Made by a program: the position numbers and the translations under genes. From Rhodobacter sp. SY28-1 (GTDB taxonomy: Bacteria > Pseudomonadota > Alphaproteobacteria > Rhodobacterales > Rhodobacteraceae): a stretch of DNA of 64,000 bases. Of the stretch, positions 1-64,000 are shown one piece after another; positions within the stretch are counted from its first letter, which is position 1, and each line of letters starts with the position of its first letter. The notes beneath the pieces were generated by a model. That model saw only the letters and a list, made by a program, of their open reading frames with translations. It was not told where the DNA came from and did not search any database. Location of the stretch: positions 1,178,001 to 1,242,000 of the forward strand of contig NZ_STGH01000001.1 of the NCBI RefSeq assembly GCF_005222785.1. Reading direction: 5' to 3'.

Positions 1-1
1 C

Positions 2-382
2 TCGATCGGTAAAGGCTTTGCCGGTGCGATGAAGCGGCACAACTTCGGCGGCCTCCGCGCCTCGCACGGTGTGTCGGTTTCGCACCGTTCGCACGGCTCG
101 ACCGGCCAGTGCCAGGACCCCGGCAAGGTGTTCAAGGGCAAGAAGATGGCTGGCCACATGGGCGCCGTCCGGGTGACCACGCAGAACCTGCAGGTCGTCC
201 GCACCGACGCCGACCGCGGCCTGATCATGATCAAGGGCGCTGTCCCCGGATCGAAGGGTGGCTGGGTCACCGTCAAGGACGCCGTGAAGAAGCCGGAAGC
301 CAAGGACGCACCGCGTCCGGCTGGTATCCGCACTGCGGCTGCTCCGGCAGCAGAAGTCGCCGCCGAAGGGGGTGAAGCATGA
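2..382 (+). CDS. rplC: 50S ribosomal protein L3, C-terminal part (5' end outside window)
   Basis: The frame is open from base 2 and gives the C-terminal half of L3, which lines the peptidyl-transferase region and starts 50S assembly. The family core [20 protein letters not shown] is present at about 80-140. Its first Gln corresponds to the residue methylated by PrmB in E. coli L3 (family knowledge). The protein ends in an Ala/Glu-rich tail that is longer than in enterobacteria. The stop overlaps the rplD start in an ATGA arrangement, so the two genes are probably translationally coupled. The start codon lies upstream of the window. Confidence 0.97.
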
Positions 383-999
383 AACTCGATGTGATCAAGC
401 TGGACGGCAAGAAGGCCGGCTCCATCGACCTGGACGAAGCGCTGTTCGGCCTTGAGCCGCGTGCCGACATCCTGCACCGCGTTGTGCGCTGGCAGCGTGC
501 CCGCGCCCAGGCTGGCACCCACTCGGTGCTGACGCGTGCCGAGGTGAGCTACTCGACCAAGAAGATCTATCGCCAGAAAGGCACCGGCGGCGCACGCCAC
601 GGTTCCAAGAAGGCCCCGATCTTCCGTCACGGTGGCGTTGTCAAAGGCCCGATCCCGCGCAGCCACGCCCATGACCTGCCGAAGAAGTTCCGCGCCCTCG
701 GGCTGCGGCACGCTCTGTCGGCCAAGGCCAAGGCGGGTGAGCTGGTGATCCTGGACGCGGCGACCCTCGCCGAAGCCAAGACCGCCAACCTCGCGAAGAT
801 GAAGTCGGAACTCGGCTGGAAGCGCGTCCTGATCATCGACGGCGCTTCGGTTGATGCCAACTTCGCCCTGGCCGCCCGCAACCTGGACGGCGTCGACGTT
901 CTGCCCACCATGGGCGCCAACGTCTACGACATCCTGAAGCGTGATACCCTGGTCATCACCAAGGCCGGTATCGAAGCCCTGGAGGCTCGCCTGAAATGA
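379..999 (+). CDS. rplD: 50S ribosomal protein L4
   Basis: The 206-residue protein has the usual L4 length. L4 binds 23S rRNA domain I and sends an extended loop into the exit tunnel. That basic loop is visible around residues 58-97, from [20 protein letters not shown] through [15 protein letters not shown]. Start and stop both sit in ATGA overlaps, with rplC upstream and rplW downstream, typical of the S10 operon. In E. coli L4 is the autoregulator of this operon. The promoter and leader that would show whether that applies here are outside the window. Confidence 0.97.
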
Positions 1000-1316
1000 G
1001 CAAAGCACCGAAAACCGCTGCGGCCGTCAAGCCGGAGCACTACGACCTGATCAAGAAGCCGGTCATCACCGAAAAGGCCACCATGGCCTCCGAGGCGGGT
1101 GCCGTCGTGTTCCAGGTCGCGATGGACTCGACCAAGCCGCAGATCAAGGAAGCCGTCGAGGCGATCTTTGGTGTGAAGGTGAAGGCGGTGAACACCACCA
1201 TTACCAAGGGCAAGGCCAAACGTTTCCGCGGTCGCGCAGGCGAGCGTTCGGACAAGAAGAAGGCCTATGTGATGCTGGAAGACGGTCAGACGATCGACGT
1301 GACGACCGGCCTCTGA
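996..1316 (+). CDS. rplW: 50S ribosomal protein L23
   Basis: The 106-residue L23 sits at the exit-tunnel rim and is the docking site for trigger factor and SRP in bacteria. The N-terminal motif [12 protein letters not shown] and the C-terminal stretch [20 protein letters not shown] are typical. It overlaps rplD by 4 bases (ATGA). In most bacteria rplB follows at once. Here a terminator-type hairpin and a foreign-looking gene separate the two, so the S10 operon is physically split after this gene. Confidence 0.97.
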
Positions 1317-1341
1317 GCCTTAGGCTTGAGTGAAATGAGAG

Positions 1342-1369
1342 AGCCCCTGCCGGAAGGTGGGGGCTTTTT
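1342..1369 (+). terminator. Rho-independent terminator after rplW
   Basis: An AGCCCC arm and a GGGGGCT arm form a GC-rich stem followed directly by TTTTT. It closes the rplC-rplD-rplW block 26 bases after the rplW stop. A strong terminator inside what is normally one S10 transcript implies that rplB and later genes use their own promoter or read-through. Confidence 0.8.
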
Positions 1370-1480
1370 GCTAAGGGGTGAGTGGTCTGAAAGCCCGCTA
1401 TGCCATTAGAATTTCGATAGCGCCGTCTCAGCAAGTTAGATACGTCTAGGGTGCAGGTGTCACTTCTGGGCTGAACGAAT

Positions 1481-2335
1481 ATGGACATTGAGTTCAAAGA
1501 AAAGACCTTTGAGAAAAGCTTTGGGCACGAGTTGGCCCGCTTAACCAATGCTACGTTTTCGCCGGATCAGTGTGATGAGTCGTGGCTTGGGTTCGATGAG
1601 GCATTTTTTCTTCCAATGGAGTGGTTCTTCCGTTTTGGGCCGTATGTCAGGCGCCACCGCCAGCGCCGTCTTACCGGCGTCGAAATTGATGAGTTCAATA
1701 TGACTGGCAAAACGATTGCCAGCCACTTGCCGGATTTCAAGCTTAATCTGTTCGTGCAATTCAAACGACCGACGTTCCTCCGCTCACGTGGCGCAAAGGA
1801 ATGGTCTGACTGGAACCAGAGCTACTATCGCTACCAAACTATGCCACACCAGCAAGAAGCGCTGGAAAGAATAGATGCGCAGAGCTTCGGGCGCGCTGCG
1901 ACGATCTATGCTAGTCCAGCATTCTGGCAGGCTTCCGATCTTTGGTCGTATGTCAGGGGTTCGACCGTTGTCGATCATAGTAACATTGCCAGTGTCGGCA
2001 AACTAAAGGGGCACGGGCACTACAGCTACATCGAGGCTGGGTGCTTTGGCAAAGGTCACTCCGAGACAGTTGATATTGAAAGTCAGCCGCTTAAGGAGAT
2101 AATCTCACTGGGCCTTGATAGAAATAATCCACTCCCGCTCAATCAGCATCTGAAGAAGACGGCGGCAGCTATAGTGGAGGCCACCAGTGGCAGTGATCTT
2201 GTCACACCGATTTTCCGACAGGTACAGACGGCGCGGGAACTGGAAACGCTTGATCCAGGTTCCTTGTATGACGCGATCCAAATCATCGAGATATTCTCAG
2301 ATGCGTTTGGAGTTCGATACTTTTCTCTCGCGTAG
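1481..2335 (+). CDS. Unknown protein, possible nuclease-like or defence-associated gene inside the S10 operon
   Basis: The 284-residue protein has no family I can name with certainty. It is visibly less G+C-rich than its neighbours and has no strong Shine-Dalgarno, which suggests transfer. Seen in the sequence: GFDEAFF near residue 37, LFVQFKRP near 89, YYRYQTMPHQQEAL near 110, and ATIYASPAFW near 138. A conserved acidic residue followed later by a hydrophobic strand ending in Q-x-K is compatible with a divergent PD-(D/E)XK nuclease core, but the spacing is long and the assignment is only a hypothesis. It lies alone between two hairpins, between rplW and rplB. Confidence 0.7.
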   Translation: MDIEFKEKTFEKSFGHELARLTNATFSPDQCDESWLGFDEAFFLPMEWFFRFGPYVRRHRQRRLTGVEIDEFNMTGKTIASHLPDFKLNLFVQFKRPTFLRSRGAKEWSDWNQSYYRYQTMPHQQEALERIDAQSFGRAATIYASPAFWQASDLWSYVRGSTVVDHSNIASVGKLKGHGHYSYIEAGCFGKGHSETVDIESQPLKEIISLGLDRNNPLPLNQHLKKTAAAIVEATSGSDLVTPIFRQVQTARELETLDPGSLYDAIQIIEIFSDAFGVRYFSLA

Positions 2336-2486
2336 TAGCAACGCCTAACAGACAGGAGTTCTTCGGACGGCGTGGGACGTGATGCCTCCACACTGCTCAA
2401 ATTTTCCAACTGCTGGCGTCCAAAGAATTTCCTAGTCTACCCCTTGCCACCCCCACCCCCGTCTGCTAATCCCGCGCCACGCCAGA

Positions 2487-2508
2487 AGCCCCGGATTCGT
2501 CCGGGGCT
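2487..2508 (+). terminator. Perfect stem-loop upstream of rplB
   Basis: AGCCCCGGA and TCCGGGGCT form a perfect 9-bp stem closed by a TTCG tetraloop. The following CTTGGTTTGTTC is only moderately T-rich. It could terminate the transcript of the preceding unknown gene, or it could be part of the rplB leader. Confidence 0.6.
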
Positions 2509-2623
2509 CTTGGTTTGTTCGTTCCCGATGCAGCCGCAGGAGGAAAGGACACTAAATCGGGGATCTTCGGAGCCCTTCACCCGAGGCCCGCAAGGGTCGC
2601 GAAGCAAACGGAAGACAGAGAAC

Positions 2624-3463
2624 ATGGCACTCAAGTCGTATAAGCCGACGACGCCTGGCCAGCGCGGGCTGGTTCTGATCGACCGTTCGGAGCTGTGGAA
2701 AGGCCGCCCGGTCAAGCACCTCACCGAGGGATTGAACCGTTCTGGTGGCCGGAACAACACCGGACGTATCACGATGTGGCACCAGGGCGGGGGCGCAAAG
2801 CGTCTCTACCGGGTGGTCGATTTCAAGCGTCGCAAATATGATATCCCGGCGGTCGTCGAGCGGATCGAATATGACCCGAACCGCACCGCCTTCATCGCGC
2901 TGATCAAGTATCAGGACGGTGAACTGGCCTACATCCTTGCGCCGCAGCGCCTGGCCGTGGGTGACAGCGTCATCGCTGGCGCGAAAACCGACGTGAAGCC
3001 GGGGAACGCGATGCCCTTCAGCGGCATGCCGATCGGCGCGATCGTCCACAACGTCGAGCTGAAGCCCGGCAAGGGCGGCCAGCTGGCCCGTGCGGCGGGC
3101 ACCTATGCCCAGTTCGTCGGCCGTGACGGCTCTTACGCGCAGATCCGCCTGTCCTCGGGCGAGCTTCGCATGGTTCGTCAGGAATGCATGGCCACCATCG
3201 GTGCCGTGTCGAACCCCGACAACTCGAACCAGAACTTCGGTAAAGCCGGACGTATGCGCCACAAGGGCATCCGCCCGACGGTCCGCGGCGTCGCGATGAA
3301 CCCGATCGACCACCCGCATGGCGGCGGCGAAGGCCGCACCTCGGGCGGCCGTCACCCGGTTACCCCGTGGGGCAAGGGCACCAAGGGCAACAAGACGCGC
3401 AAGCCGAAGGCTTCTGACAGCCTGATCGTCCGCTCGCGCCACGCCAAGAAGAAAGGGCGTTAA
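2624..3463 (+). CDS. rplB: 50S ribosomal protein L2
   Basis: The 279-residue L2 is required for subunit association and peptidyl-transferase activity. ATG 2624 gives the standard N-terminus [15 protein letters not shown]; an in-frame extension upstream has no L2 similarity and is rejected. The hallmark [14 protein letters not shown] near residues 225-240 is intact and includes the histidine implicated in peptidyl transfer. The gene is preceded by a stem-loop and the foreign insert rather than by rplW. It starts the second r-protein block, rplB-rpsS-rplV-rpsC-rplP. Confidence 0.97.
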
Positions 3464-3466
3464 TCC

Positions 3467-3745
3467 ATGGCACGTTCCATCTGGAAAGGCCCGTTCGTCG
3501 ACGGCTACGTCCTGAAGAAGGCCGAGAAAGCCAAGGCTGGCGGCAAGTCGGAAGTGATCAAGATCTGGTCGCGCCGTTCCACCATCCTGCCGCAGTTCGT
3601 GGGCCTGACCTTCGGCGTCTACAACGGCAAGAAGCACGTCCCCGTTGCGGTGACGGAAGAAATGATCGGCCAGAAGTTCGGTGAATACTCGCCGACGCGG
3701 ACCTACTACGGTCACGCTGCCGACAAGAAAGCGAAGAGGAAATAA
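3467..3745 (+). CDS. rpsS: 30S ribosomal protein S19
   Basis: The 92-residue S19 contacts the head of the 30S subunit with S13 and bridges to the large subunit. The motifs [30 protein letters not shown] and YNGKKHVPV are all present in order. It starts 3 bases after the rplB stop and ends 3 bases before rplV, as in a tight operon. The tail KKAKRK is basic, as usual. Confidence 0.97.
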
Positions 3746-3748
3746 GCC

Positions 3749-4129
3749 ATGGGTGCGGAAAAGAACCCCCGCCGCGTGGCGGACAACGAAGCGATGGCCG
3801 TGCTGCGCATGCTGCGCACGTCCCCGCAGAAGCTGAACCTGGTCGCGGGCATGATCCGCGGCAAGAAGGTGGACAAGGCGCTTGCCGACCTGACCTTCTC
3901 CAAGCGCCGCATCGCCGGTGACGTGAAGAAGTGCCTGCAGTCGGCCATCGCCAACGCGGAAAACAACCACAACCTCGACGTCGACAGCCTTGTCGTGGCC
4001 GAGGCCTGGGTCGGCAAGAACCTGGTGATGAAGCGGGGCCGTCCGCGGGCTCGCGGCCGGTTCGGCAAGATCATGAAGCCGTTCTCTGAAATCACCATCA
4101 AGGTCCGTCAAGCCGGGGAGACCGCATAA
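3749..4129 (+). CDS. rplV: 50S ribosomal protein L22
   Basis: The 126-residue L22 is an early-assembly protein whose beta-hairpin narrows the exit tunnel. The hairpin segment [18 protein letters not shown] is visible near residues 90-110; this region gives macrolide resistance when altered in other bacteria. The stop TAA shares its last base with the rpsC ATG (TAATG), indicating translational coupling. Confidence 0.97.
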
Positions 4130-4845
4130 TGGGTCAGAAGGTCAATCCGATCGGTATGCGCCTCCAGGTCAACCGCACCTGGGACAGCCGCTGGTTCGCG
4201 GAGTCGAAAGACTACGGCAACCTCCTGCTGGAAGACCTCCGCATGCGCGAGTTCATCCACAAGGAACTGAAGGCCGCCGGCATCAGCCGCGTGATCATCG
4301 AGCGTCCGCACAAGAAGTGCCGTGTGACCATTCACACCGCACGTCCGGGCGTGATCATCGGCAAGAAGGGCGCGGACATCGAGACGCTTCGCAAGAAGCT
4401 GACCGTGTTCACCAAGTCCGAACTGCACCTGAACATCGTCGAGGTCCGCAAGCCGGAGCTTGACGCCCAGCTGGTGGCCGAGTCGATCGCCCAGCAGATG
4501 GAACGTCGCGTTTCCTTCCGTCGCGCGATGAAGCGTGGCGTGCAGAACGCGATGCGGATGGGTGCGCTTGGTATCCGTGTGAACGTCGCCGGCCGTCTTG
4601 GCGGTGCCGAAATCGCCCGGACCGAATGGTACCGCGAAGGCCGCGTGCCGCTGCACACGTTGCGCGCCGACATCGACTATGCGCTGTCGGAAGCCGAGAC
4701 CCCCTACGGGATCATCGGTGTGAAGGTCTGGATCTTCAAAGGCGAAATCCTTGAGCATGATCCGCAGGCCCATGATCGTCGTCTTGCCGAAGCGGCTGAC
4801 GGCCCGGCCCCCCGTGGTCCGCGCCGCGACCGTGAACGCGCGTAA
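4129..4845 (+). CDS. rpsC: 30S ribosomal protein S3
   Basis: The 238-residue S3 forms part of the mRNA entry channel and its helicase activity. The N-terminal [12 protein letters not shown] is canonical. The KH-domain loop [18 protein letters not shown] lies near residues 70-87. The C-terminal domain is present through [13 protein letters not shown], followed by a charged tail. It overlaps rplV by one base and is followed by rplP after 12 bases. Confidence 0.97.
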
Positions 4846-4857
4846 GGAGTAACCTAG

Positions 4858-5271
4858 ATGCTGCAACCAAAGCGCACGAAATTCCGCAAGATGCACAAGG
4901 GCCGCATCCATGGCGAAGCCAAGGGTGGGTTCCTGATCAACTTCGGCTCCTACGCCCTCAAGGCGACCGAGCCCGAGCGCGTCACTGCGCGGCAGATCGA
5001 AGCGGCCCGCCGCGCGATCACCCGCCACATGAAGCGCCAGGGCCGGGTCTGGATCCGGATTTTCCCGGACGTTCCGGTTTCGGCGAAGCCCGTCGAAGTC
5101 CGCATGGGCTCGGGCAAGGGGTCGACCGACTACTGGGCGGCCAAGGTCAAGCCCGGCCGGATCATGTTCGAGATCGACGGCGTGAACGACGAGATTGCGC
5201 GTGAGGCCCTGCGCCTCGGCGCGATGAAGCTTCCGGTCACCACGCGCATCGTCGCGAAGGAAGACTGGTAA
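4858..5271 (+). CDS. rplP: 50S ribosomal protein L16
   Basis: The 137-residue L16 helps position A-site tRNA. The motifs [28 protein letters not shown] and [19 protein letters not shown] are in order. Arg82 in VRMGSGKG matches the arginine of E. coli L16 that the 2OG oxygenase YcfD hydroxylates (family knowledge). That is of interest because a different type of 2OG-Fe(II) oxygenase gene lies 0.5 kb downstream. In most genomes rpmC follows directly; here a terminator and three other genes intervene. Confidence 0.97.
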
Positions 5272-5302
5272 GAGTCGGGGTGAACCCCGACCTACGACAT
5301 CG

Positions 5303-5332
5303 GCCCCCGCTGGAAACGGCGGGGGCTTTTTT
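5303..5332 (+). terminator. Rho-independent terminator after rplP
   Basis: GCCCCCGC and GCGGGGGC form an 8-bp perfect stem around a short loop and run into TTTTTT. It is preceded by a second small dyad, GTCGGGGTGAACCCCGAC, at about 5275-5292. The pair closes the rplB-rplP block. Confidence 0.88.
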
Positions 5333-5394
5333 GCTTTTCAGCGAGGTGAGGCGGTTGTGCTAAGCTCTCTCCGATTCCAGTCGAGGAGAGCCCC

Positions 5395-5688
5395 ATGCCG
5401 AAAGCCTACTGGATTGCGATGTACCATGAAGTGAAGAACCCGGAGGCACTGGAGGCTTACGCCAAGGTGTCAGGACCAGCCCTGCAGGCCGCCGGTGGGC
5501 GGATCATGGTACGCGGCTTGCCCGCCATGACTTATGACAACGGTCTGAACGAGCGGACCGTGGTCCTGGAGTTCGACAGTGTTGACGCGGCAATCGCCGC
5601 GCATGACAGCCCAGCCTATCAGGCATCGTTGAAACTCCTTGGCGATGCTGTTGTACGTGACATCCGCATTGTTGAGGGCGTTGCCTAA
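5395..5688 (+). CDS. DUF1330 family protein
   Basis: The 97-residue protein matches the DUF1330 pattern: an N-terminal strand YWIAMYHEVKNPEALEAYAK, then GGRIMVRG, then VVLEFDSVDAAIAAHDSPAYQ, ending with a strand. These are small dimeric ferredoxin-like alpha/beta barrel proteins of unsettled function. It has a GAGGAGAG ribosome site just upstream and follows the rplP terminator by about 60 bases. It probably forms a small transcription unit with the oxygenase gene that follows; a link to ribosome function is not shown by the sequence. Confidence 0.85.
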   Translation: MPKAYWIAMYHEVKNPEALEAYAKVSGPALQAAGGRIMVRGLPAMTYDNGLNERTVVLEFDSVDAAIAAHDSPAYQASLKLLGDAVVRDIRIVEGVA

Positions 5689-5739
5689 GACCTGTCGAGG
5701 TGGCAGAAGCCGGTGGTCCCTTTCAGCGGAGCCCGGCCC

Positions 5740-6363
5740 ATGCCAGACATCACCTCTCTCTTCGTCACCCGCCTGTATCGCGCGAAGCTGAATGAACTCG
5801 CCAAGAAGAAGGTGGACTACGACGAGTTGCGCGTCACCTGCGAAACCGTCGCCGAGGATGACGACGCCGGGCATGAGTGGTGCGAGGCGAATGGCTACCC
5901 GGGCTACACCTCCTATGCCTCGCTGAACGACCTGCCCTGGCGGATGCCGATCTTCGGCGATCTGGAAAAGGCGCTGGACCGCCACGTCGCGGCCTTCTGC
6001 CAGGATCTGGGCTTCGACCTGGGCGACAGGAAGCTCAAGTGCAACTCGCTCTGGATCAACATCCTGCCCGAAGGCGGCACCCACGCCAGCCACATCCACC
6101 CGCATTCGGTGATCTCGGGCACGACCTATGTCGCGATGCCGGAGGGGACCTCGGCGCTAAAGCTGGAAGACCCCCGCCTGCCGATGATGATGCTGGCCCC
6201 CGTCCCCCTGAAAACCGCCCCGCAAGAGCTACAGCGCTTCGTCTACGTCAAACCGGCAGTGGGGGAGGTCCTCCTCTGGGAAAGCTGGCTGCGCCACGAA
6301 GTCCCGATGAACATGTCCGAGGAAGAGCGGATCTCGGTCAGCTTCAACTATGGGTGGGCTTAG
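5740..6363 (+). CDS. Putative 2OG-Fe(II) oxygenase
   Basis: The 207-residue protein (ATG 5740; an in-frame GTG at 5713 would add nine unconserved residues) resembles the 2OG-FeII_Oxy_5/TIGR02466 family. The segment THASHIHPHSVISGTTYV carries the candidate iron-binding histidines near residue 120. A distal WLRHEVPMN near 187 supplies the third ligand, and RISVSFNYGW ends the fold with the 2-oxoglutarate-binding Arg/Ser. The substrate is unknown. Its place just after rplP, inside the r-protein cluster, makes a ribosomal or translation-factor substrate conceivable, but that is inference. Confidence 0.8.
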   Translation: MPDITSLFVTRLYRAKLNELAKKKVDYDELRVTCETVAEDDDAGHEWCEANGYPGYTSYASLNDLPWRMPIFGDLEKALDRHVAAFCQDLGFDLGDRKLKCNSLWINILPEGGTHASHIHPHSVISGTTYVAMPEGTSALKLEDPRLPMMMLAPVPLKTAPQELQRFVYVKPAVGEVLLWESWLRHEVPMNMSEEERISVSFNYGWA

Positions 6364-6372
6364 GGCGGCATC

Positions 6373-6423
6373 GTAGGGTGCGCTATAGCGCACCGTCCGC
6401 TGGTGCGCTGTAGCGCACCCTAC
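6373..6423. repeat. GTAGGGTG-type palindromic repeat (double hairpin)
   Basis: GTAGGGTGCGCTA at 6373-6385 and TAGCGCACCCTAC at 6411-6423 are perfect 13-base inverted arms. Each arm is itself part of a smaller palindrome: GTGCGCTATAGCGCAC on the left, and GTGCGCTGTAGCGCAC with one mismatch on the right. It lies 9 bases after the oxygenase stop. Related GTAGGGTG hairpins occur after rpmD and rpoA, so this looks like a dispersed REP-like element. Confidence 0.8.
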
Positions 6424-6524
6424 ATTTTCGCCCTGTGCTCGGCGTCACGCGGCAGTCGCTGATCAAGATGTGGATTGCGGAGAAGTTGGGGTAGGCTGCT
6501 TGAGCGGACATTAGGTAGCAGCAG

Positions 6525-7055
6525 TTGAAGTGGCTGAGTAAGATCAAAGGGACGAAGCCGAATAGGCATGAGGTTCTCGCAAAGAACCTTTATGACGCTT
6601 TGGTTTTGGATGATGGACCAGGCAGCGACACGCCTGAGTTCCTAACGGCAAGCAAGATCGCTATTAGGCTCAGTGATCTGGGCAAATTCCAAGAAAAGAG
6701 ACTCATAACCCTTGAAGCGCTGTGCTTCATTGCGTGCCTGACTTGCACTGCCGAGGCAGGCAAGAAACTCGCAGAGCTGTTCGGCCAGCCGCATCCACTG
6801 CCCATTGAGTTCGCTAAGCTGCTTCGAGCTAAGTGGAAGGAACGGGGCATCAGCCTCCTATCTGATGCAGACGTTGGGGAGAAATGCTTGCAGGAAGTCG
6901 AGCCATTTCTTGAATATCCGTTTCGGTGGGGCAGGGAATGGCTACGGGAGTTTTACCAGAATTTCGATGACACGGGCGAGCATTACATCGTGTGGACCGA
7001 GCAGTGGCTGAAACAGTTCAAGGTCATGCAGATGGTCATCAGCGACAATCACTAG
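6525..7055 (+). CDS. Hypothetical protein between rplP and rpmC
   Basis: The 176-residue protein has a TTG start and reads MKWLSKIKGTKPNRHEVLAK. I do not recognise it. It is mostly helical by inspection, has no signal peptide or membrane segment, and has a cysteine-containing hydrophobic helix LEALCFIACLTCTAEAGKKL near residue 65. Its C-terminus is Trp-rich (WGREWLREF, VWTEQWLKQF). Codon usage is clearly more A+T-rich than in the flanking r-protein genes, suggesting acquisition. The start is uncertain because no strong ribosome site precedes it. Confidence 0.65.
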   Translation: MKWLSKIKGTKPNRHEVLAKNLYDALVLDDGPGSDTPEFLTASKIAIRLSDLGKFQEKRLITLEALCFIACLTCTAEAGKKLAELFGQPHPLPIEFAKLLRAKWKERGISLLSDADVGEKCLQEVEPFLEYPFRWGREWLREFYQNFDDTGEHYIVWTEQWLKQFKVMQMVISDNH

Positions 7056-7129
7056 ACCTGCCCCCCAACTTCCCCCTTGCCCCCCGCCGCCTTCCCCCCT
7101 ATACGGGCGCATCCGCGATTCCGGGGTGA

Positions 7130-7195
7130 CTCGGAGTCGGCGGTTTGTCATTGATCCGCCAGGTCCTCGGTGACCCTCCCGTAGGGGCCGACTGG
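7130..7195 (+). promoter_or_regulatory. Possible structured leader upstream of rpmC
   Basis: AGTCGGC at 7135-7141 can pair with GCCGACT at 7187-7193, enclosing a second option, GGCGG at 7139-7143 with CCGCC at 7156-7160. The competing helices just upstream of the third r-protein block would suit an r-protein autoregulatory leader or promoter region. No factor can be assigned. Confidence 0.35.
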
Positions 7196-7219
7196 CGATT
7201 GTGAAAAGGAAAGACCGGC

Positions 7220-7420
7220 ATGAAAGCCGAAGAACTGCGTTCGAAGACGCCGGACCAGCTGCGTGACAGCCTGGTTCAGCTGAAGAAGGAAGCCTTCAAC
7301 CTGCGCTTCCAGCAAGCGACCAACCAGCTTGAGAACACCGCCCGCATGCGTGCCGTCCGCCGCGACGTCGCCCGCATCAAGACCGTTCTCGGCCAAAAAG
7401 CCGCTGAAGCTGCGAAGTAA
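7220..7420 (+). CDS. rpmC: 50S ribosomal protein L29
   Basis: The 66-residue helical-hairpin protein [38 protein letters not shown] is a standard L29 next to L23 at the tunnel exit. It has a GAAAGGAAAGA ribosome site. It starts the third r-protein block because the usual partner rplP is about 2 kb upstream behind a terminator. Confidence 0.96.
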
Positions 7421-7431
7421 GGGGAAAACCA

Positions 7432-7665
7432 ATGCCGAAACGCATCCTGCAAGGCGTCGTCACCTCGGACAAGAACGAGCAGACGATCACCGTTCTCGTG
7501 GAACGTCGCTTCAAGCACCCGCTGCTGCAGAAGACCGTCCGCAAGTCGAAGAAATACCGCGCCCATGACGCGGAGAACAAGTTCAAGGTCGGCGATACTG
7601 TCCGTATCGAAGAGTGCGCGCCGATCTCGAAGACGAAACGCTGGACGGTGGTGGTCGAGGCGTAA
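7432..7665 (+). CDS. rpsQ: 30S ribosomal protein S17
   Basis: The 77-residue OB-fold protein binds 16S rRNA early in 30S assembly. [32 protein letters not shown] and [17 protein letters not shown] are the family signatures. It follows rpmC by 11 bases with an AAGGGGAAA ribosome site. A 64-base spacer with a strong hairpin separates it from rplN. Confidence 0.97.
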
Positions 7666-7680
7666 GCCAGAACCCCTTCG

Positions 7681-7720
7681 TCCCGAACGAAACCCCGGGG
7701 CCTAGCCCCGAAGGTCGGGA
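7681..7720 (+). promoter_or_regulatory. Nested hairpin in the rpsQ-rplN spacer
   Basis: An outer pair, TCCCG at 7681-7685 with CGGGA at 7716-7720, encloses a perfect inner stem, CGGGGC (7696-7701) with GCCCCG (7705-7710), and a 3-base loop. No T run follows, so it is more likely a processing or translational-control element between the S10 and spc parts than a terminator. Confidence 0.5.
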
Positions 7721-7729
7721 GACTTTCAA

Positions 7730-8098
7730 ATGATCCAGATGCAGACGAATCTGGATGTGGCTGACAACTCCGGCGCTCGCCGGGTTCAGTGCATCAAGGT
7801 TCTTGGCGGTTCGCACCGCCGTTATGCTTCCGTCGGCGACATCATCGTGGTGTCGGTCAAGGAAGCCATTCCTAAAGGCCGCGTGAAGAAGGGGGACGTG
7901 CGTAAAGCCGTCGTCGTTCGCACCGCCAAGGAAGTTCGCCGTGAAGACGGCACCACCATCCGTTTCGACCGCAACGCCGCCGTCATCCTGAACAACCAGG
8001 GCGAACCGGTCGGCACCCGTATCTTCGGGCCGGTCGTGCGCGAGTTGCGTGCCAAGAACTTCATGAAGATCATCTCGCTGGCTCCGGAGGTGCTCTGA
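7730..8098 (+). CDS. rplN: 50S ribosomal protein L14
   Basis: The 122-residue L14 ([20 protein letters not shown]) is the first gene of the spc block; it contacts the 30S subunit and L19. The motifs [15 protein letters not shown] and [20 protein letters not shown] are intact. Its TGA stop overlaps the rplX ATG (TGATG). Confidence 0.97.
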
Positions 8099-8402
8099 TG
8101 GCTGCCAAGCTGAAGAAGGGTGACACGGTCGTCGTGCTCACCGGCAAGGACAAGGGCAAGAAGGGCGAGATTTCCGCCGTCATGCCGTCCGAGAACAAGG
8201 CCATCGTCGACGGCGTGAACGTCGCGATCCGCCACACCAAGCAGTCGGCGTCCTCGCAGGGCGGCCGGGTGCCGAAGGCGATGCCGATCGACCTGTCGAA
8301 CCTCGCCATCGTGGACAAGAACGGCAAGGCGACCCGCGTGGGCTTCCGCATGGAAGGCGACAAGAAGGTCCGTTTCGCCAAGACCACCGGGGAGGTCATC
8401 TG

Positions 8403-8403
<1 letters not shown>
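8098..8403 (+). CDS. rplX: 50S ribosomal protein L24
   Basis: The 101-residue L24 is an assembly initiator. The KOW motif [19 protein letters not shown] is at residues 7-25, and the family segment [10 protein letters not shown] follows. It is coupled on both sides by TGATG overlaps, with rplN and rplE. Confidence 0.97.
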
Positions 8404-8963
<560 letters not shown>

Positions 8964-8981
8964 GCGCGAGGAACCTGAGAT

Positions 8982-9287
8982 ATGGCAAAGAAATCCATGG
9001 TGAACCGCGAAGTGAAGCGGGCGAAGCTGGTGAAGCAGCATGCTTCCAAGCGCGCCGGCCTCAAGGCGGTGATCAACGACCAGTCGAAGCCGATGGAAGA
9101 GCGCTTCAAGGCGACTCTGAAACTGGCCGAGATGCCCCGCAACTCGTCCGCCGTCCGGCTGCACAACCGCTGCCAGCTGACGGGCCGTCCGCATGCGTTC
9201 TACCGCAAGCTCAAACTCTCGCGCATCATGCTGCGTGACCTGGCCTCGTTCGGCCAGATCCCGGGCATGGTCAAGTCCAGCTGGTAA
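8982..9287 (+). CDS. rpsN: 30S ribosomal protein S14, zinc-independent long form
   Basis: The 101-residue protein [19 protein letters not shown] is the long S14 type. The zinc-binding CxxC pairs of short S14 are missing; only one Cys occurs, in [16 protein letters not shown]. That segment and [23 protein letters not shown] are the family hallmark. A GCGAGGAACCTGAG ribosome region precedes it. Confidence 0.97.
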
Positions 9288-9300
9288 AGGGAGGCATCAC

Positions 9301-9699
9301 ATGTCCATGAACGATCCTCTCGGCGATATGCTGACCCGTATCCGCAACGCCCAGATGCGCGGCAAGTCCACCGTGACGACCCCCGCCTCGACGCTGCGCG
9401 CCCGCGTGCTCGACGTGCTCCTCTCGGAAGGCTACATCCGTGGCTACGAGAAGTCGGAGACCGCCAACAAGCAGGGCGAATTCACCATCAGCCTGAAGTA
9501 CTACGAAGGCGAGCCCGTGATCCGCGAAGTGAAGCGTGTCTCGAAGCCCGGCCGTCGCGTGTACATGGGTGTGAGCGAGCTTCCCTCGGTCCGCAACGGC
9601 CTGGGCGTCGCCATCGTCTCGACCCCCAAGGGCGTTCTGTCTGATGCAAATGCACGCGCTGCCAATGTCGGCGGCGAAGTGCTTTGCACCGTGTTCTGA
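9301..9699 (+). CDS. rpsH: 30S ribosomal protein S8
   Basis: The 132-residue S8 binds the central domain of 16S rRNA and in E. coli represses the spc operon. ATG 9301 with the AAGGGAGGCATCAC site gives [18 protein letters not shown]; an earlier in-frame ATG inside rpsN is rejected because that sequence is an rpsN shadow. The C-terminal [20 protein letters not shown] motif is intact. Confidence 0.97.
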
Positions 9700-9709
9700 G
9701 GAGGGTGGA

Positions 9710-10243
9710 ATGTCTCGTATCGGCAAGAAACCCGTCGCGCTCGTCAAAGGCACCTCTGCCTCGATCAGCGGCCAGACCATCGAAGTGAAGGGCCCGAAAG
9801 GGACCCGTTCCTTCACCGCGGGCGACGACGTCACGCTGACCATCGAGGGCGATACCGTCAAGGTGACCCCGCGTGGCCTGTCGAAGCGTGCGCGCCAGCA
9901 GTGGGGGATGACCCGATCGATGATCGCGAACCTCGTCACCGGCGTTTCCACCGGCTTCAAGCAGGATCTGGAAATCCAGGGCGTCGGCTACCGCGCCGCG
10001 ATGGCTGGCAACGTGCTGAAACTGTCTCTGGGCTATTCCCACGAAGTGAACTTCGACGTGCCGAAGGGGGTGACCATCACCGTCCCGAAGCAGACCGAAA
10101 TCACCGTGGAAGGCATCGACCAGCAGCAGGTCGGCCAGGTGGCAGCGAACATCCGCGAATGGCGCGCGCCCGAGCCCTACAAGGGCAAAGGCATCCGCTA
10201 CAAGGATGAGTACATCTTCCGCAAGGAAGGCAAGAAGAAGTAA
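9710..10243 (+). CDS. rplF: 50S ribosomal protein L6
   Basis: The 177-residue L6 sits near the sarcin-ricin loop. ATG 9710 after GAGGAGGGTGGA gives [20 protein letters not shown]; a longer reading into rpsH is rejected. The central [26 protein letters not shown] and the C-terminal [13 protein letters not shown] motifs are intact. Confidence 0.97.
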
Positions 10244-10254
10244 GGGTGGCGAAA

Positions 10255-10614
10255 ATGGCAAACAACAAGAGAGAGTTGTTCCTCAAGCGCCGCCTGCGCG
10301 TCCGGAACAAGATCAAGGCGACCTCGCATGGCCGCCTGCGGCTGTCGGTGCACCGCTCGTCGAAGAACATCAGCGTCCAGCTGATCGACGACGTGAAGGG
10401 TGTGACGGTGGCTTCGGCCTCCTCGCTCGAGAAAGACCTCGGCGTGGTCGGCAAGAACAACATCGAGGCTTCGGCCAAGGTGGGCGCGGCGATTGCCGAG
10501 CGGGCCAAGAAGGCGGGCGTCGAAGAGTGCTACTTCGACCGCGGCGGCTTCCTGTTCCACGGCAAGATCAAGGCGCTTGCCGATGCAGCCCGCGAAGGCG
10601 GTCTGAAGTTCTAA
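10255..10614 (+). CDS. rplR: 50S ribosomal protein L18
   Basis: The 119-residue L18 carries 5S rRNA into the 50S subunit. ATG 10255 is preferred over GTG 10246 because AAGGGTGG lies five bases before it and the protein then starts [19 protein letters not shown], as in relatives. The motifs [14 protein letters not shown] and [24 protein letters not shown] are present. A 107-base spacer with two hairpins separates it from rpsE. Confidence 0.96.
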
Positions 10615-10621
10615 ATCAGGC

Positions 10622-10671
10622 GGGCGGCAGTGATGCCGCCCCGATGATCCGGGGGCGCCCCTGCGGCGCCC
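10622..10671 (+). promoter_or_regulatory. Two tandem perfect hairpins between rplR and rpsE
   Basis: GGGCGGC/GCCGCCC (10622-10641, 6-base loop) is followed by GGGCGCC/GGCGCCC (10653-10671, 5-base loop). Neither has a T run. Spacers of this length are unusual between these two genes, so the pair may be an RNA processing or regulatory site. Confidence 0.55.
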
Positions 10672-10721
10672 ACCAGGATTGGCTTTAACGGCACAGCGTG
10701 CCACCACGAAGGAATTGCCAT

Positions 10722-11294
10722 ATGGCAGAACGTGAGAACCGCCGGGAGCGTCGTGACGACCGTCGCGACAACCGCCCGGAAGAAACCCCGGAATTCGCCG
10801 ACCGTCTGGTCGCGATCAACCGTGTCTCGAAAACCGTCAAGGGTGGCAAGCGCTTCGGCTTTGCGGCTCTCGTCGTCGTCGGTGACCAGCGCGGTCGCGT
10901 CGGCTTCGGCAAGGGCAAGGCCAAGGAAGTGCCGGAAGCGATCCGCAAGGCCACCGAACAGGCCAAGCGCTCGATGATCCGCGTCGCTCTGAAAGACAGC
11001 CGCACGCTGCACCACGACATGGAAGGCCGCCATGGCGCCGGCCGCGTCGTGATGCGGACCGCCGTGGCCGGTACCGGCATCATCGCCGGCGGCCCGATGC
11101 GCGCCGTGTTCGAGATGCTGGGGATCCAGGACGTCGTCGCCAAATCGATCGGCTCGCAAAACCCCTACAACATGATCCGCGCCACCATCGACGGGCTGAA
11201 GCACGAAGCCTCGCCCCGTTCGGTCGCCGCGCGTCGTGGCAAGAAGGTCGCCGAAATTCTTCGGAAGCCCGAAGCTGAAACCGTGGAGGCCTGA
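10722..11294 (+). CDS. rpsE: 30S ribosomal protein S5
   Basis: The 190-residue S5 takes part in decoding fidelity and mRNA unwinding. ATG 10722 after CACGAAGGAATTGCC is chosen; an upstream in-frame ATG adds unrelated residues. After an Arg-rich N-terminus, the dsRNA-binding-like domain [30 protein letters not shown] and the C-terminal [27 protein letters not shown] follow. The stop is 2 bases from rpmD. Confidence 0.97.
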
Positions 11295-11296
11295 TC

Positions 11297-11494
11297 ATGG
11301 CTGACAAGAAGAAAACCATCGTCGTGAAGCAGATCCGTTCGGCCGCCCGCCGTCCGGCCGTGCAGACCGCGACCCTGAAGGGCCTCGGCCTGAACAAGCT
11401 GAACCGCACCCGCGAGCTGGAAGATACCCCTTCCGTCCGCGGCATGGTGAACTCGATCAGCCACCTCGTCGAGATCATCGAAGAGCGCGGCTAA
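11297..11494 (+). CDS. rpmD: 50S ribosomal protein L30
   Basis: The 65-residue L30 reads [20 protein letters not shown], then [26 protein letters not shown], the full family pattern. rplO normally follows at once. Here a hairpin repeat, a terminator and three unrelated genes (2.1 kb) separate them, the third break in the r-protein cluster. Confidence 0.96.
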
Positions 11495-11498
11495 GCCC

Positions 11499-11520
11499 GT
11501 AGGGTGGGGTTCTACCCCAC
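11499..11520. repeat. GTAGGGTG-type hairpin after rpmD
   Basis: GTAGGGTGGGGT begins at 11499, and GTGGGGT pairs with ACCCCAC around a TCT loop. It begins 4 bases after the rpmD stop and shares the GTAGGGTG start with the repeats at 6373 and 18803. Confidence 0.65.
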
Positions 11521-11533
11521 CGCATCGACAACG

Positions 11534-11570
11534 AACGCCCTCGCGGAAACGCGGGGGCGTTATTCATTTG
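11534..11570 (+). terminator. Rho-independent terminator after rpmD
   Basis: AACGCCC-T-CGCG and CGCG-GG-GGCGTT fold around GAAA into a long stem, then TTATTCATTTG. It closes the rpmC-rpmD block. Confidence 0.8.
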
Positions 11571-11633
11571 CCTTTCCCTACCCGGTTCGCAATGATTTTG
11601 TGAAAAATAGTCGATGGGCCAAGGGAGACCTGA

Positions 11634-12272
11634 GTGGGACGCCTAGACTTCATTCCTATGACGGCGGACGAGGCAGACTGGCATAAGCCAGCCGATACCG
11701 AAATGGAGGCTTGGGAGCGTGCAGATTATCTATTGGATCTTTGCACTCTCGACGAGTTGCCAGAAGAACTTCCCTTGTTCTACGCGCTTGGCTTGCATTG
11801 GGGCGAAGTCATGAATGGAGGGCATGCCCAGTTTCTGGCTAACCTCAAGACAAGGAATCGGCCCTGGGTTCTTTCAGCGTGTGTGGAGGCGGCGCAGAAG
11901 ATGTATCCCCCCGCGTTGACGGATTGCTTTCGAACTATTCTGAAATGGGTTGAGCAGAATCCGGACGACAATGAAGCGCTATTTGGATTCGAGTCTGGGC
12001 AAATCGACGTGCTTGATCAGCTTGATGCTCTGGTGGCAGCGGCAGATGTCGGCAGCGGACAGTATCTGCTTGGACTGATCGGTAAGTCTTCTGATCCGTT
12101 GGAAAAGACGTTCGTAAGGGACGTTCTGAACGGAACGGCGAGCGATAACTCACATCTGAACGCGATGCGCGCCATCTGGCTCAGGCGCAGCGGTTTGGTA
12201 CGCCTGCTGTCGGATGACGAGGTCGATGATATCTTTGACGCCTTAAGCTTGGGACAGCCACTTCCCCAATAG
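11634..12272 (+). CDS. DUF4375 (DMP19)-like protein
   Basis: The 212-residue protein has a GTG start; an internal ATG at 11658 is possible. The central segment LHWGEVMNGGHAQFLANLKTR, followed by a run of small helices (VLSACVEAAQKMYPPALTDCF), resembles the E-x-NGG-x-x-QF core of the DUF4375/DMP19 family, helical proteins often linked to toxin-immunity or stress contexts. The function is unknown. The gene is A+T-richer than its neighbours and sits between rpmD and rplO behind a terminator, so it is probably acquired. Confidence 0.65.
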   Translation: MGRLDFIPMTADEADWHKPADTEMEAWERADYLLDLCTLDELPEELPLFYALGLHWGEVMNGGHAQFLANLKTRNRPWVLSACVEAAQKMYPPALTDCFRTILKWVEQNPDDNEALFGFESGQIDVLDQLDALVAAADVGSGQYLLGLIGKSSDPLEKTFVRDVLNGTASDNSHLNAMRAIWLRRSGLVRLLSDDEVDDIFDALSLGQPLPQ

Positions 12273-12310
12273 CGTGGGACACTGATCTTCGGCCTCATAT
12301 CCCATCATGC

Positions 12311-12772
12311 TCACATGACTGCCACCAGCGCATAAACTGCCATCGCCATCACGATCAGGGACCCGATGGTGTAGAACGTCGCCCGCACCTCATGCGACTG
12401 CGCCGTGCCATAGGCCACCGCATGCGCCGCCCGGGCTGCGACGAAGCCGTACATCAGCATCTGCGCCAGCCACAGGGGCGGGGCGACCGCCACGAAAACC
12501 AGCCCTGCCGCCCAGAAGGCCGGGATGTTCTCCAGGTCGTTGCGGTGCATCCGACGGGATCGGTCGACATAGTCGTTGACCTCCAGCTGCTTCGGATCCG
12601 GCGCCTTGTTGATCAGGCCGGGCCGCAGGTCCTCGGGCGCGGCATAGCCACCGCCAACCTTCATCATCCGGTAGACGGTCATCCAGCCCTGGCCCATCAC
12701 CTTCAGCACGGTCAGCGCCGTGGCGATCAGGTATGTGACAAAGGCCGGGTTCTCGATGGTGAGTGTGTCCAT
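12311..12772 (-). CDS. MAPEG family membrane protein
   Basis: The 153-residue protein starts at 12772 (GGGAGGG site just upstream), giving MDTLTIENPAFVTYLIATAL. About four membrane helices are visible. The family signature NDYVDRSRRMHRNDLENIPAFWAAGLVFV is present near residues 65-95. MAPEG proteins include glutathione-dependent microsomal transferases and peroxidases; bacterial members are mostly uncharacterised. It is transcribed against all surrounding r-protein genes and diverges from the GFA-family gene. Confidence 0.85.
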   Translation of the reverse strand: MDTLTIENPAFVTYLIATALTVLKVMGQGWMTVYRMMKVGGGYAAPEDLRPGLINKAPDPKQLEVNDYVDRSRRMHRNDLENIPAFWAAGLVFVAVAPPLWLAQMLMYGFVAARAAHAVAYGTAQSHEVRATFYTIGSLIVMAMAVYALVAVM

Positions 12773-12954
12773 GGTTGTCCCTCCCCTAAGGCGAGGGTCG
12801 GGACCGCATCCGCTTCTGTCAATGTCCGGTTGGCGAGGACTGCCCCGCCGGTGTCGCAAATCTCTACTTGGCGTCGTGGCGCGGTGCTAACCTGCGCCTG
12901 CGACTCGAACCACCCCGGGAGGGGGCAGGGGGCCGCGCACAGGGAGGACTGCCA

Positions 12955-13395
12955 ATGACCACCCACTACGCTGGCGGCTGCCAGCACGTCCATGTCACTG
13001 CCACCGCCGAACCCATCGACAACCACGAGTGCCACTGCAACGTCTGCAAGGGCGTGACCGGCCAGCACACGACCCATGTCGCCTTCTTCAACCACGGGGA
13101 CATCCAGGTCGACCACCCCGAACTGATGAACCGGGTGCCCTTCAACAAGGACAACCCGAACGGCCCGCTGGAGATCTGCGTCTGCAAGGAATGCGGGGCG
13201 GCGCTGATGCTGGACGACAAGCAGGGCCGCATCCGCGTGGCGGTGCCGAATGTCATGGGCTACGACGACGCCAAGTTCCCCAAGGCCACCTACCACGCCT
13301 TCTGGGACGAGACGAAGGGCTACCCGGCCCCCACCGACGGCCGCCCGGTCTATTCGGGACTGCAGCCCAGTTTCGTCTGGCCGCAGGGGCAATGA
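12955..13395 (+). CDS. GFA/CENP-V family protein (glutathione-dependent formaldehyde-activating type)
   Basis: The 146-residue protein starts at ATG 12955 after GGGAGGACTGCC. The zinc motifs of the GFA fold are visible: GGCQHVHV, CHCNVC near residue 24-29, and CVCKECGAAL near 77-86. Family members include Gfa, which condenses formaldehyde with glutathione, but most are uncharacterised. The divergent MAPEG gene is also from a glutathione-related family, so a joint role in thiol detoxification is possible, though only inferred. Confidence 0.85.
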   Translation: MTTHYAGGCQHVHVTATAEPIDNHECHCNVCKGVTGQHTTHVAFFNHGDIQVDHPELMNRVPFNKDNPNGPLEICVCKECGAALMLDDKQGRIRVAVPNVMGYDDAKFPKATYHAFWDETKGYPAPTDGRPVYSGLQPSFVWPQGQ

Positions 13396-13465
13396 TCCGA
13401 CGGCTCCCAGAGGGTTAACACCACCCTAACGGAATCTGGTATCCCGTTGGGAAAAAAGGGAAAAG

Positions 13466-13504
13466 GCAAGGGTGTCCACCGTGGACAGCCTCGCCCTTGC
13501 TTTT
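13466..13504 (+). terminator. Composite hairpin with T run upstream of rplO
   Basis: GCAAGGG (13466-13472) pairs with CCCTTGC (13494-13500) around an inner TGTCCA/TGGACA stem, then TTTT. It is 70 bases after the GFA-family gene and would isolate rplO from it. Confidence 0.7.
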
Positions 13505-13616
13505 CGGGGTCCCGTGCTGTATCGCCCCCCGGTGGCCAAGTCCGGCCACGAGAATCAAGAAGAGCCGTGGGTGTCCCGTTCTCGCTTCGGGGGCACATCC
13601 GGCAAGGAGAAGCGAC

Positions 13617-14096
13617 ATGAAACTGCATGAACTCGCCGACAACGAAGGCGCGGCGAAGAAGAAGAAGCGCGTGGCGCGCGGCCCGGGTTCGGGCAAGGGT
13701 AAGACCGCTGGCCGTGGTATCAAGGGTCAGAAGTCCCGCTCGGGCGTGGCGCTGGGTGGCTACGAAGGCGGCCAGATGCCGCTGTATCGCCGCCTGCCCA
13801 AGCGCGGCTTCACCAAGCCGAACAAGCTGCACTACGCGGTGGTCAACCTCGGGATGATCGAGAAGTTCATCGCCGCGGGCAAGCTGGACGTGAAGGCCGA
13901 GATCACCGAAGACGCGCTGGTCGCGGCCGGTGTCACCTCGACCAAGCGCGACGGCATCCGCGTGCTGGCCAAGGGCGAACTGAAGTCCAAGGTCAACCTG
14001 ACCGTCACCGGCGCCTCGGCCTCGGCTGTCGAAGCCGTGGAAAAGGCCGGCGGCAAGGTCACTCTCCTGGCACCTGTGGCGGCTGCGGCTGAATAA
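13617..14096 (+). CDS. rplO: 50S ribosomal protein L15
   Basis: The 159-residue L15 is a late-assembly protein. ATG 13617 after GGCAAGGAGAAGCGAC gives [20 protein letters not shown]; an upstream in-frame reading is rejected. The motifs [22 protein letters not shown] and [10 protein letters not shown] are intact. It begins the fourth block, rplO-secY-adk, without an adjacent rpmD. Confidence 0.97.
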
Positions 14097-14144
14097 CCAT
14101 TGTGAGCGGCCCAAAGGTCGCTTACATCAACACCCAGTTTTCCC

Positions 14145-14177
14145 GCGCCGCCGAACCGGAGAACGGTCCGGCGGCGC
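14145..14177 (+). promoter_or_regulatory. Strong hairpin in the rplO-secY spacer
   Basis: GCGCCGCCG (14145-14153) and CGGCGGCGC (14169-14177) form a 9-bp GC stem that can extend inward. There is no T run, so it is probably an mRNA-stability or differential-expression element between the ribosomal gene and the translocase gene. Confidence 0.5.
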
Positions 14178-14198
14178 TTGGCTTGAAAGAGACCTGAC

Positions 14199-15569
14199 AT
14201 GGCATCAGCTGCCGAACAAATGGCCGCGAACCTTAGCTGGGGCATGCTTGGCAAGGCGACCGACCTGCGCCAGCGCATCTTCTTCACGATCGGCCTGCTG
14301 ATCGTCTACCGTCTGGGCACCTATATCCCGGTCCCGGGCATCGACGGCACGGCGCTGCGTGAGTTCATGGCGGATGCGACGCAGACCGTCGGCGGCATGC
14401 TGAACATGTTCACCGGCGGCGCCCTGGCCCGGATGGGGATCTTCGCGCTTGGCATCATGCCCTACATCAGCGCCTCGATCATCGTGCAGCTTCTGGGCAC
14501 GATGTACGGCCCCTGGCAACAGCTGAAGAAAGAGGGCGAGCAGGGCCGCAAGAAGCTGAACCAGTATACCCGGTACGGCACGGTGGCGCTGGCGATCCTG
14601 CAGGGCTACGGCATCGCCATGTCGATCCAGGGTGGGGGGCTCGCGCATACCCCTGGTCCGTTCTTCATCGCCTCCTGCGTCATCACGCTGGTCGGCGGCA
14701 CGATGTTCCTGATGTGGCTCGGCGAACAGATCACTGCGCGCGGCATCGGCAACGGCATCTCTCTTATCATCTTCGTCGGCATCGTGGCCGAGATCCCGGC
14801 GGCCATCGCGCAGTTCTTTGCGCAGGGCCGGTCCGGCGCCTTGTCGACCCCGGTGATCCTGGGCGTGATCGTGATGGTCGTGGCCGTCATCGCCTTCGTC
14901 GTGTTCATGGAACGCGCGCTGCGCAAGATCAGCATCCTCTACCCGCGCCGTCAGGTGGGGATGAAGGTCTATGAGGGCGGCTCGTCGCACCTGCCGATCA
15001 AGGTCAACCCGGCGGGCGTTATCCCGGCGATCTTCGCCTCGTCCATTCTGCTTCTGCCGACGACCATCAGCACGTTTTCGGGTTCGACCACCAACCCGGT
15101 CCTGTCCTGGTTGGCTGCAAACCTTGGCTATGGCCAGCCGCTGCACCTGGCGTTCCTGGCCGCGATGATCGTGTTCTTTGCCTACTTCTATACCCTGAAC
15201 GTGTCGTTCAAGGTCGACGAAGTGGCCGAGAACCTGAAGAACCAGAATGCCTCGGTTCCGGGTATCCGTCCGGGCAAGAAGACTGAAGAGTACCTGGAAT
15301 ACGTGGTGAACCGCATCCTTGTCCTTGGCTCGGCCTACCTTGCGGCGGTCTGTCTGCTGCCCGAGGTTCTGATCGCCGAACTGGGGATCCCGTTCTACTT
15401 CGGGGGCACCTCGGTTCTGATTGTGGTGTCGGTCACCATGGATACGATCCAGCAGGTCCAGTCGCATCTTCTGGCGCACCAGTACGAGGCGCTGATCGAG
15501 AAGTCGCAACTGCGCGGCCGCAAGAAGCCGGGTGCGAAGTCGGCATCCAAGGCCCCGGCGCGGCGCTGA
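14199..15569 (+). CDS. secY: Preprotein translocase channel subunit SecY
   Basis: The 456-residue inner-membrane protein forms the Sec channel with SecE and SecG. About ten membrane segments are visible, beginning with [20 protein letters not shown]. The plug-region sequence follows near residue 60, and the cytoplasmic loop [20 protein letters not shown] is canonical. The C-terminus ends in a basic tail. It shares the transcript with rplO and adk, the common bacterial order. Confidence 0.98.
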
Positions 15570-15573
15570 TCCG

Positions 15574-16218
15574 ATGACGAACATCATCCTTCTGGGGCCG
15601 CCGGGGGCGGGCAAGGGAACGCAGGCCAAGCGGCTGGAAGAGAGCCGCGGCATGGTTCAGCTGTCGACTGGCGACATGCTTAAGGAAGCGATCGCCAAGG
15701 GCACTGCGCTGGGCAAGCAGGTCGAAGGCATCATGGCCCGGGGCGAGCTGGTCACGGATGAGATCGTGATCGGCCTGATCGAGGCGAAGATGCAGGATGG
15801 CGCAAAAGGTGGCTTCATCTTCGACGGCTTCCCGCGCACGCTGAAACAGGCTGATGCGCTTGGCGAGTTGTTGACACGGACCGGGTCGACACTTGACCGT
15901 GTGGTCGAGATGCAGGTGGACGACGCAGCGTTGGTCGACCGGATCACCGGTCGGTACACCTGCGGCAACTGCGGCGCGGTCTATCACGACAAGACCCACC
16001 CGACGAAGGTCGCAGGCACCTGCGACGTTTGCGGCAGCACGAACCTCAAGCGGCGGGCTGACGACAACGCCGAGACGCTGAAAACCAGGCTGATGGAATA
16101 CTACAAGAAGACGTCGCCGCTGATTGGCTACTACTATGCCAAGGGTCTGCTGGCCTCGGTTGATGGCCTGGCGGATGTGGATTCGGTTTCATCCGAGATC
16201 TCGTCCGTTCTGGACTGA
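15574..16218 (+). CDS. adk: Adenylate kinase with zinc-type lid
   Basis: The 214-residue enzyme catalyses AMP + ATP to 2 ADP. ATG 15574 gives [20 protein letters not shown], with the P-loop GPPGAGKGT at residues 8-16. The AMP site [14 protein letters not shown] and [13 protein letters not shown] follow. The lid carries two CxxC pairs ([10 protein letters not shown] and TCDVCGS), a four-cysteine zinc lid as in Gram-positive enzymes rather than the Cys-less lid of enterobacteria. It lies 4 bases after secY. Confidence 0.97.
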
Positions 16219-16286
16219 GCGCGTCGCCCGACCGGTGCGGCGGGCCGCAACGACCGCCAATTGTGGCAATGATGAGAAGCATTCCG

Positions 16287-16322
16287 GGGGTGCCGTAGCA
16301 AATGCGGCACCCCTTGATTTTC
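16287..16322 (+). terminator. Rho-independent terminator after adk
   Basis: GGGGTGCCG and CGGCACCCC form a perfect 9-bp stem with a 9-base loop, followed by TTGATTTT. It ends the rplO-secY-adk block. Confidence 0.85.
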
Positions 16323-16434
16323 GGCCATAAATTGGCCCGGAAAAGATCAGGCGTGGCACATCGCGACAGATTATTTCTGCCACAATTTCCGGATCATTTC
16401 GCCACACATTGTTAACGTTAGCGGAGCCAACTGC

Positions 16435-16590
16435 ATGTCTGATGCCAAACCATTGTACCGTACAACCCTGCCGAACGGCATGGAGGTAGCCTACGTCGAC
16501 AAGGGGACGAAGAACCCGCTCGGGCTGACCCGCGAGCTGTACGAGAGGGGTGGCTACTCGCCCGCATTCGACGATCTTCCGAAGAAGTAG
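16435..16590 (+). CDS. Small hypothetical protein (51 aa) between adk and rpsM
   Basis: An ATG-started frame of 51 codons reads MSDAKPLYRTTLPNGMEVAY, followed by VDKGTKNPLGLTRELYERGG and YSPAFDDLPKK. A GGAG element lies nine bases before the ATG. A strong terminator follows the stop within 30 bases, and the adk terminator precedes it, so it looks like a self-contained small transcription unit. Codon usage is like that of its neighbours. The family is not recognised; the defined gene boundaries argue that it is real. Confidence 0.6.
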   Translation: MSDAKPLYRTTLPNGMEVAYVDKGTKNPLGLTRELYERGGYSPAFDDLPKK

Positions 16591-16618
16591 GCTCCATACC
16601 GAAGGCGGCCTGTATCGG

Positions 16619-16655
16619 GAACCGCGCCATTCGACTGGCGCGGTTCTTCGTTTTT
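16619..16655 (+). terminator. Rho-independent terminator before rpsM
   Basis: GAACCGCGCCA and TGGCGCGGTTC make a perfect 11-bp stem with a 6-base loop, followed by TTCGTTTTT. It closes the small 51-codon gene and separates the spc and alpha operons. Confidence 0.92.
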
Positions 16656-16882
16656 CAGGATGGGCGTGAGCGATCAGATACGCCCGTCAGGTCCTGCGAG
16701 CCAACAGGCTGCCCGATCCACTTGACGGCACCAGGAAAACCCCATATGGCACGGCGTCCCGCGGTGGAATCACCTTGCGGGCCTTCCATATTGGAAGATC
16801 GTATCGCCGGGTTAACTGCCCGTGCGGTGTTGTGAAAAAAGGTTCTGGCGTTACGGAACCGCAACGAAGAAGGACGACACGT

Positions 16883-17251
16883 TTGGCACGTATTGCTGGC
16901 GTCAACATTCCGACCGCGAAACGGGTTCCGATCGCGCTCACCTACATCACCGGGATCGGCCCCCACACCGCCCAGACCATCTGCGAAGCGCTGAAGATCG
17001 ACACCGCCCGCCGGGTCAACCAGCTGACCGACAGCGAAGTGCTGGCGATCCGCGAATACATCGACGCGAACCTGACTGTCGAAGGCGACCTGCGCCGCGA
17101 AGTCACGATGAACATCAAGCGTCTGATGGACCTGGGCTGCTACCGCGGCCTGCGTCACCGCAAGGGCCTGCCGGTCCGCGGCCAGCGCACGCACACCAAC
17201 GCTCGTACCCGCAAAGGCCCCGCGAAGGCCATTGCCGGCAAGAAGAAATAA
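16883..17251 (+). CDS. rpsM: 30S ribosomal protein S13 (TTG start)
   Basis: The 122-residue S13 starts at TTG 16883, giving (M)[20 protein letters not shown], the universal N-terminus. AAGAAGGA precedes it at good spacing. An upstream in-frame ATG (16775) would add about 36 residues with no S13 similarity and is rejected. The motif [14 protein letters not shown] and the C-terminal [20 protein letters not shown] are intact. It is the first gene of the alpha operon, rpsM-rpsK-rpoA-rplQ. No rpmJ precedes it, as is usual in this class. Confidence 0.95.
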
Positions 17252-17264
17252 GGGGCGCTGAGAT

Positions 17265-17660
17265 ATGGCACGCGATACCAAAACCGCCCGCACCAAGAAA
17301 AAAGAACGCAAGAACATCGCCGCTGGTGTGGCGCATGTGAACTCGTCGTTCAACAACACCAAGATCCTGATCTCGGACGTTCAGGGCAACGCGATCTCGT
17401 GGTCGTCCTCGGGGACCATGGGCTTCAAGGGCTCGCGCAAGTCGACGCCCTATGCTGCCCAGATGGCCGCCGAAGATGCTGGCCGCAAGGCGCAGGAACA
17501 CGGCGTCCGCACGCTGGAAGTCGAAGTTCAGGGGCCGGGTTCGGGCCGTGAATCGGCGCTGCGCGCTCTGGCTGCCGTGGGCTTCCAGATCACGTCGATC
17601 CGCGACGTGACGCCGTTGGCCCACAACGGCTGCCGTCCGCCGAAGCGCCGCCGCGTTTAA
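17265..17660 (+). CDS. rpsK: 30S ribosomal protein S11
   Basis: The 131-residue S11 forms part of the mRNA exit platform. [39 protein letters not shown] and the invariant C-terminal [13 protein letters not shown], with the Asn-Gly site of isoaspartate formation, are present. It follows rpsM by 13 bases. A terminator-type hairpin lies between it and rpoA. Confidence 0.97.
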
Positions 17661-17673
17661 GGTTTTGATTTCG

Positions 17674-17720
17674 ACCGGGCCGTGAGGGTGTTCCCTCGCG
17701 GCCCGGTTTTCGTCGTTTAC
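17674..17720 (+). terminator. Terminator or attenuator between rpsK and rpoA
   Basis: ACCGGGCCG (17674-17682) pairs with CGGCCCGGT (17699-17707), enclosing GAGGG/CCCTC with a 4-base loop. TTTTCGTCGTTT follows. It is a near-perfect 14-bp stem with one T-G pair, inside the alpha operon. Confidence 0.75.
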
Positions 17721-17780
17721 GATCCTCGGGCGTCCGCCGGCTTTCGGACATCGGCAGCGGACAAGAATAGGGGCTTCAGA

Positions 17781-18797
17781 ATGATCCATAAGAACTGGCA
17801 GGAACTCATCAAGCCGACGCAGCTGGTCGTGAAGCCGGGGGCAGATGCCGCCCGCGTCGCGACCGTCATCGCCGAGCCCTTGGAGCGTGGCTTCGGCCTC
17901 ACGCTGGGCAACGCGCTGCGCCGTGTGCTGATGTCTTCGCTGCAGGGCGGGGCCATCACCTCGGTCCAGATCGACAACGTGCTGCACGAGTTTTCGTCGG
18001 TGGCCGGGGTCCGTGAAGACGTGACCGACATCGTCCTGAACCTGAAGGGCGTGTCGATCAAGATGGACGTGGACGGCCCGAAGCGGCTGTCGATCTCGGC
18101 CAAGGGCCCGGGCGTTGTCACTGCAGGCGACATTTCCGAATCCAGCGGCATCGAAGTCCTGAACAAGGACCACGTCATCTGTCACCTGGACGAGGGCGCG
18201 GACGTGTTCATGGAGCTGACGGTGAACACCGGCAAGGGCTATGTCTCGGCGGACAAGAACCGCCCTGAGGACGCTCCGATCGGCCTGATCCCGATCGACG
18301 CGATCTATTCGCCGGTCAAGAAGGTCAGCTACGAAGTGCAGCCGACCCGCGAGGGCCAGGTGCTGGACTATGACAAGCTGACGATGAAGATCGAAACCGA
18401 CGGCAGCCTGACGCCGGACGACGCCGTGGCCTATGCCGCGCGCATCCTGCAGGACCAGCTGTCGATCTTCGTGAACTTCGAAGAGCCGGAATCGGCCAAG
18501 GTCGGCGAGATCGACTCGGGCCTCGAGTTCAACCCGCTGCTGCTGAAGAAAGTGGACGAGCTGGAGCTTTCGGTCCGGTCCGCGAACTGCCTGAAGAACG
18601 ACAACATCGTCTACATCGGCGACCTGATCCAGAAGACCGAGGCGGAAATGCTCCGCACCCCGAACTTCGGCCGCAAGTCGCTGAACGAGATCAAGGAAGT
18701 GCTTTCGGGCATGGGTCTGCATCTTGGCATGGATGTCGAAAGCTGGCCGCCGGAGAACATCGAGGACCTGGCCAAGCGCTTCGAGGACCAGTTCTGA
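17781..18797 (+). CDS. rpoA: RNA polymerase alpha subunit
   Basis: The 338-residue alpha subunit starts at ATG 17781 ([20 protein letters not shown]); an upstream in-frame ATG inside the hairpin region is rejected. The assembly domain has [20 protein letters not shown] near residue 37. The C-terminal domain begins near 250 ([20 protein letters not shown]) and ends in helix-hairpin-helix [18 protein letters not shown], used for UP-element contact. Expression may be uncoupled from rpsK by the preceding hairpin. Confidence 0.98.
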
Positions 18798-18802
18798 CAA
18801 TC

Positions 18803-18830
18803 GTAGGGTGGGCAGTATTGCCCACCCTAC
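18803..18830. repeat. GTAGGGTG-type palindrome after rpoA
   Basis: GTAGGGTGGGCA (18803-18814) and TGCCCACCCTAC (18819-18830) are a perfect 12-base inverted repeat around GTAT, five bases after the rpoA stop. It shares GTAGGGTG/CACCCTAC ends with the 6373 element. Confidence 0.8.
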
Positions 18831-18933
18831 CAATGCCCGGCCATCCGGGGAACCCTGGGCAATCCCGCCCCAACGACGCTGTCCGCACGCACGAGCAGCA
18901 ACACAAAGCAAAACGAGACGATAGGAGACCATC

Positions 18934-19344
18934 ATGCGTCACGCCCGCGGCTACCGCCGCCTGAACCGTACCCACGAACACCGCAAGGCGCTGTTCGCCA
19001 ACATGGCCGGCTCGCTGATCGAGCACGAGCAGATCAAGACCACTCTGCCCAAGGCCAAGGAACTGCGCCCGATCGTCGAGAAGCTGGTCACTCTGGCCAA
19101 GCGCGGCGACCTGCACGCCCGCCGCCAGGCCGCGGCGCAGCTGAAGCAGGACATGCATGTCGCGCGCCTGTTCGACGTGATCGCGGCCCGCTACAAGGAC
19201 CGTCAGGGCGGCTATGTCCGGATCCTGAAGGCCGGCTTCCGCTATGGCGACATGGCGCCGATGGCGATCATCGAGTTCGTCGACCGTGACACTTCGGCAA
19301 AAGGCGCCGCCGACCACGCGCGCACCGAGGCTGCCGAAGCCTGA
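18934..19344 (+). CDS. rplQ: 50S ribosomal protein L17
   Basis: The 136-residue L17 ends the alpha operon. [39 protein letters not shown] and the C-terminal [20 protein letters not shown] are the family signatures. An AGGAGACC site precedes the ATG. A hairpin repeat and 103 bases of spacer lie between rpoA and this gene. Confidence 0.97.
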
Positions 19345-19369
19345 TCGAGGCTTCCTCCTGAAGATTTCT

Positions 19370-19404
19370 GAAGGCCCGTCAATCTTGGCGGGCCTTCGGC
19401 TTTG
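19370..19404 (+). terminator. Probable terminator after rplQ
   Basis: GAAGGCCCG (19370-19378) and CGGGCCTTC (19389-19397) form a perfect 9-bp stem, followed by GGCTTTGCG with a weak T run. It ends the alpha operon. Confidence 0.7.
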
Positions 19405-19522
19405 CGGGCACTGTCTGGCCAGATCGTGGCCTGACTGACGCCATGTTCTGTCAGCAAGATACTGGTATACCCTGAACTTTACACTTAAGGTTGAGAGAAG
19501 CCTTGCGGGGGAACAAAGGCTG

Positions 19523-20134
19523 ATGTCGCAGAGTAAGAAGTTGACCGAACTGTACGAGGAATTGCACGACCTGGCACCCGAAGGGTATGCCGTTGGTCTT
19601 CACATCAGGTTTGCCAGCCCGCTTATCTATCACAGCCGATACCCTGCGGAATGGGTCGAATACTACAATTCACACTCCTACTATCTGCGAGACCCTGTGA
19701 TCTTCTGGGGAATCGGAACCGCTGGAACACGCCGATGGAGCGAGATTCCGCTGCCGGACCCATTCGAATTGCTGAAGAAGGCGGCGACCTACGGTATGAA
19801 GTTCGGTGCGGTGTCGTCCTATGGGCCGATTACCTCCCGTTCGATGGCGGGGATCACCCGGTCGGACCGTGAGTTCACCGATGCAGAGTTGGAGCGACTC
19901 GCCGATATTACCGCGCGCCTGCATATCGCTGCGAAGCCGCCCTCTGAACTTACGAAAGCGCAAATCGAAGCGCTGCAATGTATTGCGAATGGGGACCGTC
20001 ACACAGCTGCTGCAGCAAAGCTCGGGATTTCTGAAAGTGCCTTCAAGGCGAGACTGAATTCGGCTCGGATCAGACTGGAGGCCAGAACCGCGACCGAAGC
20101 ACTCCGGAAAGCGCGCGAGTATCGACTGCTGTAG
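19523..20134 (+). CDS. LuxR-type quorum-sensing regulator 1
   Basis: The 203-residue regulator is shorter than the usual 230-250 of the family. The autoinducer-binding domain keeps the key residues: W44, Y47/Y48, D57-P58 and W72 (motifs EWVEYY, LRDPVIFW, RRWSEI). The C-terminal LuxR/GerE HTH spans about 143-203, LTKAQIEALQCIANGDRHTA then KLGISESAFKARLNSAR. It probably senses the acyl-homoserine lactone made by the LuxI encoded 52 bases downstream. A second, very similar pair follows directly. Upstream, ACTTTACACTTAAGGT is a weak dyad that might be an operator. Confidence 0.92.
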   Translation: MSQSKKLTELYEELHDLAPEGYAVGLHIRFASPLIYHSRYPAEWVEYYNSHSYYLRDPVIFWGIGTAGTRRWSEIPLPDPFELLKKAATYGMKFGAVSSYGPITSRSMAGITRSDREFTDAELERLADITARLHIAAKPPSELTKAQIEALQCIANGDRHTAAAAKLGISESAFKARLNSARIRLEARTATEALRKAREYRLL

Positions 20135-20146
20135 GTTTGTGATGTT

Positions 20147-20179
20147 TCCCTCTGACTGTGCGACGACAAAGCAGAAGGA
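20147..20179 (+). promoter_or_regulatory. Possible ribosome-site hairpin before luxI 1
   Basis: TCCCTCTG (20147-20154) can pair with CAGAAGGA (20172-20179) with one C-A mismatch. The right arm contains the AAGGA ribosome site of the gene starting at 20187. It is weaker than, but arranged like, the hairpin before the second luxI. Confidence 0.4.
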
Positions 20180-20186
20180 GACGGAA

Positions 20187-20774
20187 ATGGAAGTTACGAC
20201 GCTGTCATATGACAACCTGCACAATCATGGCGAGCTGTTCGCCAACATGTTCAGGGCGCGCCATCGGGCGTTCATCCAGCACAACAAGTGGGACCTGCCG
20301 CAATCGAACGGCATGGAGTTCGACCAGTACGACACGCCTGCCAGCCGCTGGGTCGCGGTGCACGAGGGCGGCGAGGTTCTGGCCGGCATCCGGCTGACAC
20401 CGACGACGCACCGCTGCGGGATCTACAGCTACATGATCCGGGACGCTCAACGCGGGTTGCTGGAATCGATTCCGTCCAACCTGCTGAATTTCCCGGCCCC
20501 GGTGTCCGAGACCATCTGGGAAAGCAGCCGCGTCTTCGTATCCGAATCCGTGCCCGCAGCGATGCGGCTTCGGGTCCAGCTGCAATTGCGCCAGGAAATG
20601 GTCAACGCCGCGCGAGACCTTGGGGCGACGTCGGTTCTGGGCCTCATTCCGGAAGCGTCGCGCCGGATCGGGCGCCGGGTCGGACTGGAATGTGAGCCGG
20701 TCGGGCCGCTTTTGAATTTTGACGGTCTGGATTGCGTCTGCGTGACCATCAACATGGCGCCCAAGATGCATTGA
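20187..20774 (+). CDS. Acyl-homoserine-lactone synthase 1 (LuxI family)
   Basis: The 195-residue enzyme makes an AHL signal from S-adenosylmethionine and an acyl donor. ATG 20187 after AGAAGGAGACGGAA is chosen over a longer reading. Invariant residues are present: R25, F29, W35, E44, D46, D49, R69, E112 and R115 (motifs RARHRAFIQHNKW, EFDQYD, GIRLTPTT, WESSR). It forms a pair with the preceding LuxR gene. The signal chain length cannot be read from the sequence. Confidence 0.94.
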   Translation: MEVTTLSYDNLHNHGELFANMFRARHRAFIQHNKWDLPQSNGMEFDQYDTPASRWVAVHEGGEVLAGIRLTPTTHRCGIYSYMIRDAQRGLLESIPSNLLNFPAPVSETIWESSRVFVSESVPAAMRLRVQLQLRQEMVNAARDLGATSVLGLIPEASRRIGRRVGLECEPVGPLLNFDGLDCVCVTINMAPKMH

Positions 20775-20875
20775 TCGACCCGCCCGACACATGGCCCGGA
20801 TGCGGCAAAGAGAGATTGGATTTGCGAGGTCGACACGCTATAGTTGTGCGGCCTCTGAAGGCTTGAAGAGTTGGA

Positions 20876-21487
20876 ATGAGTAACCGGACGAGTATCGACG
20901 TCGAGCTTCGAAATGTGGCCAGGATGGCGAATGCAGGGTATTTCATCGGCCTGCACATTCGCTTTACTTCGCCCCTGCTGACGTTTCAGACCTACGATCA
21001 GCGGTGGATCGATCATTACACCGAGAATGGATATGTGCTGCGAGACCCGATGACCGCCTGGGGGTTTTCGCGGACAGGCTGGATCCGATGGAGCGATCCG
21101 GCCCTGCTTGATCCCTTTGGACTTTTCAAGGAAGCCGCTGGATATGGGCTGAACTTCGGCGCCACTGTCGCCTTCGGTCCGATCAAGTCGCGCACCATTG
21201 CAAGTTTTGCCCGGGATGACCGGGAGTTTCGGGACGAAGAGATCGTGAAGCTTGAACGGGCGGTGAAGCGCCTGCACGAGCTGAGTGAACCGCCCGAAGC
21301 CTTGACCGAGGCCCAGATCGAGGCCTTGAGATGCATTGCAGGGGGCGACCGGTTTGCTGCAGCAGCAGAAAAGCTGGGAATCTCGGAAAGTGCGCTAAAA
21401 GCCCGGATCAGTTCTGCCCGCGACCGCTTGATGGCGCGGACGACAGCCGAGGCCATTCAGCGTGCAAAGGACAATCGTCTGATCTGA
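20876..21487 (+). CDS. LuxR-type quorum-sensing regulator 2
   Basis: This 203-residue protein is a clear paralogue of the one at 19523 and has exactly the same length. W44, Y48, D57-P58 and W72 are conserved (DQRWIDHY, LRDPMTAW, IRWSDP). The HTH (LTEAQIEALRCIAGGDRFAA, KLGISESALKARISSARDRL) is nearly the same as in regulator 1, so the two may bind similar sites. It follows luxI 1 by 101 bases. Confidence 0.92.
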   Translation: MSNRTSIDVELRNVARMANAGYFIGLHIRFTSPLLTFQTYDQRWIDHYTENGYVLRDPMTAWGFSRTGWIRWSDPALLDPFGLFKEAAGYGLNFGATVAFGPIKSRTIASFARDDREFRDEEIVKLERAVKRLHELSEPPEALTEAQIEALRCIAGGDRFAAAAEKLGISESALKARISSARDRLMARTTAEAIQRAKDNRLI

Positions 21488-21493
21488 CGGCGT

Positions 21494-21530
21494 CTCCTGC
21501 AAGGTTACGACTTAACCCAACCTGCAGGAG
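21494..21530 (+). promoter_or_regulatory. Ribosome-site-sequestering hairpin before luxI 2
   Basis: CTCCTGCA-A-GGTT (21494-21506, A21502 bulged) pairs with AACC-TGCAGGAG (21519-21530), a 12-bp stem with a 12-base loop. The right arm contains the GGAG ribosome site 6 bases before the ATG at 21537. A competing small dyad, GGTTA/TAACC (21503-21517), lies inside. The left arm begins 6 bases after the luxR 2 stop, so ribosomes finishing luxR 2 could disturb it. Confidence 0.7.
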
Positions 21531-21536
21531 AGAACT

Positions 21537-22127
21537 ATGCAGACCACGACGCTTTCCTTTGCCAACATGCACAACCACGGCGAGCTTTTTGCCAACATGC
21601 TGCGCGCCCGGCGCGAGCTTTTCATCGGCCACAACAAGTGGAACCTGCCCGAAGCGATGGGCATGGAGTACGACCAGTACGACACTCCCGCCAGCCGCTG
21701 GGTGGTGGTCCATGACGAAACCGGGAAAGTGCTGGCAGGCAACCGGCTGACGCCCACGACGCATGGCTGCGGCATCTACAGCTACATGATCCGCGACGCG
21801 CAGCGCGGTCTGCTTGAGACGATCCCGGCGAACCTCCTTTACGATGCCGCGCCAACTGCGGGGCACATCTGGGAAAGCTCGCGTCTGTTCGTGGCGCATG
21901 ACACGCCCGCTGCCATCCGCCGCCGGGTCCACACCCAGTTGATCATGCAGTTGGGCGAGACGGTGCGCAGCCTGGATGCCACGCATTGCCTGACGCTTCT
22001 CTCGGCGACCTGGCCGCGCTGGGCGGATCGGGTCGGGGTCAAGATGCGGGCGATGGGGCCGGTTCTGGTGATCGACGGGATCGAGAACCAGGTGGTCGAA
22101 ATGGACTTTTCGGGCACGAAGCATTGA
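21537..22127 (+). CDS. Acyl-homoserine-lactone synthase 2 (LuxI family)
   Basis: The 196-residue paralogue of luxI 1 has all invariant residues: R25, F29, W35, E44, D46, D49, R70, E113 and R116 (motifs RARRELFIGHNKW, EYDQYD, GNRLTPTT, WESSR). The N-terminal two thirds are very close to synthase 1, while the C-terminal acyl-binding third is much more diverged, so the two may make different signals. Its ribosome site lies in a stable hairpin. Confidence 0.94.
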   Translation: MQTTTLSFANMHNHGELFANMLRARRELFIGHNKWNLPEAMGMEYDQYDTPASRWVVVHDETGKVLAGNRLTPTTHGCGIYSYMIRDAQRGLLETIPANLLYDAAPTAGHIWESSRLFVAHDTPAAIRRRVHTQLIMQLGETVRSLDATHCLTLLSATWPRWADRVGVKMRAMGPVLVIDGIENQVVEMDFSGTKH

Positions 22128-22210
22128 TCCCGTCGGGCGCTGCCCCTCTTGCCGGAGGGGCGGTAGCCAGTCGACTTTCACTTGCGGGGAAGGCCGCCTA
22201 GAATAGCGGT

Positions 22211-23518
22211 ATGGCCGACCTTTTCGACATGCCCGCCCAGCCCGACAGCGGCCCGCGCCCGCTGGCTGACCGGCTGCGGCCGAAGTCGCTGGCCGAGGTG
22301 ATCGGGCAGGAAAAGGTCTTGTCACGCGAAGGCCCACTGGGGGCGATGCTGGCGGCGGGGTCCTTGTCTTCGCTGATCCTCTGGGGCCCGCCGGGGGTGG
22401 GGAAGACCACGATCGCCCGGCTGCTGGCAGATGAGACGGACCTGCATTTCGTGCAGATTTCCGCGATCTTCACCGGGGTGCCGGACCTGCGGAAGGTGTT
22501 CGAAGCGGCCAAGTTGCGGCGGACGAACGGGAAAGGGACGCTGCTGTTCGTTGACGAGATCCACCGCTTCAACAAGGCGCAGCAGGACGGGTTCCTGCCG
22601 CATATGGAAGATGGGACGATCCTGCTGGTGGGGGCCACGACCGAGAACCCCAGCTTTGAACTGAACGCCGCGCTGTTGTCGCGCAGCCAAATCATTGTTC
22701 TGGAAAGACTTTCCCTGACCGATCTGGAGCGGCTTGCGCAAAGGGCCGAGCAGGACCTGGGCCGGGCCCTTCCGCTGAAGGGCGAGGCGCGCGAGGCGAT
22801 GCTGGAGATGGCGGATGGGGATGGGCGGGCCTTGCTGAACCTCATCGAGCAGGTGGCGGCCTGGAAGGTCGATGGCAACCTTACCCGTGACCAGCTTTCC
22901 CAAAGATTGATGCGGCGGGCGGCGAAGTACGACAAGTCGGGGGATGAGCATTACAACCTGATCTCGGCCTTGCACAAATCGGTGCGGGGGTCAGACCCGG
23001 ACGCCGCGCTGTACTGGTTCGCCCGGATGCTGGAAGGCGGCGAGGACCCGCGGTTCCTGGCGCGGCGGATCACCCGGATGGCGGTGGAGGACATCGGTCT
23101 GGCCGACCCGCAGGCCGAGGCGGTTTGTCTGGATGGCTGGCAGACGTACGAGCGGCTGGGGTCGCCGGAAGGCGAGCTCGCCCTCGCGCAAGCCGTTGTT
23201 TATCTTGCACTCGCCCCCAAATCGAACGCCGTCTACACGGCCTACAAGGCGGCCCGCGCCGCGGCGCGGGAGACGGGGAGCCTGATGCCGCCGAAGCATA
23301 TCCTGAACGCCCCGACCAAGATGATGAAAGAGCAGGGCTATGGGTCGGGCTATGCCTATGACCATGATGCCGAGGACGGGTTTTCGGGGCAGAACTACTT
23401 CCCGGAGGGCATGAAGCGGCCGGTCTGGTACCTGCCCCCCGAACGCGGGTTCGAGCGCGAATTGAAGAAGCGGGTGGAGTATTTCGCCAAGCTGCGGGCC
23501 AAGCGGCAGGACGGCTAA
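22211..23518 (+). CDS. rarA: Replication-associated recombination ATPase RarA (MgsA)
   Basis: The 435-residue AAA+ ATPase acts at stalled forks with SSB and is related to clamp loaders. The N-terminus MADLFDMPAQPDSGPRPLAD contains the short SSB-linked head typical of the family. Walker A GPPGVGKT is at residues 59-66 and Walker B LLFVDEIH at 111-118. The sensor region TTENPSFELNAALLSRSQI follows. The C-terminal tetramerisation domain contains ARRITRMAVEDIGLADPQA and GYGSGYAYDHD. It is read in the same direction as the lux genes and is probably independent of them. Confidence 0.97.
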   Translation: MADLFDMPAQPDSGPRPLADRLRPKSLAEVIGQEKVLSREGPLGAMLAAGSLSSLILWGPPGVGKTTIARLLADETDLHFVQISAIFTGVPDLRKVFEAAKLRRTNGKGTLLFVDEIHRFNKAQQDGFLPHMEDGTILLVGATTENPSFELNAALLSRSQIIVLERLSLTDLERLAQRAEQDLGRALPLKGEAREAMLEMADGDGRALLNLIEQVAAWKVDGNLTRDQLSQRLMRRAAKYDKSGDEHYNLISALHKSVRGSDPDAALYWFARMLEGGEDPRFLARRITRMAVEDIGLADPQAEAVCLDGWQTYERLGSPEGELALAQAVVYLALAPKSNAVYTAYKAARAAARETGSLMPPKHILNAPTKMMKEQGYGSGYAYDHDAEDGFSGQNYFPEGMKRPVWYLPPERGFERELKKRVEYFAKLRAKRQDG

Positions 23519-23781
23519 GCCGAGGTTAATCAGAAGTGAATGCGACCGGGAGGACGGCCCCGCAACACCCCGGTGCGAGATCGCTCAAACCCCTTGAATC
23601 GTTGAGTTAATCCTTGCAGATTCCGAACAATCCTGGCGTCTACAAGGCGTCTTCTTTCCATCTACATCGCATGCATACGCGCGTATGTCCGGGAAGCGGT
23701 TAACCAAGCTTGGCGAATCGGCGGGAAGGGCGGCAAGGTCCCGACATTGACAATCCGTCCCGCCCGCCGCAAAGGACGCCC

Positions 23782-24132
23782 ATGTCCCTGACCCTTCCAC
23801 TGATCGCGCTTGGCGGCGCTGCGGGTTCCGTCCTGCGCTACCTGATGGTTTCGGCCATCGGAGCGCCCTTGGGCACGGCGGCGGTGAACGTGTTGGGGTC
23901 CTTTGCGATCGGCGTGCTGTTCGTTGTCCTTGGCAGCCGGGAAAGCTGGCATTTCCTGCTGATGACCGGCGTCCTGGGCGGGTTCACCACCTTTTCCGCC
24001 TTCTCGCTGGACACGCTGAAGCTGGTCGAGGCGGGGCAGTCCGTGCAGGCCGCTGCCTATGTCCTGGGGTCGGTGGCCCTGTCCCTGATCGCTGTCGCGC
24101 TTGGCGTGGCGCTAGCCCGAGGCATGACATGA
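23782..24132 (+). CDS. crcB: Fluoride exporter CrcB/Fluc
   Basis: The 116-residue protein has four membrane segments and forms a dual-topology dimeric fluoride channel. ATG 23782 gives MSLTLPLIALGGAAGSVLRY. The family motifs GTAAVNVLGSFAIG and GVLGGFTTFSAFS, with the phenylalanine box and central sodium-site GGFTTFS, are present. No fluoride riboswitch was recognised upstream. It overlaps rluC by an ATGA junction. Confidence 0.93.
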   Translation: MSLTLPLIALGGAAGSVLRYLMVSAIGAPLGTAAVNVLGSFAIGVLFVVLGSRESWHFLLMTGVLGGFTTFSAFSLDTLKLVEAGQSVQAAAYVLGSVALSLIAVALGVALARGMT

Positions 24133-25172
24133 CTGTCCAGATGCTGACCGTGACCGAGGACGAAGGCGAACAGCGCCTGGACAAGTGGCTGCGCCGGAGG
24201 TTCCCGCACCTGAACCAGGTGGCGGTGGAAAAGCTGTGCCGCACGGGGCAGATCCGGGTGGACTCGGGTCGCGTGAAGGCGTCCGACCGGGTGCTGCCGG
24301 GCCAGACCGTGCGGGTGCCTCCACTGCCTGATGCGGCACCGCGGACCGAGGCGCGGGTGCAGGGCGTGTCGGCGGCGGATGCGCGGATGATCCAGGCGGC
24401 GGTCCTGTGGAAGGACGAGCACATGATTGTGCTCAACAAGCCCGCGGGGCTGCCGTCGCAGGGCGGCAGTGGCCAGGGCGACCGGCATGTCGATGGTTTG
24501 GCCGAGGCGCTGAAGTTCGGCTACAAGGAAAAGCCCAAGCTGGTGCACCGGCTGGACAAGGACACCTCGGGCGTCCTGATGCTGGCGCGGACCGACCGGG
24601 TGGCGCGGGCGCTGTCCGAGGCGCTGCGGCACCGCAATGCGCGCAAGATCTATTGGGCCGTGGTGGCGGGCGTGCCCCATCCGCGCAAGGGGTCGATCAA
24701 GTTCGCGCTGGAGAAGGCTCCGGGTCGGGGCAGGGGGGGCGAGGGCGAGAAGATGATCTGCGTCCACCCGGCGAAGATGGCCGAGCATCCGGACGCCAAG
24801 CGTGCGCAGACCGATTACTTCACGCTGTGGTTCCTGGGCACGCGACTGTCGTGGATGGCGCTGGAGCCCATTACTGGCCGCACCCACCAGCTGCGCGCGC
24901 ATATGGCCGAGATCGGGCATCCGATCATCGGGGACGGCAAGTATGGCGGGTCCGAGACCGAGAACCTGGGCGATGGCTGGGGGGCCGGGGCCGGGGGCGA
25001 TCTGTCGAAAAAGCTGCACCTGCATGCGCGGTCGCTGACAATCGAGCATCCGATCACCAAGGTTCTGCTGACCTTCACCGCGCCCTTGCCGGAACACATG
25101 GCGCGGACCTGGAAGCTTTTGGACTGGAAGGAAGATGACGTGCCGGCAGATCCGTTCGAGGTGATCCGGTGA
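24129..25172 (+). CDS. rluC: 23S rRNA pseudouridine synthase, RluC type
   Basis: The 347-residue enzyme isomerises uridines in 23S rRNA. An S4 RNA-binding domain spans about 10-70 (RLDKWLRRRFPHLNQVAVEK). The catalytic motif HRLDKDTSG is at residues 140-148, with D143 as the expected nucleophile, and TGRTHQLRAHMAEIGHPIIG follows. It is somewhat long because of a basic, glycine-rich insert near 195. It overlaps crcB by ATGA and the ATP12 gene by GTGA. Confidence 0.92.
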   Translation: MTVQMLTVTEDEGEQRLDKWLRRRFPHLNQVAVEKLCRTGQIRVDSGRVKASDRVLPGQTVRVPPLPDAAPRTEARVQGVSAADARMIQAAVLWKDEHMIVLNKPAGLPSQGGSGQGDRHVDGLAEALKFGYKEKPKLVHRLDKDTSGVLMLARTDRVARALSEALRHRNARKIYWAVVAGVPHPRKGSIKFALEKAPGRGRGGEGEKMICVHPAKMAEHPDAKRAQTDYFTLWFLGTRLSWMALEPITGRTHQLRAHMAEIGHPIIGDGKYGGSETENLGDGWGAGAGGDLSKKLHLHARSLTIEHPITKVLLTFTAPLPEHMARTWKLLDWKEDDVPADPFEVIR

Positions 25173-25876
25173 GCGTCTGGGTTGCGCGCCGGTTCTGGAC
25201 CACGGCGACTGCGGTTCCGGCGGACGGGGGCTTTACCGTGCATCTGGACGGCCGCCCGGTGCGGACGCCCCTGAAGGCGCCGCTGGTCCTGCCGACGCCA
25301 GGGCTGGCCGAGGCGGTGGCGGCGGAATGGCAGGCGCAGGAGGGGACGGTCAGGCCCGAGACGATGCCGTTCACCCGGACGGCGAATTCGGCCATCGACA
25401 AGGTTGCGGCGCAACAGGCCGAGGTTGTGGAGATGCTGACGGCCTATGGCGACAGCGATCTCTTGTGCTACCGCGCCGAGGGACCGCCGGAGCTGGTGGC
25501 GCGACATGCGGCGGCCTGGGACCCGCTGCTGGAGTGGGCGGCAGTTACGCTGGGGGCGCCACTGACCGCGACGGCAGGGGTGATCCACATCGACCAGCCG
25601 GGCCAAAGCCTTGCGGCCCTGGAGGCGCAGGTCAGCGCCCTGACGCCGTTCCAGCTGTCGGCCTTTCATGATCTGGTCGCGATCTCTGGCTCGCTGGTGC
25701 TGGCACTGGCGGTGACGCATGGACGGCTGTCGGCCGAGGAGGCCTGGAGCCTGTCGCGGATCGACGAGGACTGGCAGATTTCGCTGTGGGGCGAGGACGA
25801 GGAGGCGGCTGAAATCGCCGCGCTGAAGCGCCAGGCGTTCCTGCAGGCCGACCGATTCTATGGATTGTGCGGGTAA
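25169..25876 (+). CDS. ATP12-family F1-ATPase assembly chaperone
   Basis: The 235-residue protein has a GTG start overlapping the rluC stop. Typical ATP12 features are RRFWTTATAVPADGGFTVHLDGRPVRTP at the N-terminus, EWQAQEGTVRPETMPFTRTANSAID in the middle, and the C-terminal helix SLSRIDEDWQISLWGEDEEA. ATP12 binds the F1 alpha subunit during assembly in mitochondria and alphaproteobacteria. The crcB-rluC-atp12 overlap chain suggests one transcript. Confidence 0.93.
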   Translation: MSVWVARRFWTTATAVPADGGFTVHLDGRPVRTPLKAPLVLPTPGLAEAVAAEWQAQEGTVRPETMPFTRTANSAIDKVAAQQAEVVEMLTAYGDSDLLCYRAEGPPELVARHAAAWDPLLEWAAVTLGAPLTATAGVIHIDQPGQSLAALEAQVSALTPFQLSAFHDLVAISGSLVLALAVTHGRLSAEEAWSLSRIDEDWQISLWGEDEEAAEIAALKRQAFLQADRFYGLCG

Positions 25877-26041
25877 CAACTTTGCCCAAAGACTGTGCAA
25901 GGCGGGGTGCGAAGGCGGTTTGCCTGCCACAACCTTGCGAAAACAAGCCTTTTTCCTGAATCCTTCAGTGCCCGCTTGACCAACAAAAGCGCTTTCGCCG
26001 AAACTGTCGCGCAGTGGGAGGCAAACCTTCTGCAACATCGG

Positions 26042-26060
26042 GGCGCGATCCGCTCGCGCC
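26042..26060 (+). promoter_or_regulatory. Hairpin in the aap leader
   Basis: GGCGCG (26042-26047) and CGCGCC (26055-26060) form a 6-bp GC stem about 50 bases before the aapJ start, in the 232-base spacer that must hold the operon promoter. No promoter hexamers were convincing. Confidence 0.35.
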
Positions 26061-26108
26061 ACAAAAAGAACTGGCCCTAGAAGGCCACTTACTCAGGAAG
26101 AGGTAAGA

Positions 26109-27125
26109 ATGAAAAAATCCGTATTCTTCGGCGCGCTCGCGGCCACCACTCTCGTCTCGGGAATGGCGCTGGCTGCCACCCTTGACGACGTCAAGGCGCG
26201 CGGCGAGCTTCTGTGCGGGTCGAACACCGGTCTGACCGGCTTCGGTTCGCCCGATGCCAGCGGCAACTGGTCCGGCTTTGACGTCGATCTGTGCCGCGCA
26301 GTTGCGGCAGCGGTTCTGGGCGATGCGAACAAGGTGAAGTTCGTGCCGACGACCGGCGAAACCCGCTTTACCGCGCTGCAGTCGGGCGAAGTCGACCTGC
26401 TGGTCCGCAACTCGACCTGGACCTTCTCGCGCGATACCGAACTGGCGCTGGATTTCGTCGCGGTGAACTACTACGACGGCCAGGGCTTCATGGTGAAGAA
26501 GGACCTCGGCGTTTCCTCGGCCAAGGAGCTTGATGGCGCCACCGTCTGCATCCAGACCGGCACCACCACGGAACTGAACCTCGCTGACTTCTTCAAGCAG
26601 AACAACATCAGCTACCAGCCGGTCACCGTGGCCGACGACTCGGAAGCGCAGCGCCAGTATCTGGCCGGGGCTTGCGACGCCTACACCACGGACGCCTCGG
26701 GCCTGGCCGCCAGCCGCGCGACCATGCCGGATGCGGAAAACCACGTCATCCTTCCGGAAATCATCTCGAAGGAACCGCTGGGCCCGGTCGTCCGCCATGG
26801 CGACAACCAGTGGGGCGACATCGTGCGCTGGACCTACTTCGCACTGCTTGTCGCTGAAGAAAAAGGCGTGACCGCGGCCAATGTCGAGGAAGTGCTGGCT
26901 TCGACCGCCGACGAGGAAGTCAAGCGTCTCCTCGGCGCTTCGGGCGACATGGGTGCGAAGATCGGCCTCGACAACGATGCCTTCAAGCGCTCCATTGCGG
27001 CCGTCGGCAACTACGGTGAGATCTTCGCCCGCAACATCGGCGAAGGCACCTCGATCAACCTGGCCCGCGGCCTGAACGCGCTGTGGACCCAGGGCGGTCT
27101 GCAGTACGCTCCGCCCTTCCGTTGA
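26109..27125 (+). CDS. aapJ: General L-amino-acid ABC transporter, periplasmic binding protein AapJ
   Basis: The 338-residue protein has a Sec signal peptide MKKSVFFGALAATTLVSGMA with cleavage after LA near residue 23. The mature part begins ATLDDVKARGELLCGSNTGL, a polar-amino-acid family-3 binding protein. FDVDLCRAVAAAVLGDANKV and GETRFTALQSGEVDLLVRNSTWT match the family. It is the first and probably most abundant product of aapJQMP; a stable hairpin follows it. Confidence 0.95.
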   Translation: MKKSVFFGALAATTLVSGMALAATLDDVKARGELLCGSNTGLTGFGSPDASGNWSGFDVDLCRAVAAAVLGDANKVKFVPTTGETRFTALQSGEVDLLVRNSTWTFSRDTELALDFVAVNYYDGQGFMVKKDLGVSSAKELDGATVCIQTGTTTELNLADFFKQNNISYQPVTVADDSEAQRQYLAGACDAYTTDASGLAASRATMPDAENHVILPEIISKEPLGPVVRHGDNQWGDIVRWTYFALLVAEEKGVTAANVEEVLASTADEEVKRLLGASGDMGAKIGLDNDAFKRSIAAVGNYGEIFARNIGEGTSINLARGLNALWTQGGLQYAPPFR

Positions 27126-27138
27126 TCCACAGGTCTTT

Positions 27139-27160
27139 GGGGGTGCCTTCGGGCGCCCCC
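27139..27160 (+). promoter_or_regulatory. Intercistronic hairpin after aapJ
   Basis: GGGGG-T-GCC, TTCG, GGC-G-CCCCC folds with a UUCG tetraloop (27139-27160) and is followed by GTTCCTTCTTC. It lies between the binding-protein gene and the permease gene, where such structures commonly stabilise the upstream message or attenuate the downstream part. Confidence 0.7.
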
Positions 27161-27255
27161 GTTCCTTCTTCAAGACAATAGACCCCGCCTGGCCTGAGGC
27201 TTGACCTCGCCGTCACCGGAAACTCGGGACTGCCAGCGGGAAACAGGGGGTAGCC

Positions 27256-28533
27256 ATGGCAATGGCAACGGACGTGCCGAAAGACGGCTTTCGGCTCTCG
27301 ATGCTTATCTACGATACGCGGTACCGATCCTACACGATCCAGCTGGTCGTGCTGGTGCTGTTTGCGCTGGCGGTTGCCTGGCTGCTGAGCAACACGGTGC
27401 AGAATCTGGCAGCGCGCGGGAAAGAGTTCAACTTCGGCTTTCTCTGGCAGCGCGCGGGCTATGACATTGGCCAGCAGCTGATCCCCTACACCAACGACAG
27501 CACGCATTTCCGCGCGCTTCTGGTGGGTCTGATCAACACGCTGGTGGTGGCCTTCTTCGGCTGCATCTTCGCGACGATCCTGGGCGTGCTGATCGGCGTC
27601 CTGCGGCTGTCGAAGAACTGGCTGGTCAGCCGGTTGATGACGATCTACGTCGAGATGTTCCGGAACGTGCCGCTGCTTCTGTGGATCCTGCTGTCCTATG
27701 TGATCCTGTCCGAGACGACGCCGCAGCCGCGCGATTTCCGCGTGACCGATGAGATGGCCGCAGCTGGGAAGGAACCTGCGGCAGCGATGATGCTGTTCGA
27801 CACGGTTGCCGTCACGAACCGGGGCACCAACATCCCGTCGCCGCTGTTCGAGCGCGGGCTGGGCACGTTGGATCTGGGCTTCCTGAGCCTGAACCTGACC
27901 TTCTGGGCCATTGTTGCGGTGATTGCGGGGTCGGTCTGGGTCAACCGTCGCATCCTGGCCAGCGCGCGCGCCACGCAAGAGGCGACGGGCGTCCGGCCGG
28001 TGACCTGGTGGAAGTCGATCTTGGTCCTGTTCGCGCCGTTGATCGCGCTTCTGATCGCGCTGGGCTTCCATCTGGAGATCCCGGAGCTGAAAGGCTTCAA
28101 CTTCGCGGGCGGCATCCTGGTGGCGCATTCCTTCACGGCGCTTCTAATCGCACTGACCCTGTACACCGCCGCATTCATCGCCGAGATCGTGCGGGCGGGG
28201 ATCATGGCGGTCAGCCGGGGGCAGTCCGAGGCGGCCTTTGCGCTGGGCCTGCGCCCGGGGCGGACGATGAACCTGATCATCCTGCCGCAGGCGCTGCGGG
28301 TCATCATCCCACCGCTGATCAGCCAATACCTGAACCTGACCAAGAACACCTCGCTGGGGATCGCGGTCAGCTATCTGGACCTGCGCGGCACGCTGGGCGG
28401 CATCACGCTGAACCAGACGGGTCGCGAGCTGGAGTGCATGCTTCTGATGATGCTGATCTACCTGACCATCAGCCTGACCATCTCGACGCTGATGAACATC
28501 TACAACAAGTCAGTCCAGCTGAAGGCGCGGTAA
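27256..28533 (+). CDS. aapQ: General L-amino-acid ABC transporter permease AapQ
   Basis: The 425-residue inner-membrane permease has an N-terminal helix near 30-50, then HisM-type helices and a large periplasmic-side insert. The EAA loop EAAFALGLRPGRTMNLIILP is near residue 330. The overall form, longer than simple amino-acid permeases, is typical of AapQ/BztB. It pairs with AapM, whose gene starts one base after this stop. Confidence 0.94.
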   Translation: MAMATDVPKDGFRLSMLIYDTRYRSYTIQLVVLVLFALAVAWLLSNTVQNLAARGKEFNFGFLWQRAGYDIGQQLIPYTNDSTHFRALLVGLINTLVVAFFGCIFATILGVLIGVLRLSKNWLVSRLMTIYVEMFRNVPLLLWILLSYVILSETTPQPRDFRVTDEMAAAGKEPAAAMMLFDTVAVTNRGTNIPSPLFERGLGTLDLGFLSLNLTFWAIVAVIAGSVWVNRRILASARATQEATGVRPVTWWKSILVLFAPLIALLIALGFHLEIPELKGFNFAGGILVAHSFTALLIALTLYTAAFIAEIVRAGIMAVSRGQSEAAFALGLRPGRTMNLIILPQALRVIIPPLISQYLNLTKNTSLGIAVSYLDLRGTLGGITLNQTGRELECMLLMMLIYLTISLTISTLMNIYNKSVQLKAR

Positions 28534-28534
28534 G

Positions 28535-29974
28535 ATGGCCATCGAGTTTTCCCGCAAAGACATGCTTCCGCCGCTGCCGCCGCCGGTCAGCGAACGGGGG
28601 GCCGTGAAATGGGCGCGCGAGAACCTGTTCTCGACGCCCCTGAACATCGCGTTGACCGTTCTGGGCGTGCTGGTCATCTTGTGGCTGGTCAAATCCGCGT
28701 TGCCCTGGTGGCTCAACTCGGTCTGGAACGCGTCCTCGCTGTCCGAGTGCCGTGCCATCGTCGAAGCTTCGGCAGGCGCAGGCGCGACCGGGGCCTGCTG
28801 GGCCATGCTTCGGGTTTGGTGGAGCGGCTTCATCTTCGGCTTCTACCCGAGCGCGGAATGGTGGCGCCCAATCCTGTCACTTGGCCTGTTGTTTGCCGCG
28901 TTGTCGCCCGCCCTGTTTGCTGGGCAGAAGCGCAACCTGACAATCGTGATCGCTGGGGCGGCGCTGTTCCTCGTCGTCGCGCTTTACCTTGCCGAAACTC
29001 CGGCGACCGCCTTTGTCCTTAGCATGGTGCTGATCCTTGGCCTTCTGGCCTTGGCGCAAGTGGCACCGGCCAAGCTTCTTTGGTTCACACTGATCTACCC
29101 CGCGCTGATGTTGTGGCTTCTGTGGGGCGGATCGGTCTGGTTGCCCATCGTGGGCATGGCGGGCTTTGGCGTCCTTTACTTCGTCTTCCGCCTCGCCTCG
29201 CCCTTCATTGGCCTGGCACCAGCGGCGGGGCTCGGCGTGGTTGCGGCGGCGCTGTGGTGGCTTTACATCGACGTTCCGGTCGTCAACCAGCTGCAGGGCC
29301 TGTTGCCCTTCGGCATCCCGTCGATCGATTCTGATGAGTTTGGCGGCTTCCTTCTTGCCACCGTCATCGGCGTGACCGCGATCACCTTCTCTTTGCCTAT
29401 CGGCATCCTGCTGGCGCTGGGCCGACAGTCGGACATGCTGATCGTCAAGACACTGTCGGTCGGGTTCATCGAGTTCATCCGGGGCGTGCCCCTGATCACG
29501 CTTCTCTTCACCGCCTCGCTTCTGCTGCAATACTTCCTGCCGCCGGGGACGAACTTCGACATCATCCTGCGCGTCATCATCCTGGTGACGTTCTTTGCGG
29601 CCGCCTATCTGGCCGAGGTGATCCGGGGCGGTCTGGCTGCGCTGCCGCGTGGCCAGTACGAGGCGGCGGATGCGCTGGGCCTGGACTACTGGCGTGCGCA
29701 GCGGCTGATCATCCTGCCGCAAGCGCTGAAGATCTCGATTCCGGCGATCGTCTCTACCTTCATCGGCCTGTTCAAGGACACCACGCTGGTGGGCCTGATC
29801 GGGCTGTACGAACCGCTCAAGGGTATTACCCAACTGGTTCGCGCCGACACCAACTGGAAGGGCATCTACTGGGAGCCCTATATCTTCGTGGGCGTCATCT
29901 TTTTTGTCATCTGCTTCGGCATGTCCCGGTACTCGATGTACCTGGAACGCAAGCTGAAGACCGATCATCGCTAA
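28535..29974 (+). CDS. aapM: General L-amino-acid ABC transporter permease AapM
   Basis: The 479-residue permease has an extended N-terminal region with several extra helices, then the HisM core. The EAA loop YEAADALGLDYWRAQRLIIL is near residue 375, and PAIVSTFIGLFKDTTLVGLI follows. The extra hydrophobic helices (about residues 110-240) are a known feature of AapM/BztC. It forms the heterodimeric channel with AapQ. Confidence 0.94.
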   Translation: MAIEFSRKDMLPPLPPPVSERGAVKWARENLFSTPLNIALTVLGVLVILWLVKSALPWWLNSVWNASSLSECRAIVEASAGAGATGACWAMLRVWWSGFIFGFYPSAEWWRPILSLGLLFAALSPALFAGQKRNLTIVIAGAALFLVVALYLAETPATAFVLSMVLILGLLALAQVAPAKLLWFTLIYPALMLWLLWGGSVWLPIVGMAGFGVLYFVFRLASPFIGLAPAAGLGVVAAALWWLYIDVPVVNQLQGLLPFGIPSIDSDEFGGFLLATVIGVTAITFSLPIGILLALGRQSDMLIVKTLSVGFIEFIRGVPLITLLFTASLLLQYFLPPGTNFDIILRVIILVTFFAAAYLAEVIRGGLAALPRGQYEAADALGLDYWRAQRLIILPQALKISIPAIVSTFIGLFKDTTLVGLIGLYEPLKGITQLVRADTNWKGIYWEPYIFVGVIFFVICFGMSRYSMYLERKLKTDHR

Positions 29975-29983
29975 GGGCACATC

Positions 29984-30751
29984 ATGGCAGAAGCAGCTAA
30001 AATGCAGGTCTCGGACGAGATTGCGATCCAGATCACCGGCATGAACAAGTGGTACGGTCAGTTCCACGTCTTGCGCGACATCAACATGACGGTGCAGCGG
30101 GGCGAGCGGATCGTGATCTGCGGGCCGTCGGGGTCGGGGAAATCGACGCTGATCCGCTGCATCAACCGGCTGGAGGAACACCAGCAGGGCCAGATCGTCG
30201 TGGACGGGACCGAGCTGACCAACGACCTGAAGAACATCGACAAGGTCCGGTCCGAGGTCGGGATGGTGTTCCAGCACTTCAACCTGTTCCCGCACCTCAC
30301 TATCCTGGAGAACCTGACGCTGGCGCCGATCTGGGTGCGCAAGGTGCCGAAGCGCGAGGCGGAAGAGACCGCGATGTACTTCCTGTCCAAGGTGAAGATC
30401 CCGGAACAGGCGCACAAGTATCCGGGTCAGCTGTCCGGCGGTCAGCAGCAGCGGGTGGCCATCGCGCGGTCGCTGTGCATGAAGCCGCGGATCATGCTGT
30501 TCGACGAGCCGACCTCGGCCCTTGACCCCGAGATGATCAAGGAAGTGCTGGATACGATGATCCAGCTGGCGCAGGAAGGCATGACCATGCTGTGCGTGAC
30601 GCACGAGATGGGGTTCGCCCAGGCGGTAGCGAACCGGGTGATCTTCATGGACCAGGGCCAGATCGTGGAGCAGAACGAGCCGAAGGAGTTCTTCAATAAC
30701 CCGAAGAGCGAGCGGACCAAGCTGTTCCTGAGCCAGATTCTGGGGCACTGA
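29984..30751 (+). CDS. aapP: General L-amino-acid ABC transporter ATPase AapP
   Basis: The 255-residue ATPase has Walker [10 protein letters not shown] near residue 47, Q-loop [12 protein letters not shown], signature [15 protein letters not shown] near 150 and Walker [14 protein letters not shown]. It energises uptake of many L-amino acids through AapQM. It starts 9 bases after aapM. A bidirectional terminator lies between it and the convergent aromatic operon. Confidence 0.96.
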
Positions 30752-30786
30752 GCCTTTTGCGCGCTCGGTCTGATTGAGCAGAAATC

Positions 30787-30826
30787 AAAAGCCCCGTCGA
30801 GCACCGCCGGGGCTTTTGCATTTTTG
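30787..30826. terminator. Bidirectional terminator between aapP and the aromatic operon
   Basis: AAAAGCCCCG (30787-30796) and CGGGGCTTTT (30808-30817) form a 10-bp perfect stem with A runs on one side and T runs on the other, so it can serve both the plus-strand aap operon and the minus-strand catabolic operon. Confidence 0.88.
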
Positions 30827-30833
30827 GAGGCTG

Positions 30834-31703
30834 TCAGGTCGCAGTCCGCGACAGGACGAAGTCGAAGGCCACGTCCAGGAACGGGGTGTCGAAGCCTGCG
30901 GCCGGGTCGGCGGGGACCGGCTGGAACTTGGCCATCAGGCTTTCCTTCACCCCGAAGACCGCGTCCGAGCGGATGTAGGGATCGTCAGGGTCGAAGATGT
31001 GGGTGACGAGGCGGTCATAGCCCGGGGCCTCGACGATGTAGTGCAGGTGCGCGGGGCGATAGGGGTGGCGGCCGAGTTGGCGCAGGAGTTTCCCGACCGG
31101 GCCGTCGTCGGGGATCGGGTAGAATTTGGGCTTCACGCCGCGGAAGTGATAGCTGCCGTCCGCCCCAGTCCGGAACACGCCGCGCAGGTTGAAGTCGGGC
31201 TGGATGCCCTTTTGCTGGACGTCGTAGAAGCCTTCGTCATTGGCCTGCCAGACGTCGATCTTCGCGCCCGCGATGGGGTTGCCCTCGGTGTCGAGGATGC
31301 GGCCGTGGACGCGCATCGGCTCGCCCTTCTGGTCCAGACAGATGTTGGCGCCCATCGGCAGGTCCGGGGCGTCGGCGACGTGGAACGGACCGAGCACAGT
31401 CGACTCCGAAGCGCCCGAGGGTTTGCGGTTGTTAATCGCGTCGACCAGCATCGACAAGCCGAGGACGTCGGACAAGAGGATGAACTCCTGCCGCCAGTCG
31501 TTGCACATGTGGCCGGTGTCGGTGAGGAACATGATGGCCTTGAACCATTCCTCCTCGGTCGGTTCGATTTCCTTGACGGCGGCGTGGAGGTGCCGGATCA
31601 GGACCGCCATGACCTCGGCCAAACGGGCGTCCTTGGCGGCGGCGTTGCGGCTGATGACGACATCGGCGCTGTCGGCTTCGGTGAAAAATCCCTGTTCGGT
31701 CAT
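30834..31703 (-). CDS. Intradiol ring-cleavage dioxygenase, hydroxyquinol 1,2-dioxygenase type (copy 1)
   Basis: The 289-residue non-haem Fe(III) enzyme probably cleaves hydroxyquinol (1,2,4-trihydroxybenzene) to maleylacetate. The N-terminal dimerisation helices include EWFKAIMFLTDTGHMCNDWR. LGLSMLVDAINNRKPSGASE followed by TVLGPFHV matches the hydroxyquinol/catechol subtype. Iron ligands are visible as Tyr in EGFYDVQ and KFYPIP and as the two His in RPAHLHYIV. It is the last gene of the minus-strand operon, next to the flavin hydroxylase gene. Maleylacetate reductase in the same operon supports the assignment. Confidence 0.88.
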   Translation of the reverse strand: MTEQGFFTEADSADVVISRNAAAKDARLAEVMAVLIRHLHAAVKEIEPTEEEWFKAIMFLTDTGHMCNDWRQEFILLSDVLGLSMLVDAINNRKPSGASESTVLGPFHVADAPDLPMGANICLDQKGEPMRVHGRILDTEGNPIAGAKIDVWQANDEGFYDVQQKGIQPDFNLRGVFRTGADGSYHFRGVKPKFYPIPDDGPVGKLLRQLGRHPYRPAHLHYIVEAPGYDRLVTHIFDPDDPYIRSDAVFGVKESLMAKFQPVPADPAAGFDTPFLDVAFDFVLSRTAT

Positions 31704-31704
31704 G

Positions 31705-33462
31705 TCAGTGCCCCAGAATCTGTTTGAGGACGCGGGTCAGGTCGGCCTCAGAACTGGCCGAGGGCCCGGCGGCCCGCCAGGCGACGTGGTGGTCGGGGCG
31801 GACAAGGATACAACCCGCATCGCCAATCTCGCGCGCTTGCGCCCAGTCGCCGACGTGGTCTTCGTAGTCGCAGCGCGGGCCGATCTTCACGCAGCGGATG
31901 GGGAGGCCGAGCGTCTTTGTCGCCGCCTCTGCCGCAGCGATCCAAGCTTCGCCGCCGATGCCGGTCAGAAGCGTGAACTGCCCGTGGCCGGTCAGGTCCA
32001 GCGTGGAGTGCCGCCCGCCGTGACGGTCGTAGACCCAGGCATGGGGCAGACGCGCGCCGGGGTAGGTGGTGGCCTGATAGTACAGTTCCATGTCTGCGTT
32101 GGGCGCGGGCGGGGTCTGACCATCGCTCACCACGGCTGAGGAGGCGTAGCGCTGGTTCATCTCGACCCCGTGGCAGTCGAATTCGTACTTCTTGAACTCG
32201 ATGGCTTTGCGGAGTGCGGCGCGCTGGGCTTCGGCGGCGGGAGTGGCGTCGCAGCGGGCGGCCATGTTGCGCTGGATCTTTTCGTGGTCGACGCCGCCGT
32301 CCATGCCGAGGGCTTCGAAGATCGGACCGAATTCGGCGATCGACTGGTTGGCGCGGGTTACGATCTGGCGCGCGATGGGGGCGCGTTCGGCGCTGTAGCT
32401 GTCCAGCAGCTTGAGCGTCGCGTGACCCTTGATGACGGCGGCCAGCTTCCAGGCGAGGTTGAAGGCGTCCTGGATCGAGGTGTTGGACCCAAGGCCGTTA
32501 GACGGCGGATGCCGGTGGGCGGCGTCGCCCATGATGAAGGCGCGGCCCTTTTGCATGTGGGTGGCAAAGCAGTTGTTCACCGTCCAGGTGTTGGCGCTGA
32601 TGAGTTCGATCTCCAGGTCGGGCACGCCGACCAGCTGCCGGGCGACCTGGGTGGCCATGGCGGCATCGACGGTGGGGGCGGGCTGGTTGATGTCATAGCC
32701 CCAGACGATCAGCCATTCGTTCCAGGGCCGCACCATGCGGACGAGGCCCATGCCGATGCCGCCGACATCTGCGCCGGGCTGCATGACCCAGTAGAGAACC
32801 GAGGGCCGGTGGGCGACATAGCGCGACAGGTCGGCACGGAAGAGGATGTTCATCGACCCGCCGACACCCATCTTGCCTTCGAACGGCAGGCCAAGGTGTT
32901 CGGCCACCAGACTGTTGCCGCCATCTGCGCCGACAAGGTATTTCGACCGGATCACGACGTCTTTGCCGGTCAGCCGGTCGCGGCAGGTGGTGGTCACGCC
33001 GTCAGCGTCCTGCACATGGCTGAGGTATTCCGTGCTCATCCGGCTTTGCGCGCCGCTGGCGCAGGCGGTCTTGAAAAGGATCGGCTCCATGAAGGTCTGC
33101 GGCAGGTCGTTCATCTCACACGGAGAGGCGCGCAGGTGGCGGGCCTTGGATTCGGGGCTGGTGCCCCAGGACTGCATCCGGCCCAGTTCCTCACCCGCCA
33201 GGCTTTCGCAGAAGACGTTGTTGCCCATCAGTTCTTGATGCGTCGCATGCAGCATCGCCTCGGCCTCGACTTCGGGGCCAAGGTCGCGCAGGACCTCCAT
33301 CGTGCGCTGGTTGGTGATGTGGGCGCGGGGGGTGTTGGCCAGCCAGCGGTAGCGGTTCACGACCAGCACCTCGACCCCGTAGCGGGCGAGGAGGGCCGCT
33401 GTTGCCGACCCGGCAGGGCCGGTGCCGATGACAAGGACGTCGGTGGTAATATCGGCGGTCAT
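31705..33462 (-). CDS. FAD-dependent aromatic hydroxylase (PheA/TfdB family)
   Basis: The 585-residue flavoprotein monooxygenase has the N-terminal Rossmann motif VLVIGTGPAGSATAALLARY near residue 10, the second FAD motif GDAAHRHPPSNGLGSNTSIQ near 310, and a C-terminal thioredoxin-like domain (about 430-585). It resembles phenol or 2,4-dichlorophenol hydroxylases and resorcinol hydroxylase. With the adjacent hydroxyquinol dioxygenase, it most likely converts resorcinol or a substituted phenol to hydroxyquinol; the exact substrate is unknown. Confidence 0.88.
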   Translation of the reverse strand: MTADITTDVLVIGTGPAGSATAALLARYGVEVLVVNRYRWLANTPRAHITNQRTMEVLRDLGPEVEAEAMLHATHQELMGNNVFCESLAGEELGRMQSWGTSPESKARHLRASPCEMNDLPQTFMEPILFKTACASGAQSRMSTEYLSHVQDADGVTTTCRDRLTGKDVVIRSKYLVGADGGNSLVAEHLGLPFEGKMGVGGSMNILFRADLSRYVAHRPSVLYWVMQPGADVGGIGMGLVRMVRPWNEWLIVWGYDINQPAPTVDAAMATQVARQLVGVPDLEIELISANTWTVNNCFATHMQKGRAFIMGDAAHRHPPSNGLGSNTSIQDAFNLAWKLAAVIKGHATLKLLDSYSAERAPIARQIVTRANQSIAEFGPIFEALGMDGGVDHEKIQRNMAARCDATPAAEAQRAALRKAIEFKKYEFDCHGVEMNQRYASSAVVSDGQTPPAPNADMELYYQATTYPGARLPHAWVYDRHGGRHSTLDLTGHGQFTLLTGIGGEAWIAAAEAATKTLGLPIRCVKIGPRCDYEDHVGDWAQAREIGDAGCILVRPDHHVAWRAAGPSASSEADLTRVLKQILGH

Positions 33463-33487
33463 AGGGGTCCTCCTCGTTGGTCAGTCT

Positions 33488-34024
33488 TCAGGCCGGAATC
33501 CAGCCGTAGCGGGCAGTGTCCTTCCCGGCATAGTCGGGGTCGAGATAGATGAAGAGCCGGGTGATCTTGCCGTCCTTCACCGTAAAGCAGTCGCACCAGC
33601 GGCCCGCGCCCCATTTGGGCTGATCGGCCATCCAGGGTCCGTCGCGGTGTTCGCCTTCCGAGGTGCCTTCGACGGCAAAGCTGTCGGTGCCGTTCATGTA
33701 CCAGGTGAAGCCGTCATAGTGATGCTTGATCGACTTCAGCGTGCCGCCGACGTCGGAGAACATCTTGATGACCTCTTCCTTGCCCTTGGCCACGCCCCAT
33801 TTCGGGAAGAAGACCTCGGCATCGTCCGAGAAGTGGTCAAAGAGGCCAAGCCCTGTGGTGGGCGAGACGCCGCCCGCATCCAGCGACTTCAGATAGCTTT
33901 CCGCGACGGCCTTGCGGGCGGCATCATCGTCCTGCGCGGCGGCAGGGGCTGCGGCCATGGCGGCAAGCCCCACAGCCGTCCCGACAAGCGCGCCGCGGCG
34001 GGTCAGATCGATTGTGTCAGTCAT
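33488..34024 (-). CDS. Exported SnoaL/NTF2-like protein
   Basis: The 178-residue protein has a Tat-like leader (TRRGALVGTAVGLAAMAAAP, Ala-rich cleavage near residue 31) and an NTF2-fold domain (ARKAVAESYLKSLDAGG, WYMNGTDSFAVEGTSEGEHR, WCDCFTVKDGKITRLFIYLD). Such cone folds serve as binding proteins, cyclases or isomerases. Its place between the permease and hydroxylase genes suggests periplasmic handling of the aromatic substrate; no catalytic residues can be named. It overlaps the permease gene by 8 bases. Confidence 0.75.
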   Translation of the reverse strand: MTDTIDLTRRGALVGTAVGLAAMAAAPAAAQDDDAARKAVAESYLKSLDAGGVSPTTGLGLFDHFSDDAEVFFPKWGVAKGKEEVIKMFSDVGGTLKSIKHHYDGFTWYMNGTDSFAVEGTSEGEHRDGPWMADQPKWGAGRWCDCFTVKDGKITRLFIYLDPDYAGKDTARYGWIPA

Positions 34025-35075
34025 GCATTCCTCCCTTGGTTGCTGTGCCGGTTAGACGGCGTTGAACTGGAAAAAGCTGCAGCCCGGTCCGGTCGGAAAT
34101 CAGGCCCCAAAGGCCCCTGGGCGCAAAAAGCATGACCGCGATAGCGATCAGGCCGAGTGTCAGAAGATACCAGGCGCCGTAGTCGGCCAGTGCGGTTTGC
34201 AGGCCCCAGAAGACGAGGACGCCAAGGATCGGGCCCTCGATCCGGCCGATGCCGCCGATGACGACGATGAAGATGACATAGGCGGTCCAGTCGGTGACGC
34301 TGAATGCAGCGTCGGGCGAGATGCGGGCGGTCTGGACGTAGATCAGTGCGCCGGTAAGGCCGGTCATCACGGCGGCCACCAGGAAGACCGCCCAGCGGAC
34401 GCGGCGGGCGTCGACGCCGACGGATTTCGCGGCCTCGATGTTGTCGCGGACGGCGGCGAGGGCAAGGCCGAGCCGGCTGCGCAGAAGCGTGTAGATCGCG
34501 GCGATGGTCAGGACGGCAAGGGCGAGGGCAAGCCAGTAGGCGAGGATGTCGCGGGCGGCAGCCTCGCGCACCTCGAAAATGGTGCGGATGGTTTCGACGC
34601 CGATGATGTCCGACGTCGCTTCACGCGGAAGGCTGGTGCCGGTGCCGCCGCCGAGGGCCTTCCATTGCGCGATCAGCAGGCGGGTGACCTCGGCGATGAC
34701 CCAGGTGCCGATGGCGAAATAGGCGCCCTGCAGACGGAAGGCGAAGAAGGCGGTCGGGATGGCGAGGGCGAGGGCCGCGATCCCGCCCAAGGGGATGGCG
34801 AGGACGGGGTCGATGCCCCAGAGGATGACGCCCGCGAACATGGCATAGGCGCCGATGCCGACAAAGGCCTGCTGGCCGACGCTGACCATTCCGCCGTAAC
34901 CGGCGAGGAGGTTCCACAGCTGGGCGAGGGTCAGCATGGTCAGGATGAAGAACAGGTCCTGGATCAGGCTGCGTGAGGCGACGGCGGGAAGTGCCATGGC
35001 GCCTGCGATCAGGATCAGGGCAAGGATGCCGGTGATCGTGCCTGCGCGGGTGCGGGTGGTGGCGGTGACGGTCAT
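34017..35075 (-). CDS. Branched-chain-type ABC transporter permease (LivM family), aromatic operon
   Basis: The 352-residue permease has about ten hydrophobic helices. The family landmarks GYGGMVSVGQQAFVGIGAYA near residue 60 and FSVTDWTAYVIFIVVIGGIG near 260 are present. It pairs with the LivH-type protein encoded immediately upstream. Its operon context suggests import of an aromatic acid or phenol rather than branched-chain amino acids. Confidence 0.9.
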   Translation of the reverse strand: MTVTATTRTRAGTITGILALILIAGAMALPAVASRSLIQDLFFILTMLTLAQLWNLLAGYGGMVSVGQQAFVGIGAYAMFAGVILWGIDPVLAIPLGGIAALALAIPTAFFAFRLQGAYFAIGTWVIAEVTRLLIAQWKALGGGTGTSLPREATSDIIGVETIRTIFEVREAAARDILAYWLALALAVLTIAAIYTLLRSRLGLALAAVRDNIEAAKSVGVDARRVRWAVFLVAAVMTGLTGALIYVQTARISPDAAFSVTDWTAYVIFIVVIGGIGRIEGPILGVLVFWGLQTALADYGAWYLLTLGLIAIAVMLFAPRGLWGLISDRTGLQLFPVQRRLTGTATKGGMHD

Positions 35076-35076
35076 G

Positions 35077-35940
35077 TCAGTCCACCGCCCTTGGGAAGAG
35101 GCCGCGCGGGCGGATCAGAAGGACCAGCAGGAAGGCCAGATGCCCGGCCAGGATCTGCCATTCCGGATTGATCGCCGCGCCAAGCGTCTGGGCGACGCCG
35201 ATGATGATGCCCCCTGCCAGCGTGCCCCAGAGGCTGCCAAGGCCGCCGATGATGACCGCCTCGAAGGCGTAGATCAGGCGGGCGGGACCGATGGAGGGGT
35301 CGAAGTTCGCGCGCATGCCAAGGTAAAGGGCGGCGACGGTGACCACGACCATGGCAATGCCGGTGGCCATGGCGAAGACGCCCTTGGGGTCAAGGCCCAT
35401 GAGGCTTGCGGTGACCGGATCGTCGCTGGTGGCGCGGAAGGCGCGGCCGAGGGCGGTGGCGTAGAAGATCCGGTTTAGGGCGAGGATGACGAGGACCGCG
35501 GAGGCGAAGGTCAGGAGCGGCATCCAGCCAACGGTGACCACGCCAAGGTTCAGCGAGCCGCCCTCCAGCGCGCCGGCGGGGATGCGGCGGGTGTCGGCAG
35601 AGAAGGCTTGCAGGAGGCCGTTCTGCAGGGCCACCGAGAGGCCGAAGGTGACGAGGAGGGGCGGGAGGATGTCCTTTCCTAACACGCGGTTCAGGACGTA
35701 GCGCTGCAAGGCCCAGCCCAGGGCGAACATCACCGGTGCTGCGAGGAGGGCGGCAAGAAAGGGGTTGAGGCCGAGGGTCGAGACGGCGAGGAGGATGCCG
35801 AAGGCGGCGAAGACGATCAGGTCGCCGTGCGCGAGGTTGACCAGGCGCATGATCCCGAAGACGAGGCTCAGCCCGGTGGCAAAGAGGGCGTAGAGGCCGC
35901 CGAGGAGCACACCTTGCACGATGATGTCGAGCCAGTTCAT
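35077..35940 (-). CDS. Branched-chain-type ABC transporter permease (LivH family), aromatic operon
   Basis: The 287-residue permease shows the LivH signature LSLVFGIMRLVNLAHGDLIV near residue 25 and the C-terminal FEAVIIGGLGSLWGTLAGGI. Eight or so membrane helices are apparent. It overlaps the ATPase gene upstream by 4 bases and ends one base before the LivM gene. Confidence 0.9.
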   Translation of the reverse strand: MNWLDIIVQGVLLGGLYALFATGLSLVFGIMRLVNLAHGDLIVFAAFGILLAVSTLGLNPFLAALLAAPVMFALGWALQRYVLNRVLGKDILPPLLVTFGLSVALQNGLLQAFSADTRRIPAGALEGGSLNLGVVTVGWMPLLTFASAVLVILALNRIFYATALGRAFRATSDDPVTASLMGLDPKGVFAMATGIAMVVVTVAALYLGMRANFDPSIGPARLIYAFEAVIIGGLGSLWGTLAGGIIIGVAQTLGAAINPEWQILAGHLAFLLVLLIRPRGLFPRAVD

Positions 35941-36641
35941 GCGGCGGCTCCGAAATAGGCGGCGTGGATGGCGGTGCGGCTGACTTCGGCGGCTTTCGCT
36001 TGCAGGGTCACGCGGCCCTCCATCATGCAGTAGACCCGGTCTGACACGGACAGGGCGCGGCCGATGTCCTGTTCGACGACGATGATCGCGGTGCCTTCAG
36101 CCTTGATCCGGGGCATGGCGGCGTAGATGTCGCGGATCACCACGGGGGCGAGGCCGAGGCTGATTTCGTCGCAGAGGAGGACCTCGGGGTTCGACATGAG
36201 GGCGCGGCCGATGGCGACCATCTGCTGCTGGCCGCCCGAAAGCGCGGTGCCGGGGGCGTTGCGTTTCTCGCGCAGGATCGGGAACAGGTCGTAGATCGTG
36301 GTCAGGGACCATGGGCCGTGGGTCTTGCGGACCTGCCCGCCGATCAGGAGGTTCTCCTCGACGCTGAGCGAGGGGAAGAGCTTGCGGCCTTCGGGCACCA
36401 TCGCGATGCCGCGCTGCATGACCTGATGCGCGGGCATGGCGCCGATGCCGTCGCCGCGATGCTGGACCATGTCGCGGGCATTGCGGAGGACGCCGGAAAT
36501 CGAACGGAGGAGGGTGGATTTGCCCGCCCCGTTCGCGCCGATCACGGCGACGGTTTCGCCCTTGTCCAGGGTGATCTCGACGCCGAAGAGGGCGCGGAAC
36601 TGGCCGTAGTTGGCGGTGAGGGCGCGGGTTTCCAGAAGCAT
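35937..36641 (-). CDS. Branched-chain-type ABC transporter ATPase (LivF family), aromatic operon
   Basis: The 234-residue ATPase has Walker A GANGAGKST near residue 34, signature LSGGQQQMVAIGRALMSNPE and Walker B VLLCDEISLGLAP, the LivF pattern. It shares one base with the LivG-type gene and 4 bases with the LivH-type gene, a fully compressed transporter operon. Confidence 0.93.
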   Translation of the reverse strand: MLLETRALTANYGQFRALFGVEITLDKGETVAVIGANGAGKSTLLRSISGVLRNARDMVQHRGDGIGAMPAHQVMQRGIAMVPEGRKLFPSLSVEENLLIGGQVRKTHGPWSLTTIYDLFPILREKRNAPGTALSGGQQQMVAIGRALMSNPEVLLCDEISLGLAPVVIRDIYAAMPRIKAEGTAIIVVEQDIGRALSVSDRVYCMMEGRVTLQAKAAEVSRTAIHAAYFGAAA

Positions 36642-37363
36642 CAGATCTCGATCCCCAGGTAGATTTCGCGCACCTCTTTCGAGGCCATGATCTGGTCTGG
36701 CTCACCCAACCCGATCACCCGCCCGAAGTCGAGGACGAGCAGCCGTTCCACGACGGCGGTCAGCGCGTGCAGGACGTGTTCGATCCAGATGATCGTGACG
36801 CCGCGGGCGTGCAGGCCCTTGATCGTGGCGATCAGGGCCTGGCATTCGCCTTCGGTCAACCCGCCGGCGATTTCGTCGAGGAGGAGGAGTTCGGGTCCCG
36901 TGGCCATCGCCCGGGCAAGCTCCAGCCGTTTGCGGTCGAGGAGTGACAAGGCCCCGGCGGGGGTGTTAGCGCGGTGGAAGAGCTCGCAGTCGTGCAGGAT
37001 GCGGGCGCAATCTTCGACCCCGGCGGCTTCGGGTTGGCCCCGGCCAAAGCTGGCGGCGACGGCGAGGTTTTCGTAGACGGTCATGCCTTCGAAGGGCTGC
37101 GGGATCTGGAAGCTGCGGCCGACGCCCATGCGGACCCGCTCCATCGCTGGGGCGCGGGTGACGTCGCGGCCCATCAGGGTGATGGTCCCGGCGTCGGGGG
37201 CGAAGTTGCCGGTGATGAGGTTGAACAGGGTGGATTTCCCCGCCCCGTTCGGGCCGATGATGCCCAAGGCCTGTCCCTTGGGGACGGAAAACGAAACGTC
37301 ATCGGTGACCTTGAGGGCACCGAAGCTTTTCGAGACGCCGGAGAGGGACAGGATTTCAGTCAT
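36641..37363 (-). CDS. Branched-chain-type ABC transporter ATPase (LivG family), aromatic operon
   Basis: The 240-residue ATPase has Walker A GPNGAGKST near residue 38 and Walker B LLLLDEIAGGLTEGE. The signature region reads LSLLDRKRLELARAMATGPE: the usual LS(Y/G)GxxR is changed to LSLLDRKR, a modest deviation seen in some LivG proteins. It forms a heterodimer with the LivF-type ATPase. Confidence 0.92.
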   Translation of the reverse strand: MTEILSLSGVSKSFGALKVTDDVSFSVPKGQALGIIGPNGAGKSTLFNLITGNFAPDAGTITLMGRDVTRAPAMERVRMGVGRSFQIPQPFEGMTVYENLAVAASFGRGQPEAAGVEDCARILHDCELFHRANTPAGALSLLDRKRLELARAMATGPELLLLDEIAGGLTEGECQALIATIKGLHARGVTIIWIEHVLHALTAVVERLLVLDFGRVIGLGEPDQIMASKEVREIYLGIEI

Positions 37364-37380
37364 CGTCAGCTTTCAAGGGA

Positions 37381-37402
37381 TGCCCGGCCCGAAGGCCGGG
37401 CA
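37381..37402 (-). promoter_or_regulatory. Intercistronic hairpin after the aromatic-operon binding-protein gene
   Basis: Read on the minus strand, TGCCCGGCC, TTCG, GGCCGGGCA is a perfect 9-bp stem with a UUCG loop, 7 bases beyond the binding-protein stop. It matches the placement and loop of the hairpin after aapJ. Confidence 0.72.
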
Positions 37403-37408
37403 GGGGGG

Positions 37409-38683
37409 TCAGGCCAGTGCCTCCATCGTGCCGCCGGTGGGGATGTTCGGCGCGGTCTGGTTGTCGACCACGACGAGGTTGAAGGTCCCGTCCGCATTGC
37501 GCCGCCACTGGCCGCCGACAAGCTGGGTCTTGCAGACGTTGGTGGCCGCGAAGGGCGGCAGGCCCGCGCCGTCCCAGGCGATCTTGCCGACCATCGTGTC
37601 CATGCTGGTCGCAGCGATCGCTGCGGCCACGCCCTCGGCATCCTTGGTGTCCGAGACGCGGCCCATGACGTTGGTCGCGACTTCGAACAGCGAGTGGATG
37701 AAGCCAATGGGCTGGGTCCAGGGCCGCGAAGTCTGGGCGGTGAAGTCAGCCGCAAGGTCCGCCGCCGACTGGCCGGTCAGCGAGGATTTGAACGGGTGGG
37801 TGCTCGACCACCAGACCTCGGACGACAGGTTGTGGCCGGCTTCGCCCAAGGCCTCGACCGACTGCGGGAAGAGGATGGCCTTGGCCACGGTGATGATCTT
37901 CGGGTTGTAGCCCTGCTGGATCGCCTGGTTGCGGAAGGTGGTGAAGTCGGGCGGGATCACCACACCAGTGACGATCTCGCAGTTCGCGGTCTTGAACGCG
38001 TTGATCTGGGCGCTGAAATCGTCGGTCAGGTTCTGGTAGCGGCCCGGATCGGTGAGCGTGTAGCCCTGCGCCGCAAAGCCGGGGCCGACGCCCACGTTCG
38101 GATCGCCCCAGGCGTTGCCGTCGCCGTCGTTGGGGAAAAGACCGCCCACGGCTTTGTTGGTCTCGATCTGGTTCCACATGTTCAGGAAGACGGCGATGAC
38201 GTCTTCCAGCCCCCAGAAGTAGTGGAAGGCAAAGTCGAAGGGCTTCCACGAGGCCGGGTCGCCGGGGTTGCCTTGCTGGCCGATGAACCAGGGCTGCCAA
38301 GGCGCCTTGGTCGAGATGACGGGCATCCCTTCCGCCTCGCAGGTGGTGGCGACGGGGTTGGTGTTCTCGGGCGTCGAGGCGACGAGCATCAAGTCGATCT
38401 CGTCATCGACGATCAGCTCTTTTGCGACTTCTGCGGCGCGGTTCGGGTTCGACTGGCTGTCCTTGACGATGACTTCGAAGTTGGCCCCGGCTTCCGTGCC
38501 TAGGAAGGCCTTGATGTTGTAGTCGTCGCTTTCGGCAAAGCCCGCCAGCGGCCCGGATTGTGGGCTGACGTAGCCGAGCTTGATCTTGGCACCTTGCGCG
38601 ATGGCAGGCGCGGCAAGGCCGGATGCGGCGAAGGTCAGGCCGGTCGCGGCAGTGGAGCGCAGGAATTTCCGTCTGGTCAGCAT
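37409..38683 (-). CDS. Branched-chain-type ABC transporter substrate-binding protein, aromatic operon
   Basis: The 424-residue protein starts at 38683 (GGGAGGACTATCC before the ATG). The Tat signal TRRKFLRSTAATGLTFAASG leads to the mature domain AKIKLGYVSPQSGPLAGFAE, a type-1 periplasmic binding fold (Peripla_BP_6). The Arg-Arg motif suggests export folded. It is followed by a stable hairpin and then its ATPases, consistent with higher expression than the channel parts. The ligand is presumably the aromatic substrate. Confidence 0.9.
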   Translation of the reverse strand: MLTRRKFLRSTAATGLTFAASGLAAPAIAQGAKIKLGYVSPQSGPLAGFAESDDYNIKAFLGTEAGANFEVIVKDSQSNPNRAAEVAKELIVDDEIDLMLVASTPENTNPVATTCEAEGMPVISTKAPWQPWFIGQQGNPGDPASWKPFDFAFHYFWGLEDVIAVFLNMWNQIETNKAVGGLFPNDGDGNAWGDPNVGVGPGFAAQGYTLTDPGRYQNLTDDFSAQINAFKTANCEIVTGVVIPPDFTTFRNQAIQQGYNPKIITVAKAILFPQSVEALGEAGHNLSSEVWWSSTHPFKSSLTGQSAADLAADFTAQTSRPWTQPIGFIHSLFEVATNVMGRVSDTKDAEGVAAAIAATSMDTMVGKIAWDGAGLPPFAATNVCKTQLVGGQWRRNADGTFNLVVVDNQTAPNIPTGGTMEALA

Positions 38684-38702
38684 GGATAGTCCTCCCATTT
38701 GG

Positions 38703-39764
38703 TCAGCTTGCGGGCCGTGTGCCCTCCCAGGCGGCCTGCAAGAGGTTGCGGATGTCGGTTTCGGTGAAGGGTCTTGGGTTCCAGTAGGCGTTCTTCAGGG
38801 CGATGGTCGCGGCGCGGTCGAGGTCGGCCTGGGCGAGGCCAAGATCGGCAAGGCTCAGGGGGGCGTTCACGGATTTGGCGAAGTCCCAGAGGCCAGCCCC
38901 GGCGGGGGCGCCGAAGACGTCGGAGATCGGTTTCAGGAGATCCGGCACCACGGCCGCGTTGTAGGCGGTGGTGTGGGGCAGAAGGACGGCATGGGTTTCG
39001 GCATGGGGCATCCCGAAGCTGCCGCCGAGGACATGGGCCAGCTTGTGGTGGAGCGCCATGGAGACCTGGCCAAGCGCGGTGGAGCAGCACCAGGCGGCAT
39101 ACAGCGCCTCGGCCCTTGCGTCGCGGTTGGTCGGGTCGGCGACCAGAACCGGGATCGAGGTCTTGAAGGCGCGCATGGCGTCGCGGCACATCGCCTCGAT
39201 CACCGGGTTGCGGTCGGGGGCGTAGAAGGCCTCCATCGCATGGGCGATGGCGTTGAGGGCCGAGGTGACGGTCAGGCCGACGGGAAGCGTAAGCGTCAGG
39301 TCGACGTCGTAGATCACCACTTCCGGCCGGATCGCGGGATCGCGGCGGGTGGTCTTTTCGCCGCCAGAGGTTTCGCCCAGGATGTCGGTCATCTCGGACC
39401 CGGCATAGGTCGTGGGGATCACGATCTGGTCCGCCCCGGTGCGGACGGCGATGGCCTTGCCGAGGCCGGTGGTGGACCCGCCGCCAAGAGAGATGACGCA
39501 ATCGGCTTTTGCCTCGGCGAAGGCGGATATTGCCTGTTCGGTGACCTCGACCGGCGTGTGCATCGCGGCACCTGCGAAGACGCCTGCAGCGGAGGTGCCC
39601 AAGCGGTCGGCCAGCGCCTGCGCGTCGTCTTTCTGGTTTGGCGTCGACAGGACGAGCGCGCGGGAGTGGCCGAGGCGGGCGAGTTCTTCACCGGTCTGGG
39701 CCAAGGTGCCGGAGCCGAAAAGGACGCGGGTGGTGATGCCGGGGAAGGTGAAGGCGCGGGTCAT
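38703..39764 (-). CDS. Maleylacetate reductase (iron-containing alcohol dehydrogenase family)
   Basis: The 353-residue enzyme reduces maleylacetate to 3-oxoadipate with NAD(P)H. The dinucleotide motif GGGSTTGLGKAIAVRTG is near residue 95. IVIPTTYAGSEMTDILGETS and the metal-site-like HKLAHVLGGSFGMPHAETHA near 245 are characteristic of the maleylacetate reductase branch. It completes the hydroxyquinol route started by the intradiol dioxygenases, feeding the 3-oxoadipate pathway. The start overlaps the next upstream gene by 4 bases. Confidence 0.92.
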   Translation of the reverse strand: MTRAFTFPGITTRVLFGSGTLAQTGEELARLGHSRALVLSTPNQKDDAQALADRLGTSAAGVFAGAAMHTPVEVTEQAISAFAEAKADCVISLGGGSTTGLGKAIAVRTGADQIVIPTTYAGSEMTDILGETSGGEKTTRRDPAIRPEVVIYDVDLTLTLPVGLTVTSALNAIAHAMEAFYAPDRNPVIEAMCRDAMRAFKTSIPVLVADPTNRDARAEALYAAWCCSTALGQVSMALHHKLAHVLGGSFGMPHAETHAVLLPHTTAYNAAVVPDLLKPISDVFGAPAGAGLWDFAKSVNAPLSLADLGLAQADLDRAATIALKNAYWNPRPFTETDIRNLLQAAWEGTRPAS

Positions 39765-40408
39765 CGCGGGGCCTCCATCGTCACGGGGCGGTCCTCGGCG
39801 AGCGCGGCAAGGACCGTCGCCAACATGGCGCGTTCGGCGGGGGAGACTTCATGCGCGCGGCAGGGAAAGATGTCGGAGCGCAGGGAGGCCCCCGCGAGCG
39901 CAAGCTCGGCTGCGGCCTCGGCGAAGGCCGCGACAGGAATCCAGGGATCGGCATCGGCGCCGGAGAGGTAGACTGGCAGTTCCCGCAACAGGGCTGCGGG
40001 GCGTTGGTCAGCGGTGGTTCCCACCCGGCAGCCGGTGAAGGCGAGGACCGCATCGGCGGGCGATGCCCCGGTGAAGGTGTGTTCAAGGGACAGGCAGGCC
40101 CCTTGCGAGAAGCCTGCCAGCACCACGGGGCGGAAGGTCTGCGACCGGACATCGGTCATCACCGCCGCCAATCCCGTCAACGATGCGGCCAACTCTGTCC
40201 GCGTCGTGTCGGTCAACGGGTCGATGGCGCGTGCCGCATACCAGCTGCCCCCTTTGGCGCGGGGCAGGATCCAGGCGACGTCGCCCGGCAGATGCTGGAC
40301 CACATGGTCCAGCATCGCCTCGGGCGACTGGCCCCGGCCATGCAGGAAGACGCATGCGACGCGCGCCTTCTGCAGGGCCGTTCCGGTATGCAGCACGTCA
40401 AGCGTCAC
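39761..40408 (-). CDS. Phospholipase/carboxylesterase family hydrolase (MhqD-like)
   Basis: The 215-residue alpha/beta hydrolase shows the nucleophile elbow GFSQG near residue 99, an oxyanion region FLHGRGQSPEAM, and a late AHEVS histidine near 190. An Asp in SGADADPWIP completes the likely triad. Together with the neighbouring ring-cleaving dioxygenase it recalls the Bacillus mhqD-mhqO pair induced by hydroquinones (family knowledge). The substrate may be an ester or ring-fission product; this is inference. Confidence 0.82.
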   Translation of the reverse strand: MTLDVLHTGTALQKARVACVFLHGRGQSPEAMLDHVVQHLPGDVAWILPRAKGGSWYAARAIDPLTDTTRTELAASLTGLAAVMTDVRSQTFRPVVLAGFSQGACLSLEHTFTGASPADAVLAFTGCRVGTTADQRPAALLRELPVYLSGADADPWIPVAAFAEAAAELALAGASLRSDIFPCRAHEVSPAERAMLATVLAALAEDRPVTMEAPR

Positions 40409-41370
40409 TGGAACGACGCCTCCTCAAGGCCTTGCATCAGCTCGGCACGGCGGTCTTCGAACCACGGCGGGAACACGAGCGACTGGCCGATGGCGTCCGC
40501 AGGCTCGTCCTTGGCCCAGCCTTCCGGGACGGTCCATGCGATCTCGAACAGCGCGCCGCCGGGAGAGCGGACATACATCGACTTGAAGTAGTTGCGGTCC
40601 TTCTGTTCCGAGACGTCGGTGAAACCCATCCCTTCCAGCCGCGCCTTCAGGGCGATCTGGTTCTCCTCGGTCCCGGTGTTCAAGGCGAGGTGGTGGATCG
40701 TGCCGCCCGCCAGCATCCAGGTGCCCTGCTTGGACACGCGGTCCTCGATAACTTCGACCACCGAATGCGGACCAAGGTTGTCGGGGACCGAGAACATCAG
40801 GCCTTCGCCGGTCTTCGCCTCAAGCGTCAGCCCCATGCCGCCGGTGATGAATTCGTCCATGCTGTCCAGATCGAAGACCGCGATGCCGCCGCCGTAGATG
40901 CCGCGGATGCCGGTCTGGGCGGTGGTGCCCTGGGCCGGGTTCACGATGGGCGCACGGGTGTCGCCGGGGTTTTCCACCAACTCATGCGGGATGCCGCAGG
41001 GGTGCTCCAGCAAGACGCGGGTCAGGCCGAAACGGCTGCCCTTAGTCGCCTTGATGCCGCGCTGGTTCAGCCGGTCGACCCAGAAGTCCGCGCTGCCAAC
41101 CGGGATCGACAGCATGATCGTGCGGCTTTGGTTGGTGCCGCGACGGCCGTAGATGCCGGGTTTGCGGAACGGGAAGGTGGTGACGATGGTCGAGGCGTCG
41201 CCGTTCTTTGACCCGTAGTACAGGTGATATACCGGGATCGTGCCGTCGAACAGAACAGTGCGCTTGACCGAGTAGAGGCCAAGGGTCTTGGCGTAGAAGT
41301 CATAGTCCTCCTGCGCGCCGTCGGTCGACAGGGTCAGGTGGTGGTAGCCGCTGACAAGGGCATTGGCCAT
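40405..41370 (-). CDS. Ring-cleaving dioxygenase of the VOC superfamily (MhqO/LinE-like)
   Basis: The 321-residue protein contains two paired vicinal-oxygen-chelate halves. Metal ligands are visible as His in SGYHHLTLST (residue 10/11), His in GTIHHLALNTG near 225, and Glu in GGALFEIAW near 275. Family members cleave hydroquinone-type rings or are induced by quinones. A third ring-opening enzyme in this operon may act on para-diols or detoxify quinones formed by autoxidation of hydroxyquinol. Confidence 0.85.
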   Translation of the reverse strand: MANALVSGYHHLTLSTDGAQEDYDFYAKTLGLYSVKRTVLFDGTIPVYHLYYGSKNGDASTIVTTFPFRKPGIYGRRGTNQSRTIMLSIPVGSADFWVDRLNQRGIKATKGSRFGLTRVLLEHPCGIPHELVENPGDTRAPIVNPAQGTTAQTGIRGIYGGGIAVFDLDSMDEFITGGMGLTLEAKTGEGLMFSVPDNLGPHSVVEVIEDRVSKQGTWMLAGGTIHHLALNTGTEENQIALKARLEGMGFTDVSEQKDRNYFKSMYVRSPGGALFEIAWTVPEGWAKDEPADAIGQSLVFPPWFEDRRAELMQGLEEASFQ

Positions 41371-41382
41371 GATCGTGTCCTT

Positions 41383-42270
41383 TCACATCGTGGTTTCGGG
41401 GTTTGCCCCGCCCGCGTGGCCATCGCGGACAAGAACGAGAGTGAGGTCCAGTGCGTGTTTCGCAGTCCCGCCCGGGGGCAGGCTGCGAAACTCGGCCAGA
41501 AGTTCGGGCCGCACGCCGAACAGCGCATCGCGGCCGATGGCCGGGTCGTCCCTGTCGAAGACATGGGTGACGAGTGTCCGGAAGCCGGGGGCCGTCACCT
41601 TGAAATGGACATGCGCGGGACGCTCCAGCCGCAGGCCAAGGCGGTTTACAAGGCGACCCACCGGGCCGTCCTCGGGCAGGAAATAGCCGCGCGGCTTGAT
41701 GGTGCGGAAGGTGAGGCGGCCTTGCGCGTCGGCCCGCATCCGGCCGCGCAGGTTGAATTCGGGCTGCAGGTCCGGGTCCTGGTTTTCATAGCGGCCATGG
41801 GCGTTGGCCTGCCAAACGTCCACCAGCGCATCGGGAACCGGGGCGCCCTGCAGTTCGGTGACGCGGAGGGAGACCTCCATCGCCTCGCCCACCCCGTCGC
41901 GCGACAGGTTTGACCCGGGAGGCATTTCCGGGACGTCGGCACGGTAGAACGGGCCGGCCAAGGTCATCGGCGTCGCACCTGACGGGCAATCCGCATGCAG
42001 TTCCTCCACCCGGGTCGAGACGCCGATCACATCGGCCAGAAGCACCCATTCCTGCCTCCGGTCGTCCGAGGCGTGCCCGACCTCGGTCAGGAATTCGACG
42101 ACATGGCGCATTTCGGCCGGCGAGGGTTTCAACTCGACCACCAGGTCATGGATGCGCCGCACGATGGCCAGAAGCGACAGGCCCAGCCTTTCCGTCTCGG
42201 CCGCGGCAAGGCGCAAGCTGAGTTCGTCCAGCACGTCGGTCTGCCGCTTTTCGGGGGTCGATCCGTCCAT
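41383..42270 (-). CDS. Intradiol ring-cleavage dioxygenase, hydroxyquinol type (copy 2)
   Basis: The 295-residue protein is the first gene of the operon and a diverged paralogue of the enzyme at 30834. Iron ligands appear as Tyr in GRYENQ and RGYFLP and as the His pair in RPAHVHFKV. The PSGATPMTLAGPFYRADVPE segment replaces PSGASESTVLGPFHVADAPD of copy 1, so substrate range may differ. It is transcribed divergently from the LysR gene 93 bases away. Confidence 0.88.
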   Translation of the reverse strand: MDGSTPEKRQTDVLDELSLRLAAAETERLGLSLLAIVRRIHDLVVELKPSPAEMRHVVEFLTEVGHASDDRRQEWVLLADVIGVSTRVEELHADCPSGATPMTLAGPFYRADVPEMPPGSNLSRDGVGEAMEVSLRVTELQGAPVPDALVDVWQANAHGRYENQDPDLQPEFNLRGRMRADAQGRLTFRTIKPRGYFLPEDGPVGRLVNRLGLRLERPAHVHFKVTAPGFRTLVTHVFDRDDPAIGRDALFGVRPELLAEFRSLPPGGTAKHALDLTLVLVRDGHAGGANPETTM

Positions 42271-42350
42271 GCCTCAGCGGGCCTCCCCTCCCGCAGACAG
42301 AAAGATGCGACCGGGATGCGGAAAGTTTAATGAAAATTGCGCAGTCTATT

Positions 42351-42365
42351 ATACCATGTTGGTAT
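42351..42365. promoter_or_regulatory. Palindrome overlapping the LysR start (candidate operator)
   Basis: ATACCA-TGT-TGGTAT (42351-42365) is a perfect 6-base dyad that includes the first two bases of the LysR ATG. TATTAT at 42347-42352 could be a -10 element, which would place the transcript start almost at the ATG. It fits the T-N11-A form of LysR-type boxes. Confidence 0.5.
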
Positions 42366-43311
42366 GAAGCTGAACGAATCCCATCTCATGCAACTTGCTG
42401 CCGTACTGGACGCGGGCACGATCAGTGGCGGCGCGCAGGCGCTGGGTCAGACGCAGCCCGCGGTCAGCCGGTCGCTGGCCATGCTGGAGGCGCGCGTCGG
42501 CCAGCCCCTGTTCGTCAAGGGCAAGCGGCCTTTGCAGCCGACACCTTTGGCTGCACAACTGGCGGCGCATGGCCGGGCGATCCTGACCGCCTCGCGCCGG
42601 GCGACGGATACGGTGAAGGGGTTTCTGTCGGGGACGAAGGGGTTGGTCCGCGTCGGGGGCGTCCCGTTCTTTATGGACGCGATGATCAGCCGGATGATCG
42701 CCGAGTTCCAGAATGTCGAGCCGGATGTGACCGTGCAGCAAAGCTATGGCAACCTGCCCGACCTGACCGCGGCGCTGGAGGACGACCTGATCGACCTGGC
42801 CATAGTGCCGATGGGGGCGCTGGAGGCCCCCGCCGGTTTCGAATTCACCGAAATCCTGCCGGGGCGGAACGTCGTGTCCTGCCGCACGGGGCATCCGCTG
42901 CTGCGCAAGCTGCGGCTGCAGATCTCGGATCTTGGGGATTACCCTTGGGTCGCGCCGCTGCCGGGATCGCCGCTGATGTCGGACCTGCATTCGATCCTGC
43001 TGGCGAACGGGATGTCCGAGATCAGCATCCGCTATTCGGGCGGCAGCCTGATGAGCGTCATCAACTACATGTCCGAGACCAACGCCCTGGCGGTGCTGCC
43101 GTTTTCAGTGGTCTTCGCCCAGCGGAGGGAACAGCGGATCACGGTCCTGCCGCTGGATATTCCGCAGCCGAACCGCAGCCTGGGCATCCTGCGCCGGGTG
43201 ACCCCGAACCGCCCGCAAGCGGCGGACAGGCTGGCAAGTTTTGTCTGCTCGGCCTTCGAGGACCTGAAGCATCTGATCAAGCGGCACGAGAACGCAGTCG
43301 TCTGGGGCTGA
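42364..43311 (+). CDS. LysR-family regulator of the aromatic operon
   Basis: The 315-residue regulator has an N-terminal winged HTH (HLMQLAAVLDAGTISGGAQA then QTQPAVSRSLAMLEARVG) and a periplasmic-binding-like effector domain from about residue 90. ATG 42364 is chosen because the alignment of the HTH fits; TTG 42337 would add nine residues. No Shine-Dalgarno is visible, so the message may be leaderless. Divergence from the 12-gene catabolic operon makes it the likely activator, with an aromatic intermediate as effector. Confidence 0.9.
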   Translation: MKLNESHLMQLAAVLDAGTISGGAQALGQTQPAVSRSLAMLEARVGQPLFVKGKRPLQPTPLAAQLAAHGRAILTASRRATDTVKGFLSGTKGLVRVGGVPFFMDAMISRMIAEFQNVEPDVTVQQSYGNLPDLTAALEDDLIDLAIVPMGALEAPAGFEFTEILPGRNVVSCRTGHPLLRKLRLQISDLGDYPWVAPLPGSPLMSDLHSILLANGMSEISIRYSGGSLMSVINYMSETNALAVLPFSVVFAQRREQRITVLPLDIPQPNRSLGILRRVTPNRPQAADRLASFVCSAFEDLKHLIKRHENAVVWG

Positions 43312-43524
43312 TGTCAGTACCTTGGTGGTGGCGCAGCAGTGTGCTTGACGCGGAAATGGCGGACCCGTTGGCCGCCATTTTTCTCCTGCGATCAATCGCG
43401 GTTGATCGCCTTCAGGCGCAGAATACTCAATGCATCCGCGTGATTTTTCCAAGGACGTGCTTCGCTCCGTCGCAAGGCATGGCAAGCTGACGCACAGTTA
43501 TTGGTGGGTGGTATTGGGGGAACG
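43312..43524. other. Spacer without recognisable gene
   Basis: Between the LysR stop and the integrase fossil I see no coding frame with support on either strand, no strong hairpin and no tRNA. It forms part of the 563-base gene-poor stretch that holds mobile-element debris. Confidence 0.6.
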
Positions 43525-43641
43525 CCGAGGATCGCGGCAGAACTTGGACCGCTTGATTTGAAACGGCTTGTCCACTCAGGGGACAGGATTAGCGTAATGG
43601 TTCCTGTCGGAGGTGTTGCGGGGCTGTTTCTCCAGCTGACA
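43525..43641 (+). pseudogene. Fossil of a tyrosine integrase N-terminus
   Basis: The frame encodes RIAAELGPLDLKRLVHSGDR, followed by ISVMVPVGGVAGLFLQLT. Aligned by hand with residues 3-40 of the intact integrase at 61615, 26 of 38 positions are identical. Similarity stops abruptly after QLT, and the frame ends soon after. It is the left-over 5' end of a related DUF4102-type integrase gene, with no start in good context. Confidence 0.8.
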
Positions 43642-43644
43642 CAC

Positions 43645-43806
43645 CGCGAGTGCGACCGCGGACAGGAAGGTCTTGGCAGGCCGGGCGGTCTCAAGCCGAT
43701 TGATGGGTCCTGACCCGGAGAGGTGGCGCTCTGTCGGAAAGTGGTTGTGGACCGAGGCATTTACTGAGGCGACCTTCCCTAACGTTCTCCTGCGCAGGAA
43801 CCGCAA
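43645..43806 (-). pseudogene. Fossil of an IS6-family transposase C-terminus
   Basis: On the minus strand the sequence reads MRFLRRRTLGKVASVNASVH, followed by NHFPTERHL. It resembles the conserved C-terminal end of IS6-family DDE transposases (pattern ASVHxxVHNHF..ERHL), from memory of the family. The following residues only loosely match the expected RRSAALAEW end. No terminal repeats or upstream transposase part remain. Confidence 0.55.
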
Positions 43807-43874
43807 TATCGCCCATTCGCGTCGACCGCCCTGGGTGGCAGCACGGCAAGTTCTTCCGCCAACACCCCCTGCGC

Positions 43875-44294
43875 TCAGGTCAAGCGGGCCAGCAACGCCT
43901 TCAGAATGGCCTGTTCCTCGGGCGACAGGGGGTCCAGAGTGTCCGCAGACACCTTCAGCGCGGTCGACGAGCGCGCCGCAAAAAGCGTCGCTCCGGCATC
44001 GGTCAGGCTGACGGTCAGGCGGCGGCGGTCGTCCGGGTCGGCCGCGGTGGCGACAAACCCCAGCCTTGCCAGTCTGTCCACGACGCCCTTGATCGTCGCT
44101 GCATCCATTGCCGTGGCTCTGCCAAGGTGATTTTGCGACTGCGGCCCGGATTCCATCAGCCTGGCAAGAACCGCGAACTGCGTTGTGGTCACCTCGGGGA
44201 TCGCGGCGGCGAAGATCGCCAGATGTCGCTGCGTCACCCGTCGCAGGACAAAGCCGATCTGGTCATCAAGGATATAAGGCTCTGCCCTATTCAT
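43875..44294 (-). CDS. MarR-family transcriptional regulator
   Basis: The 139-residue winged-helix protein has the MarR layout: N-terminal dimer helix DDQIGFVLRRVTQRHLAIFA, recognition region TAMDAATIKGVVDRLARLGF and wing RDxRR-like DPDDRRRLTVSLTDAG. It diverges from the Mo-hydroxylase operon, with an inverted repeat in the shared 100-base promoter region. It is probably a repressor relieved by the substrate of that operon. Confidence 0.9.
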   Translation of the reverse strand: MNRAEPYILDDQIGFVLRRVTQRHLAIFAAAIPEVTTTQFAVLARLMESGPQSQNHLGRATAMDAATIKGVVDRLARLGFVATAADPDDRRRLTVSLTDAGATLFAARSSTALKVSADTLDPLSPEEQAILKALLARLT

Positions 44295-44326
44295 CCAAGT
44301 TCGATACGCGCTGTGATCCGGCTAAG

Positions 44327-44365
44327 CAAGATTGTTGACTGGCGCAAGACTTGGTCGCAATCTTG
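44327..44365. promoter_or_regulatory. Inverted repeat in the marR / catabolic operon promoter region
   Basis: CAAGATTG (44327-44334) and CAATCTTG (44358-44365) are perfect 8-base inverted arms 23 bases apart, between the divergent start codons at 44294 and 44395. TATACA at 44370-44375 could be a -10 element for the plus strand. The arms are the best candidate for MarR binding, although the spacing is long for a single dimer site. Confidence 0.5.
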
Positions 44366-44394
44366 TTTCTATACAAATGAATTCAGGGCCAGTG

Positions 44395-45222
44395 ATGACT
44401 GACTATGCCCGCCCCGAGACGATGACGGAAGCACTGCGCCTGATGGCCGGGGGCAACTGGCGCGTGTTGGCGGGCGGCACGGATCTTTACCCCGGAGCGG
44501 GCTCCAGACTTGCGGGGCCTCTGCTGGATGTGACGGCAATTCCCGGTTTCTCCGGGATCTCGCAGGGCGGTGGCCTGCGGATCGGTGCCGCCACACCCTG
44601 GTCGGTGATTGCTGCAGCTGATTTGCCCCGTGCCTGCGATGCGCTGCAGCAGGCTGCCCTTCAGGTTGGCGGACGGCAGATCCAGAATGCCGGCACAGTT
44701 GGCGGCAACCTTTGCAACGCTTCGCCCGCTGCCGATGGGGTGCCGCCGCTTCTGGCCCTGGATGCCGAAGTGGAATTGCTTTCGGCAGGCGGAACCCGAC
44801 GGATCGACTTGAAGGATTTTCTGTTGGGACCGCGCAAGATCGCGCTTGAACCTGGCGAGATCCTGGCCGCCATCCTGATCCCCGACAGTGCCTTACGCGG
44901 GCGGTCGGCGTTTCTGAAGCTTGGCGCGCGAACACATCTTGTCATATCGATTGCGATGGTCGCGGCGCGGTTGGAGATCGAACGCGGATACGTGTCCGAG
45001 GCCGCGGTTGCGGTTGGGTCCTGTTCGGCGGTTGCGGTCAGGTTGCCATTGGTCGAAACAGCGCTGCGCGGAAGCGCCGTGGCTGAAGCGGTTGGCAAGG
45101 TTTCCGCGCCCGACGTGCAGGAAGCGCTTGCCCCAATCGACGACGTCCGCGCGACCTCGGCTTACCGACGCGAAGCCGCCGTGGAACTGGTCCGCCGTGC
45201 TGTGGCCGAGGCGCTGGCATGA
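44395..45222 (+). CDS. FAD-binding subunit of a molybdenum hydroxylase (CoxM/NdhF type)
   Basis: The 275-residue subunit starts at ATG 44395 after CAGGGCCAGTG; an upstream ATG at 44377 is possible. FAD motifs [11 protein letters not shown] near residue 25 and [18 protein letters not shown] near 100 match the xanthine-dehydrogenase FAD family. The C-terminal CO dehydrogenase flavoprotein domain follows from about 170. It passes electrons between the [2Fe-2S] centres of its partner and an acceptor. The stop overlaps the next start (ATGA). Confidence 0.9.
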
Positions 45223-47936
45223 TTGCCTTTACGCTGAATGATGTACGCGTGACGGTGGACGCCCCACCGACCGAACGCTTGTCGGAAACCCTGCGCGAGC
45301 GACTGGGCAAGACCGGCACGAAAGTCGGCTGCGACGCGGGGGATTGCGGGGCCTGTACCGTGCTCTTGGACGGCGAAGCGGTCTGCGCTTGCCTGACCCC
45401 GGCCGCCCGCGTCGCGGGACGGAATGTGACGACCGTCGAGGCGGCGACACCTGACCTTGATCGCTTGCGCTCCAGTTTTCTGGCGCACGGAGCGGCGCAA
45501 TGCGGAATATGCACGCCCGGAATGCTGATGACGGCGGCCGAATTGCTTAAGCGGAGCCCACAGCCTTCGGCGTCAGAGGTCGAGACCGCGCTTGGCGGCG
45601 TTCTTTGCCGCTGCACGGGGTATCGCAGCATCATCGCCGCGGTCGTTGCAGCAGGACAAGCCGCGGACACTGCGGTGTCGGATGGCGGAGTTGGGGCGTC
45701 TGTCCAGCGTCTGGATGGCGCCGCCAAGGTTGCCGGTGACAGTTTTGGCGCCGACGACTGGCCCGTGGGCGTGCTGGTCGTGAAAGCCGTGCGCTCTCCG
45801 CATGCTCACGCGGCCTTCCAGATCGGCGCGCTTGAGGCGTTTCGCAGCCGCCCCGGCGTCGCGGGGATCTTCACTGTGGACGACATCCCGGGCCGCAATG
45901 CGTTTTCCGTCATCCCGCCCTTTGCCGACCAGCCCGCGATTGCGGCATCCCCCGCGCGGTTCCGCGGGGAGTGCGTGGCTTTGGTCGCGTTCGAGCCTGG
46001 CGCCGATCCTGACCTGTCGGGATTTCCGATCCGTTGGGACCCTCTGCCAGAAGTGACAACGCCGGAAGAAGCTGAACGGGCGAAACCGCTGCATCCGGGT
46101 CGCCCCGGCAACCTTCTGATCGAAGGGCGAGTGACAAAGGGGGACGCGGCCGCCGCGCTTGAAACCAGCGCGCATGTCGTCGAAGGGCAGATGACCACGG
46201 CCTTCGTCGAACACGCCTATATCGAACCCGAAGCAGGTTCTGCATGGATGGAGGGCGACACGCTTGTCATCCGGGCCTGCACGCAAGCGCCCGCAATGGA
46301 CCGCGAAGACACGGCCGCAATCCTTGGCCTGCCGATGGAACGGGTCAGGATCATCCCTTCGGCGGTCGGTGGCGGGTTCGGGTCCAAGCTCGACATTTCC
46401 CTGCAGCCGCTGATTGGGCTCGTGACACTGAAGACCGGCCGACCCTGCCGCATGGTCTATTCGCGCCAGGAGAGCATGACCTCGACCACCAAGCGGCATC
46501 CTGCGGAAATGCGCGGGCGTATTGGCTGCGACAGCAGGGGGCGGATCACAGGTGTTGAGTTCGAAGGCCGTTTCAACACCGGGGCCTATTCCAGCTGGGG
46601 GCCGACGGTCGCAAACCGTGTGCCCGTCCATGTGTCGGGTCCCTATCTGACACCGAACATCACAGCCAGGGCGCGGGCGATCCATACCCATGGACCTGTA
46701 TCGGGGGCCTTCCGGGGGTTTGGCGTTCCGCAAGGGGCGCTCTGGCAAGAGACGCTGTATGATCGTCTGGCCGAGAAGGCCGGTCTGGATCGGCTTGAGT
46801 TCCGCATCCTGAACGCACTGCGCGATGGCGATGTCACGGCAACCGGACAGAGCTTGCGGGCGACCGGGATTCACGACTGCCTGACGGCGCTGCGCCCGCA
46901 CTGGACACGCGCCTTGGCCGAGGCCGGTCCGGGGCGCGGGGTCGGCGTCGCATCGTGCTGGTATGGCTGCGGCAACACGGCGCTGCCCAACCCCTCGACG
47001 ATCCGCATCGGGATTTCGCATCAGGGCGAGGTGGTCCTGCATCAGGGCGCGACGGATATCGGACAGGGGTCAAACACCGTCATCGCCCAGATTGCCGCCG
47101 AAGCCCTGGGGCTGCCGCTGTCGAATTTTCGCCTGGTCGGGCCCGATACCGCGCTGACCCCCGATGCGGGAAAGTCATCGGCCAGTCGGCAGACCTATGT
47201 CACAGGCCGGGCAGCCAAGGCCGCAGCAGAAGGCTTGCGCGCCGCGATCCTGCGCCGGGCGAATGCAGGTCAGGGGGCCGTGTTGTCGCTAGAAGGGTCC
47301 TCGCTGCTTGTTCGCACGGGCGCGACGTCCAACCGGCTTGACCTTGCCACCCTGCCGCCTAATCCCCACGGCCTCGCCCTGTCGGCCGAGGCAACCTACG
47401 ATCCGCCGACCACACCGCTTGACGCCAACGGTCAGGGCGCGCCCTACGCGGTCTACGGCTATGGCGCGCAGATGGTCGAACTGGAAGTCGATCAGGCACT
47501 GGGAACCGTCCGCCTGTTGAAGATCACCGCTGTGCATGACCTGGGCCGGGCGATCAATCCGATGCTGGCTCGTGGCCAGATCGAGGGCGGCATCGCGCAG
47601 GGCATCGGCCTTGCCTTGATGGAAGAATATCTGCCTCACCGGACAGAGAACCTGCACGACTACCTGATCCCGACCTTCGGCGATGTGCCACCCATCGAAA
47701 GCATTCTGGTCGAAGTGCCCGATCCCGAAGGTCCGTTCGGCGCCAAGGGCCTGGGTGAGCATGTGCTGATCCCGACCGCCCCCGCGATCCTGAATGCGAT
47801 CCGCCATGCGACGGGCGTGGAGATCACCCAAGTCCCCGCGCTACCGCACCGACTGCGCGCGGCAATTGATGCGCAATCCTCTGTCCCCAACTATACTCGG
47901 GGTCTTGAGGGTGATCCCCAAAAGGTGGCCCGATGA
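45219..47936 (+). CDS. Fused [2Fe-2S]/molybdopterin hydroxylase (xanthine dehydrogenase family)
   Basis: The 905-residue protein joins two usually separate subunits. Residues 1-150 are the iron-sulfur part: C38, C43, C46 and C58 for the plant-type cluster, and C95, C98, C130 and C132 for the second. From about 165 on comes the molybdopterin part, with [10 protein letters not shown] near 495, [20 protein letters not shown] near 610 and the active-site glutamate loop GAKGLGEHV near 845. The size and order recall single-chain aldehyde oxidoreductase of Desulfovibrio, but here an FAD subunit is encoded upstream. It likely hydroxylates an N-heterocycle or oxidises an aldehyde; the substrate is unknown. 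Confidence 0.9.
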
Positions 47937-49366
47937 CCGAGGCGCAGGAAAAGATCCGATGCGATGCCTGCCCGGTGATGTGCTACATCGCGCCCGGACA
48001 GACCGGGGCATGCGACCGCTATGCCAACGAGGGCGGGCGGATCGTGCGAACCGATCCGGTTGTGATGCTGTCGCATGCGGTCGAGGCCGGGGGGTGGGTA
48101 GTCCCCTTTGCCGTGCGGGACTGGGACGGATCGCCCGTGCCCGCCGATGCCTTTGTGACCGGGATCGGCTCCGGTACAACCTATCCAGACTACAAGCCTG
48201 CGCCCTTCATCGTGTCTTCACATGTAGATGGCGCGGATATGGTCACGGTCGTGACAGAGGCGATCTTTTCCTACTGCGGGGTCAAGGTGAAGATCGACAC
48301 CGACCGCTTCCTGGGTCCCGAAGGCGCGGTGGTCCGGGTTGAAGGAGAGCCGGTCGGCCATGTGACCACCGCAGAGTACGGCTCGCAAATGCTGTCGCTT
48401 GGCGGGGTCCATCACCTGACTGGCGGTGGCAAGGCGGAAGGCAGGATCACTTGCGCCGCCATGCTGGCGCTTTGCAACGGCGAAGCGGTCGAGATGGAGA
48501 TCGAAGGCGGAAGCCGCGTCACGGTCCAGGCGGGCAGGGCGCCCATCGTGGATGGGGTGCAGGAACGCCGGATGCGGGTCGGCTGCGGCTCGGCCACGAT
48601 CGGCATGTTCGCCGTGCAGTGGCAGGGGCTGGTGGACGAAGTGGTGGTGGTCGATGACCACATCACCGGCGTGGTCAGCGAGCATCAGGCCGGAAAGGTC
48701 ATCGGCTGGGAGCCGACCGGGATCAAGATCAAGGGTCACCGGTCCACACCGGGCCGCTACTTCCGGGTCTCGGAGCCTGGGCAGGGTTGGGGCGGAACCC
48801 GGCTGACAGACCCGCTGGAGATCCTTGGCGACTGGAACCCCAAGAAGGGCGCGCGGCCGGGCTTGCGTTTGCTGATGGTGTCCACGACGGGCGAGGAGTT
48901 TGCTTACTATGTGCTGGACGCGGGCTTGCATCCGGTGCGGCAACCCTTGCCCGACAGCCTGCGGAAGTCGGTCGATCTCATTGCGGAGAATTGCGAGCCA
49001 TCGCTTTGCACGGTCCTCTTCATGGGGGGTGCGGGGGGCAGTCTGCGGGCTGGGGTGACCAAGAACCCGGTGCGTCTCACACAGTCGGTGCAGGGACGGG
49101 TTACACGCCTGACCAGCGGCGGGGCCGAGACGTACGTCTGGCCCGGTGGCGGCATCACCTTCATGGTGGACGTGACGCGCCTGCCGAAAGGTGCCTTCGG
49201 CTATGTGCCGACCCCGGCGCTTGTTGCGCCCCTGGAGTTCACCTTGCCGCGTGATGCCTACCTGGCGATGGGCGGGCACGAAGACAGCATCCGCACGCTC
49301 GTCCAGTCAGTGATCGAGGGTGGCGAGTACCCGACTAGTGCAAGGGTCGAACCATGGCCCGAATGA
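47933..49366 (+). CDS. 6-hydroxynicotinate reductase-like iron-sulfur protein
   Basis: The 477-residue protein has an N-terminal cysteine set C10-x2-C13-x3-C17-x9-C27 ([20 protein letters not shown]), suited to a [4Fe-4S] cluster. The rest matches, from memory, proteins annotated as 6-hydroxynicotinate reductase, named after the Eubacterium barkeri enzyme that reduces 6-hydroxynicotinate to the tetrahydro-6-oxo form. No flavin motif is evident. It overlaps the Mo-hydroxylase gene (ATGA), so it probably acts on that enzyme's product. The actual reaction here is not established. Confidence 0.72.
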
Positions 49367-50307
49367 GCAGCGTCCGTGAAAGCGGGCGGCCCGACTGGCG
49401 CCCACAACCGCCTGCCAATTTGCCGCGTACCGCTTTGGCCAAAGAGCCTTTGCCGGGGAAAGGCGGCGGCGCCTATCCCGGAAGTACCGCAATTGCGGCC
49501 CTCCTTCCCGGGGGTCGGCTGCATTTGCAGCACGGTCCGATCGACATCGTGGCCGAAGCCTTTGGCGAGGTGTCTGCCGTGCGGGCGGGATACGCACGGG
49601 CCGCCGCGCGCTTTGCGACCGTGCTTGAGGAACTGGTGGCCGAGCTTCCCGCCTTGCGCACCGATGGCGCCGGGGTCGAAGGCGCGATCGCCCGGAGCAT
49701 GACCGCTGCGGTTGCCCCGTTCCGGCCCGCATTCATCACCCCGATGGCTGCAGTCGCGGGGGCTGTGGCCGAGCATGTCCTGGCCGCACTTGTCGGAACG
49801 GGGATCACGCGGGCCTATGCGAACAACGGCGGCGACATCGCGGTCTGGCTTGACCGAGATGAAAGCCTGACCTGCGCGCTGGCGGTGACCGGCGGGATAG
49901 ACCGGGTGACGCTGCGCGGCAGAGATCCGGTTCGGGGCATTGCGACCTCGGGTTGGCGTGGGCGGAGTTTTTCGCTTGGCGTCGCCGATGCGGTGACGGT
50001 GCTCGCGCGGACGGCGGCGATGGCCGACGCCGCCGCGACGATGATCGCGAATGCGGTGGATCTTGACCATCCGGGAATCGTGCGGCGTCCGGCGCGGGAC
50101 CTGCAATTGGACAGCGATCTTGGCGACCGGCTGGTGACAGTCGAAGTACCGGCGTTCTCTGCTCAGGACAGGGCGCGGGCGCTTGATGCGGGACTTGCCG
50201 CCGCGGAAGCGTTCCGGGCGCGCGGCTTGATTGAAGGGGCCGCACTTTTCTTGCAGGGTGAAACCAGGGTGAGTGGGATTTCCTCTTTGGAGGTGACGGG
50301 TGGCTGA
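49354..50307 (+). CDS. UPF0280 family protein
   Basis: The 317-residue protein belongs to UPF0280, related to ApbE-type flavin transferases. The segments GPIDIVAEAFGEVSAVRAGY, FITPMAAVAGAVAEHVLAAL, YANNGGDIAVWL and GRSFSLGVADAVTVLARTAA are typical. AAGGG lies seven bases before ATG 49354, favouring it over ATG 49363. UPF0280 genes often neighbour the reductase-like gene (from memory). It could attach or handle a flavin cofactor for that enzyme; this is inference. Confidence 0.82.
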   Translation: MARMSSVRESGRPDWRPQPPANLPRTALAKEPLPGKGGGAYPGSTAIAALLPGGRLHLQHGPIDIVAEAFGEVSAVRAGYARAAARFATVLEELVAELPALRTDGAGVEGAIARSMTAAVAPFRPAFITPMAAVAGAVAEHVLAALVGTGITRAYANNGGDIAVWLDRDESLTCALAVTGGIDRVTLRGRDPVRGIATSGWRGRSFSLGVADAVTVLARTAAMADAAATMIANAVDLDHPGIVRRPARDLQLDSDLGDRLVTVEVPAFSAQDRARALDAGLAAAEAFRARGLIEGAALFLQGETRVSGISSLEVTGG

Positions 50308-50881
50308 ATTCGCGGTGCGCAAGATATTGCTGCAGATCGAGGAGATCCGGCACGAGGGCGGGCCGGTCGCAGAGCCTCCGCCGGTTCGGGGCGCGATTTA
50401 TGCGATCTGCGCCAACCCGTTTGCGGGACGCTATGTGCCCGACCTGCAGTTCGCAATGGAAACGCTGAAGCCGCTTGCGCTGGACCTGACCGATCGGCTC
50501 GTGGCCGCATTGGGCGGGCGGACGGGCATCGATGCCTACGGCAAGGGTGCGATCGTTGGCGAAGCCGGTGAAAGCGAACACGGGGCGCTCTGGCACGTCG
50601 CGGGCGGCTACGGCATGCGCGAGCGGCTTGGCGAGTGTCGCGCGATCGTGCCTAGTGCGATGAAAGTCGCGGGCATGGGCGCGACGCTGGACATTCCGCT
50701 GGGGCATCTGAACGCGGCCTATGTCCGGTCGCGTTTTGACGTTATCACGGTCACCTGCCCTGATGGCCCGCGCAGTCATGAGGTTCTCTTTGCGCTTGCA
50801 ATGGCGCGCGGGGGACGCGTCCATTCGCGCATGGGCGGTCTGGAGATCGACCAGGTGAAGGGGGAGGATGGGTTGCGGTGA
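50300..50881 (+). CDS. DUF1185 (amino-acid synthesis) family protein
   Basis: The 193-residue protein matches PF06684. It has a GTG start with GGAGG six bases upstream, and YAICANPFAGRYVPDLQFAM, DAYGKGAIVGEAGESEHGAL, AMKVAGMGATLDIPLGHLNA and VITVTCPDGPRSHEVLFALA in order. Structures of this family show a chorismate-mutase-like trimeric fold, and a role in amino-acid or amide chemistry has been suggested; no reaction is proven. It overlaps the UPF0280 gene and the membrane-protein gene, so it belongs to the same pathway. Confidence 0.85.
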   Translation: MAEFAVRKILLQIEEIRHEGGPVAEPPPVRGAIYAICANPFAGRYVPDLQFAMETLKPLALDLTDRLVAALGGRTGIDAYGKGAIVGEAGESEHGALWHVAGGYGMRERLGECRAIVPSAMKVAGMGATLDIPLGHLNAAYVRSRFDVITVTCPDGPRSHEVLFALAMARGGRVHSRMGGLEIDQVKGEDGLR

Positions 50882-52284
50882 GGGTCAGACCGGGCGCAGA
50901 CCGCAAGGGGGGCTTCTGCCGGGGATTCGGCAGGCGTCTTGGTCTTGCGGGCGTCGCGGCAGTTCTAGTTCCGGGGGTGGGCTTTGCCTGCGCCCTGCCG
51001 CCATCGGTGATCCTGACGCTGCCCACGGGTCATTACATCACCGCCGCCGCACTGACCGTTGCGCTGACGGCAGTCCTTGGGGCCATGGTCCACCTGATGC
51101 CTGCAATGGAGGAGCGGCTTGTCTGGGAAAGACCGGTCATCCTGCCCGATACCGTGACCTCCTATCTGGCCTTTCTCGTCTTCCTCGGCCTGATCTTCGT
51201 CGGTTTCTTCGGCGAGCGGGACCCGATGCACAACCTGATGACGCTGGTCTTCTGGACCGGCGTGTGGATCGCGGTGCCGTTGGCCTCAATGCTCATCGGC
51301 AATGTCTGGCGGTCAATAAATCCGTGGATTGCGCCGGTCCGGATTGCCCGGTCGCTGTTGGGTCGAACCGGTCCCATCGGGCTGTCGCGTCTTGGTCACT
51401 GGCCTGCGGTCATCGGCTATGCCGGGTTCGCCTGGTTTCAACTCGTCTCGCTCTATCCCGACGACCCGGCAGTTCTTGCCTCGGTGGCTCTGGGCTATTG
51501 GCTGGTGATCTTTGTGCTGGCTACGCTGGAGGGTGAGGAGTGGCTGGAGAAGGGCGAGTTCCTGACGCTGCTCTTTTCCCTCATCGCCAAAGTCTCTCCG
51601 CTCTGGCTTCAGGTCAGCGGTCGCCGTGCCCGGCTGATGGGCGGATGGCCAGGCACCCAGGTGCTTCGGATGCCACCACTGACGGTGTCCGCGATGGTCT
51701 TTGTCAGCCTTGCACTGGCCAGCCTGACCTTTGACGGGCTGATGGAGACGTTCTGGTGGCAGGCGCTGATCGGACAAAACCCGTTGGAGCCGACGGGACG
51801 CAGTGCGGTGATGGGGATCAACACGGTGGGGTTGCTGGCGGTCTGGGTGCTGACGCTGGCCTTGATCTTGGGTGCGATCGTGCTGGGACGTGGCATCGGG
51901 GGCGGGTTTGCCTCCGGGCCGGTCATGCTGTCGTTTCTTGCGATTGCAGCCGGCTACCATGCCGCGCATTACCTGGTGATGTTGCTGACGGCGGGCCAGT
52001 ACACGCTGGCTGCCTTGAACGACCCGCTGTTCACCGGCGAAAGCTTCCTGGGTCTGCCGCCCTACTACGTCTCGTTCGGCTTCCTGACCGACCCCCGGGT
52101 GATGCCGATGATCTACGGAACACAGTTTGCGGCGATCCTCGGCGCGCATCTGTTGGCCGTGGTGCTGGTGCTGAAACTGGCAGGCCGCGACGCAAGGCCC
52201 GTCGCACACTTGCCGATGACCGTGTTGATGGTCGCCTATACCGTTCTGGGCCTTTGGCTGCTGTCTACCGCCAGGACCGGCTGA
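50878..52284 (+). CDS. Polytopic membrane protein of the N-heterocycle locus
   Basis: The 468-residue protein has a GTG start overlapping the DUF1185 stop (GTGA), an N-terminal signal-like helix near 20-38 and about ten further hydrophobic segments. Motifs include SMLIGNVWRSINPWIAPVRI near residue 138, SRLGHWPAVIGYAGFAWFQL, ASLTFDGLMETFWW and YHAAHYLVMLLTAGQY. It resembles, from memory, actinobacterial membrane proteins that carry the label fenitrothion hydrolase, a label of doubtful value. It could be a transporter or a membrane enzyme of this pathway. Confidence 0.7.
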   Translation: MRVRPGADRKGGFCRGFGRRLGLAGVAAVLVPGVGFACALPPSVILTLPTGHYITAAALTVALTAVLGAMVHLMPAMEERLVWERPVILPDTVTSYLAFLVFLGLIFVGFFGERDPMHNLMTLVFWTGVWIAVPLASMLIGNVWRSINPWIAPVRIARSLLGRTGPIGLSRLGHWPAVIGYAGFAWFQLVSLYPDDPAVLASVALGYWLVIFVLATLEGEEWLEKGEFLTLLFSLIAKVSPLWLQVSGRRARLMGGWPGTQVLRMPPLTVSAMVFVSLALASLTFDGLMETFWWQALIGQNPLEPTGRSAVMGINTVGLLAVWVLTLALILGAIVLGRGIGGGFASGPVMLSFLAIAAGYHAAHYLVMLLTAGQYTLAALNDPLFTGESFLGLPPYYVSFGFLTDPRVMPMIYGTQFAAILGAHLLAVVLVLKLAGRDARPVAHLPMTVLMVAYTVLGLWLLSTARTG

Positions 52285-52364
52285 ATGACGGGACTTCTCC
52301 GAGGCCGGCGGGCCTCATGACAATCAAGGGCCCGATACGAGGCCGCAACAGTGGAGCGACGAAC

Positions 52365-53642
52365 ATGACGAGAAACACACTTCTTCATCCGACCCGCCGC
52401 AACTTGCTGCTTACAAGCGGTGCGGGACTTCTGGCAGCGGCGCTGCCCGGGCATGTCGGCGCGCAAGCGGCACCGATCAAGATCGGCTTTCAACTGCACC
52501 GGACCGGCATCGGGGCCAGCTACGGCCGCTGGTACGAGCGCACCGCACAGGCTGCCATCAAACTGATCAATGATGGCGGCGGCATTGGCGGCCGCCCGGT
52601 CGAAATCCTGTTTGAGGATGACGCAACCGATCCCAAGCGCGGCTCGGAAGTCGTTGACAAGCTTACCCAGTCCGATGGCTGTGACGTGGTGATGGGAACG
52701 CTCTTCTCCCATGTGGTCATCGGGTCTGCCCCGCGGGCGGGCGAACTGAAAGTGCCTTATCTCGTCTGCTCGGAAGGCTATCATGTCGCAAGCGGCATGC
52801 TGAACCGCTGGACGCTGCAGCCCGGCATCACCGACGTGCGCAGCCAGATTGCATCGATGGCGCCGTGGGTTTCGGCCAACCTTGGAAAGAAGGTCACGAT
52901 GATCTTCCCGGACTTCGCCTTCGGTCACGACCACCGCGATTTCTTTACCGCCGCGATGGCGGCCCAGGGCGGTGAAGTCATCGCGCAGATCGCGATCCCT
53001 CCGACCGAGACCAGCTTCACTCGATACTTCCCGCAGATACCTGCCGAAACCGAAGTCCTTTACCACGTCATGGTCGGCCCCGCCGTTCTGACCTTCGTCA
53101 AGGAACTGGGCGAGTTCTACGGCTCGGGCGCGAAGCCGCCGTTCTTCGGGTTCATCGACTCCTTGGAAGCGGTTGATACTGCCACTCCGGGTCTGGAATT
53201 CCTGGAAGGTAGCTATTTCTGGGAAGGCCACAACCGGGTGAAACCGGCCGACGCGGGCGAGCATGAGGCCGCCTACCGGGCCGCCGTGGGCGTCGATGAC
53301 AACGGCGCCTCGGTCAGCGATACGGCAGATGTTGCGACCTATTCCCACATGTTTTCCACTTGGGAGACGCTTTTCGCGATCAAGGCTGGCATGGAGGCCT
53401 CTGGGTACACCGGTCCCACTGACCGGCAGAAATTCGTCGAAGCGATGGAAGCGATGGCGGACCTGCCATACGGCATCGAGCGGCCGCAGGGTGCCAAGGT
53501 GTTCAACGGCAAGACCCACCAGGTCTTCGGCACGCAGAACATCTCCCAGGTCCAGGGGGGCAAGCTGATCCGCGTCCACCAGACCAGCATGGCCGATGGC
53601 GCCTATAAGGATGCCGTCGACTATACGACAATGTCCTTCTAG
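52365..53642 (+). CDS. Branched-chain-type ABC transporter substrate-binding protein, N-heterocycle locus
   Basis: The 425-residue protein starts at ATG 52365 (GGAG nine bases upstream); ATG 52318 is an alternative. The Tat-like leader TRRNLLLTSGAGLLAAALPG ends at VGAQA near residue 35. The mature domain APIKIGFQLHRTGIGASYGR is a type-1 periplasmic binding protein, close to urea/amide-type family members (GRPVEILFEDDATDPKRGSE, VVMGTLFSHVVIGSAPRAGE). It opens the importer part of the operon and is followed by a perfect hairpin. Confidence 0.88.
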   Translation: MTRNTLLHPTRRNLLLTSGAGLLAAALPGHVGAQAAPIKIGFQLHRTGIGASYGRWYERTAQAAIKLINDGGGIGGRPVEILFEDDATDPKRGSEVVDKLTQSDGCDVVMGTLFSHVVIGSAPRAGELKVPYLVCSEGYHVASGMLNRWTLQPGITDVRSQIASMAPWVSANLGKKVTMIFPDFAFGHDHRDFFTAAMAAQGGEVIAQIAIPPTETSFTRYFPQIPAETEVLYHVMVGPAVLTFVKELGEFYGSGAKPPFFGFIDSLEAVDTATPGLEFLEGSYFWEGHNRVKPADAGEHEAAYRAAVGVDDNGASVSDTADVATYSHMFSTWETLFAIKAGMEASGYTGPTDRQKFVEAMEAMADLPYGIERPQGAKVFNGKTHQVFGTQNISQVQGGKLIRVHQTSMADGAYKDAVDYTTMSF

Positions 53643-53650
53643 GGCCGAAA

Positions 53651-53676
53651 GGGCGGGCAAGGCCCGCCCAGTTTTC
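53651..53676 (+). promoter_or_regulatory. Intercistronic hairpin after the second catabolic binding-protein gene
   Basis: GGGCGGGC (53651-53658) and GCCCGCCC (53662-53669) form a perfect 8-bp stem with an AAG loop, followed by AGTTTTCC. It lies 8 bases after the stop and before the permease genes; it may be a partial terminator or mRNA stabiliser. Confidence 0.75.
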
Positions 53677-53726
53677 CGCACGATACGGGGTGGCCGTCTG
53701 GCCGCCCCCCGAATGCCTGGACCCAG

Positions 53727-54605
53727 ATGACCTTCGGACCATTCTTGCTTCTTGCCCTGATGGAAGGCCTCGTGACGGCTGCTGTCCTTGCGTTGGCCGC
53801 AAGCGGGCTGTCGCTGGTCTTCGGAGTCATGCGCGTCGTCAACGTCGCGCATGGGGCGTTCTACATGCTGGGTGCCGTCCTCGCCTGGGCAGTAGCGCAG
53901 CATGTGCCAGGCCCTGCCGCGATCGCATTTGCCGCCGCCATCATCGTCGCGCCCCTTGTCGTCGGTGCGCTGGCGGCCGCGACGGACGGGCTGATCCTGA
54001 AGCGTCTGAACTACGACCCCGAGGCGACCATCGTCGCCACCATCGGGCTTCTGTACATGATCGAGCAGGCCACGCTCAGCCTGTACGGCCCCAACGCCAA
54101 CCCGGTTCAGGCCCCGTTCGAATGGCGCATCCAGCTGCCGTGGTTCGGCTATTCCGGCTACAAGCTTTTCGTCGTCCTCGCCGCCTGTGTGGTGCTTCTC
54201 ACCCTTTGGGCCTTCATCACGCGCACCAAGGCGGGGCTCATCATGCGTGCGACGCAAGTTGACCGTACCACCGCCCGCAGCTTCGGGATCAATGTCGACC
54301 GGGTCTACATGGGCACCTTCGCCCTGGGTGCTGGCCTTGCCGCCCTTGCCGGGGTGCTGATCGTGCCAATCCAGCAGGCGCATTACCTGATGGGCGGCGA
54401 CACGCTTCTTCTGTCGTTCATCGTCGTCATCATCGGCGGGCTGGGCAGTCTGCGCGGCACCCTGATCGCCGCTATTGTCATCGGATTGTGTGACGGCGTG
54501 ATCTCGATGTTCTTTGCGCCGACGCTGGCGAAAATTCTCGCCACGCTCTTGGTCGCCATGGTCCTCGTCTTCCGCCCGCAGGGCCTGTTCGGAGCAAGAT
54601 CGTGA
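53727..54605 (+). CDS. Branched-chain-type ABC transporter permease (LivH family), N-heterocycle locus
   Basis: The 292-residue permease has LivH landmarks LSLVFGVMRVVNVAHGAFYM near residue 28 and SFIVVIIGGLGSLRGTLIAA near 230, with about eight membrane helices. It overlaps the following GTG-started permease gene by 4 bases (GTGA). Confidence 0.9.
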   Translation: MTFGPFLLLALMEGLVTAAVLALAASGLSLVFGVMRVVNVAHGAFYMLGAVLAWAVAQHVPGPAAIAFAAAIIVAPLVVGALAAATDGLILKRLNYDPEATIVATIGLLYMIEQATLSLYGPNANPVQAPFEWRIQLPWFGYSGYKLFVVLAACVVLLTLWAFITRTKAGLIMRATQVDRTTARSFGINVDRVYMGTFALGAGLAALAGVLIVPIQQAHYLMGGDTLLLSFIVVIIGGLGSLRGTLIAAIVIGLCDGVISMFFAPTLAKILATLLVAMVLVFRPQGLFGARS

Positions 54606-55534
54606 AGGTCTGGGCGCTCCACCTTGCCCTGATCGCGGCGCTGTTCACGGCGCAGTTCGTGCTGTCGCCCTATCATACCACCAACCTCGCCCGGATTATG
54701 GTGCTGGCCATCTTTGCCATGGGGTACAATCTCGCCTTCGGCTACACGGGGCTGCTGTCGCTTGGTCACGCGCTCCTCTTAGGCGCGGGGATGTATGCGG
54801 CTGGGCTTTCTGCGCAGCTTTGGGGTCTTGCTGCGGGACCCGCGTTGCTTGTCGGAACATTGGCAGGCGGCACGATGGCCGCTGCAGTGGGATTGTTAGC
54901 GCTGCGGACGGCCGGGGTCAGCTTCATGATCGTGACGCTCATGTTTGCCCAAGCCGGGTATCTGACGATCCTCTACTTCGCGCCCACGACCGGCGGGGAC
55001 GAGGGATTTACCGTCGCCGCCGCCGGCCGGACATTTGCAGGGTTCGACCTTGCCACGGACACGCCTCGCTTCCTATCGGCCCTTGCCCTTTTTGCCGTTG
55101 GCCTTCTTGTCAGCCTTGCGCTTGTACGCTCACCCTTCGGTCGGACCCTCGTGGCGATGCGCGAGAATGAAGAGCGGTCACGGATGCTTGGCTACAATCC
55201 CTTTGCCGTGAAACTCGCCGCGCTGACGATATCGGGTCTTTATGCGGGGGCAGCCGGTGCGGCTTACGCGCTGCTCTTTGGCTATGTCGGCGCAAGCTTC
55301 GCGACGATCCAGTATTCGATCCTGCCGATGCTTTATGTTCTCCTCGGCGGGGCGGGCACGACGCTCGGCCCCTTCCTTGGCGCGGCCTTGATGTTTGCGT
55401 TGATCGAGGTCGCGTCAGGCCTTACCACCGCCTATCTGTTCTTCGTCGGGCTGGCCCTGGTGGCGCTTGTCCTCTTCGCTCCGAAAGGGATCCTTGGCAC
55501 GATCCGCGAAAGGTGGGTCAAATGGCTCCCCTGA
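54602..55534 (+). CDS. Branched-chain-type ABC transporter permease (LivM family), N-heterocycle locus
   Basis: The 310-residue permease begins at GTG 54602. FGYTGLLSLGHALLLGAGMY near residue 48 and the C-terminal FATIQYSILPMLYVLLGGAG identify LivM. Its 3' end overlaps the ATPase gene by 13 bases. It forms the channel with the LivH-type partner. Confidence 0.9.
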   Translation: MKVWALHLALIAALFTAQFVLSPYHTTNLARIMVLAIFAMGYNLAFGYTGLLSLGHALLLGAGMYAAGLSAQLWGLAAGPALLVGTLAGGTMAAAVGLLALRTAGVSFMIVTLMFAQAGYLTILYFAPTTGGDEGFTVAAAGRTFAGFDLATDTPRFLSALALFAVGLLVSLALVRSPFGRTLVAMRENEERSRMLGYNPFAVKLAALTISGLYAGAAGAAYALLFGYVGASFATIQYSILPMLYVLLGGAGTTLGPFLGAALMFALIEVASGLTTAYLFFVGLALVALVLFAPKGILGTIRERWVKWLP

Positions 55535-56215
55535 TCGAGACGCACGGACTTACCCTCCATTTCGGCGGCCTGAAGGCCGTGGACGGGGTCGATTTCACGT
55601 TGCGCCCGGGGGAAATCCACGCCCTCATCGGCCCGAATGGCGCGGGCAAGACAACCTTCGTCAGCCTGCTTTCGGGGCGCCGGCTGCCCCAATCCGGTGC
55701 CATCTTGCTGGATGGAGAAGACATCAGCCGACTTCCTGCCCATGCGCGGGTCAGAAAGGGCATCGCCTACACCTTCCAGGTCACCTCGATCTTCCCGCGC
55801 CTGACTGTCTTCGACAACGTGGCTCTGGCCGTCCAGTCACATGGCGCGAAAGACTTGCCCGCGAAAACCCGCGCCGCGCTGGCCCGCGTCGGTCTGCAGG
55901 ACCTTGAGGCACAGGAGGCCCAGACCCTTTCCTACGGACACCAACGCCTTCTCGAGCTTGCGATGGGGCTTGCCCTCAACCCCCGCCTCCTGATCCTGGA
56001 CGAGCCGACGCAGGGCCTTGCCGCCAGCGAAATCGCGGGCTTCAAGTCGCTGGTCCAAGGCCTGGTCCCGGAAACCACCGTCCTGCTGATCGAGCACAAC
56101 ATCGAGGTGGTCATGGATCTCGCCACTCGGATCACCGTCCTGAACTTTGGCCAGGTTCTGGCCACGGGCACGCCAGCCGAAATCCGTGCCAACCCCGCTG
56201 TGCAGGAGGCTTATC

Positions 56216-56226
<11 letters not shown>
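55522..56226 (+). CDS. Branched-chain-type ABC transporter ATPase (LivG family), N-heterocycle locus
   Basis: The 234-residue ATPase starts at ATG 55522 with AAGGTGG well placed; GTG 55513 is less likely. Walker A GPNGAGKTT is near residue 37. The signature segment reads LSYGHQRLLELAMGLALNPR, and Walker B is LLILDEPTQGLA. The LSYG form is usual for LivG. Confidence 0.92.
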
Positions 56227-56914
<688 letters not shown>

Positions 56915-58933
56915 ATGACCGGGCTTGTCGCAGGCGTTGATGTGGGCGGAACCTTCACCGATTTGGTGATCTTTGATCCCGCGACCGGTGCGGTGCGGCT
57001 GGCCAAGGTACCGACCACGCTACCGAACCAGTCTGGCGGCGTGCTGAATGCCTTCGCCGAGGCGGAGGCGGACCTGTCCAGCATTGACCTGATCGTTCAC
57101 GGCACGACGACCACGACCAACGCCGTGCTGGAGCGGCAGCTTTCGAAGACCGGCCTCATCACGACAATGGGCTTTCGCGACGTGCTGGAGCTTGGTCGCC
57201 GTACACGCCCGCAAGCCTACGGCATGAAGGGGCATTTCGTCCCGGTCATCCCCCGCGATTTGCGCCTGGAAGTGCCGGAACGGATGGACGCACGCGGCCG
57301 GGTGCTGACCCCGTTGGACGAAGCTGCGCTTCGAAAGGCTGTGACCGAGCTTCGCGACGCAGGTTGCGAGGCGCTGGTGATCCACTTCCTGCACGCTTAT
57401 GCCAACCCGGCCCATGAAGTGCGGGCGGGCGAGATCGCAAAGGGGATCTGGCCGAATGCGTACATCACGCTGGGGCACAAGCTTCTGTCGGAAGCCCGCG
57501 AGTATGAGCGGGGCGTCACCGCCGCGGTGAATGCCTCGGTCCAGCCCTTGCTTGAACGCTATGTGGTCCGACTGGCCGATCAACTGGCCGAAAAGGGCTA
57601 TGCGCGCGACCTTCTGGTGATGAATGGCAATGGCGGGATGATTTCTGCCAAGGACGTGGCGAAAGAGGCCGTGAAAACCGTGATGTCGGGCCCGGCCTCA
57701 GGCGTGATGGCGGCAGTAGCGACGGGGCGGCGGGCCGGGATGCCCAACCTCTTGACCTATGACATGGGCGGGACCTCGACTGATGTCGCGATGATCAAAG
57801 GCGGGGTTGCGCCGGTCTCGAACGAGATCGAGGTCGAATATGCCATGCCGATCCATGTGCCGATGGTCGACGTCCGCACCGTGGGGGCGGGTGGGGGGTC
57901 CATCGCGCGGATTGATGCGGGCGGCATGTTGCGGGTTGGGCCGGAAAGCGCGGGTTCCACCCCCGGACCAGTCTGCTATGGGCGCGGCGGCACCAGGGTC
58001 ACGATTTCCGACGCGAACCTGATCCTTGGCCGCTTGCCGGCAAGCCGTTTCGGTCAGGCCGCAGAGGCAGCCTTCTCGGCGATGCAAGCGCAGATAGCCG
58101 CACCCCTCGACCTGTCCGTCGAGGCCGCCGCCGAGGCCGTCATCCGCATCGCCAACACCCATATGGCTGGCGCAATCCGGATGGTCTCGATCTCCATGGG
58201 CGCTGATCCGCGCGACTTTGCCCTGTTCGCCTTCGGCGGCGCGGGTCCCTTGCATGCCGTGGCTCTGGCAAAAGAGCTGAACGTTCCCAAGGTCCTGATC
58301 CCGGCGCGTCCAGGCATAACCAATGCCTTGGGATGTGTGTTGGCAGACCTTCGGCATGACTTCGTGCGCACGCTGAACCGTCCGCTTGATGCAGCCGACT
58401 TCGCCCATGTTCATCGCGTTCTGGCAGAACAGGAAGCCGAAGGTCGCCGCCTGATCGGCCATGAAAAGATTGCGCTGACCTCGGTTCGGACAGAGGTCTC
58501 CGCCGACATGCAGTTCGTCGGTCAAACGCATCTCTTGCGGGTCCAACTGCCCTCGGCCACACCGGACCGCGAACAGCTCCAGCGGCTTTTCGAGGCCGCC
58601 TACCGCACAAGATTCCGCGTCGATCTTCCGACGATCCGGGCCAATCTGGTGAACCTGAACGTCTCGGTCATCGGCGAGCGCCCGGCCCTGGACCTGTCGC
58701 GGTTGATCGACCCCAAGGGCAGACTGGACAAGGCTGAACCCGCCTCGCACCGCAAGGTCTGGTTCGAAAGCTGGCACGAAACGCCGGTCTACTGGCGCGA
58801 TCACTTGCCTTTGGAGATTGACCTGAAGGGGCCCGTCATAATCGAACAGATGGACACGACCGTCGTGGTGGACCCTGGCGCGCGCGTCACCTCGGATGGC
58901 GAAGGCAATCTGATTGTGGAGGTCGCGGCATGA
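56915..58933 (+). CDS. hyuA: Hydantoinase/oxoprolinase subunit A (ATP-dependent lactamase)
   Basis: The 672-residue subunit binds and hydrolyses ATP. The actin-like phosphate motif AGVDVGGTFTDLVIFD is at residues 6-21, and HGTTTTTNAVLERQLSKTGL and LTYDMGGTSTDVAMIKGGVA follow. The C-terminal hydantoinase/oxoprolinase domain ends near 670. With HyuB such enzymes open hydantoins, 5-oxoproline, caprolactam or other cyclic amides at the cost of ATP, or carboxylate ketones in the acetone-carboxylase branch. It starts directly after the transporter stop, so it is part of the same operon. Confidence 0.92.
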   Translation: MTGLVAGVDVGGTFTDLVIFDPATGAVRLAKVPTTLPNQSGGVLNAFAEAEADLSSIDLIVHGTTTTTNAVLERQLSKTGLITTMGFRDVLELGRRTRPQAYGMKGHFVPVIPRDLRLEVPERMDARGRVLTPLDEAALRKAVTELRDAGCEALVIHFLHAYANPAHEVRAGEIAKGIWPNAYITLGHKLLSEAREYERGVTAAVNASVQPLLERYVVRLADQLAEKGYARDLLVMNGNGGMISAKDVAKEAVKTVMSGPASGVMAAVATGRRAGMPNLLTYDMGGTSTDVAMIKGGVAPVSNEIEVEYAMPIHVPMVDVRTVGAGGGSIARIDAGGMLRVGPESAGSTPGPVCYGRGGTRVTISDANLILGRLPASRFGQAAEAAFSAMQAQIAAPLDLSVEAAAEAVIRIANTHMAGAIRMVSISMGADPRDFALFAFGGAGPLHAVALAKELNVPKVLIPARPGITNALGCVLADLRHDFVRTLNRPLDAADFAHVHRVLAEQEAEGRRLIGHEKIALTSVRTEVSADMQFVGQTHLLRVQLPSATPDREQLQRLFEAAYRTRFRVDLPTIRANLVNLNVSVIGERPALDLSRLIDPKGRLDKAEPASHRKVWFESWHETPVYWRDHLPLEIDLKGPVIIEQMDTTVVVDPGARVTSDGEGNLIVEVAA

Positions 58934-60609
58934 TCGACCCCGTCACCCTTGCGGTCATCCAGGCGGCCCTGCAGCAGATCTGCGACGAGATGGACTTGAC
59001 CTTCTCGCGCGCTGCCTTTTCGCCGGTCATCGCCGAAGCGAACGATCGGTCGGACGGCATCTATTCCGCCACCGATGGCAGTCTGATCGCGCAGGGGTCC
59101 AAAGGCTTGCCGGTCTTTGTGGGCGTCATGCAATTTTCGACCCGCACGATACTGGAGCGGATCGCCGCGGGCCTGACCGCCGCACCCGAACCCGGCGACA
59201 TCTACATCGTCAATGATCCCTATCTGGGCGGCACCCATCTGATGGATGTGCGCTTTGCGATGCCGGTCTGGCGCGACGGCCGGATCTACTGCTGGCTATC
59301 GAACACCGGACATTGGCCCGACACCGGGGGCGCGGTCCCCGGGGGTTTCTCCGCCAGTGCCATCAGCTCTGAACAAGAGGGGCTTCGGATCCCGCCGGTC
59401 AAGCTGTTCAAGAAAGGCGAGCTGGATCAGGAGATCTACCAGATCATCTGCTCGAACATCCGCGTGTCGGAACAACGGATCGGCGACGTCAAGGCCCAGG
59501 CCTCGGCGCTCTTGGTCGGGGCCGAGCGGCTGGGCCTCGTTCTCGATCGCTACGGCGACGCGACTGTGACCGAAGCGATTGCCGAGATGCGGAAGCTGGC
59601 AGCGCGGCAGATGCGGGCGATGATCGGCCTCATTCCGGACGGGACCTACCTGTCGTGGGCCATCGTGGACAGCGATGGGGTCGTGAACGAACCGCTGACG
59701 ATTGCCCTGGCCGTTACCAAAGGTGCAGGCGATCTGACCTTCGACTTTGCCGGATCGTCGACGCCCTGCATGGGTCCGATGAACTCGGTCCGAGCGACGA
59801 CCCTCTCGGCGGTCTATCTTGCGATGCGGCATATCTTCCCGGACGTGCCGATTTCGGCAGGCGCTTTCGAGCCGCTGGCCGTGACTGGCATCGAAGGCAC
59901 GTTCCTCGATGCTCAGTATCCCCGCCCGGTCAGCGGCTGCGCGGCCGAGGTCAGCCAGCGCATCGCCGAGGCGGTCTTTGCCGCATTAGTCCAAGCGGTG
60001 CCTGACCGGGTGACAGCAGCCCCCGCGGGCACCTCCGGCAACTTTGGCCTTGGCGGGCATGACCCGGAAAGGGGCCGCGACTATGTGATGTACCAGATCT
60101 CGGGCGGTGGCTATGGCGGCTTTGCTGAGGGCGACGGGATCTCCAACGGTTGCTCGACGATTGGCATCTCCAAGGCGCCACCCGTTGAGATCATGGAGCA
60201 GACCTATCCCGTCCTCTACCGCCGATACGCGCTCCACGAAGGCTCGGGCGGCGCAGGACAGCATCGCGGCGGGTTCGGGCTGGACTACGAGATTGAGCTC
60301 CTGCGAGGCGAGGCCAGGGCAAGTTTCGTGATGGATCATGGCCGGGTCGGGCCGCAGGGTGCTTTGGGCGGTCAGGATGGCGCCGTGAACCGGGTCGAGG
60401 TGATCCGCGATGGTGTCACGCTTGTCCCCGAGCACTTGTCCAAGGCGCAGGACATCGCGCTTAAACCCGGCGACCGGGTCCGGGTGCGCACCCCTGGTGG
60501 CGGCGGTTATGGCCCGCCTGCCGCCCGCGACCCCGCGCTCGTGGCCGAGGACGTGCGGCTGGGACGATACAGCCCAGCGGACGCCGCACGCCTTTGGCCT
60601 GACCACTAG
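58930..60609 (+). CDS. hyuB: Hydantoinase/oxoprolinase subunit B
   Basis: The 559-residue subunit is the hydrolytic partner of HyuA. IDPVTLAVIQAALQQICDEM, DIYIVNDPYLGGTHLMDVRF, CWLSNTGHWPDTGGAVPGGF and HEGSGGAGQHRGGFGLDYEI are the family markers. The start overlaps hyuA by 4 bases. The C-terminus is at the very end of the family length, and the TAG stop straddles the edge of an IS remnant (T60607 from host, AG from the element), so the last residues or stop may be new. Confidence 0.92.
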   Translation: MIDPVTLAVIQAALQQICDEMDLTFSRAAFSPVIAEANDRSDGIYSATDGSLIAQGSKGLPVFVGVMQFSTRTILERIAAGLTAAPEPGDIYIVNDPYLGGTHLMDVRFAMPVWRDGRIYCWLSNTGHWPDTGGAVPGGFSASAISSEQEGLRIPPVKLFKKGELDQEIYQIICSNIRVSEQRIGDVKAQASALLVGAERLGLVLDRYGDATVTEAIAEMRKLAARQMRAMIGLIPDGTYLSWAIVDSDGVVNEPLTIALAVTKGAGDLTFDFAGSSTPCMGPMNSVRATTLSAVYLAMRHIFPDVPISAGAFEPLAVTGIEGTFLDAQYPRPVSGCAAEVSQRIAEAVFAALVQAVPDRVTAAPAGTSGNFGLGGHDPERGRDYVMYQISGGGYGGFAEGDGISNGCSTIGISKAPPVEIMEQTYPVLYRRYALHEGSGGAGQHRGGFGLDYEIELLRGEARASFVMDHGRVGPQGALGGQDGAVNRVEVIRDGVTLVPEHLSKAQDIALKPGDRVRVRTPGGGGYGPPAARDPALVAEDVRLGRYSPADAARLWPDH

Positions 60610-61138
60610 GGTCCAGACGGATTGATCGTCAAAGCCAGAACATGACCGTTGCGGCGAGAGCGACGGCGGACAGGATGGTCTTGGCGCATCTGTCGTAGCA
60701 GGTTGCGACACGGCGCCAGTCTTTCAGGCGACCGAGCATGATCTCGGTCCGGTTGCGGCGGCGATAGCGGCGCTTGTGGTAGCGGACGACTTTCCCGTGC
60801 GATGTCCGACCAGGGACTCAGGGACGCATCCCCTTGTCCTTCAACGCTTCTCGGAATCAGTCGGCTCTCGCCGGCTCGCTCGAACCGATGGTGGGCTCAC
60901 CCCTCATCATCGCACCATCGCTACAACGTAAGCCATTGCGGTTGAAGAAGATTATGCCGCTCAACACCCGCCGGTCACCGACCCGCGGCTTGCCATGGCT
61001 CTTCGGATAGAACGGCTTCAATCGTGCCATGTGCTCGTCCGTCAGCCAGAGAAGATTGCTAATCATCACCCCCGTCAGCTCGAAGGCTTGAATCACGCTG
61101 CGACAGCAGCCTCAAGCAGTTCAATAGGTCCTGACCCT
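60608..61138 (-). mobile_element. Internally deleted IS5-family element
   Basis: Imperfect terminal repeats are AGGGTCCAGAC (60608-60618) and, on the other strand, AGGGTCAGGAC (61128-61138). Between them lie the two ends of a transposase on the minus strand, with the catalytic middle missing. The element is about 530 bases, shorter than the roughly 800-900 bases usual for intact relatives. It abuts the hyuB stop. Confidence 0.75.
60629..61066 (-). pseudogene. IS5-family transposase remnant
   Basis: The N-terminal part (about 61066 to 60914) reads MISNLLWLTDEHMARLKPFY, then KSHGKPRVGDRRVLSGIIFF and NRNGLRC, a typical IS5 N-terminus. The C-terminal part (about 60800 to 60629) reads KRRYRRRNRTEIMLGRLKDW, then RRVATCYDRCAKTILSAVAL and AATVMFWL. 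The two parts are in disrupted order with the central DDE region deleted, so no active transposase can be made. Confidence 0.78.
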
Positions 61139-61614
61139 GGTTCCCTGTTGCGAGTGAAACAGGGAAATCAGGTGTAAGCCTCTGCCACTGAACGAAGATC
61201 TTTCGACCGAACTGGCGAAAGTGCTGCTTTGAGGGCCCATAGAATGAAAATTCCCTGACAGTTCCCCGTTTCAGAAGAAACCGGACCAGCAACCTGATGC
61301 TCGCCACTTTCGTAGGGGCGATCAGCGTGTGGTGTCCGAAGGCTGCGCGTCTCGCGCCAGCTTGCCACTGCACAAGCCGCGGAACTTGTGGGAGAAATCC
61401 CGCACGCACAGGGATGCGACTGGAGAGATGGGAATGGGTGGCGGACCCGGAGGCCGCCATTCTTGCGTTTGCTCCCGTTGCATCCCTGAACGACGGAGTG
61501 CAAATATATCCAATAAACGCAGGCGTTTGTCGGTGTGTCGTGTTTCATGCCGTTGCATGCCACCCTGTCCTGTGTCATTCTCTTTGATGGGTATGATTGC
61601 GGGAAAATAAGAAG
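61139..61614. other. Intergenic stretch upstream of the integrase, no gene recognised
   Basis: These 476 bases hold several overlapping open frames on both strands, but none has a good start, ribosome site or family resemblance. No tRNA or tmRNA 3' end, the usual integration target, was recognised. The last 100 bases, which are A+T-rich (AATATATCCAATAAA), may include the integrase promoter and the attachment site. Confidence 0.5.
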
Positions 61615-62904
61615 ATGCCGAAAATAGCTGCCGAACTTGGCCCTCTGGACGTAAAGCGCCTAGCCCACCCCGGTGGGAAGGGTAACCTCATGGTGCCGGT
61701 CGGCGGAGTTACTGGCCTCTATATGCAGCTCACCCCGACCGGGGCGAAGTCATGGATTCTGCGGATGCTGATCGGCGGCCGCCGCAGGGATATCGGACTG
61801 GGCGGGTTTCCGACCGTCACGCTCTCACAAGCCCGCGAGAAGGCGAGAGAGGCGCGCGACAAGGTGGAGCGGGGAGTTGATCCGGTTGAGGAGCGGAAAG
61901 CAGCTAGGGCGCGGCTGATCGAGGCGCGCCGAAAGGGCATGCTGTTTAGCGAAGCGGTGGACAAGGCGCTTGCTGCAAAGCTGGACGCGTTCCGCAATGA
62001 GAAGCACCGCGCCCAGTGGCGCAGCACTCTGGACAACTATGCCATTCCTGAAATTGGCGCGATGCCTGTCGGAGCGATTGATACAGCCGCCGTTCTGCGC
62101 TGCCTTCAGCCCATCTGGGCGACAAAGACAGAGACCGCTACCCGCCTTCGCGGGCGGATCGAGGCGGTTCTATCGTGGGCTACGGTGGCCGGGCACAGAA
62201 GCGGCGACAACCCGGCGCGCTGGTCTGGTAACCTTAAGGAACTACTGCCAGCGGCCAGCAAGGTAGCAAAGGAAAGCAACCACCCTGCATTGCAACTGGA
62301 CGATGCCGCCCCGTGGTTTGCGGACTTGCGGGCGCGCGAGGGCTTCCCGGCGAGAGCATTGGAGTTTCTTGCCCTCACTGCCGCCAGATCGGGCGAGGTG
62401 CGGGGCGCAAGGTGGGATGAAATCGACCTTGCTAAGGCCCTTTGGATTGTGCCTGCCCACCGAATGAAAATGCAGCGTGAGCACCGCGTGCCCCTAACTG
62501 CGGAAGCGGTTGACCTGTTGAAGGCTCTGCCCCGGCTGGACCGCAACCCTCTGGTGTTTCCGGGGGCCAAGGGTGGGCAGCTTTCTGACATGGCTCTCTC
62601 CATGCTTATGAAGCGCCAGCACACGGCGGCAGTTGATCGCGGGGCTGAGGGCTATCTAGACCGCGTGAGCAAGCGTCCTGCCGTGCCTCATGGCTTGCGC
62701 AGCACCTTCAGGGATTGGGTGGCAGAGCGGACGCAATATCCGGGCGAAATGGCCGAAGTTGCACTTGCCCACCGGATCAGCAATGCGGTGGAGGCGGCCT
62801 ACCGGCGAGGCGATATGATCGAAAAGCGGCGGCGGATGATGGCAGACTGGGCCAACTTCCTGTCTGACCGGGCACTGGGCGGCAACGTGGTGAGGATTGG
62901 TTGA
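61615..62904 (+). CDS. Tyrosine-type site-specific integrase (DUF4102 N-terminal type)
   Basis: The 429-residue recombinase starts at ATG 61615; a TTG at 61597 is an alternative. The N-terminal arm-binding domain (about 25-105, MVPVGGVTGLYMQLTPTGAK and LGGFPTVTLSQARE) is that of P4/CP4-57-like island integrases. The SAM-like core-binding domain follows. The catalytic residues are R258 (TAARSGEVR), H359 and R362 (PHGLRSTF), H386 and nucleophile Y396 (EAAYRRGD). All are present, so it may be active. The next gene overlaps its stop (TGATG). Confidence 0.95.
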   Translation: MPKIAAELGPLDVKRLAHPGGKGNLMVPVGGVTGLYMQLTPTGAKSWILRMLIGGRRRDIGLGGFPTVTLSQAREKAREARDKVERGVDPVEERKAARARLIEARRKGMLFSEAVDKALAAKLDAFRNEKHRAQWRSTLDNYAIPEIGAMPVGAIDTAAVLRCLQPIWATKTETATRLRGRIEAVLSWATVAGHRSGDNPARWSGNLKELLPAASKVAKESNHPALQLDDAAPWFADLRAREGFPARALEFLALTAARSGEVRGARWDEIDLAKALWIVPAHRMKMQREHRVPLTAEAVDLLKALPRLDRNPLVFPGAKGGQLSDMALSMLMKRQHTAAVDRGAEGYLDRVSKRPAVPHGLRSTFRDWVAERTQYPGEMAEVALAHRISNAVEAAYRRGDMIEKRRRMMADWANFLSDRALGGNVVRIG

Positions 62905-63653
62905 TGTGGTGCCCCGAGGGTTACATCAGCTTGGCCGAGTTGCTGAATGCTTTCTACACGGTTGCCGATGAAAGGCTCTGGTCTGGTGAGCTTGAGCGGG
63001 GAACAACGGACGCCCCAGAACCCCGCTTTCAAATCGACACCGGCCCACCACATGACGAATGCAAGGCATTTGCCAATTGGCTGATGGGCCGCTTTCTCGA
63101 TCAGTATGCAAACGAGATCCGAGTTGCTTCCCCCAGCGGCTCCGTTCTGCACATTGCACCCAGCCTGCTGATGGTCGAAACTGACGACCCTTTTGACTAC
63201 AATGACTACAGGCAGTTTCCTGAGTCGCGGGACGGTCGCCTTAGGGCAGGGAGCGTTCGCACTGTCTGGATAGACTTCGAAGGCATGAAGATTACCGAGA
63301 ATTTAGCGGGCACATTCGACCAAGTTTTCCGCCCCATTGTGAACTTTCCCCTTTGTATTTCCCTTTCCGCAATACCTATGCAGGCAGAAGCGCTCGTTGA
63401 TAAGGTTCTGGAGCGAGCGAGCATTGAAGCGGAGGAAGCCATCGCTTTCAAAAGTGGAAGCGAGTTTAAGGACATAGTGTTGCAGATGGTTGAGGCTTGG
63501 GACCGTGGCGAAATCACAAACAAAGCTATCGGGAGGATGCGTTTCGGGCGAGGAAGGAAGACAGCCGAATGGCTCGCCCTCTGGCGCGAGCTAGGCATAG
63601 CTCGCCCAGCCGCTTCAACGCCTGGGCGAAAGTCAAAGGGTGGAAATCGGTAA
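62904..63653 (+). CDS. Unknown protein coupled to the integrase gene
   Basis: The 249-residue protein starts at ATG 62904, overlapping the integrase TGA. I do not recognise a family. It begins MWCPEGYISLAELLNAFYTV, contains a central acidic region ETDDPFDYNDYRQFPESRDG, and ends with a basic helix-turn-like segment KAIGRMRFGRGRKTAEWLAL that could bind DNA. Related genes of this shape (integrase, then a protein starting CPEGY(I/V)SL) are known to me from islands, without function. It may assist excision or regulation. Confidence 0.7.
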   Translation: MWCPEGYISLAELLNAFYTVADERLWSGELERGTTDAPEPRFQIDTGPPHDECKAFANWLMGRFLDQYANEIRVASPSGSVLHIAPSLLMVETDDPFDYNDYRQFPESRDGRLRAGSVRTVWIDFEGMKITENLAGTFDQVFRPIVNFPLCISLSAIPMQAEALVDKVLERASIEAEEAIAFKSGSEFKDIVLQMVEAWDRGEITNKAIGRMRFGRGRKTAEWLALWRELGIARPAASTPGRKSKGGNR

Positions 63654-63734
63654 ATCATTCGAAACGCTTTTCGATTTTTCTGCCGAAATTCGGTTGGCAT
63701 GTTCATCCCAATGCAACACGCAAAAGGGATGCAC

Positions 63735-63959
63735 ATGATGGCTAAACCCGTAACGCCCGATCCGATCCGCAATGCCTATGCAGCGGACACCGACCTAGCC
63801 GCCCATTTCCGAGTTAGCCGGGCCACAATCTGGCGCTGGGCCAATGAGCGGCAATTTCCCGCCCCCGTGAAACTCTCGCCACAGATCACACGGTGGCGCT
63901 GGGCGGACGTGCAAGCGTGGGAAAAGGCTCCAGAACCCAAGACTGACAAGGTGGCCTGA
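63735..63959 (+). CDS. AlpA-family/MerR-like HTH regulator (excisionase-type)
   Basis: The protein of about 74 residues starts at ATG 63735 (AAAGGG six bases upstream; ATG 63738 directly follows). The segment DLAAHFRVSRATIWRWANER, then QFPAPVKLSPQITRWRWADV and QAWE, is the classical AlpA pattern: winged HTH recognition helix plus the wing with the RW-x-x-x-D-V motif. AlpA proteins act as excisionases or integrase regulators in P4-like elements. It supports the reading that an integrative element begins here. Confidence 0.88.
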   Translation: MMAKPVTPDPIRNAYAADTDLAAHFRVSRATIWRWANERQFPAPVKLSPQITRWRWADVQAWEKAPEPKTDKVA

Positions 63960-63968
63960 TTGGGTCGC

Positions 63969-64000
63969 ATGGAAAACCCCGGCGCGCTGGCGGGCGCTAC
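63969..64000 (+). CDS. Start of a further gene, cut by the window end
   Basis: ATG 63969 opens a frame MENPGALAGA running off the window; TTG 63960 in the same frame directly follows the AlpA stop. Too little is visible to name a product. In islands of this type a primase/replication gene often follows AlpA. Confidence 0.35.
   Translation, partial: MENPGALAGA

What the first reader, a model, noticed from the sequence alone, without database searches (positions are those of the whole stretch)
44395..60609. Candidate undescribed reductive pathway for an N-heterocycle with ATP-driven ring opening
Seen: one packed plus-strand run encodes an FAD subunit, a fused Fe-S/Mo hydroxylase, a 6-hydroxynicotinate reductase-like Fe-S protein, a UPF0280 protein, a DUF1185 protein, a membrane protein, a five-gene ABC importer and HyuA/HyuB, with start/stop overlaps at most junctions. 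Known: Mo hydroxylases put oxygen next to ring nitrogens, 6-hydroxynicotinate reductase saturates the resulting pyridone, and HyuAB-type enzymes open cyclic amides with ATP. Inference: import, hydroxylation to a lactam, partial reduction, then ATP-dependent hydrolysis. In Eubacterium barkeri the ring is opened by an enamidase; pairing the reductase with HyuAB would be a different route.
Basis: partly seen in the sequence, partly recalled or inferred. Interest (0 to 1): 0.72.

Follow-up and report, generated by a model that had tools for sequence, protein, structure and literature searches.

The report
Nicotinate-degradation operon with ATP-driven ring-opener
A bacterial operon very probably breaks down the vitamin nicotinate by a known reductive route, but with an ATP-using HyuAB-type enzyme opening the ring where relatives use an unrelated enzyme, enamidase; this swap can be tested directly.

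Summary
In detail: 13 plus-strand genes at 44395-60609; 10 of 12 junctions overlap or lie within 1 base. The substrate is most likely nicotinate: public records call the reductase family 6-hydroxynicotinate reductase (Hnr), and 10 related loci carry a nicotinamidase gene beside the operon. Some related clusters have a true enamidase relative (E = 2e-109 to the solved E. barkeri enzyme); others have HyuAB. Of 68 Hnr-bearing genomes of the class, 39 have the HyuB ortholog, 29 the enamidase ortholog, none both, none neither; a second set of 27 gave 12 HyuB only, 13 enamidase only, 2 both, 0 neither. HyuAB therefore most likely replaces enamidase in opening 1,4,5,6-tetrahydro-6-oxonicotinate, with ATP. 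This is inferred from genomes; nothing was assayed. UPF0280 has the ApbE flavin-transferase fold and may serve Hnr (inference). The reductive nicotinate route and Hnr clusters (Azorhizobium, Bradyrhizobiaceae) are already in print; the HyuAB variant was not found by seven searches of an open-access library. New variant of a known kind.

The parts
43875..44294 (-). MarR-family regulator, divergent from the operon
   Evidence: recurs beside the operon; NCBIfam MarR-family hits below cut-off
44395..45222 (+). FAD subunit of the Mo hydroxylase
   Evidence: PF00941 5.7e-40, PF03450 1.6e-15
45219..47936 (+). fused [2Fe-2S]/Mo hydroxylase subunit; proposed nicotinate 6-hydroxylase
   Evidence: five Pfam domains; PDB relatives include nicotinate dehydrogenase 3hrd_A (2.9e-68), but aldehyde oxidoreductase and others score higher
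47933..49366 (+). 6-hydroxynicotinate reductase-like Fe-S protein (Hnr)
   Evidence: 69 of 385 class genomes match, one of them a 34-residue fragment; matches named 6-hydroxynicotinate reductase in 17 of 26 plasmid rows; Cys 10, 13, 17, 27, 115, 174, 218, 354 invariant in 49 sequences
49354..50307 (+). UPF0280 protein with ApbE flavin-transferase fold; proposed helper of Hnr
50300..50881 (+). DUF1185 / AA_synth protein; proposed step after ring opening
   Evidence: PF06684 5e-62; 3byq 4.5e-46, 2qtp 8.1e-42
50878..52284 (+). membrane protein of unknown family, found with the ABC importer
   Evidence: no Pfam or NCBIfam hit; 51 loci hold it and the SBP gene, 4 the SBP gene alone, 2 it alone
52365..53642 (+). 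ABC substrate-binding protein (start chosen by eye)
   Evidence: PF13458 1.9e-48 (scanned from 52389); possible starts
53727..54605 (+). ABC permease (LivH type)
   Evidence: PF02653
54602..55534 (+). ABC permease (LivM type)
   Evidence: PF02653
55513..56226 (+). ABC ATPase (LivG type)
   Evidence: PF00005, PF12399
56228..56914 (+). ABC ATPase (LivF type); start uncertain, frame open from 56147
   Evidence: ORF; starts; not scanned against Pfam, assigned by position and tblastn conservation
56915..58933 (+). HyuA: ATP-binding subunit of an ATP-dependent lactamase
   Evidence: CapA profile 494 bits, below cut-off 1000; PDB 7hk5 5.5e-127, 6yra 5.4e-117; DVGGT 9, DMGGT 283, PGP 350
58930..60609 (+). 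HyuB: metal-site subunit; proposed opener of the THON ring
   Evidence: 6yra_B 2.6e-76; D39, H103, D106, H128 in 34 of 34 rows from Hnr genomes, window included

Best explanation
The operon imports and degrades nicotinate by the reductive route. Steps: (1) ABC importer; (2) FAD + Fe-S/Mo hydroxylase makes 6-hydroxynicotinate; (3) Hnr reduces it to 1,4,5,6-tetrahydro-6-oxonicotinate (THON), with low-potential electrons such as those from the ferredoxin reductase that some relatives encode nearby; (4) HyuAB, instead of enamidase, activates the lactam with ATP and hydrolyses it, giving 2-(aminomethylene)glutarate, which loses ammonia to 2-formylglutarate; (5) DUF1185 may help the next step towards glutarate semialdehyde and glutarate. 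UPF0280 probably attaches or handles the flavin of Hnr. MarR probably senses the substrate or an intermediate. Shown here: gene content, conservation, the exchange of HyuB and enamidase, the ApbE fold of the UPF0280 model. Inferred: every reaction, the substrate, the roles of UPF0280, DUF1185 and MarR.
For: (a) Exchange: of 68 Hnr-bearing class genomes 39 have a HyuB ortholog (64-100% identity), 29 an enamidase ortholog (67-100%), 0 both, 0 neither (set check); second set of 27: 12, 13, 2 both, 0 neither. (b) Specificity: among the 317 other genomes of the class sample, 0 have HyuB at 64% or more and 1 has the enamidase (which scored at most 3-4 candidates a genome; Fisher tests ignore kinship). 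(c) The alternative gene is a true enamidase relative: 2vun, E 2.1e-109, query residues 14-394 of 402. (d) At least 6 switches on the Hnr tree, 4 forced by well-supported branches. (e) HyuB lies within 25 kb of Hnr in 20 of 39 genomes, in different gene orders. (f) Nicotinamidase (NF008623, 10 of 10 above cut-off) close to the operon in 10 loci, in three arrangements; HyuAB is in view in five of these loci and the enamidase in one. (g) In 4 of 127 loci a Mo/cytochrome c hydroxylase, named nicA/nicB by depositors in two, replaces the window type. (h) The four metal ligands of caprolactamase CapB and the HyuA ATP motifs are kept (ligands as given in PMC8453981).
Against: No biochemical or growth data. 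Two genomes (G489, G554) have both ring-openers. In 19 of 39 genomes HyuB is not within 25 kb of Hnr: 7 further off on the same contig, 12 on other contigs. Ten genomes without a usable Hnr have HyuB relatives of 50-62% identity; four of them, one family, fall inside the Hnr-genome HyuB group, and three of these four have a different Mo hydroxylase next to HyuAB (tblastn; one checked with Pfam), so the clade is not confined to this pathway. On supported branches only 4 independent pairs exist, sign test p 0.125. Identity cut-offs were set after seeing the scores. The Mo hydroxylase scores below every listed NCBIfam equivalog cut-off and is not closest to nicotinate dehydrogenase in the PDB. 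The window locus has no nicotinamidase beside the operon, and no glutarate genes were identified there or sought in the genome. DUF1185 is not seen near Hnr in 20 of 122 loci.
Confidence: 0.75

Rival explanations
1. The operon degrades a related pyridine (for example a substituted nicotinate, trigonelline-derived or picolinate-type compound) by the same logic; nicotinate is not the true substrate.
For: A Rieske oxygenase family (c14, one member scanned: VanA_C) lies near Hnr in 6 loci; the Mo hydroxylase cannot be assigned by family score.
Against: Nicotinamidase close to the operon in 10 loci, 10 of 10 above the family cut-off; depositor-named nicA/nicB in two loci; the authors of PMC3511419 assign nicotinate degradation in strain SG-6C to such an Hnr cluster, by homology (passages).
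Confidence: 0.15
2. HyuAB belongs to a separate lactam or hydantoin pathway that is merely linked; ring opening of THON is done by another, unseen enzyme (UPF0280, DUF1185 or a gene elsewhere).
For: HyuB is not near Hnr in 19 of 39 genomes; related HyuAB pairs occur without Hnr.
Against: Every Hnr genome without the enamidase ortholog (39 of 39 in the first set, 12 of 12 in the second) has the HyuB ortholog. UPF0280 and DUF1185 also occur with enamidase, so they do not explain its absence.
Confidence: 0.12
3. The gene run is a chance cluster of unrelated catabolic genes.
For: Neighbouring genes upstream belong to another (hydroxyquinol-type) pathway.
Against: The same set recurs in different orders in many genera.
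Confidence: 0.01

Closest known systems
Reductive nicotinate pathway of Eubacterium barkeri and Azorhizobium caulinodans; Hnr clusters of Bradyrhizobiaceae (PMC3511419 and PMC9304392, passages read)
   Same: 6-hydroxynicotinate reductase, ABC importer and two conserved unknown genes in the proteobacterial clusters; hydroxylation first
   Different: Own genome has no enamidase at E 1e-20; HyuAB in its place
ATP-dependent lactamases: caprolactamase CapAB, 5-oxoprolinase, HyuAB hydantoinase, IaaCE (PMC8453981, passages read)
   Same: ATP motifs and four metal ligands kept
   Different: Below CapA/CapB family cut-offs; vicinal Cys pair of CapB not kept; CapB Tyr136, the suggested acid/base, is Phe140 here in 46 of 46 rows
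ApbE-type FMN transferases (Ftp, FmnB, ApbE)
   Different: Sequence identity 13-18%; transferase activity and target unknown; no classic target motif seen in Hnr (motif recalled)
DUF1185 proteins of known structure (BB2672, SPO0826; PMC2954203, passages) and HcdD/TgnF (PMC7913881, passages)
   Same: Family and length
   Different: No established function in the passages read; here tied to Hnr clusters

Membership tests
Reductive nicotinate pathway (E. barkeri/Azorhizobium type) | Mo hydroxylase gene in the cluster | tested here: met
   substrate specificity not tested
Reductive nicotinate pathway (E. barkeri/Azorhizobium type) | 6-hydroxynicotinate reductase gene | tested here: met
   By family and record names only; the E. 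barkeri sequence was not on hand, activity not tested
Reductive nicotinate pathway (E. barkeri/Azorhizobium type) | Enamidase opens THON | tested here: not met
   No match in own genome at E 1e-20; HyuAB present instead
Reductive nicotinate pathway (E. barkeri/Azorhizobium type) | THON as intermediate | not testable with these tools
   Needs metabolite analysis
ATP-dependent lactamase (HyuAB/CapAB superfamily) | ATP-site motifs in the A subunit | tested here: met
   DVGGT 9, DMGGT 283, PGP 350, motifs as
ATP-dependent lactamase (HyuAB/CapAB superfamily) | Asp/His/Asp/His metal site in the B subunit | tested here: met
   D39, H103, D106, H128 aligned with CapB D41, H99, D102, H124
Caprolactamase CapAB proper | Score above NCBIfam cut-offs | tested here: not met
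   494 and 307.8 bits against 1000 and 1000
ApbE flavin transferase | ApbE fold | tested here: met
   on a predicted model
ApbE flavin transferase | FMN transfer to a protein target | not testable with these tools
   Needs assay
ApbE flavin transferase | Conserved metal and FAD-binding residues | tested here: inconclusive
   N157, G159-D161, D225, A228, T229 are invariant in 50 sequences and resemble ApbE motifs (recalled); no residue-level superposition was made

The most novel reading that the evidence does not exclude
A widespread aerobic form of reductive nicotinate degradation in which ring opening is paid for with ATP: HyuAB opens THON as a non-homologous replacement of enamidase, exchanged several times in Alphaproteobacteria, while UPF0280 is a dedicated cytosolic flavin transferase that installs the flavin of Hnr. 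That would give functions to UPF0280 and to a HyuAB subfamily at once.
Probability: 0.4. Interest if true: 0.75.

Novelty: new variant of a known kind. Interest (0 to 1): 0.62.

Why it matters
If true, genes annotated 'N-methylhydantoinase', 'hydantoinase/oxoprolinase' or 'acetophenone carboxylase' in Hnr clusters get a definite substrate, the ring-opener of the 51 of 95 examined Hnr genomes that have no enamidase ortholog is found, and two orphan families (UPF0280, DUF1185) become testable. Nicotinate and nicotinamide breakdown matters for vitamin B3 turnover in soil and sea and for breakdown of 6-chloronicotinate, a residue linked to neonicotinoids (PMC3511419). It also raises a clear question: why spend ATP on a ring that enamidase opens without it?

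Tried and rejected
Homarine and trigonelline as substrates were considered; a paper search for homarine with operon listed 3 papers, none read; not pursued. A fold search with the Hnr model found nothing credible (best E 0.008, probability 0.11; model pLDDT 79.3, pTM 0.71); this is no proof of a new fold. A covalent-flavin site in Hnr was looked for by eye in the alignment, of which one row in two was printed: no classic ApbE target motif (recalled), and the Thr of the nearest look-alike (GSAT at 219-222) is Ala in some rows. That E. barkeri Hnr carries a covalent flavin is recalled (Alhapel 2006; the paper was not held). A first ORF-based context table was spoiled by antisense ORFs and replaced by a codon-usage gene call, which itself misses genes. 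DUF1185 as an enamine deaminase specific to the HyuAB form was dropped: it occurs in 19 of 19 enamidase loci with wide flanks. The pathway after 2-formylglutarate was not traced in the own genome. A reductive uric acid pathway (PMC12507026, passages) uses a different, PF01979-type HyuA and was set aside. Promoter and terminator scan: 1 and 9 sites, fewer than the shuffle means of 2.6 and 12.8. Searches behind 'HyuAB variant not found in print': in one open-access library; of some only the top of a longer list was shown (40 of 119, 15 of 4,008, 15 of 51), and subscription journals are mostly missing. UPF0280 gave 0 papers, DUF1185 3.
Full report
WHAT IS THERE. The window holds a 16.2 kb plus-strand run from 44395 to 60609 of 13 genes: FAD subunit, fused Fe-S/Mo hydroxylase, Hnr-like protein, UPF0280, DUF1185, a membrane protein, five ABC-importer genes, HyuA, HyuB. 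With the starts that I chose, ten of 12 junctions overlap or are 0-1 bases apart; two are 80 and 84 bases. A MarR gene is divergent at 43875-44294.

CONSERVATION. An Hnr relative was found in 69 of 385 genomes of the class, own genome included. One of these (G182) is a 34-residue fragment and was dropped, leaving 68; G028's copy is in two pieces and G231's covers 273 residues. A named collection gave 70 loci, mostly Rhodobacteraceae, also Mesorhizobium, Aminobacter and SAR116. Counting over the 140 Hnr-bearing loci among L035-L197: of 122 with at least 3.5 kb downstream, 120 have UPF0280 and 102 have DUF1185; of 127 with at least 3.5 kb upstream, 119 have the FAD subunit and 118 the Mo hydroxylase. 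Many of these loci are close relatives, so the numbers are not independent. Gene order varies: HyuAB is downstream in the same direction, upstream, convergent or out of view. Of 101 loci with 6 kb on both sides, 55 show HyuA or HyuB, 19 the enamidase, 0 both and 27 neither; local absence says little, as the genome-wide count shows.

THE RING-OPENER. Related Hnr clusters fall into two kinds. One has HyuAB. The other has an amidohydrolase (c4) that matches the solved E. barkeri enamidase 2vun with E = 2.1e-109 over residues 14-394 of 402. I then asked, genome-wide, which opener each of the 68 Hnr genomes has. HyuB orthologs at 64% identity or more: 39. Enamidase orthologs at 67% or more: 29. Both: 0. 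Neither: 0 (set check). Within these genomes a gap separates the classes: in the (capped) list the best HyuB relative of an enamidase genome is 46% identical, and the best enamidase-like protein of a HyuB genome is 42%, so the exact cut-off does not decide the result; it was nevertheless set after seeing the scores. As a fresh test I took a phylum sample (32 of 398 genomes with Hnr), of which 27 were new, 3 of them outside the class: HyuB only 12, enamidase only 13, both 2 (G489, G554), neither 0 (HyuB 70-83%, enamidase 64-79%). Together: 51 HyuB only, 42 enamidase only, 2 both, 0 neither, of 95. The three genomes outside the class are all of the enamidase kind.

CONTROLS. In the same 385 genomes, the 317 others hold HyuB at 64% or more in 0 cases and the enamidase in 1 (G082, with one stop inside; E limits 1e-165 and 1e-100, at most 3-4 candidates scored a genome). 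Ten of the 317 hold HyuB relatives of 50-62%. In the HyuB tree (quick method) four of these, one family, fall inside the Hnr-genome group, five outside it together with two second copies, and one is more distant. In three of the four inside the group a different Mo hydroxylase lies next to HyuAB by tblastn (L146-L148); one was checked with Pfam, with a MarR gene beside it (L146). So this HyuAB clade is also used with other hydroxylases; that is against exclusive use, though in keeping with lactam chemistry. Fisher tests ignore kinship. On the Hnr tree (66 rows; G231, short, and G339, long branch, left out) at least 6 switches between openers are needed, 4 forced by well-supported branches; every independent pair goes in opposite directions, but 4 pairs give only p = 0.125. 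In the first tree with all 68 rows the numbers were 7 and 3, with 3 pairs and p = 0.25. Families f34 and f104 contain both kinds; so do f1, the own family (G691 against four others and the window), and f70.

SUBSTRATE. Ten loci have a nicotinamidase gene close to the operon, and 10 of 10 score above the curated cut-off of NF008623 (208-222 bits against 174). It is upstream and divergent in eight loci, mostly Mesorhizobium and Aminobacter relatives, downstream and codirectional in L092 (SAR116), and upstream and codirectional in L119 (genome G263, enamidase kind). HyuAB is in view in five of the ten (L075, L078, L080, L085, L086). In 4 of 127 loci a large Mo/cytochrome c hydroxylase stands in for the FAD + Fe-S/Mo pair (cytochrome c relatives); in five further loci (L125, L141-L144) the window-type Mo hydroxylase was not seen and neither was this one. 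Depositors call it nicA/nicB in two, both with HyuAB (L193, L195); in the other two (L192, L113) the opener is enamidase. NCBIfam has no deciding model for it, so the name rests on depositors. Different hydroxylases before the same reductase fit one common substrate, nicotinate. The authors of PMC3511419 assign nicotinate and 6-hydroxynicotinate breakdown in strain SG-6C to such an Hnr cluster, with an ABC importer and two conserved unknown proteins, by homology (passages and a figure legend read). The window locus itself has no nicotinamidase beside the operon.

HYUAB CHEMISTRY. HyuA keeps the ATP motifs, and HyuB keeps the four metal ligands described for CapB (PMC8453981, passages; alignment; 34 of 34 Hnr-genome rows and 12 of 12 others). 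The CapB vicinal cysteines are not kept, and CapB Tyr136, suggested there as acid/base, is Phe in 46 of 46 rows. So it should work like an ATP-dependent lactamase but does not score as a caprolactamase. Opening the THON lactam would give an enamine that hydrolyses to 2-formylglutarate and ammonia (inference from chemistry).

DUF1185. Found in 19 of 19 enamidase loci with wide flanks (12 with two copies) and in 47 of 55 HyuAB loci, so it is not specific to one opener; it was not seen in L105 and L106, whose genomes have the enamidase elsewhere. A homologous protein, TgnF, is mentioned in a passage of PMC7913881 that cites the trigonelline pathway paper. I suggest a role in handling the enamine or formyl acid after ring opening; weak.

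KNOWN AND NEW. The reductive nicotinate pathway is known (PMC9304392, passages; PMC3511419). Public records already name Hnr, and these HyuAB neighbours are annotated as hydantoinase or acetophenone carboxylase. A statement that HyuAB replaces enamidase was not found with the searches in the open-access library; that is a limited search, and some listings were cut. Verdict: a new variant of a known kind of pathway, well supported by co-occurrence, unproven in the test tube.

Noticed in passing
window 31708-42270 (-): A second catabolic operon upstream: FAD aromatic hydroxylase, branched-chain-type ABC importer genes, Fe-alcohol dehydrogenase, a glyoxalase-fold protein and an intradiol dioxygenase, as in hydroxyquinol/resorcinol breakdown (seven of its genes scanned; pathway name recalled).
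   Followed up: partly
window 61597-62901 (+): Phage-type integrase just after the operon; no tRNA in the window.
   Followed up: partly
L157 and L158 (genome G066): HyuA is next to the Hnr operon while the HyuB ortholog lies about 1.45 Mb away beside a different Mo hydroxylase: the two subunit genes seem split.
   Followed up: no
L145-L148 (genomes G307, G217, G383, G114): HyuAB of the same clade in genomes without Hnr; next to a different Mo hydroxylase in L146-L148: probably another hydroxylate-then-hydrolyse lactam pathway.
   Followed up: partly
G489, G554: The only two of 95 Hnr genomes with both HyuB and an enamidase ortholog; the enamidase is on another contig than Hnr.
   Followed up: no
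G028:C1:2969820-2971252 (L159); L095: Hnr reads in two pieces in G028 and also in two tblastn pieces in L095: broken genes or sequencing errors.
   Followed up: no
L105, L106, L117, L132, L133, L142: A Rieske oxygenase family (one member scanned: VanA_C) recurs near Hnr in six loci, all from enamidase-kind genomes; it may prepare a substituted substrate.
   Followed up: no
window 4129-23515: Region of unclear genes; of seven proteins scanned in it two had PHROG hits, one a DNA-polymerase clamp loader. Not a clear prophage.
   Followed up: no
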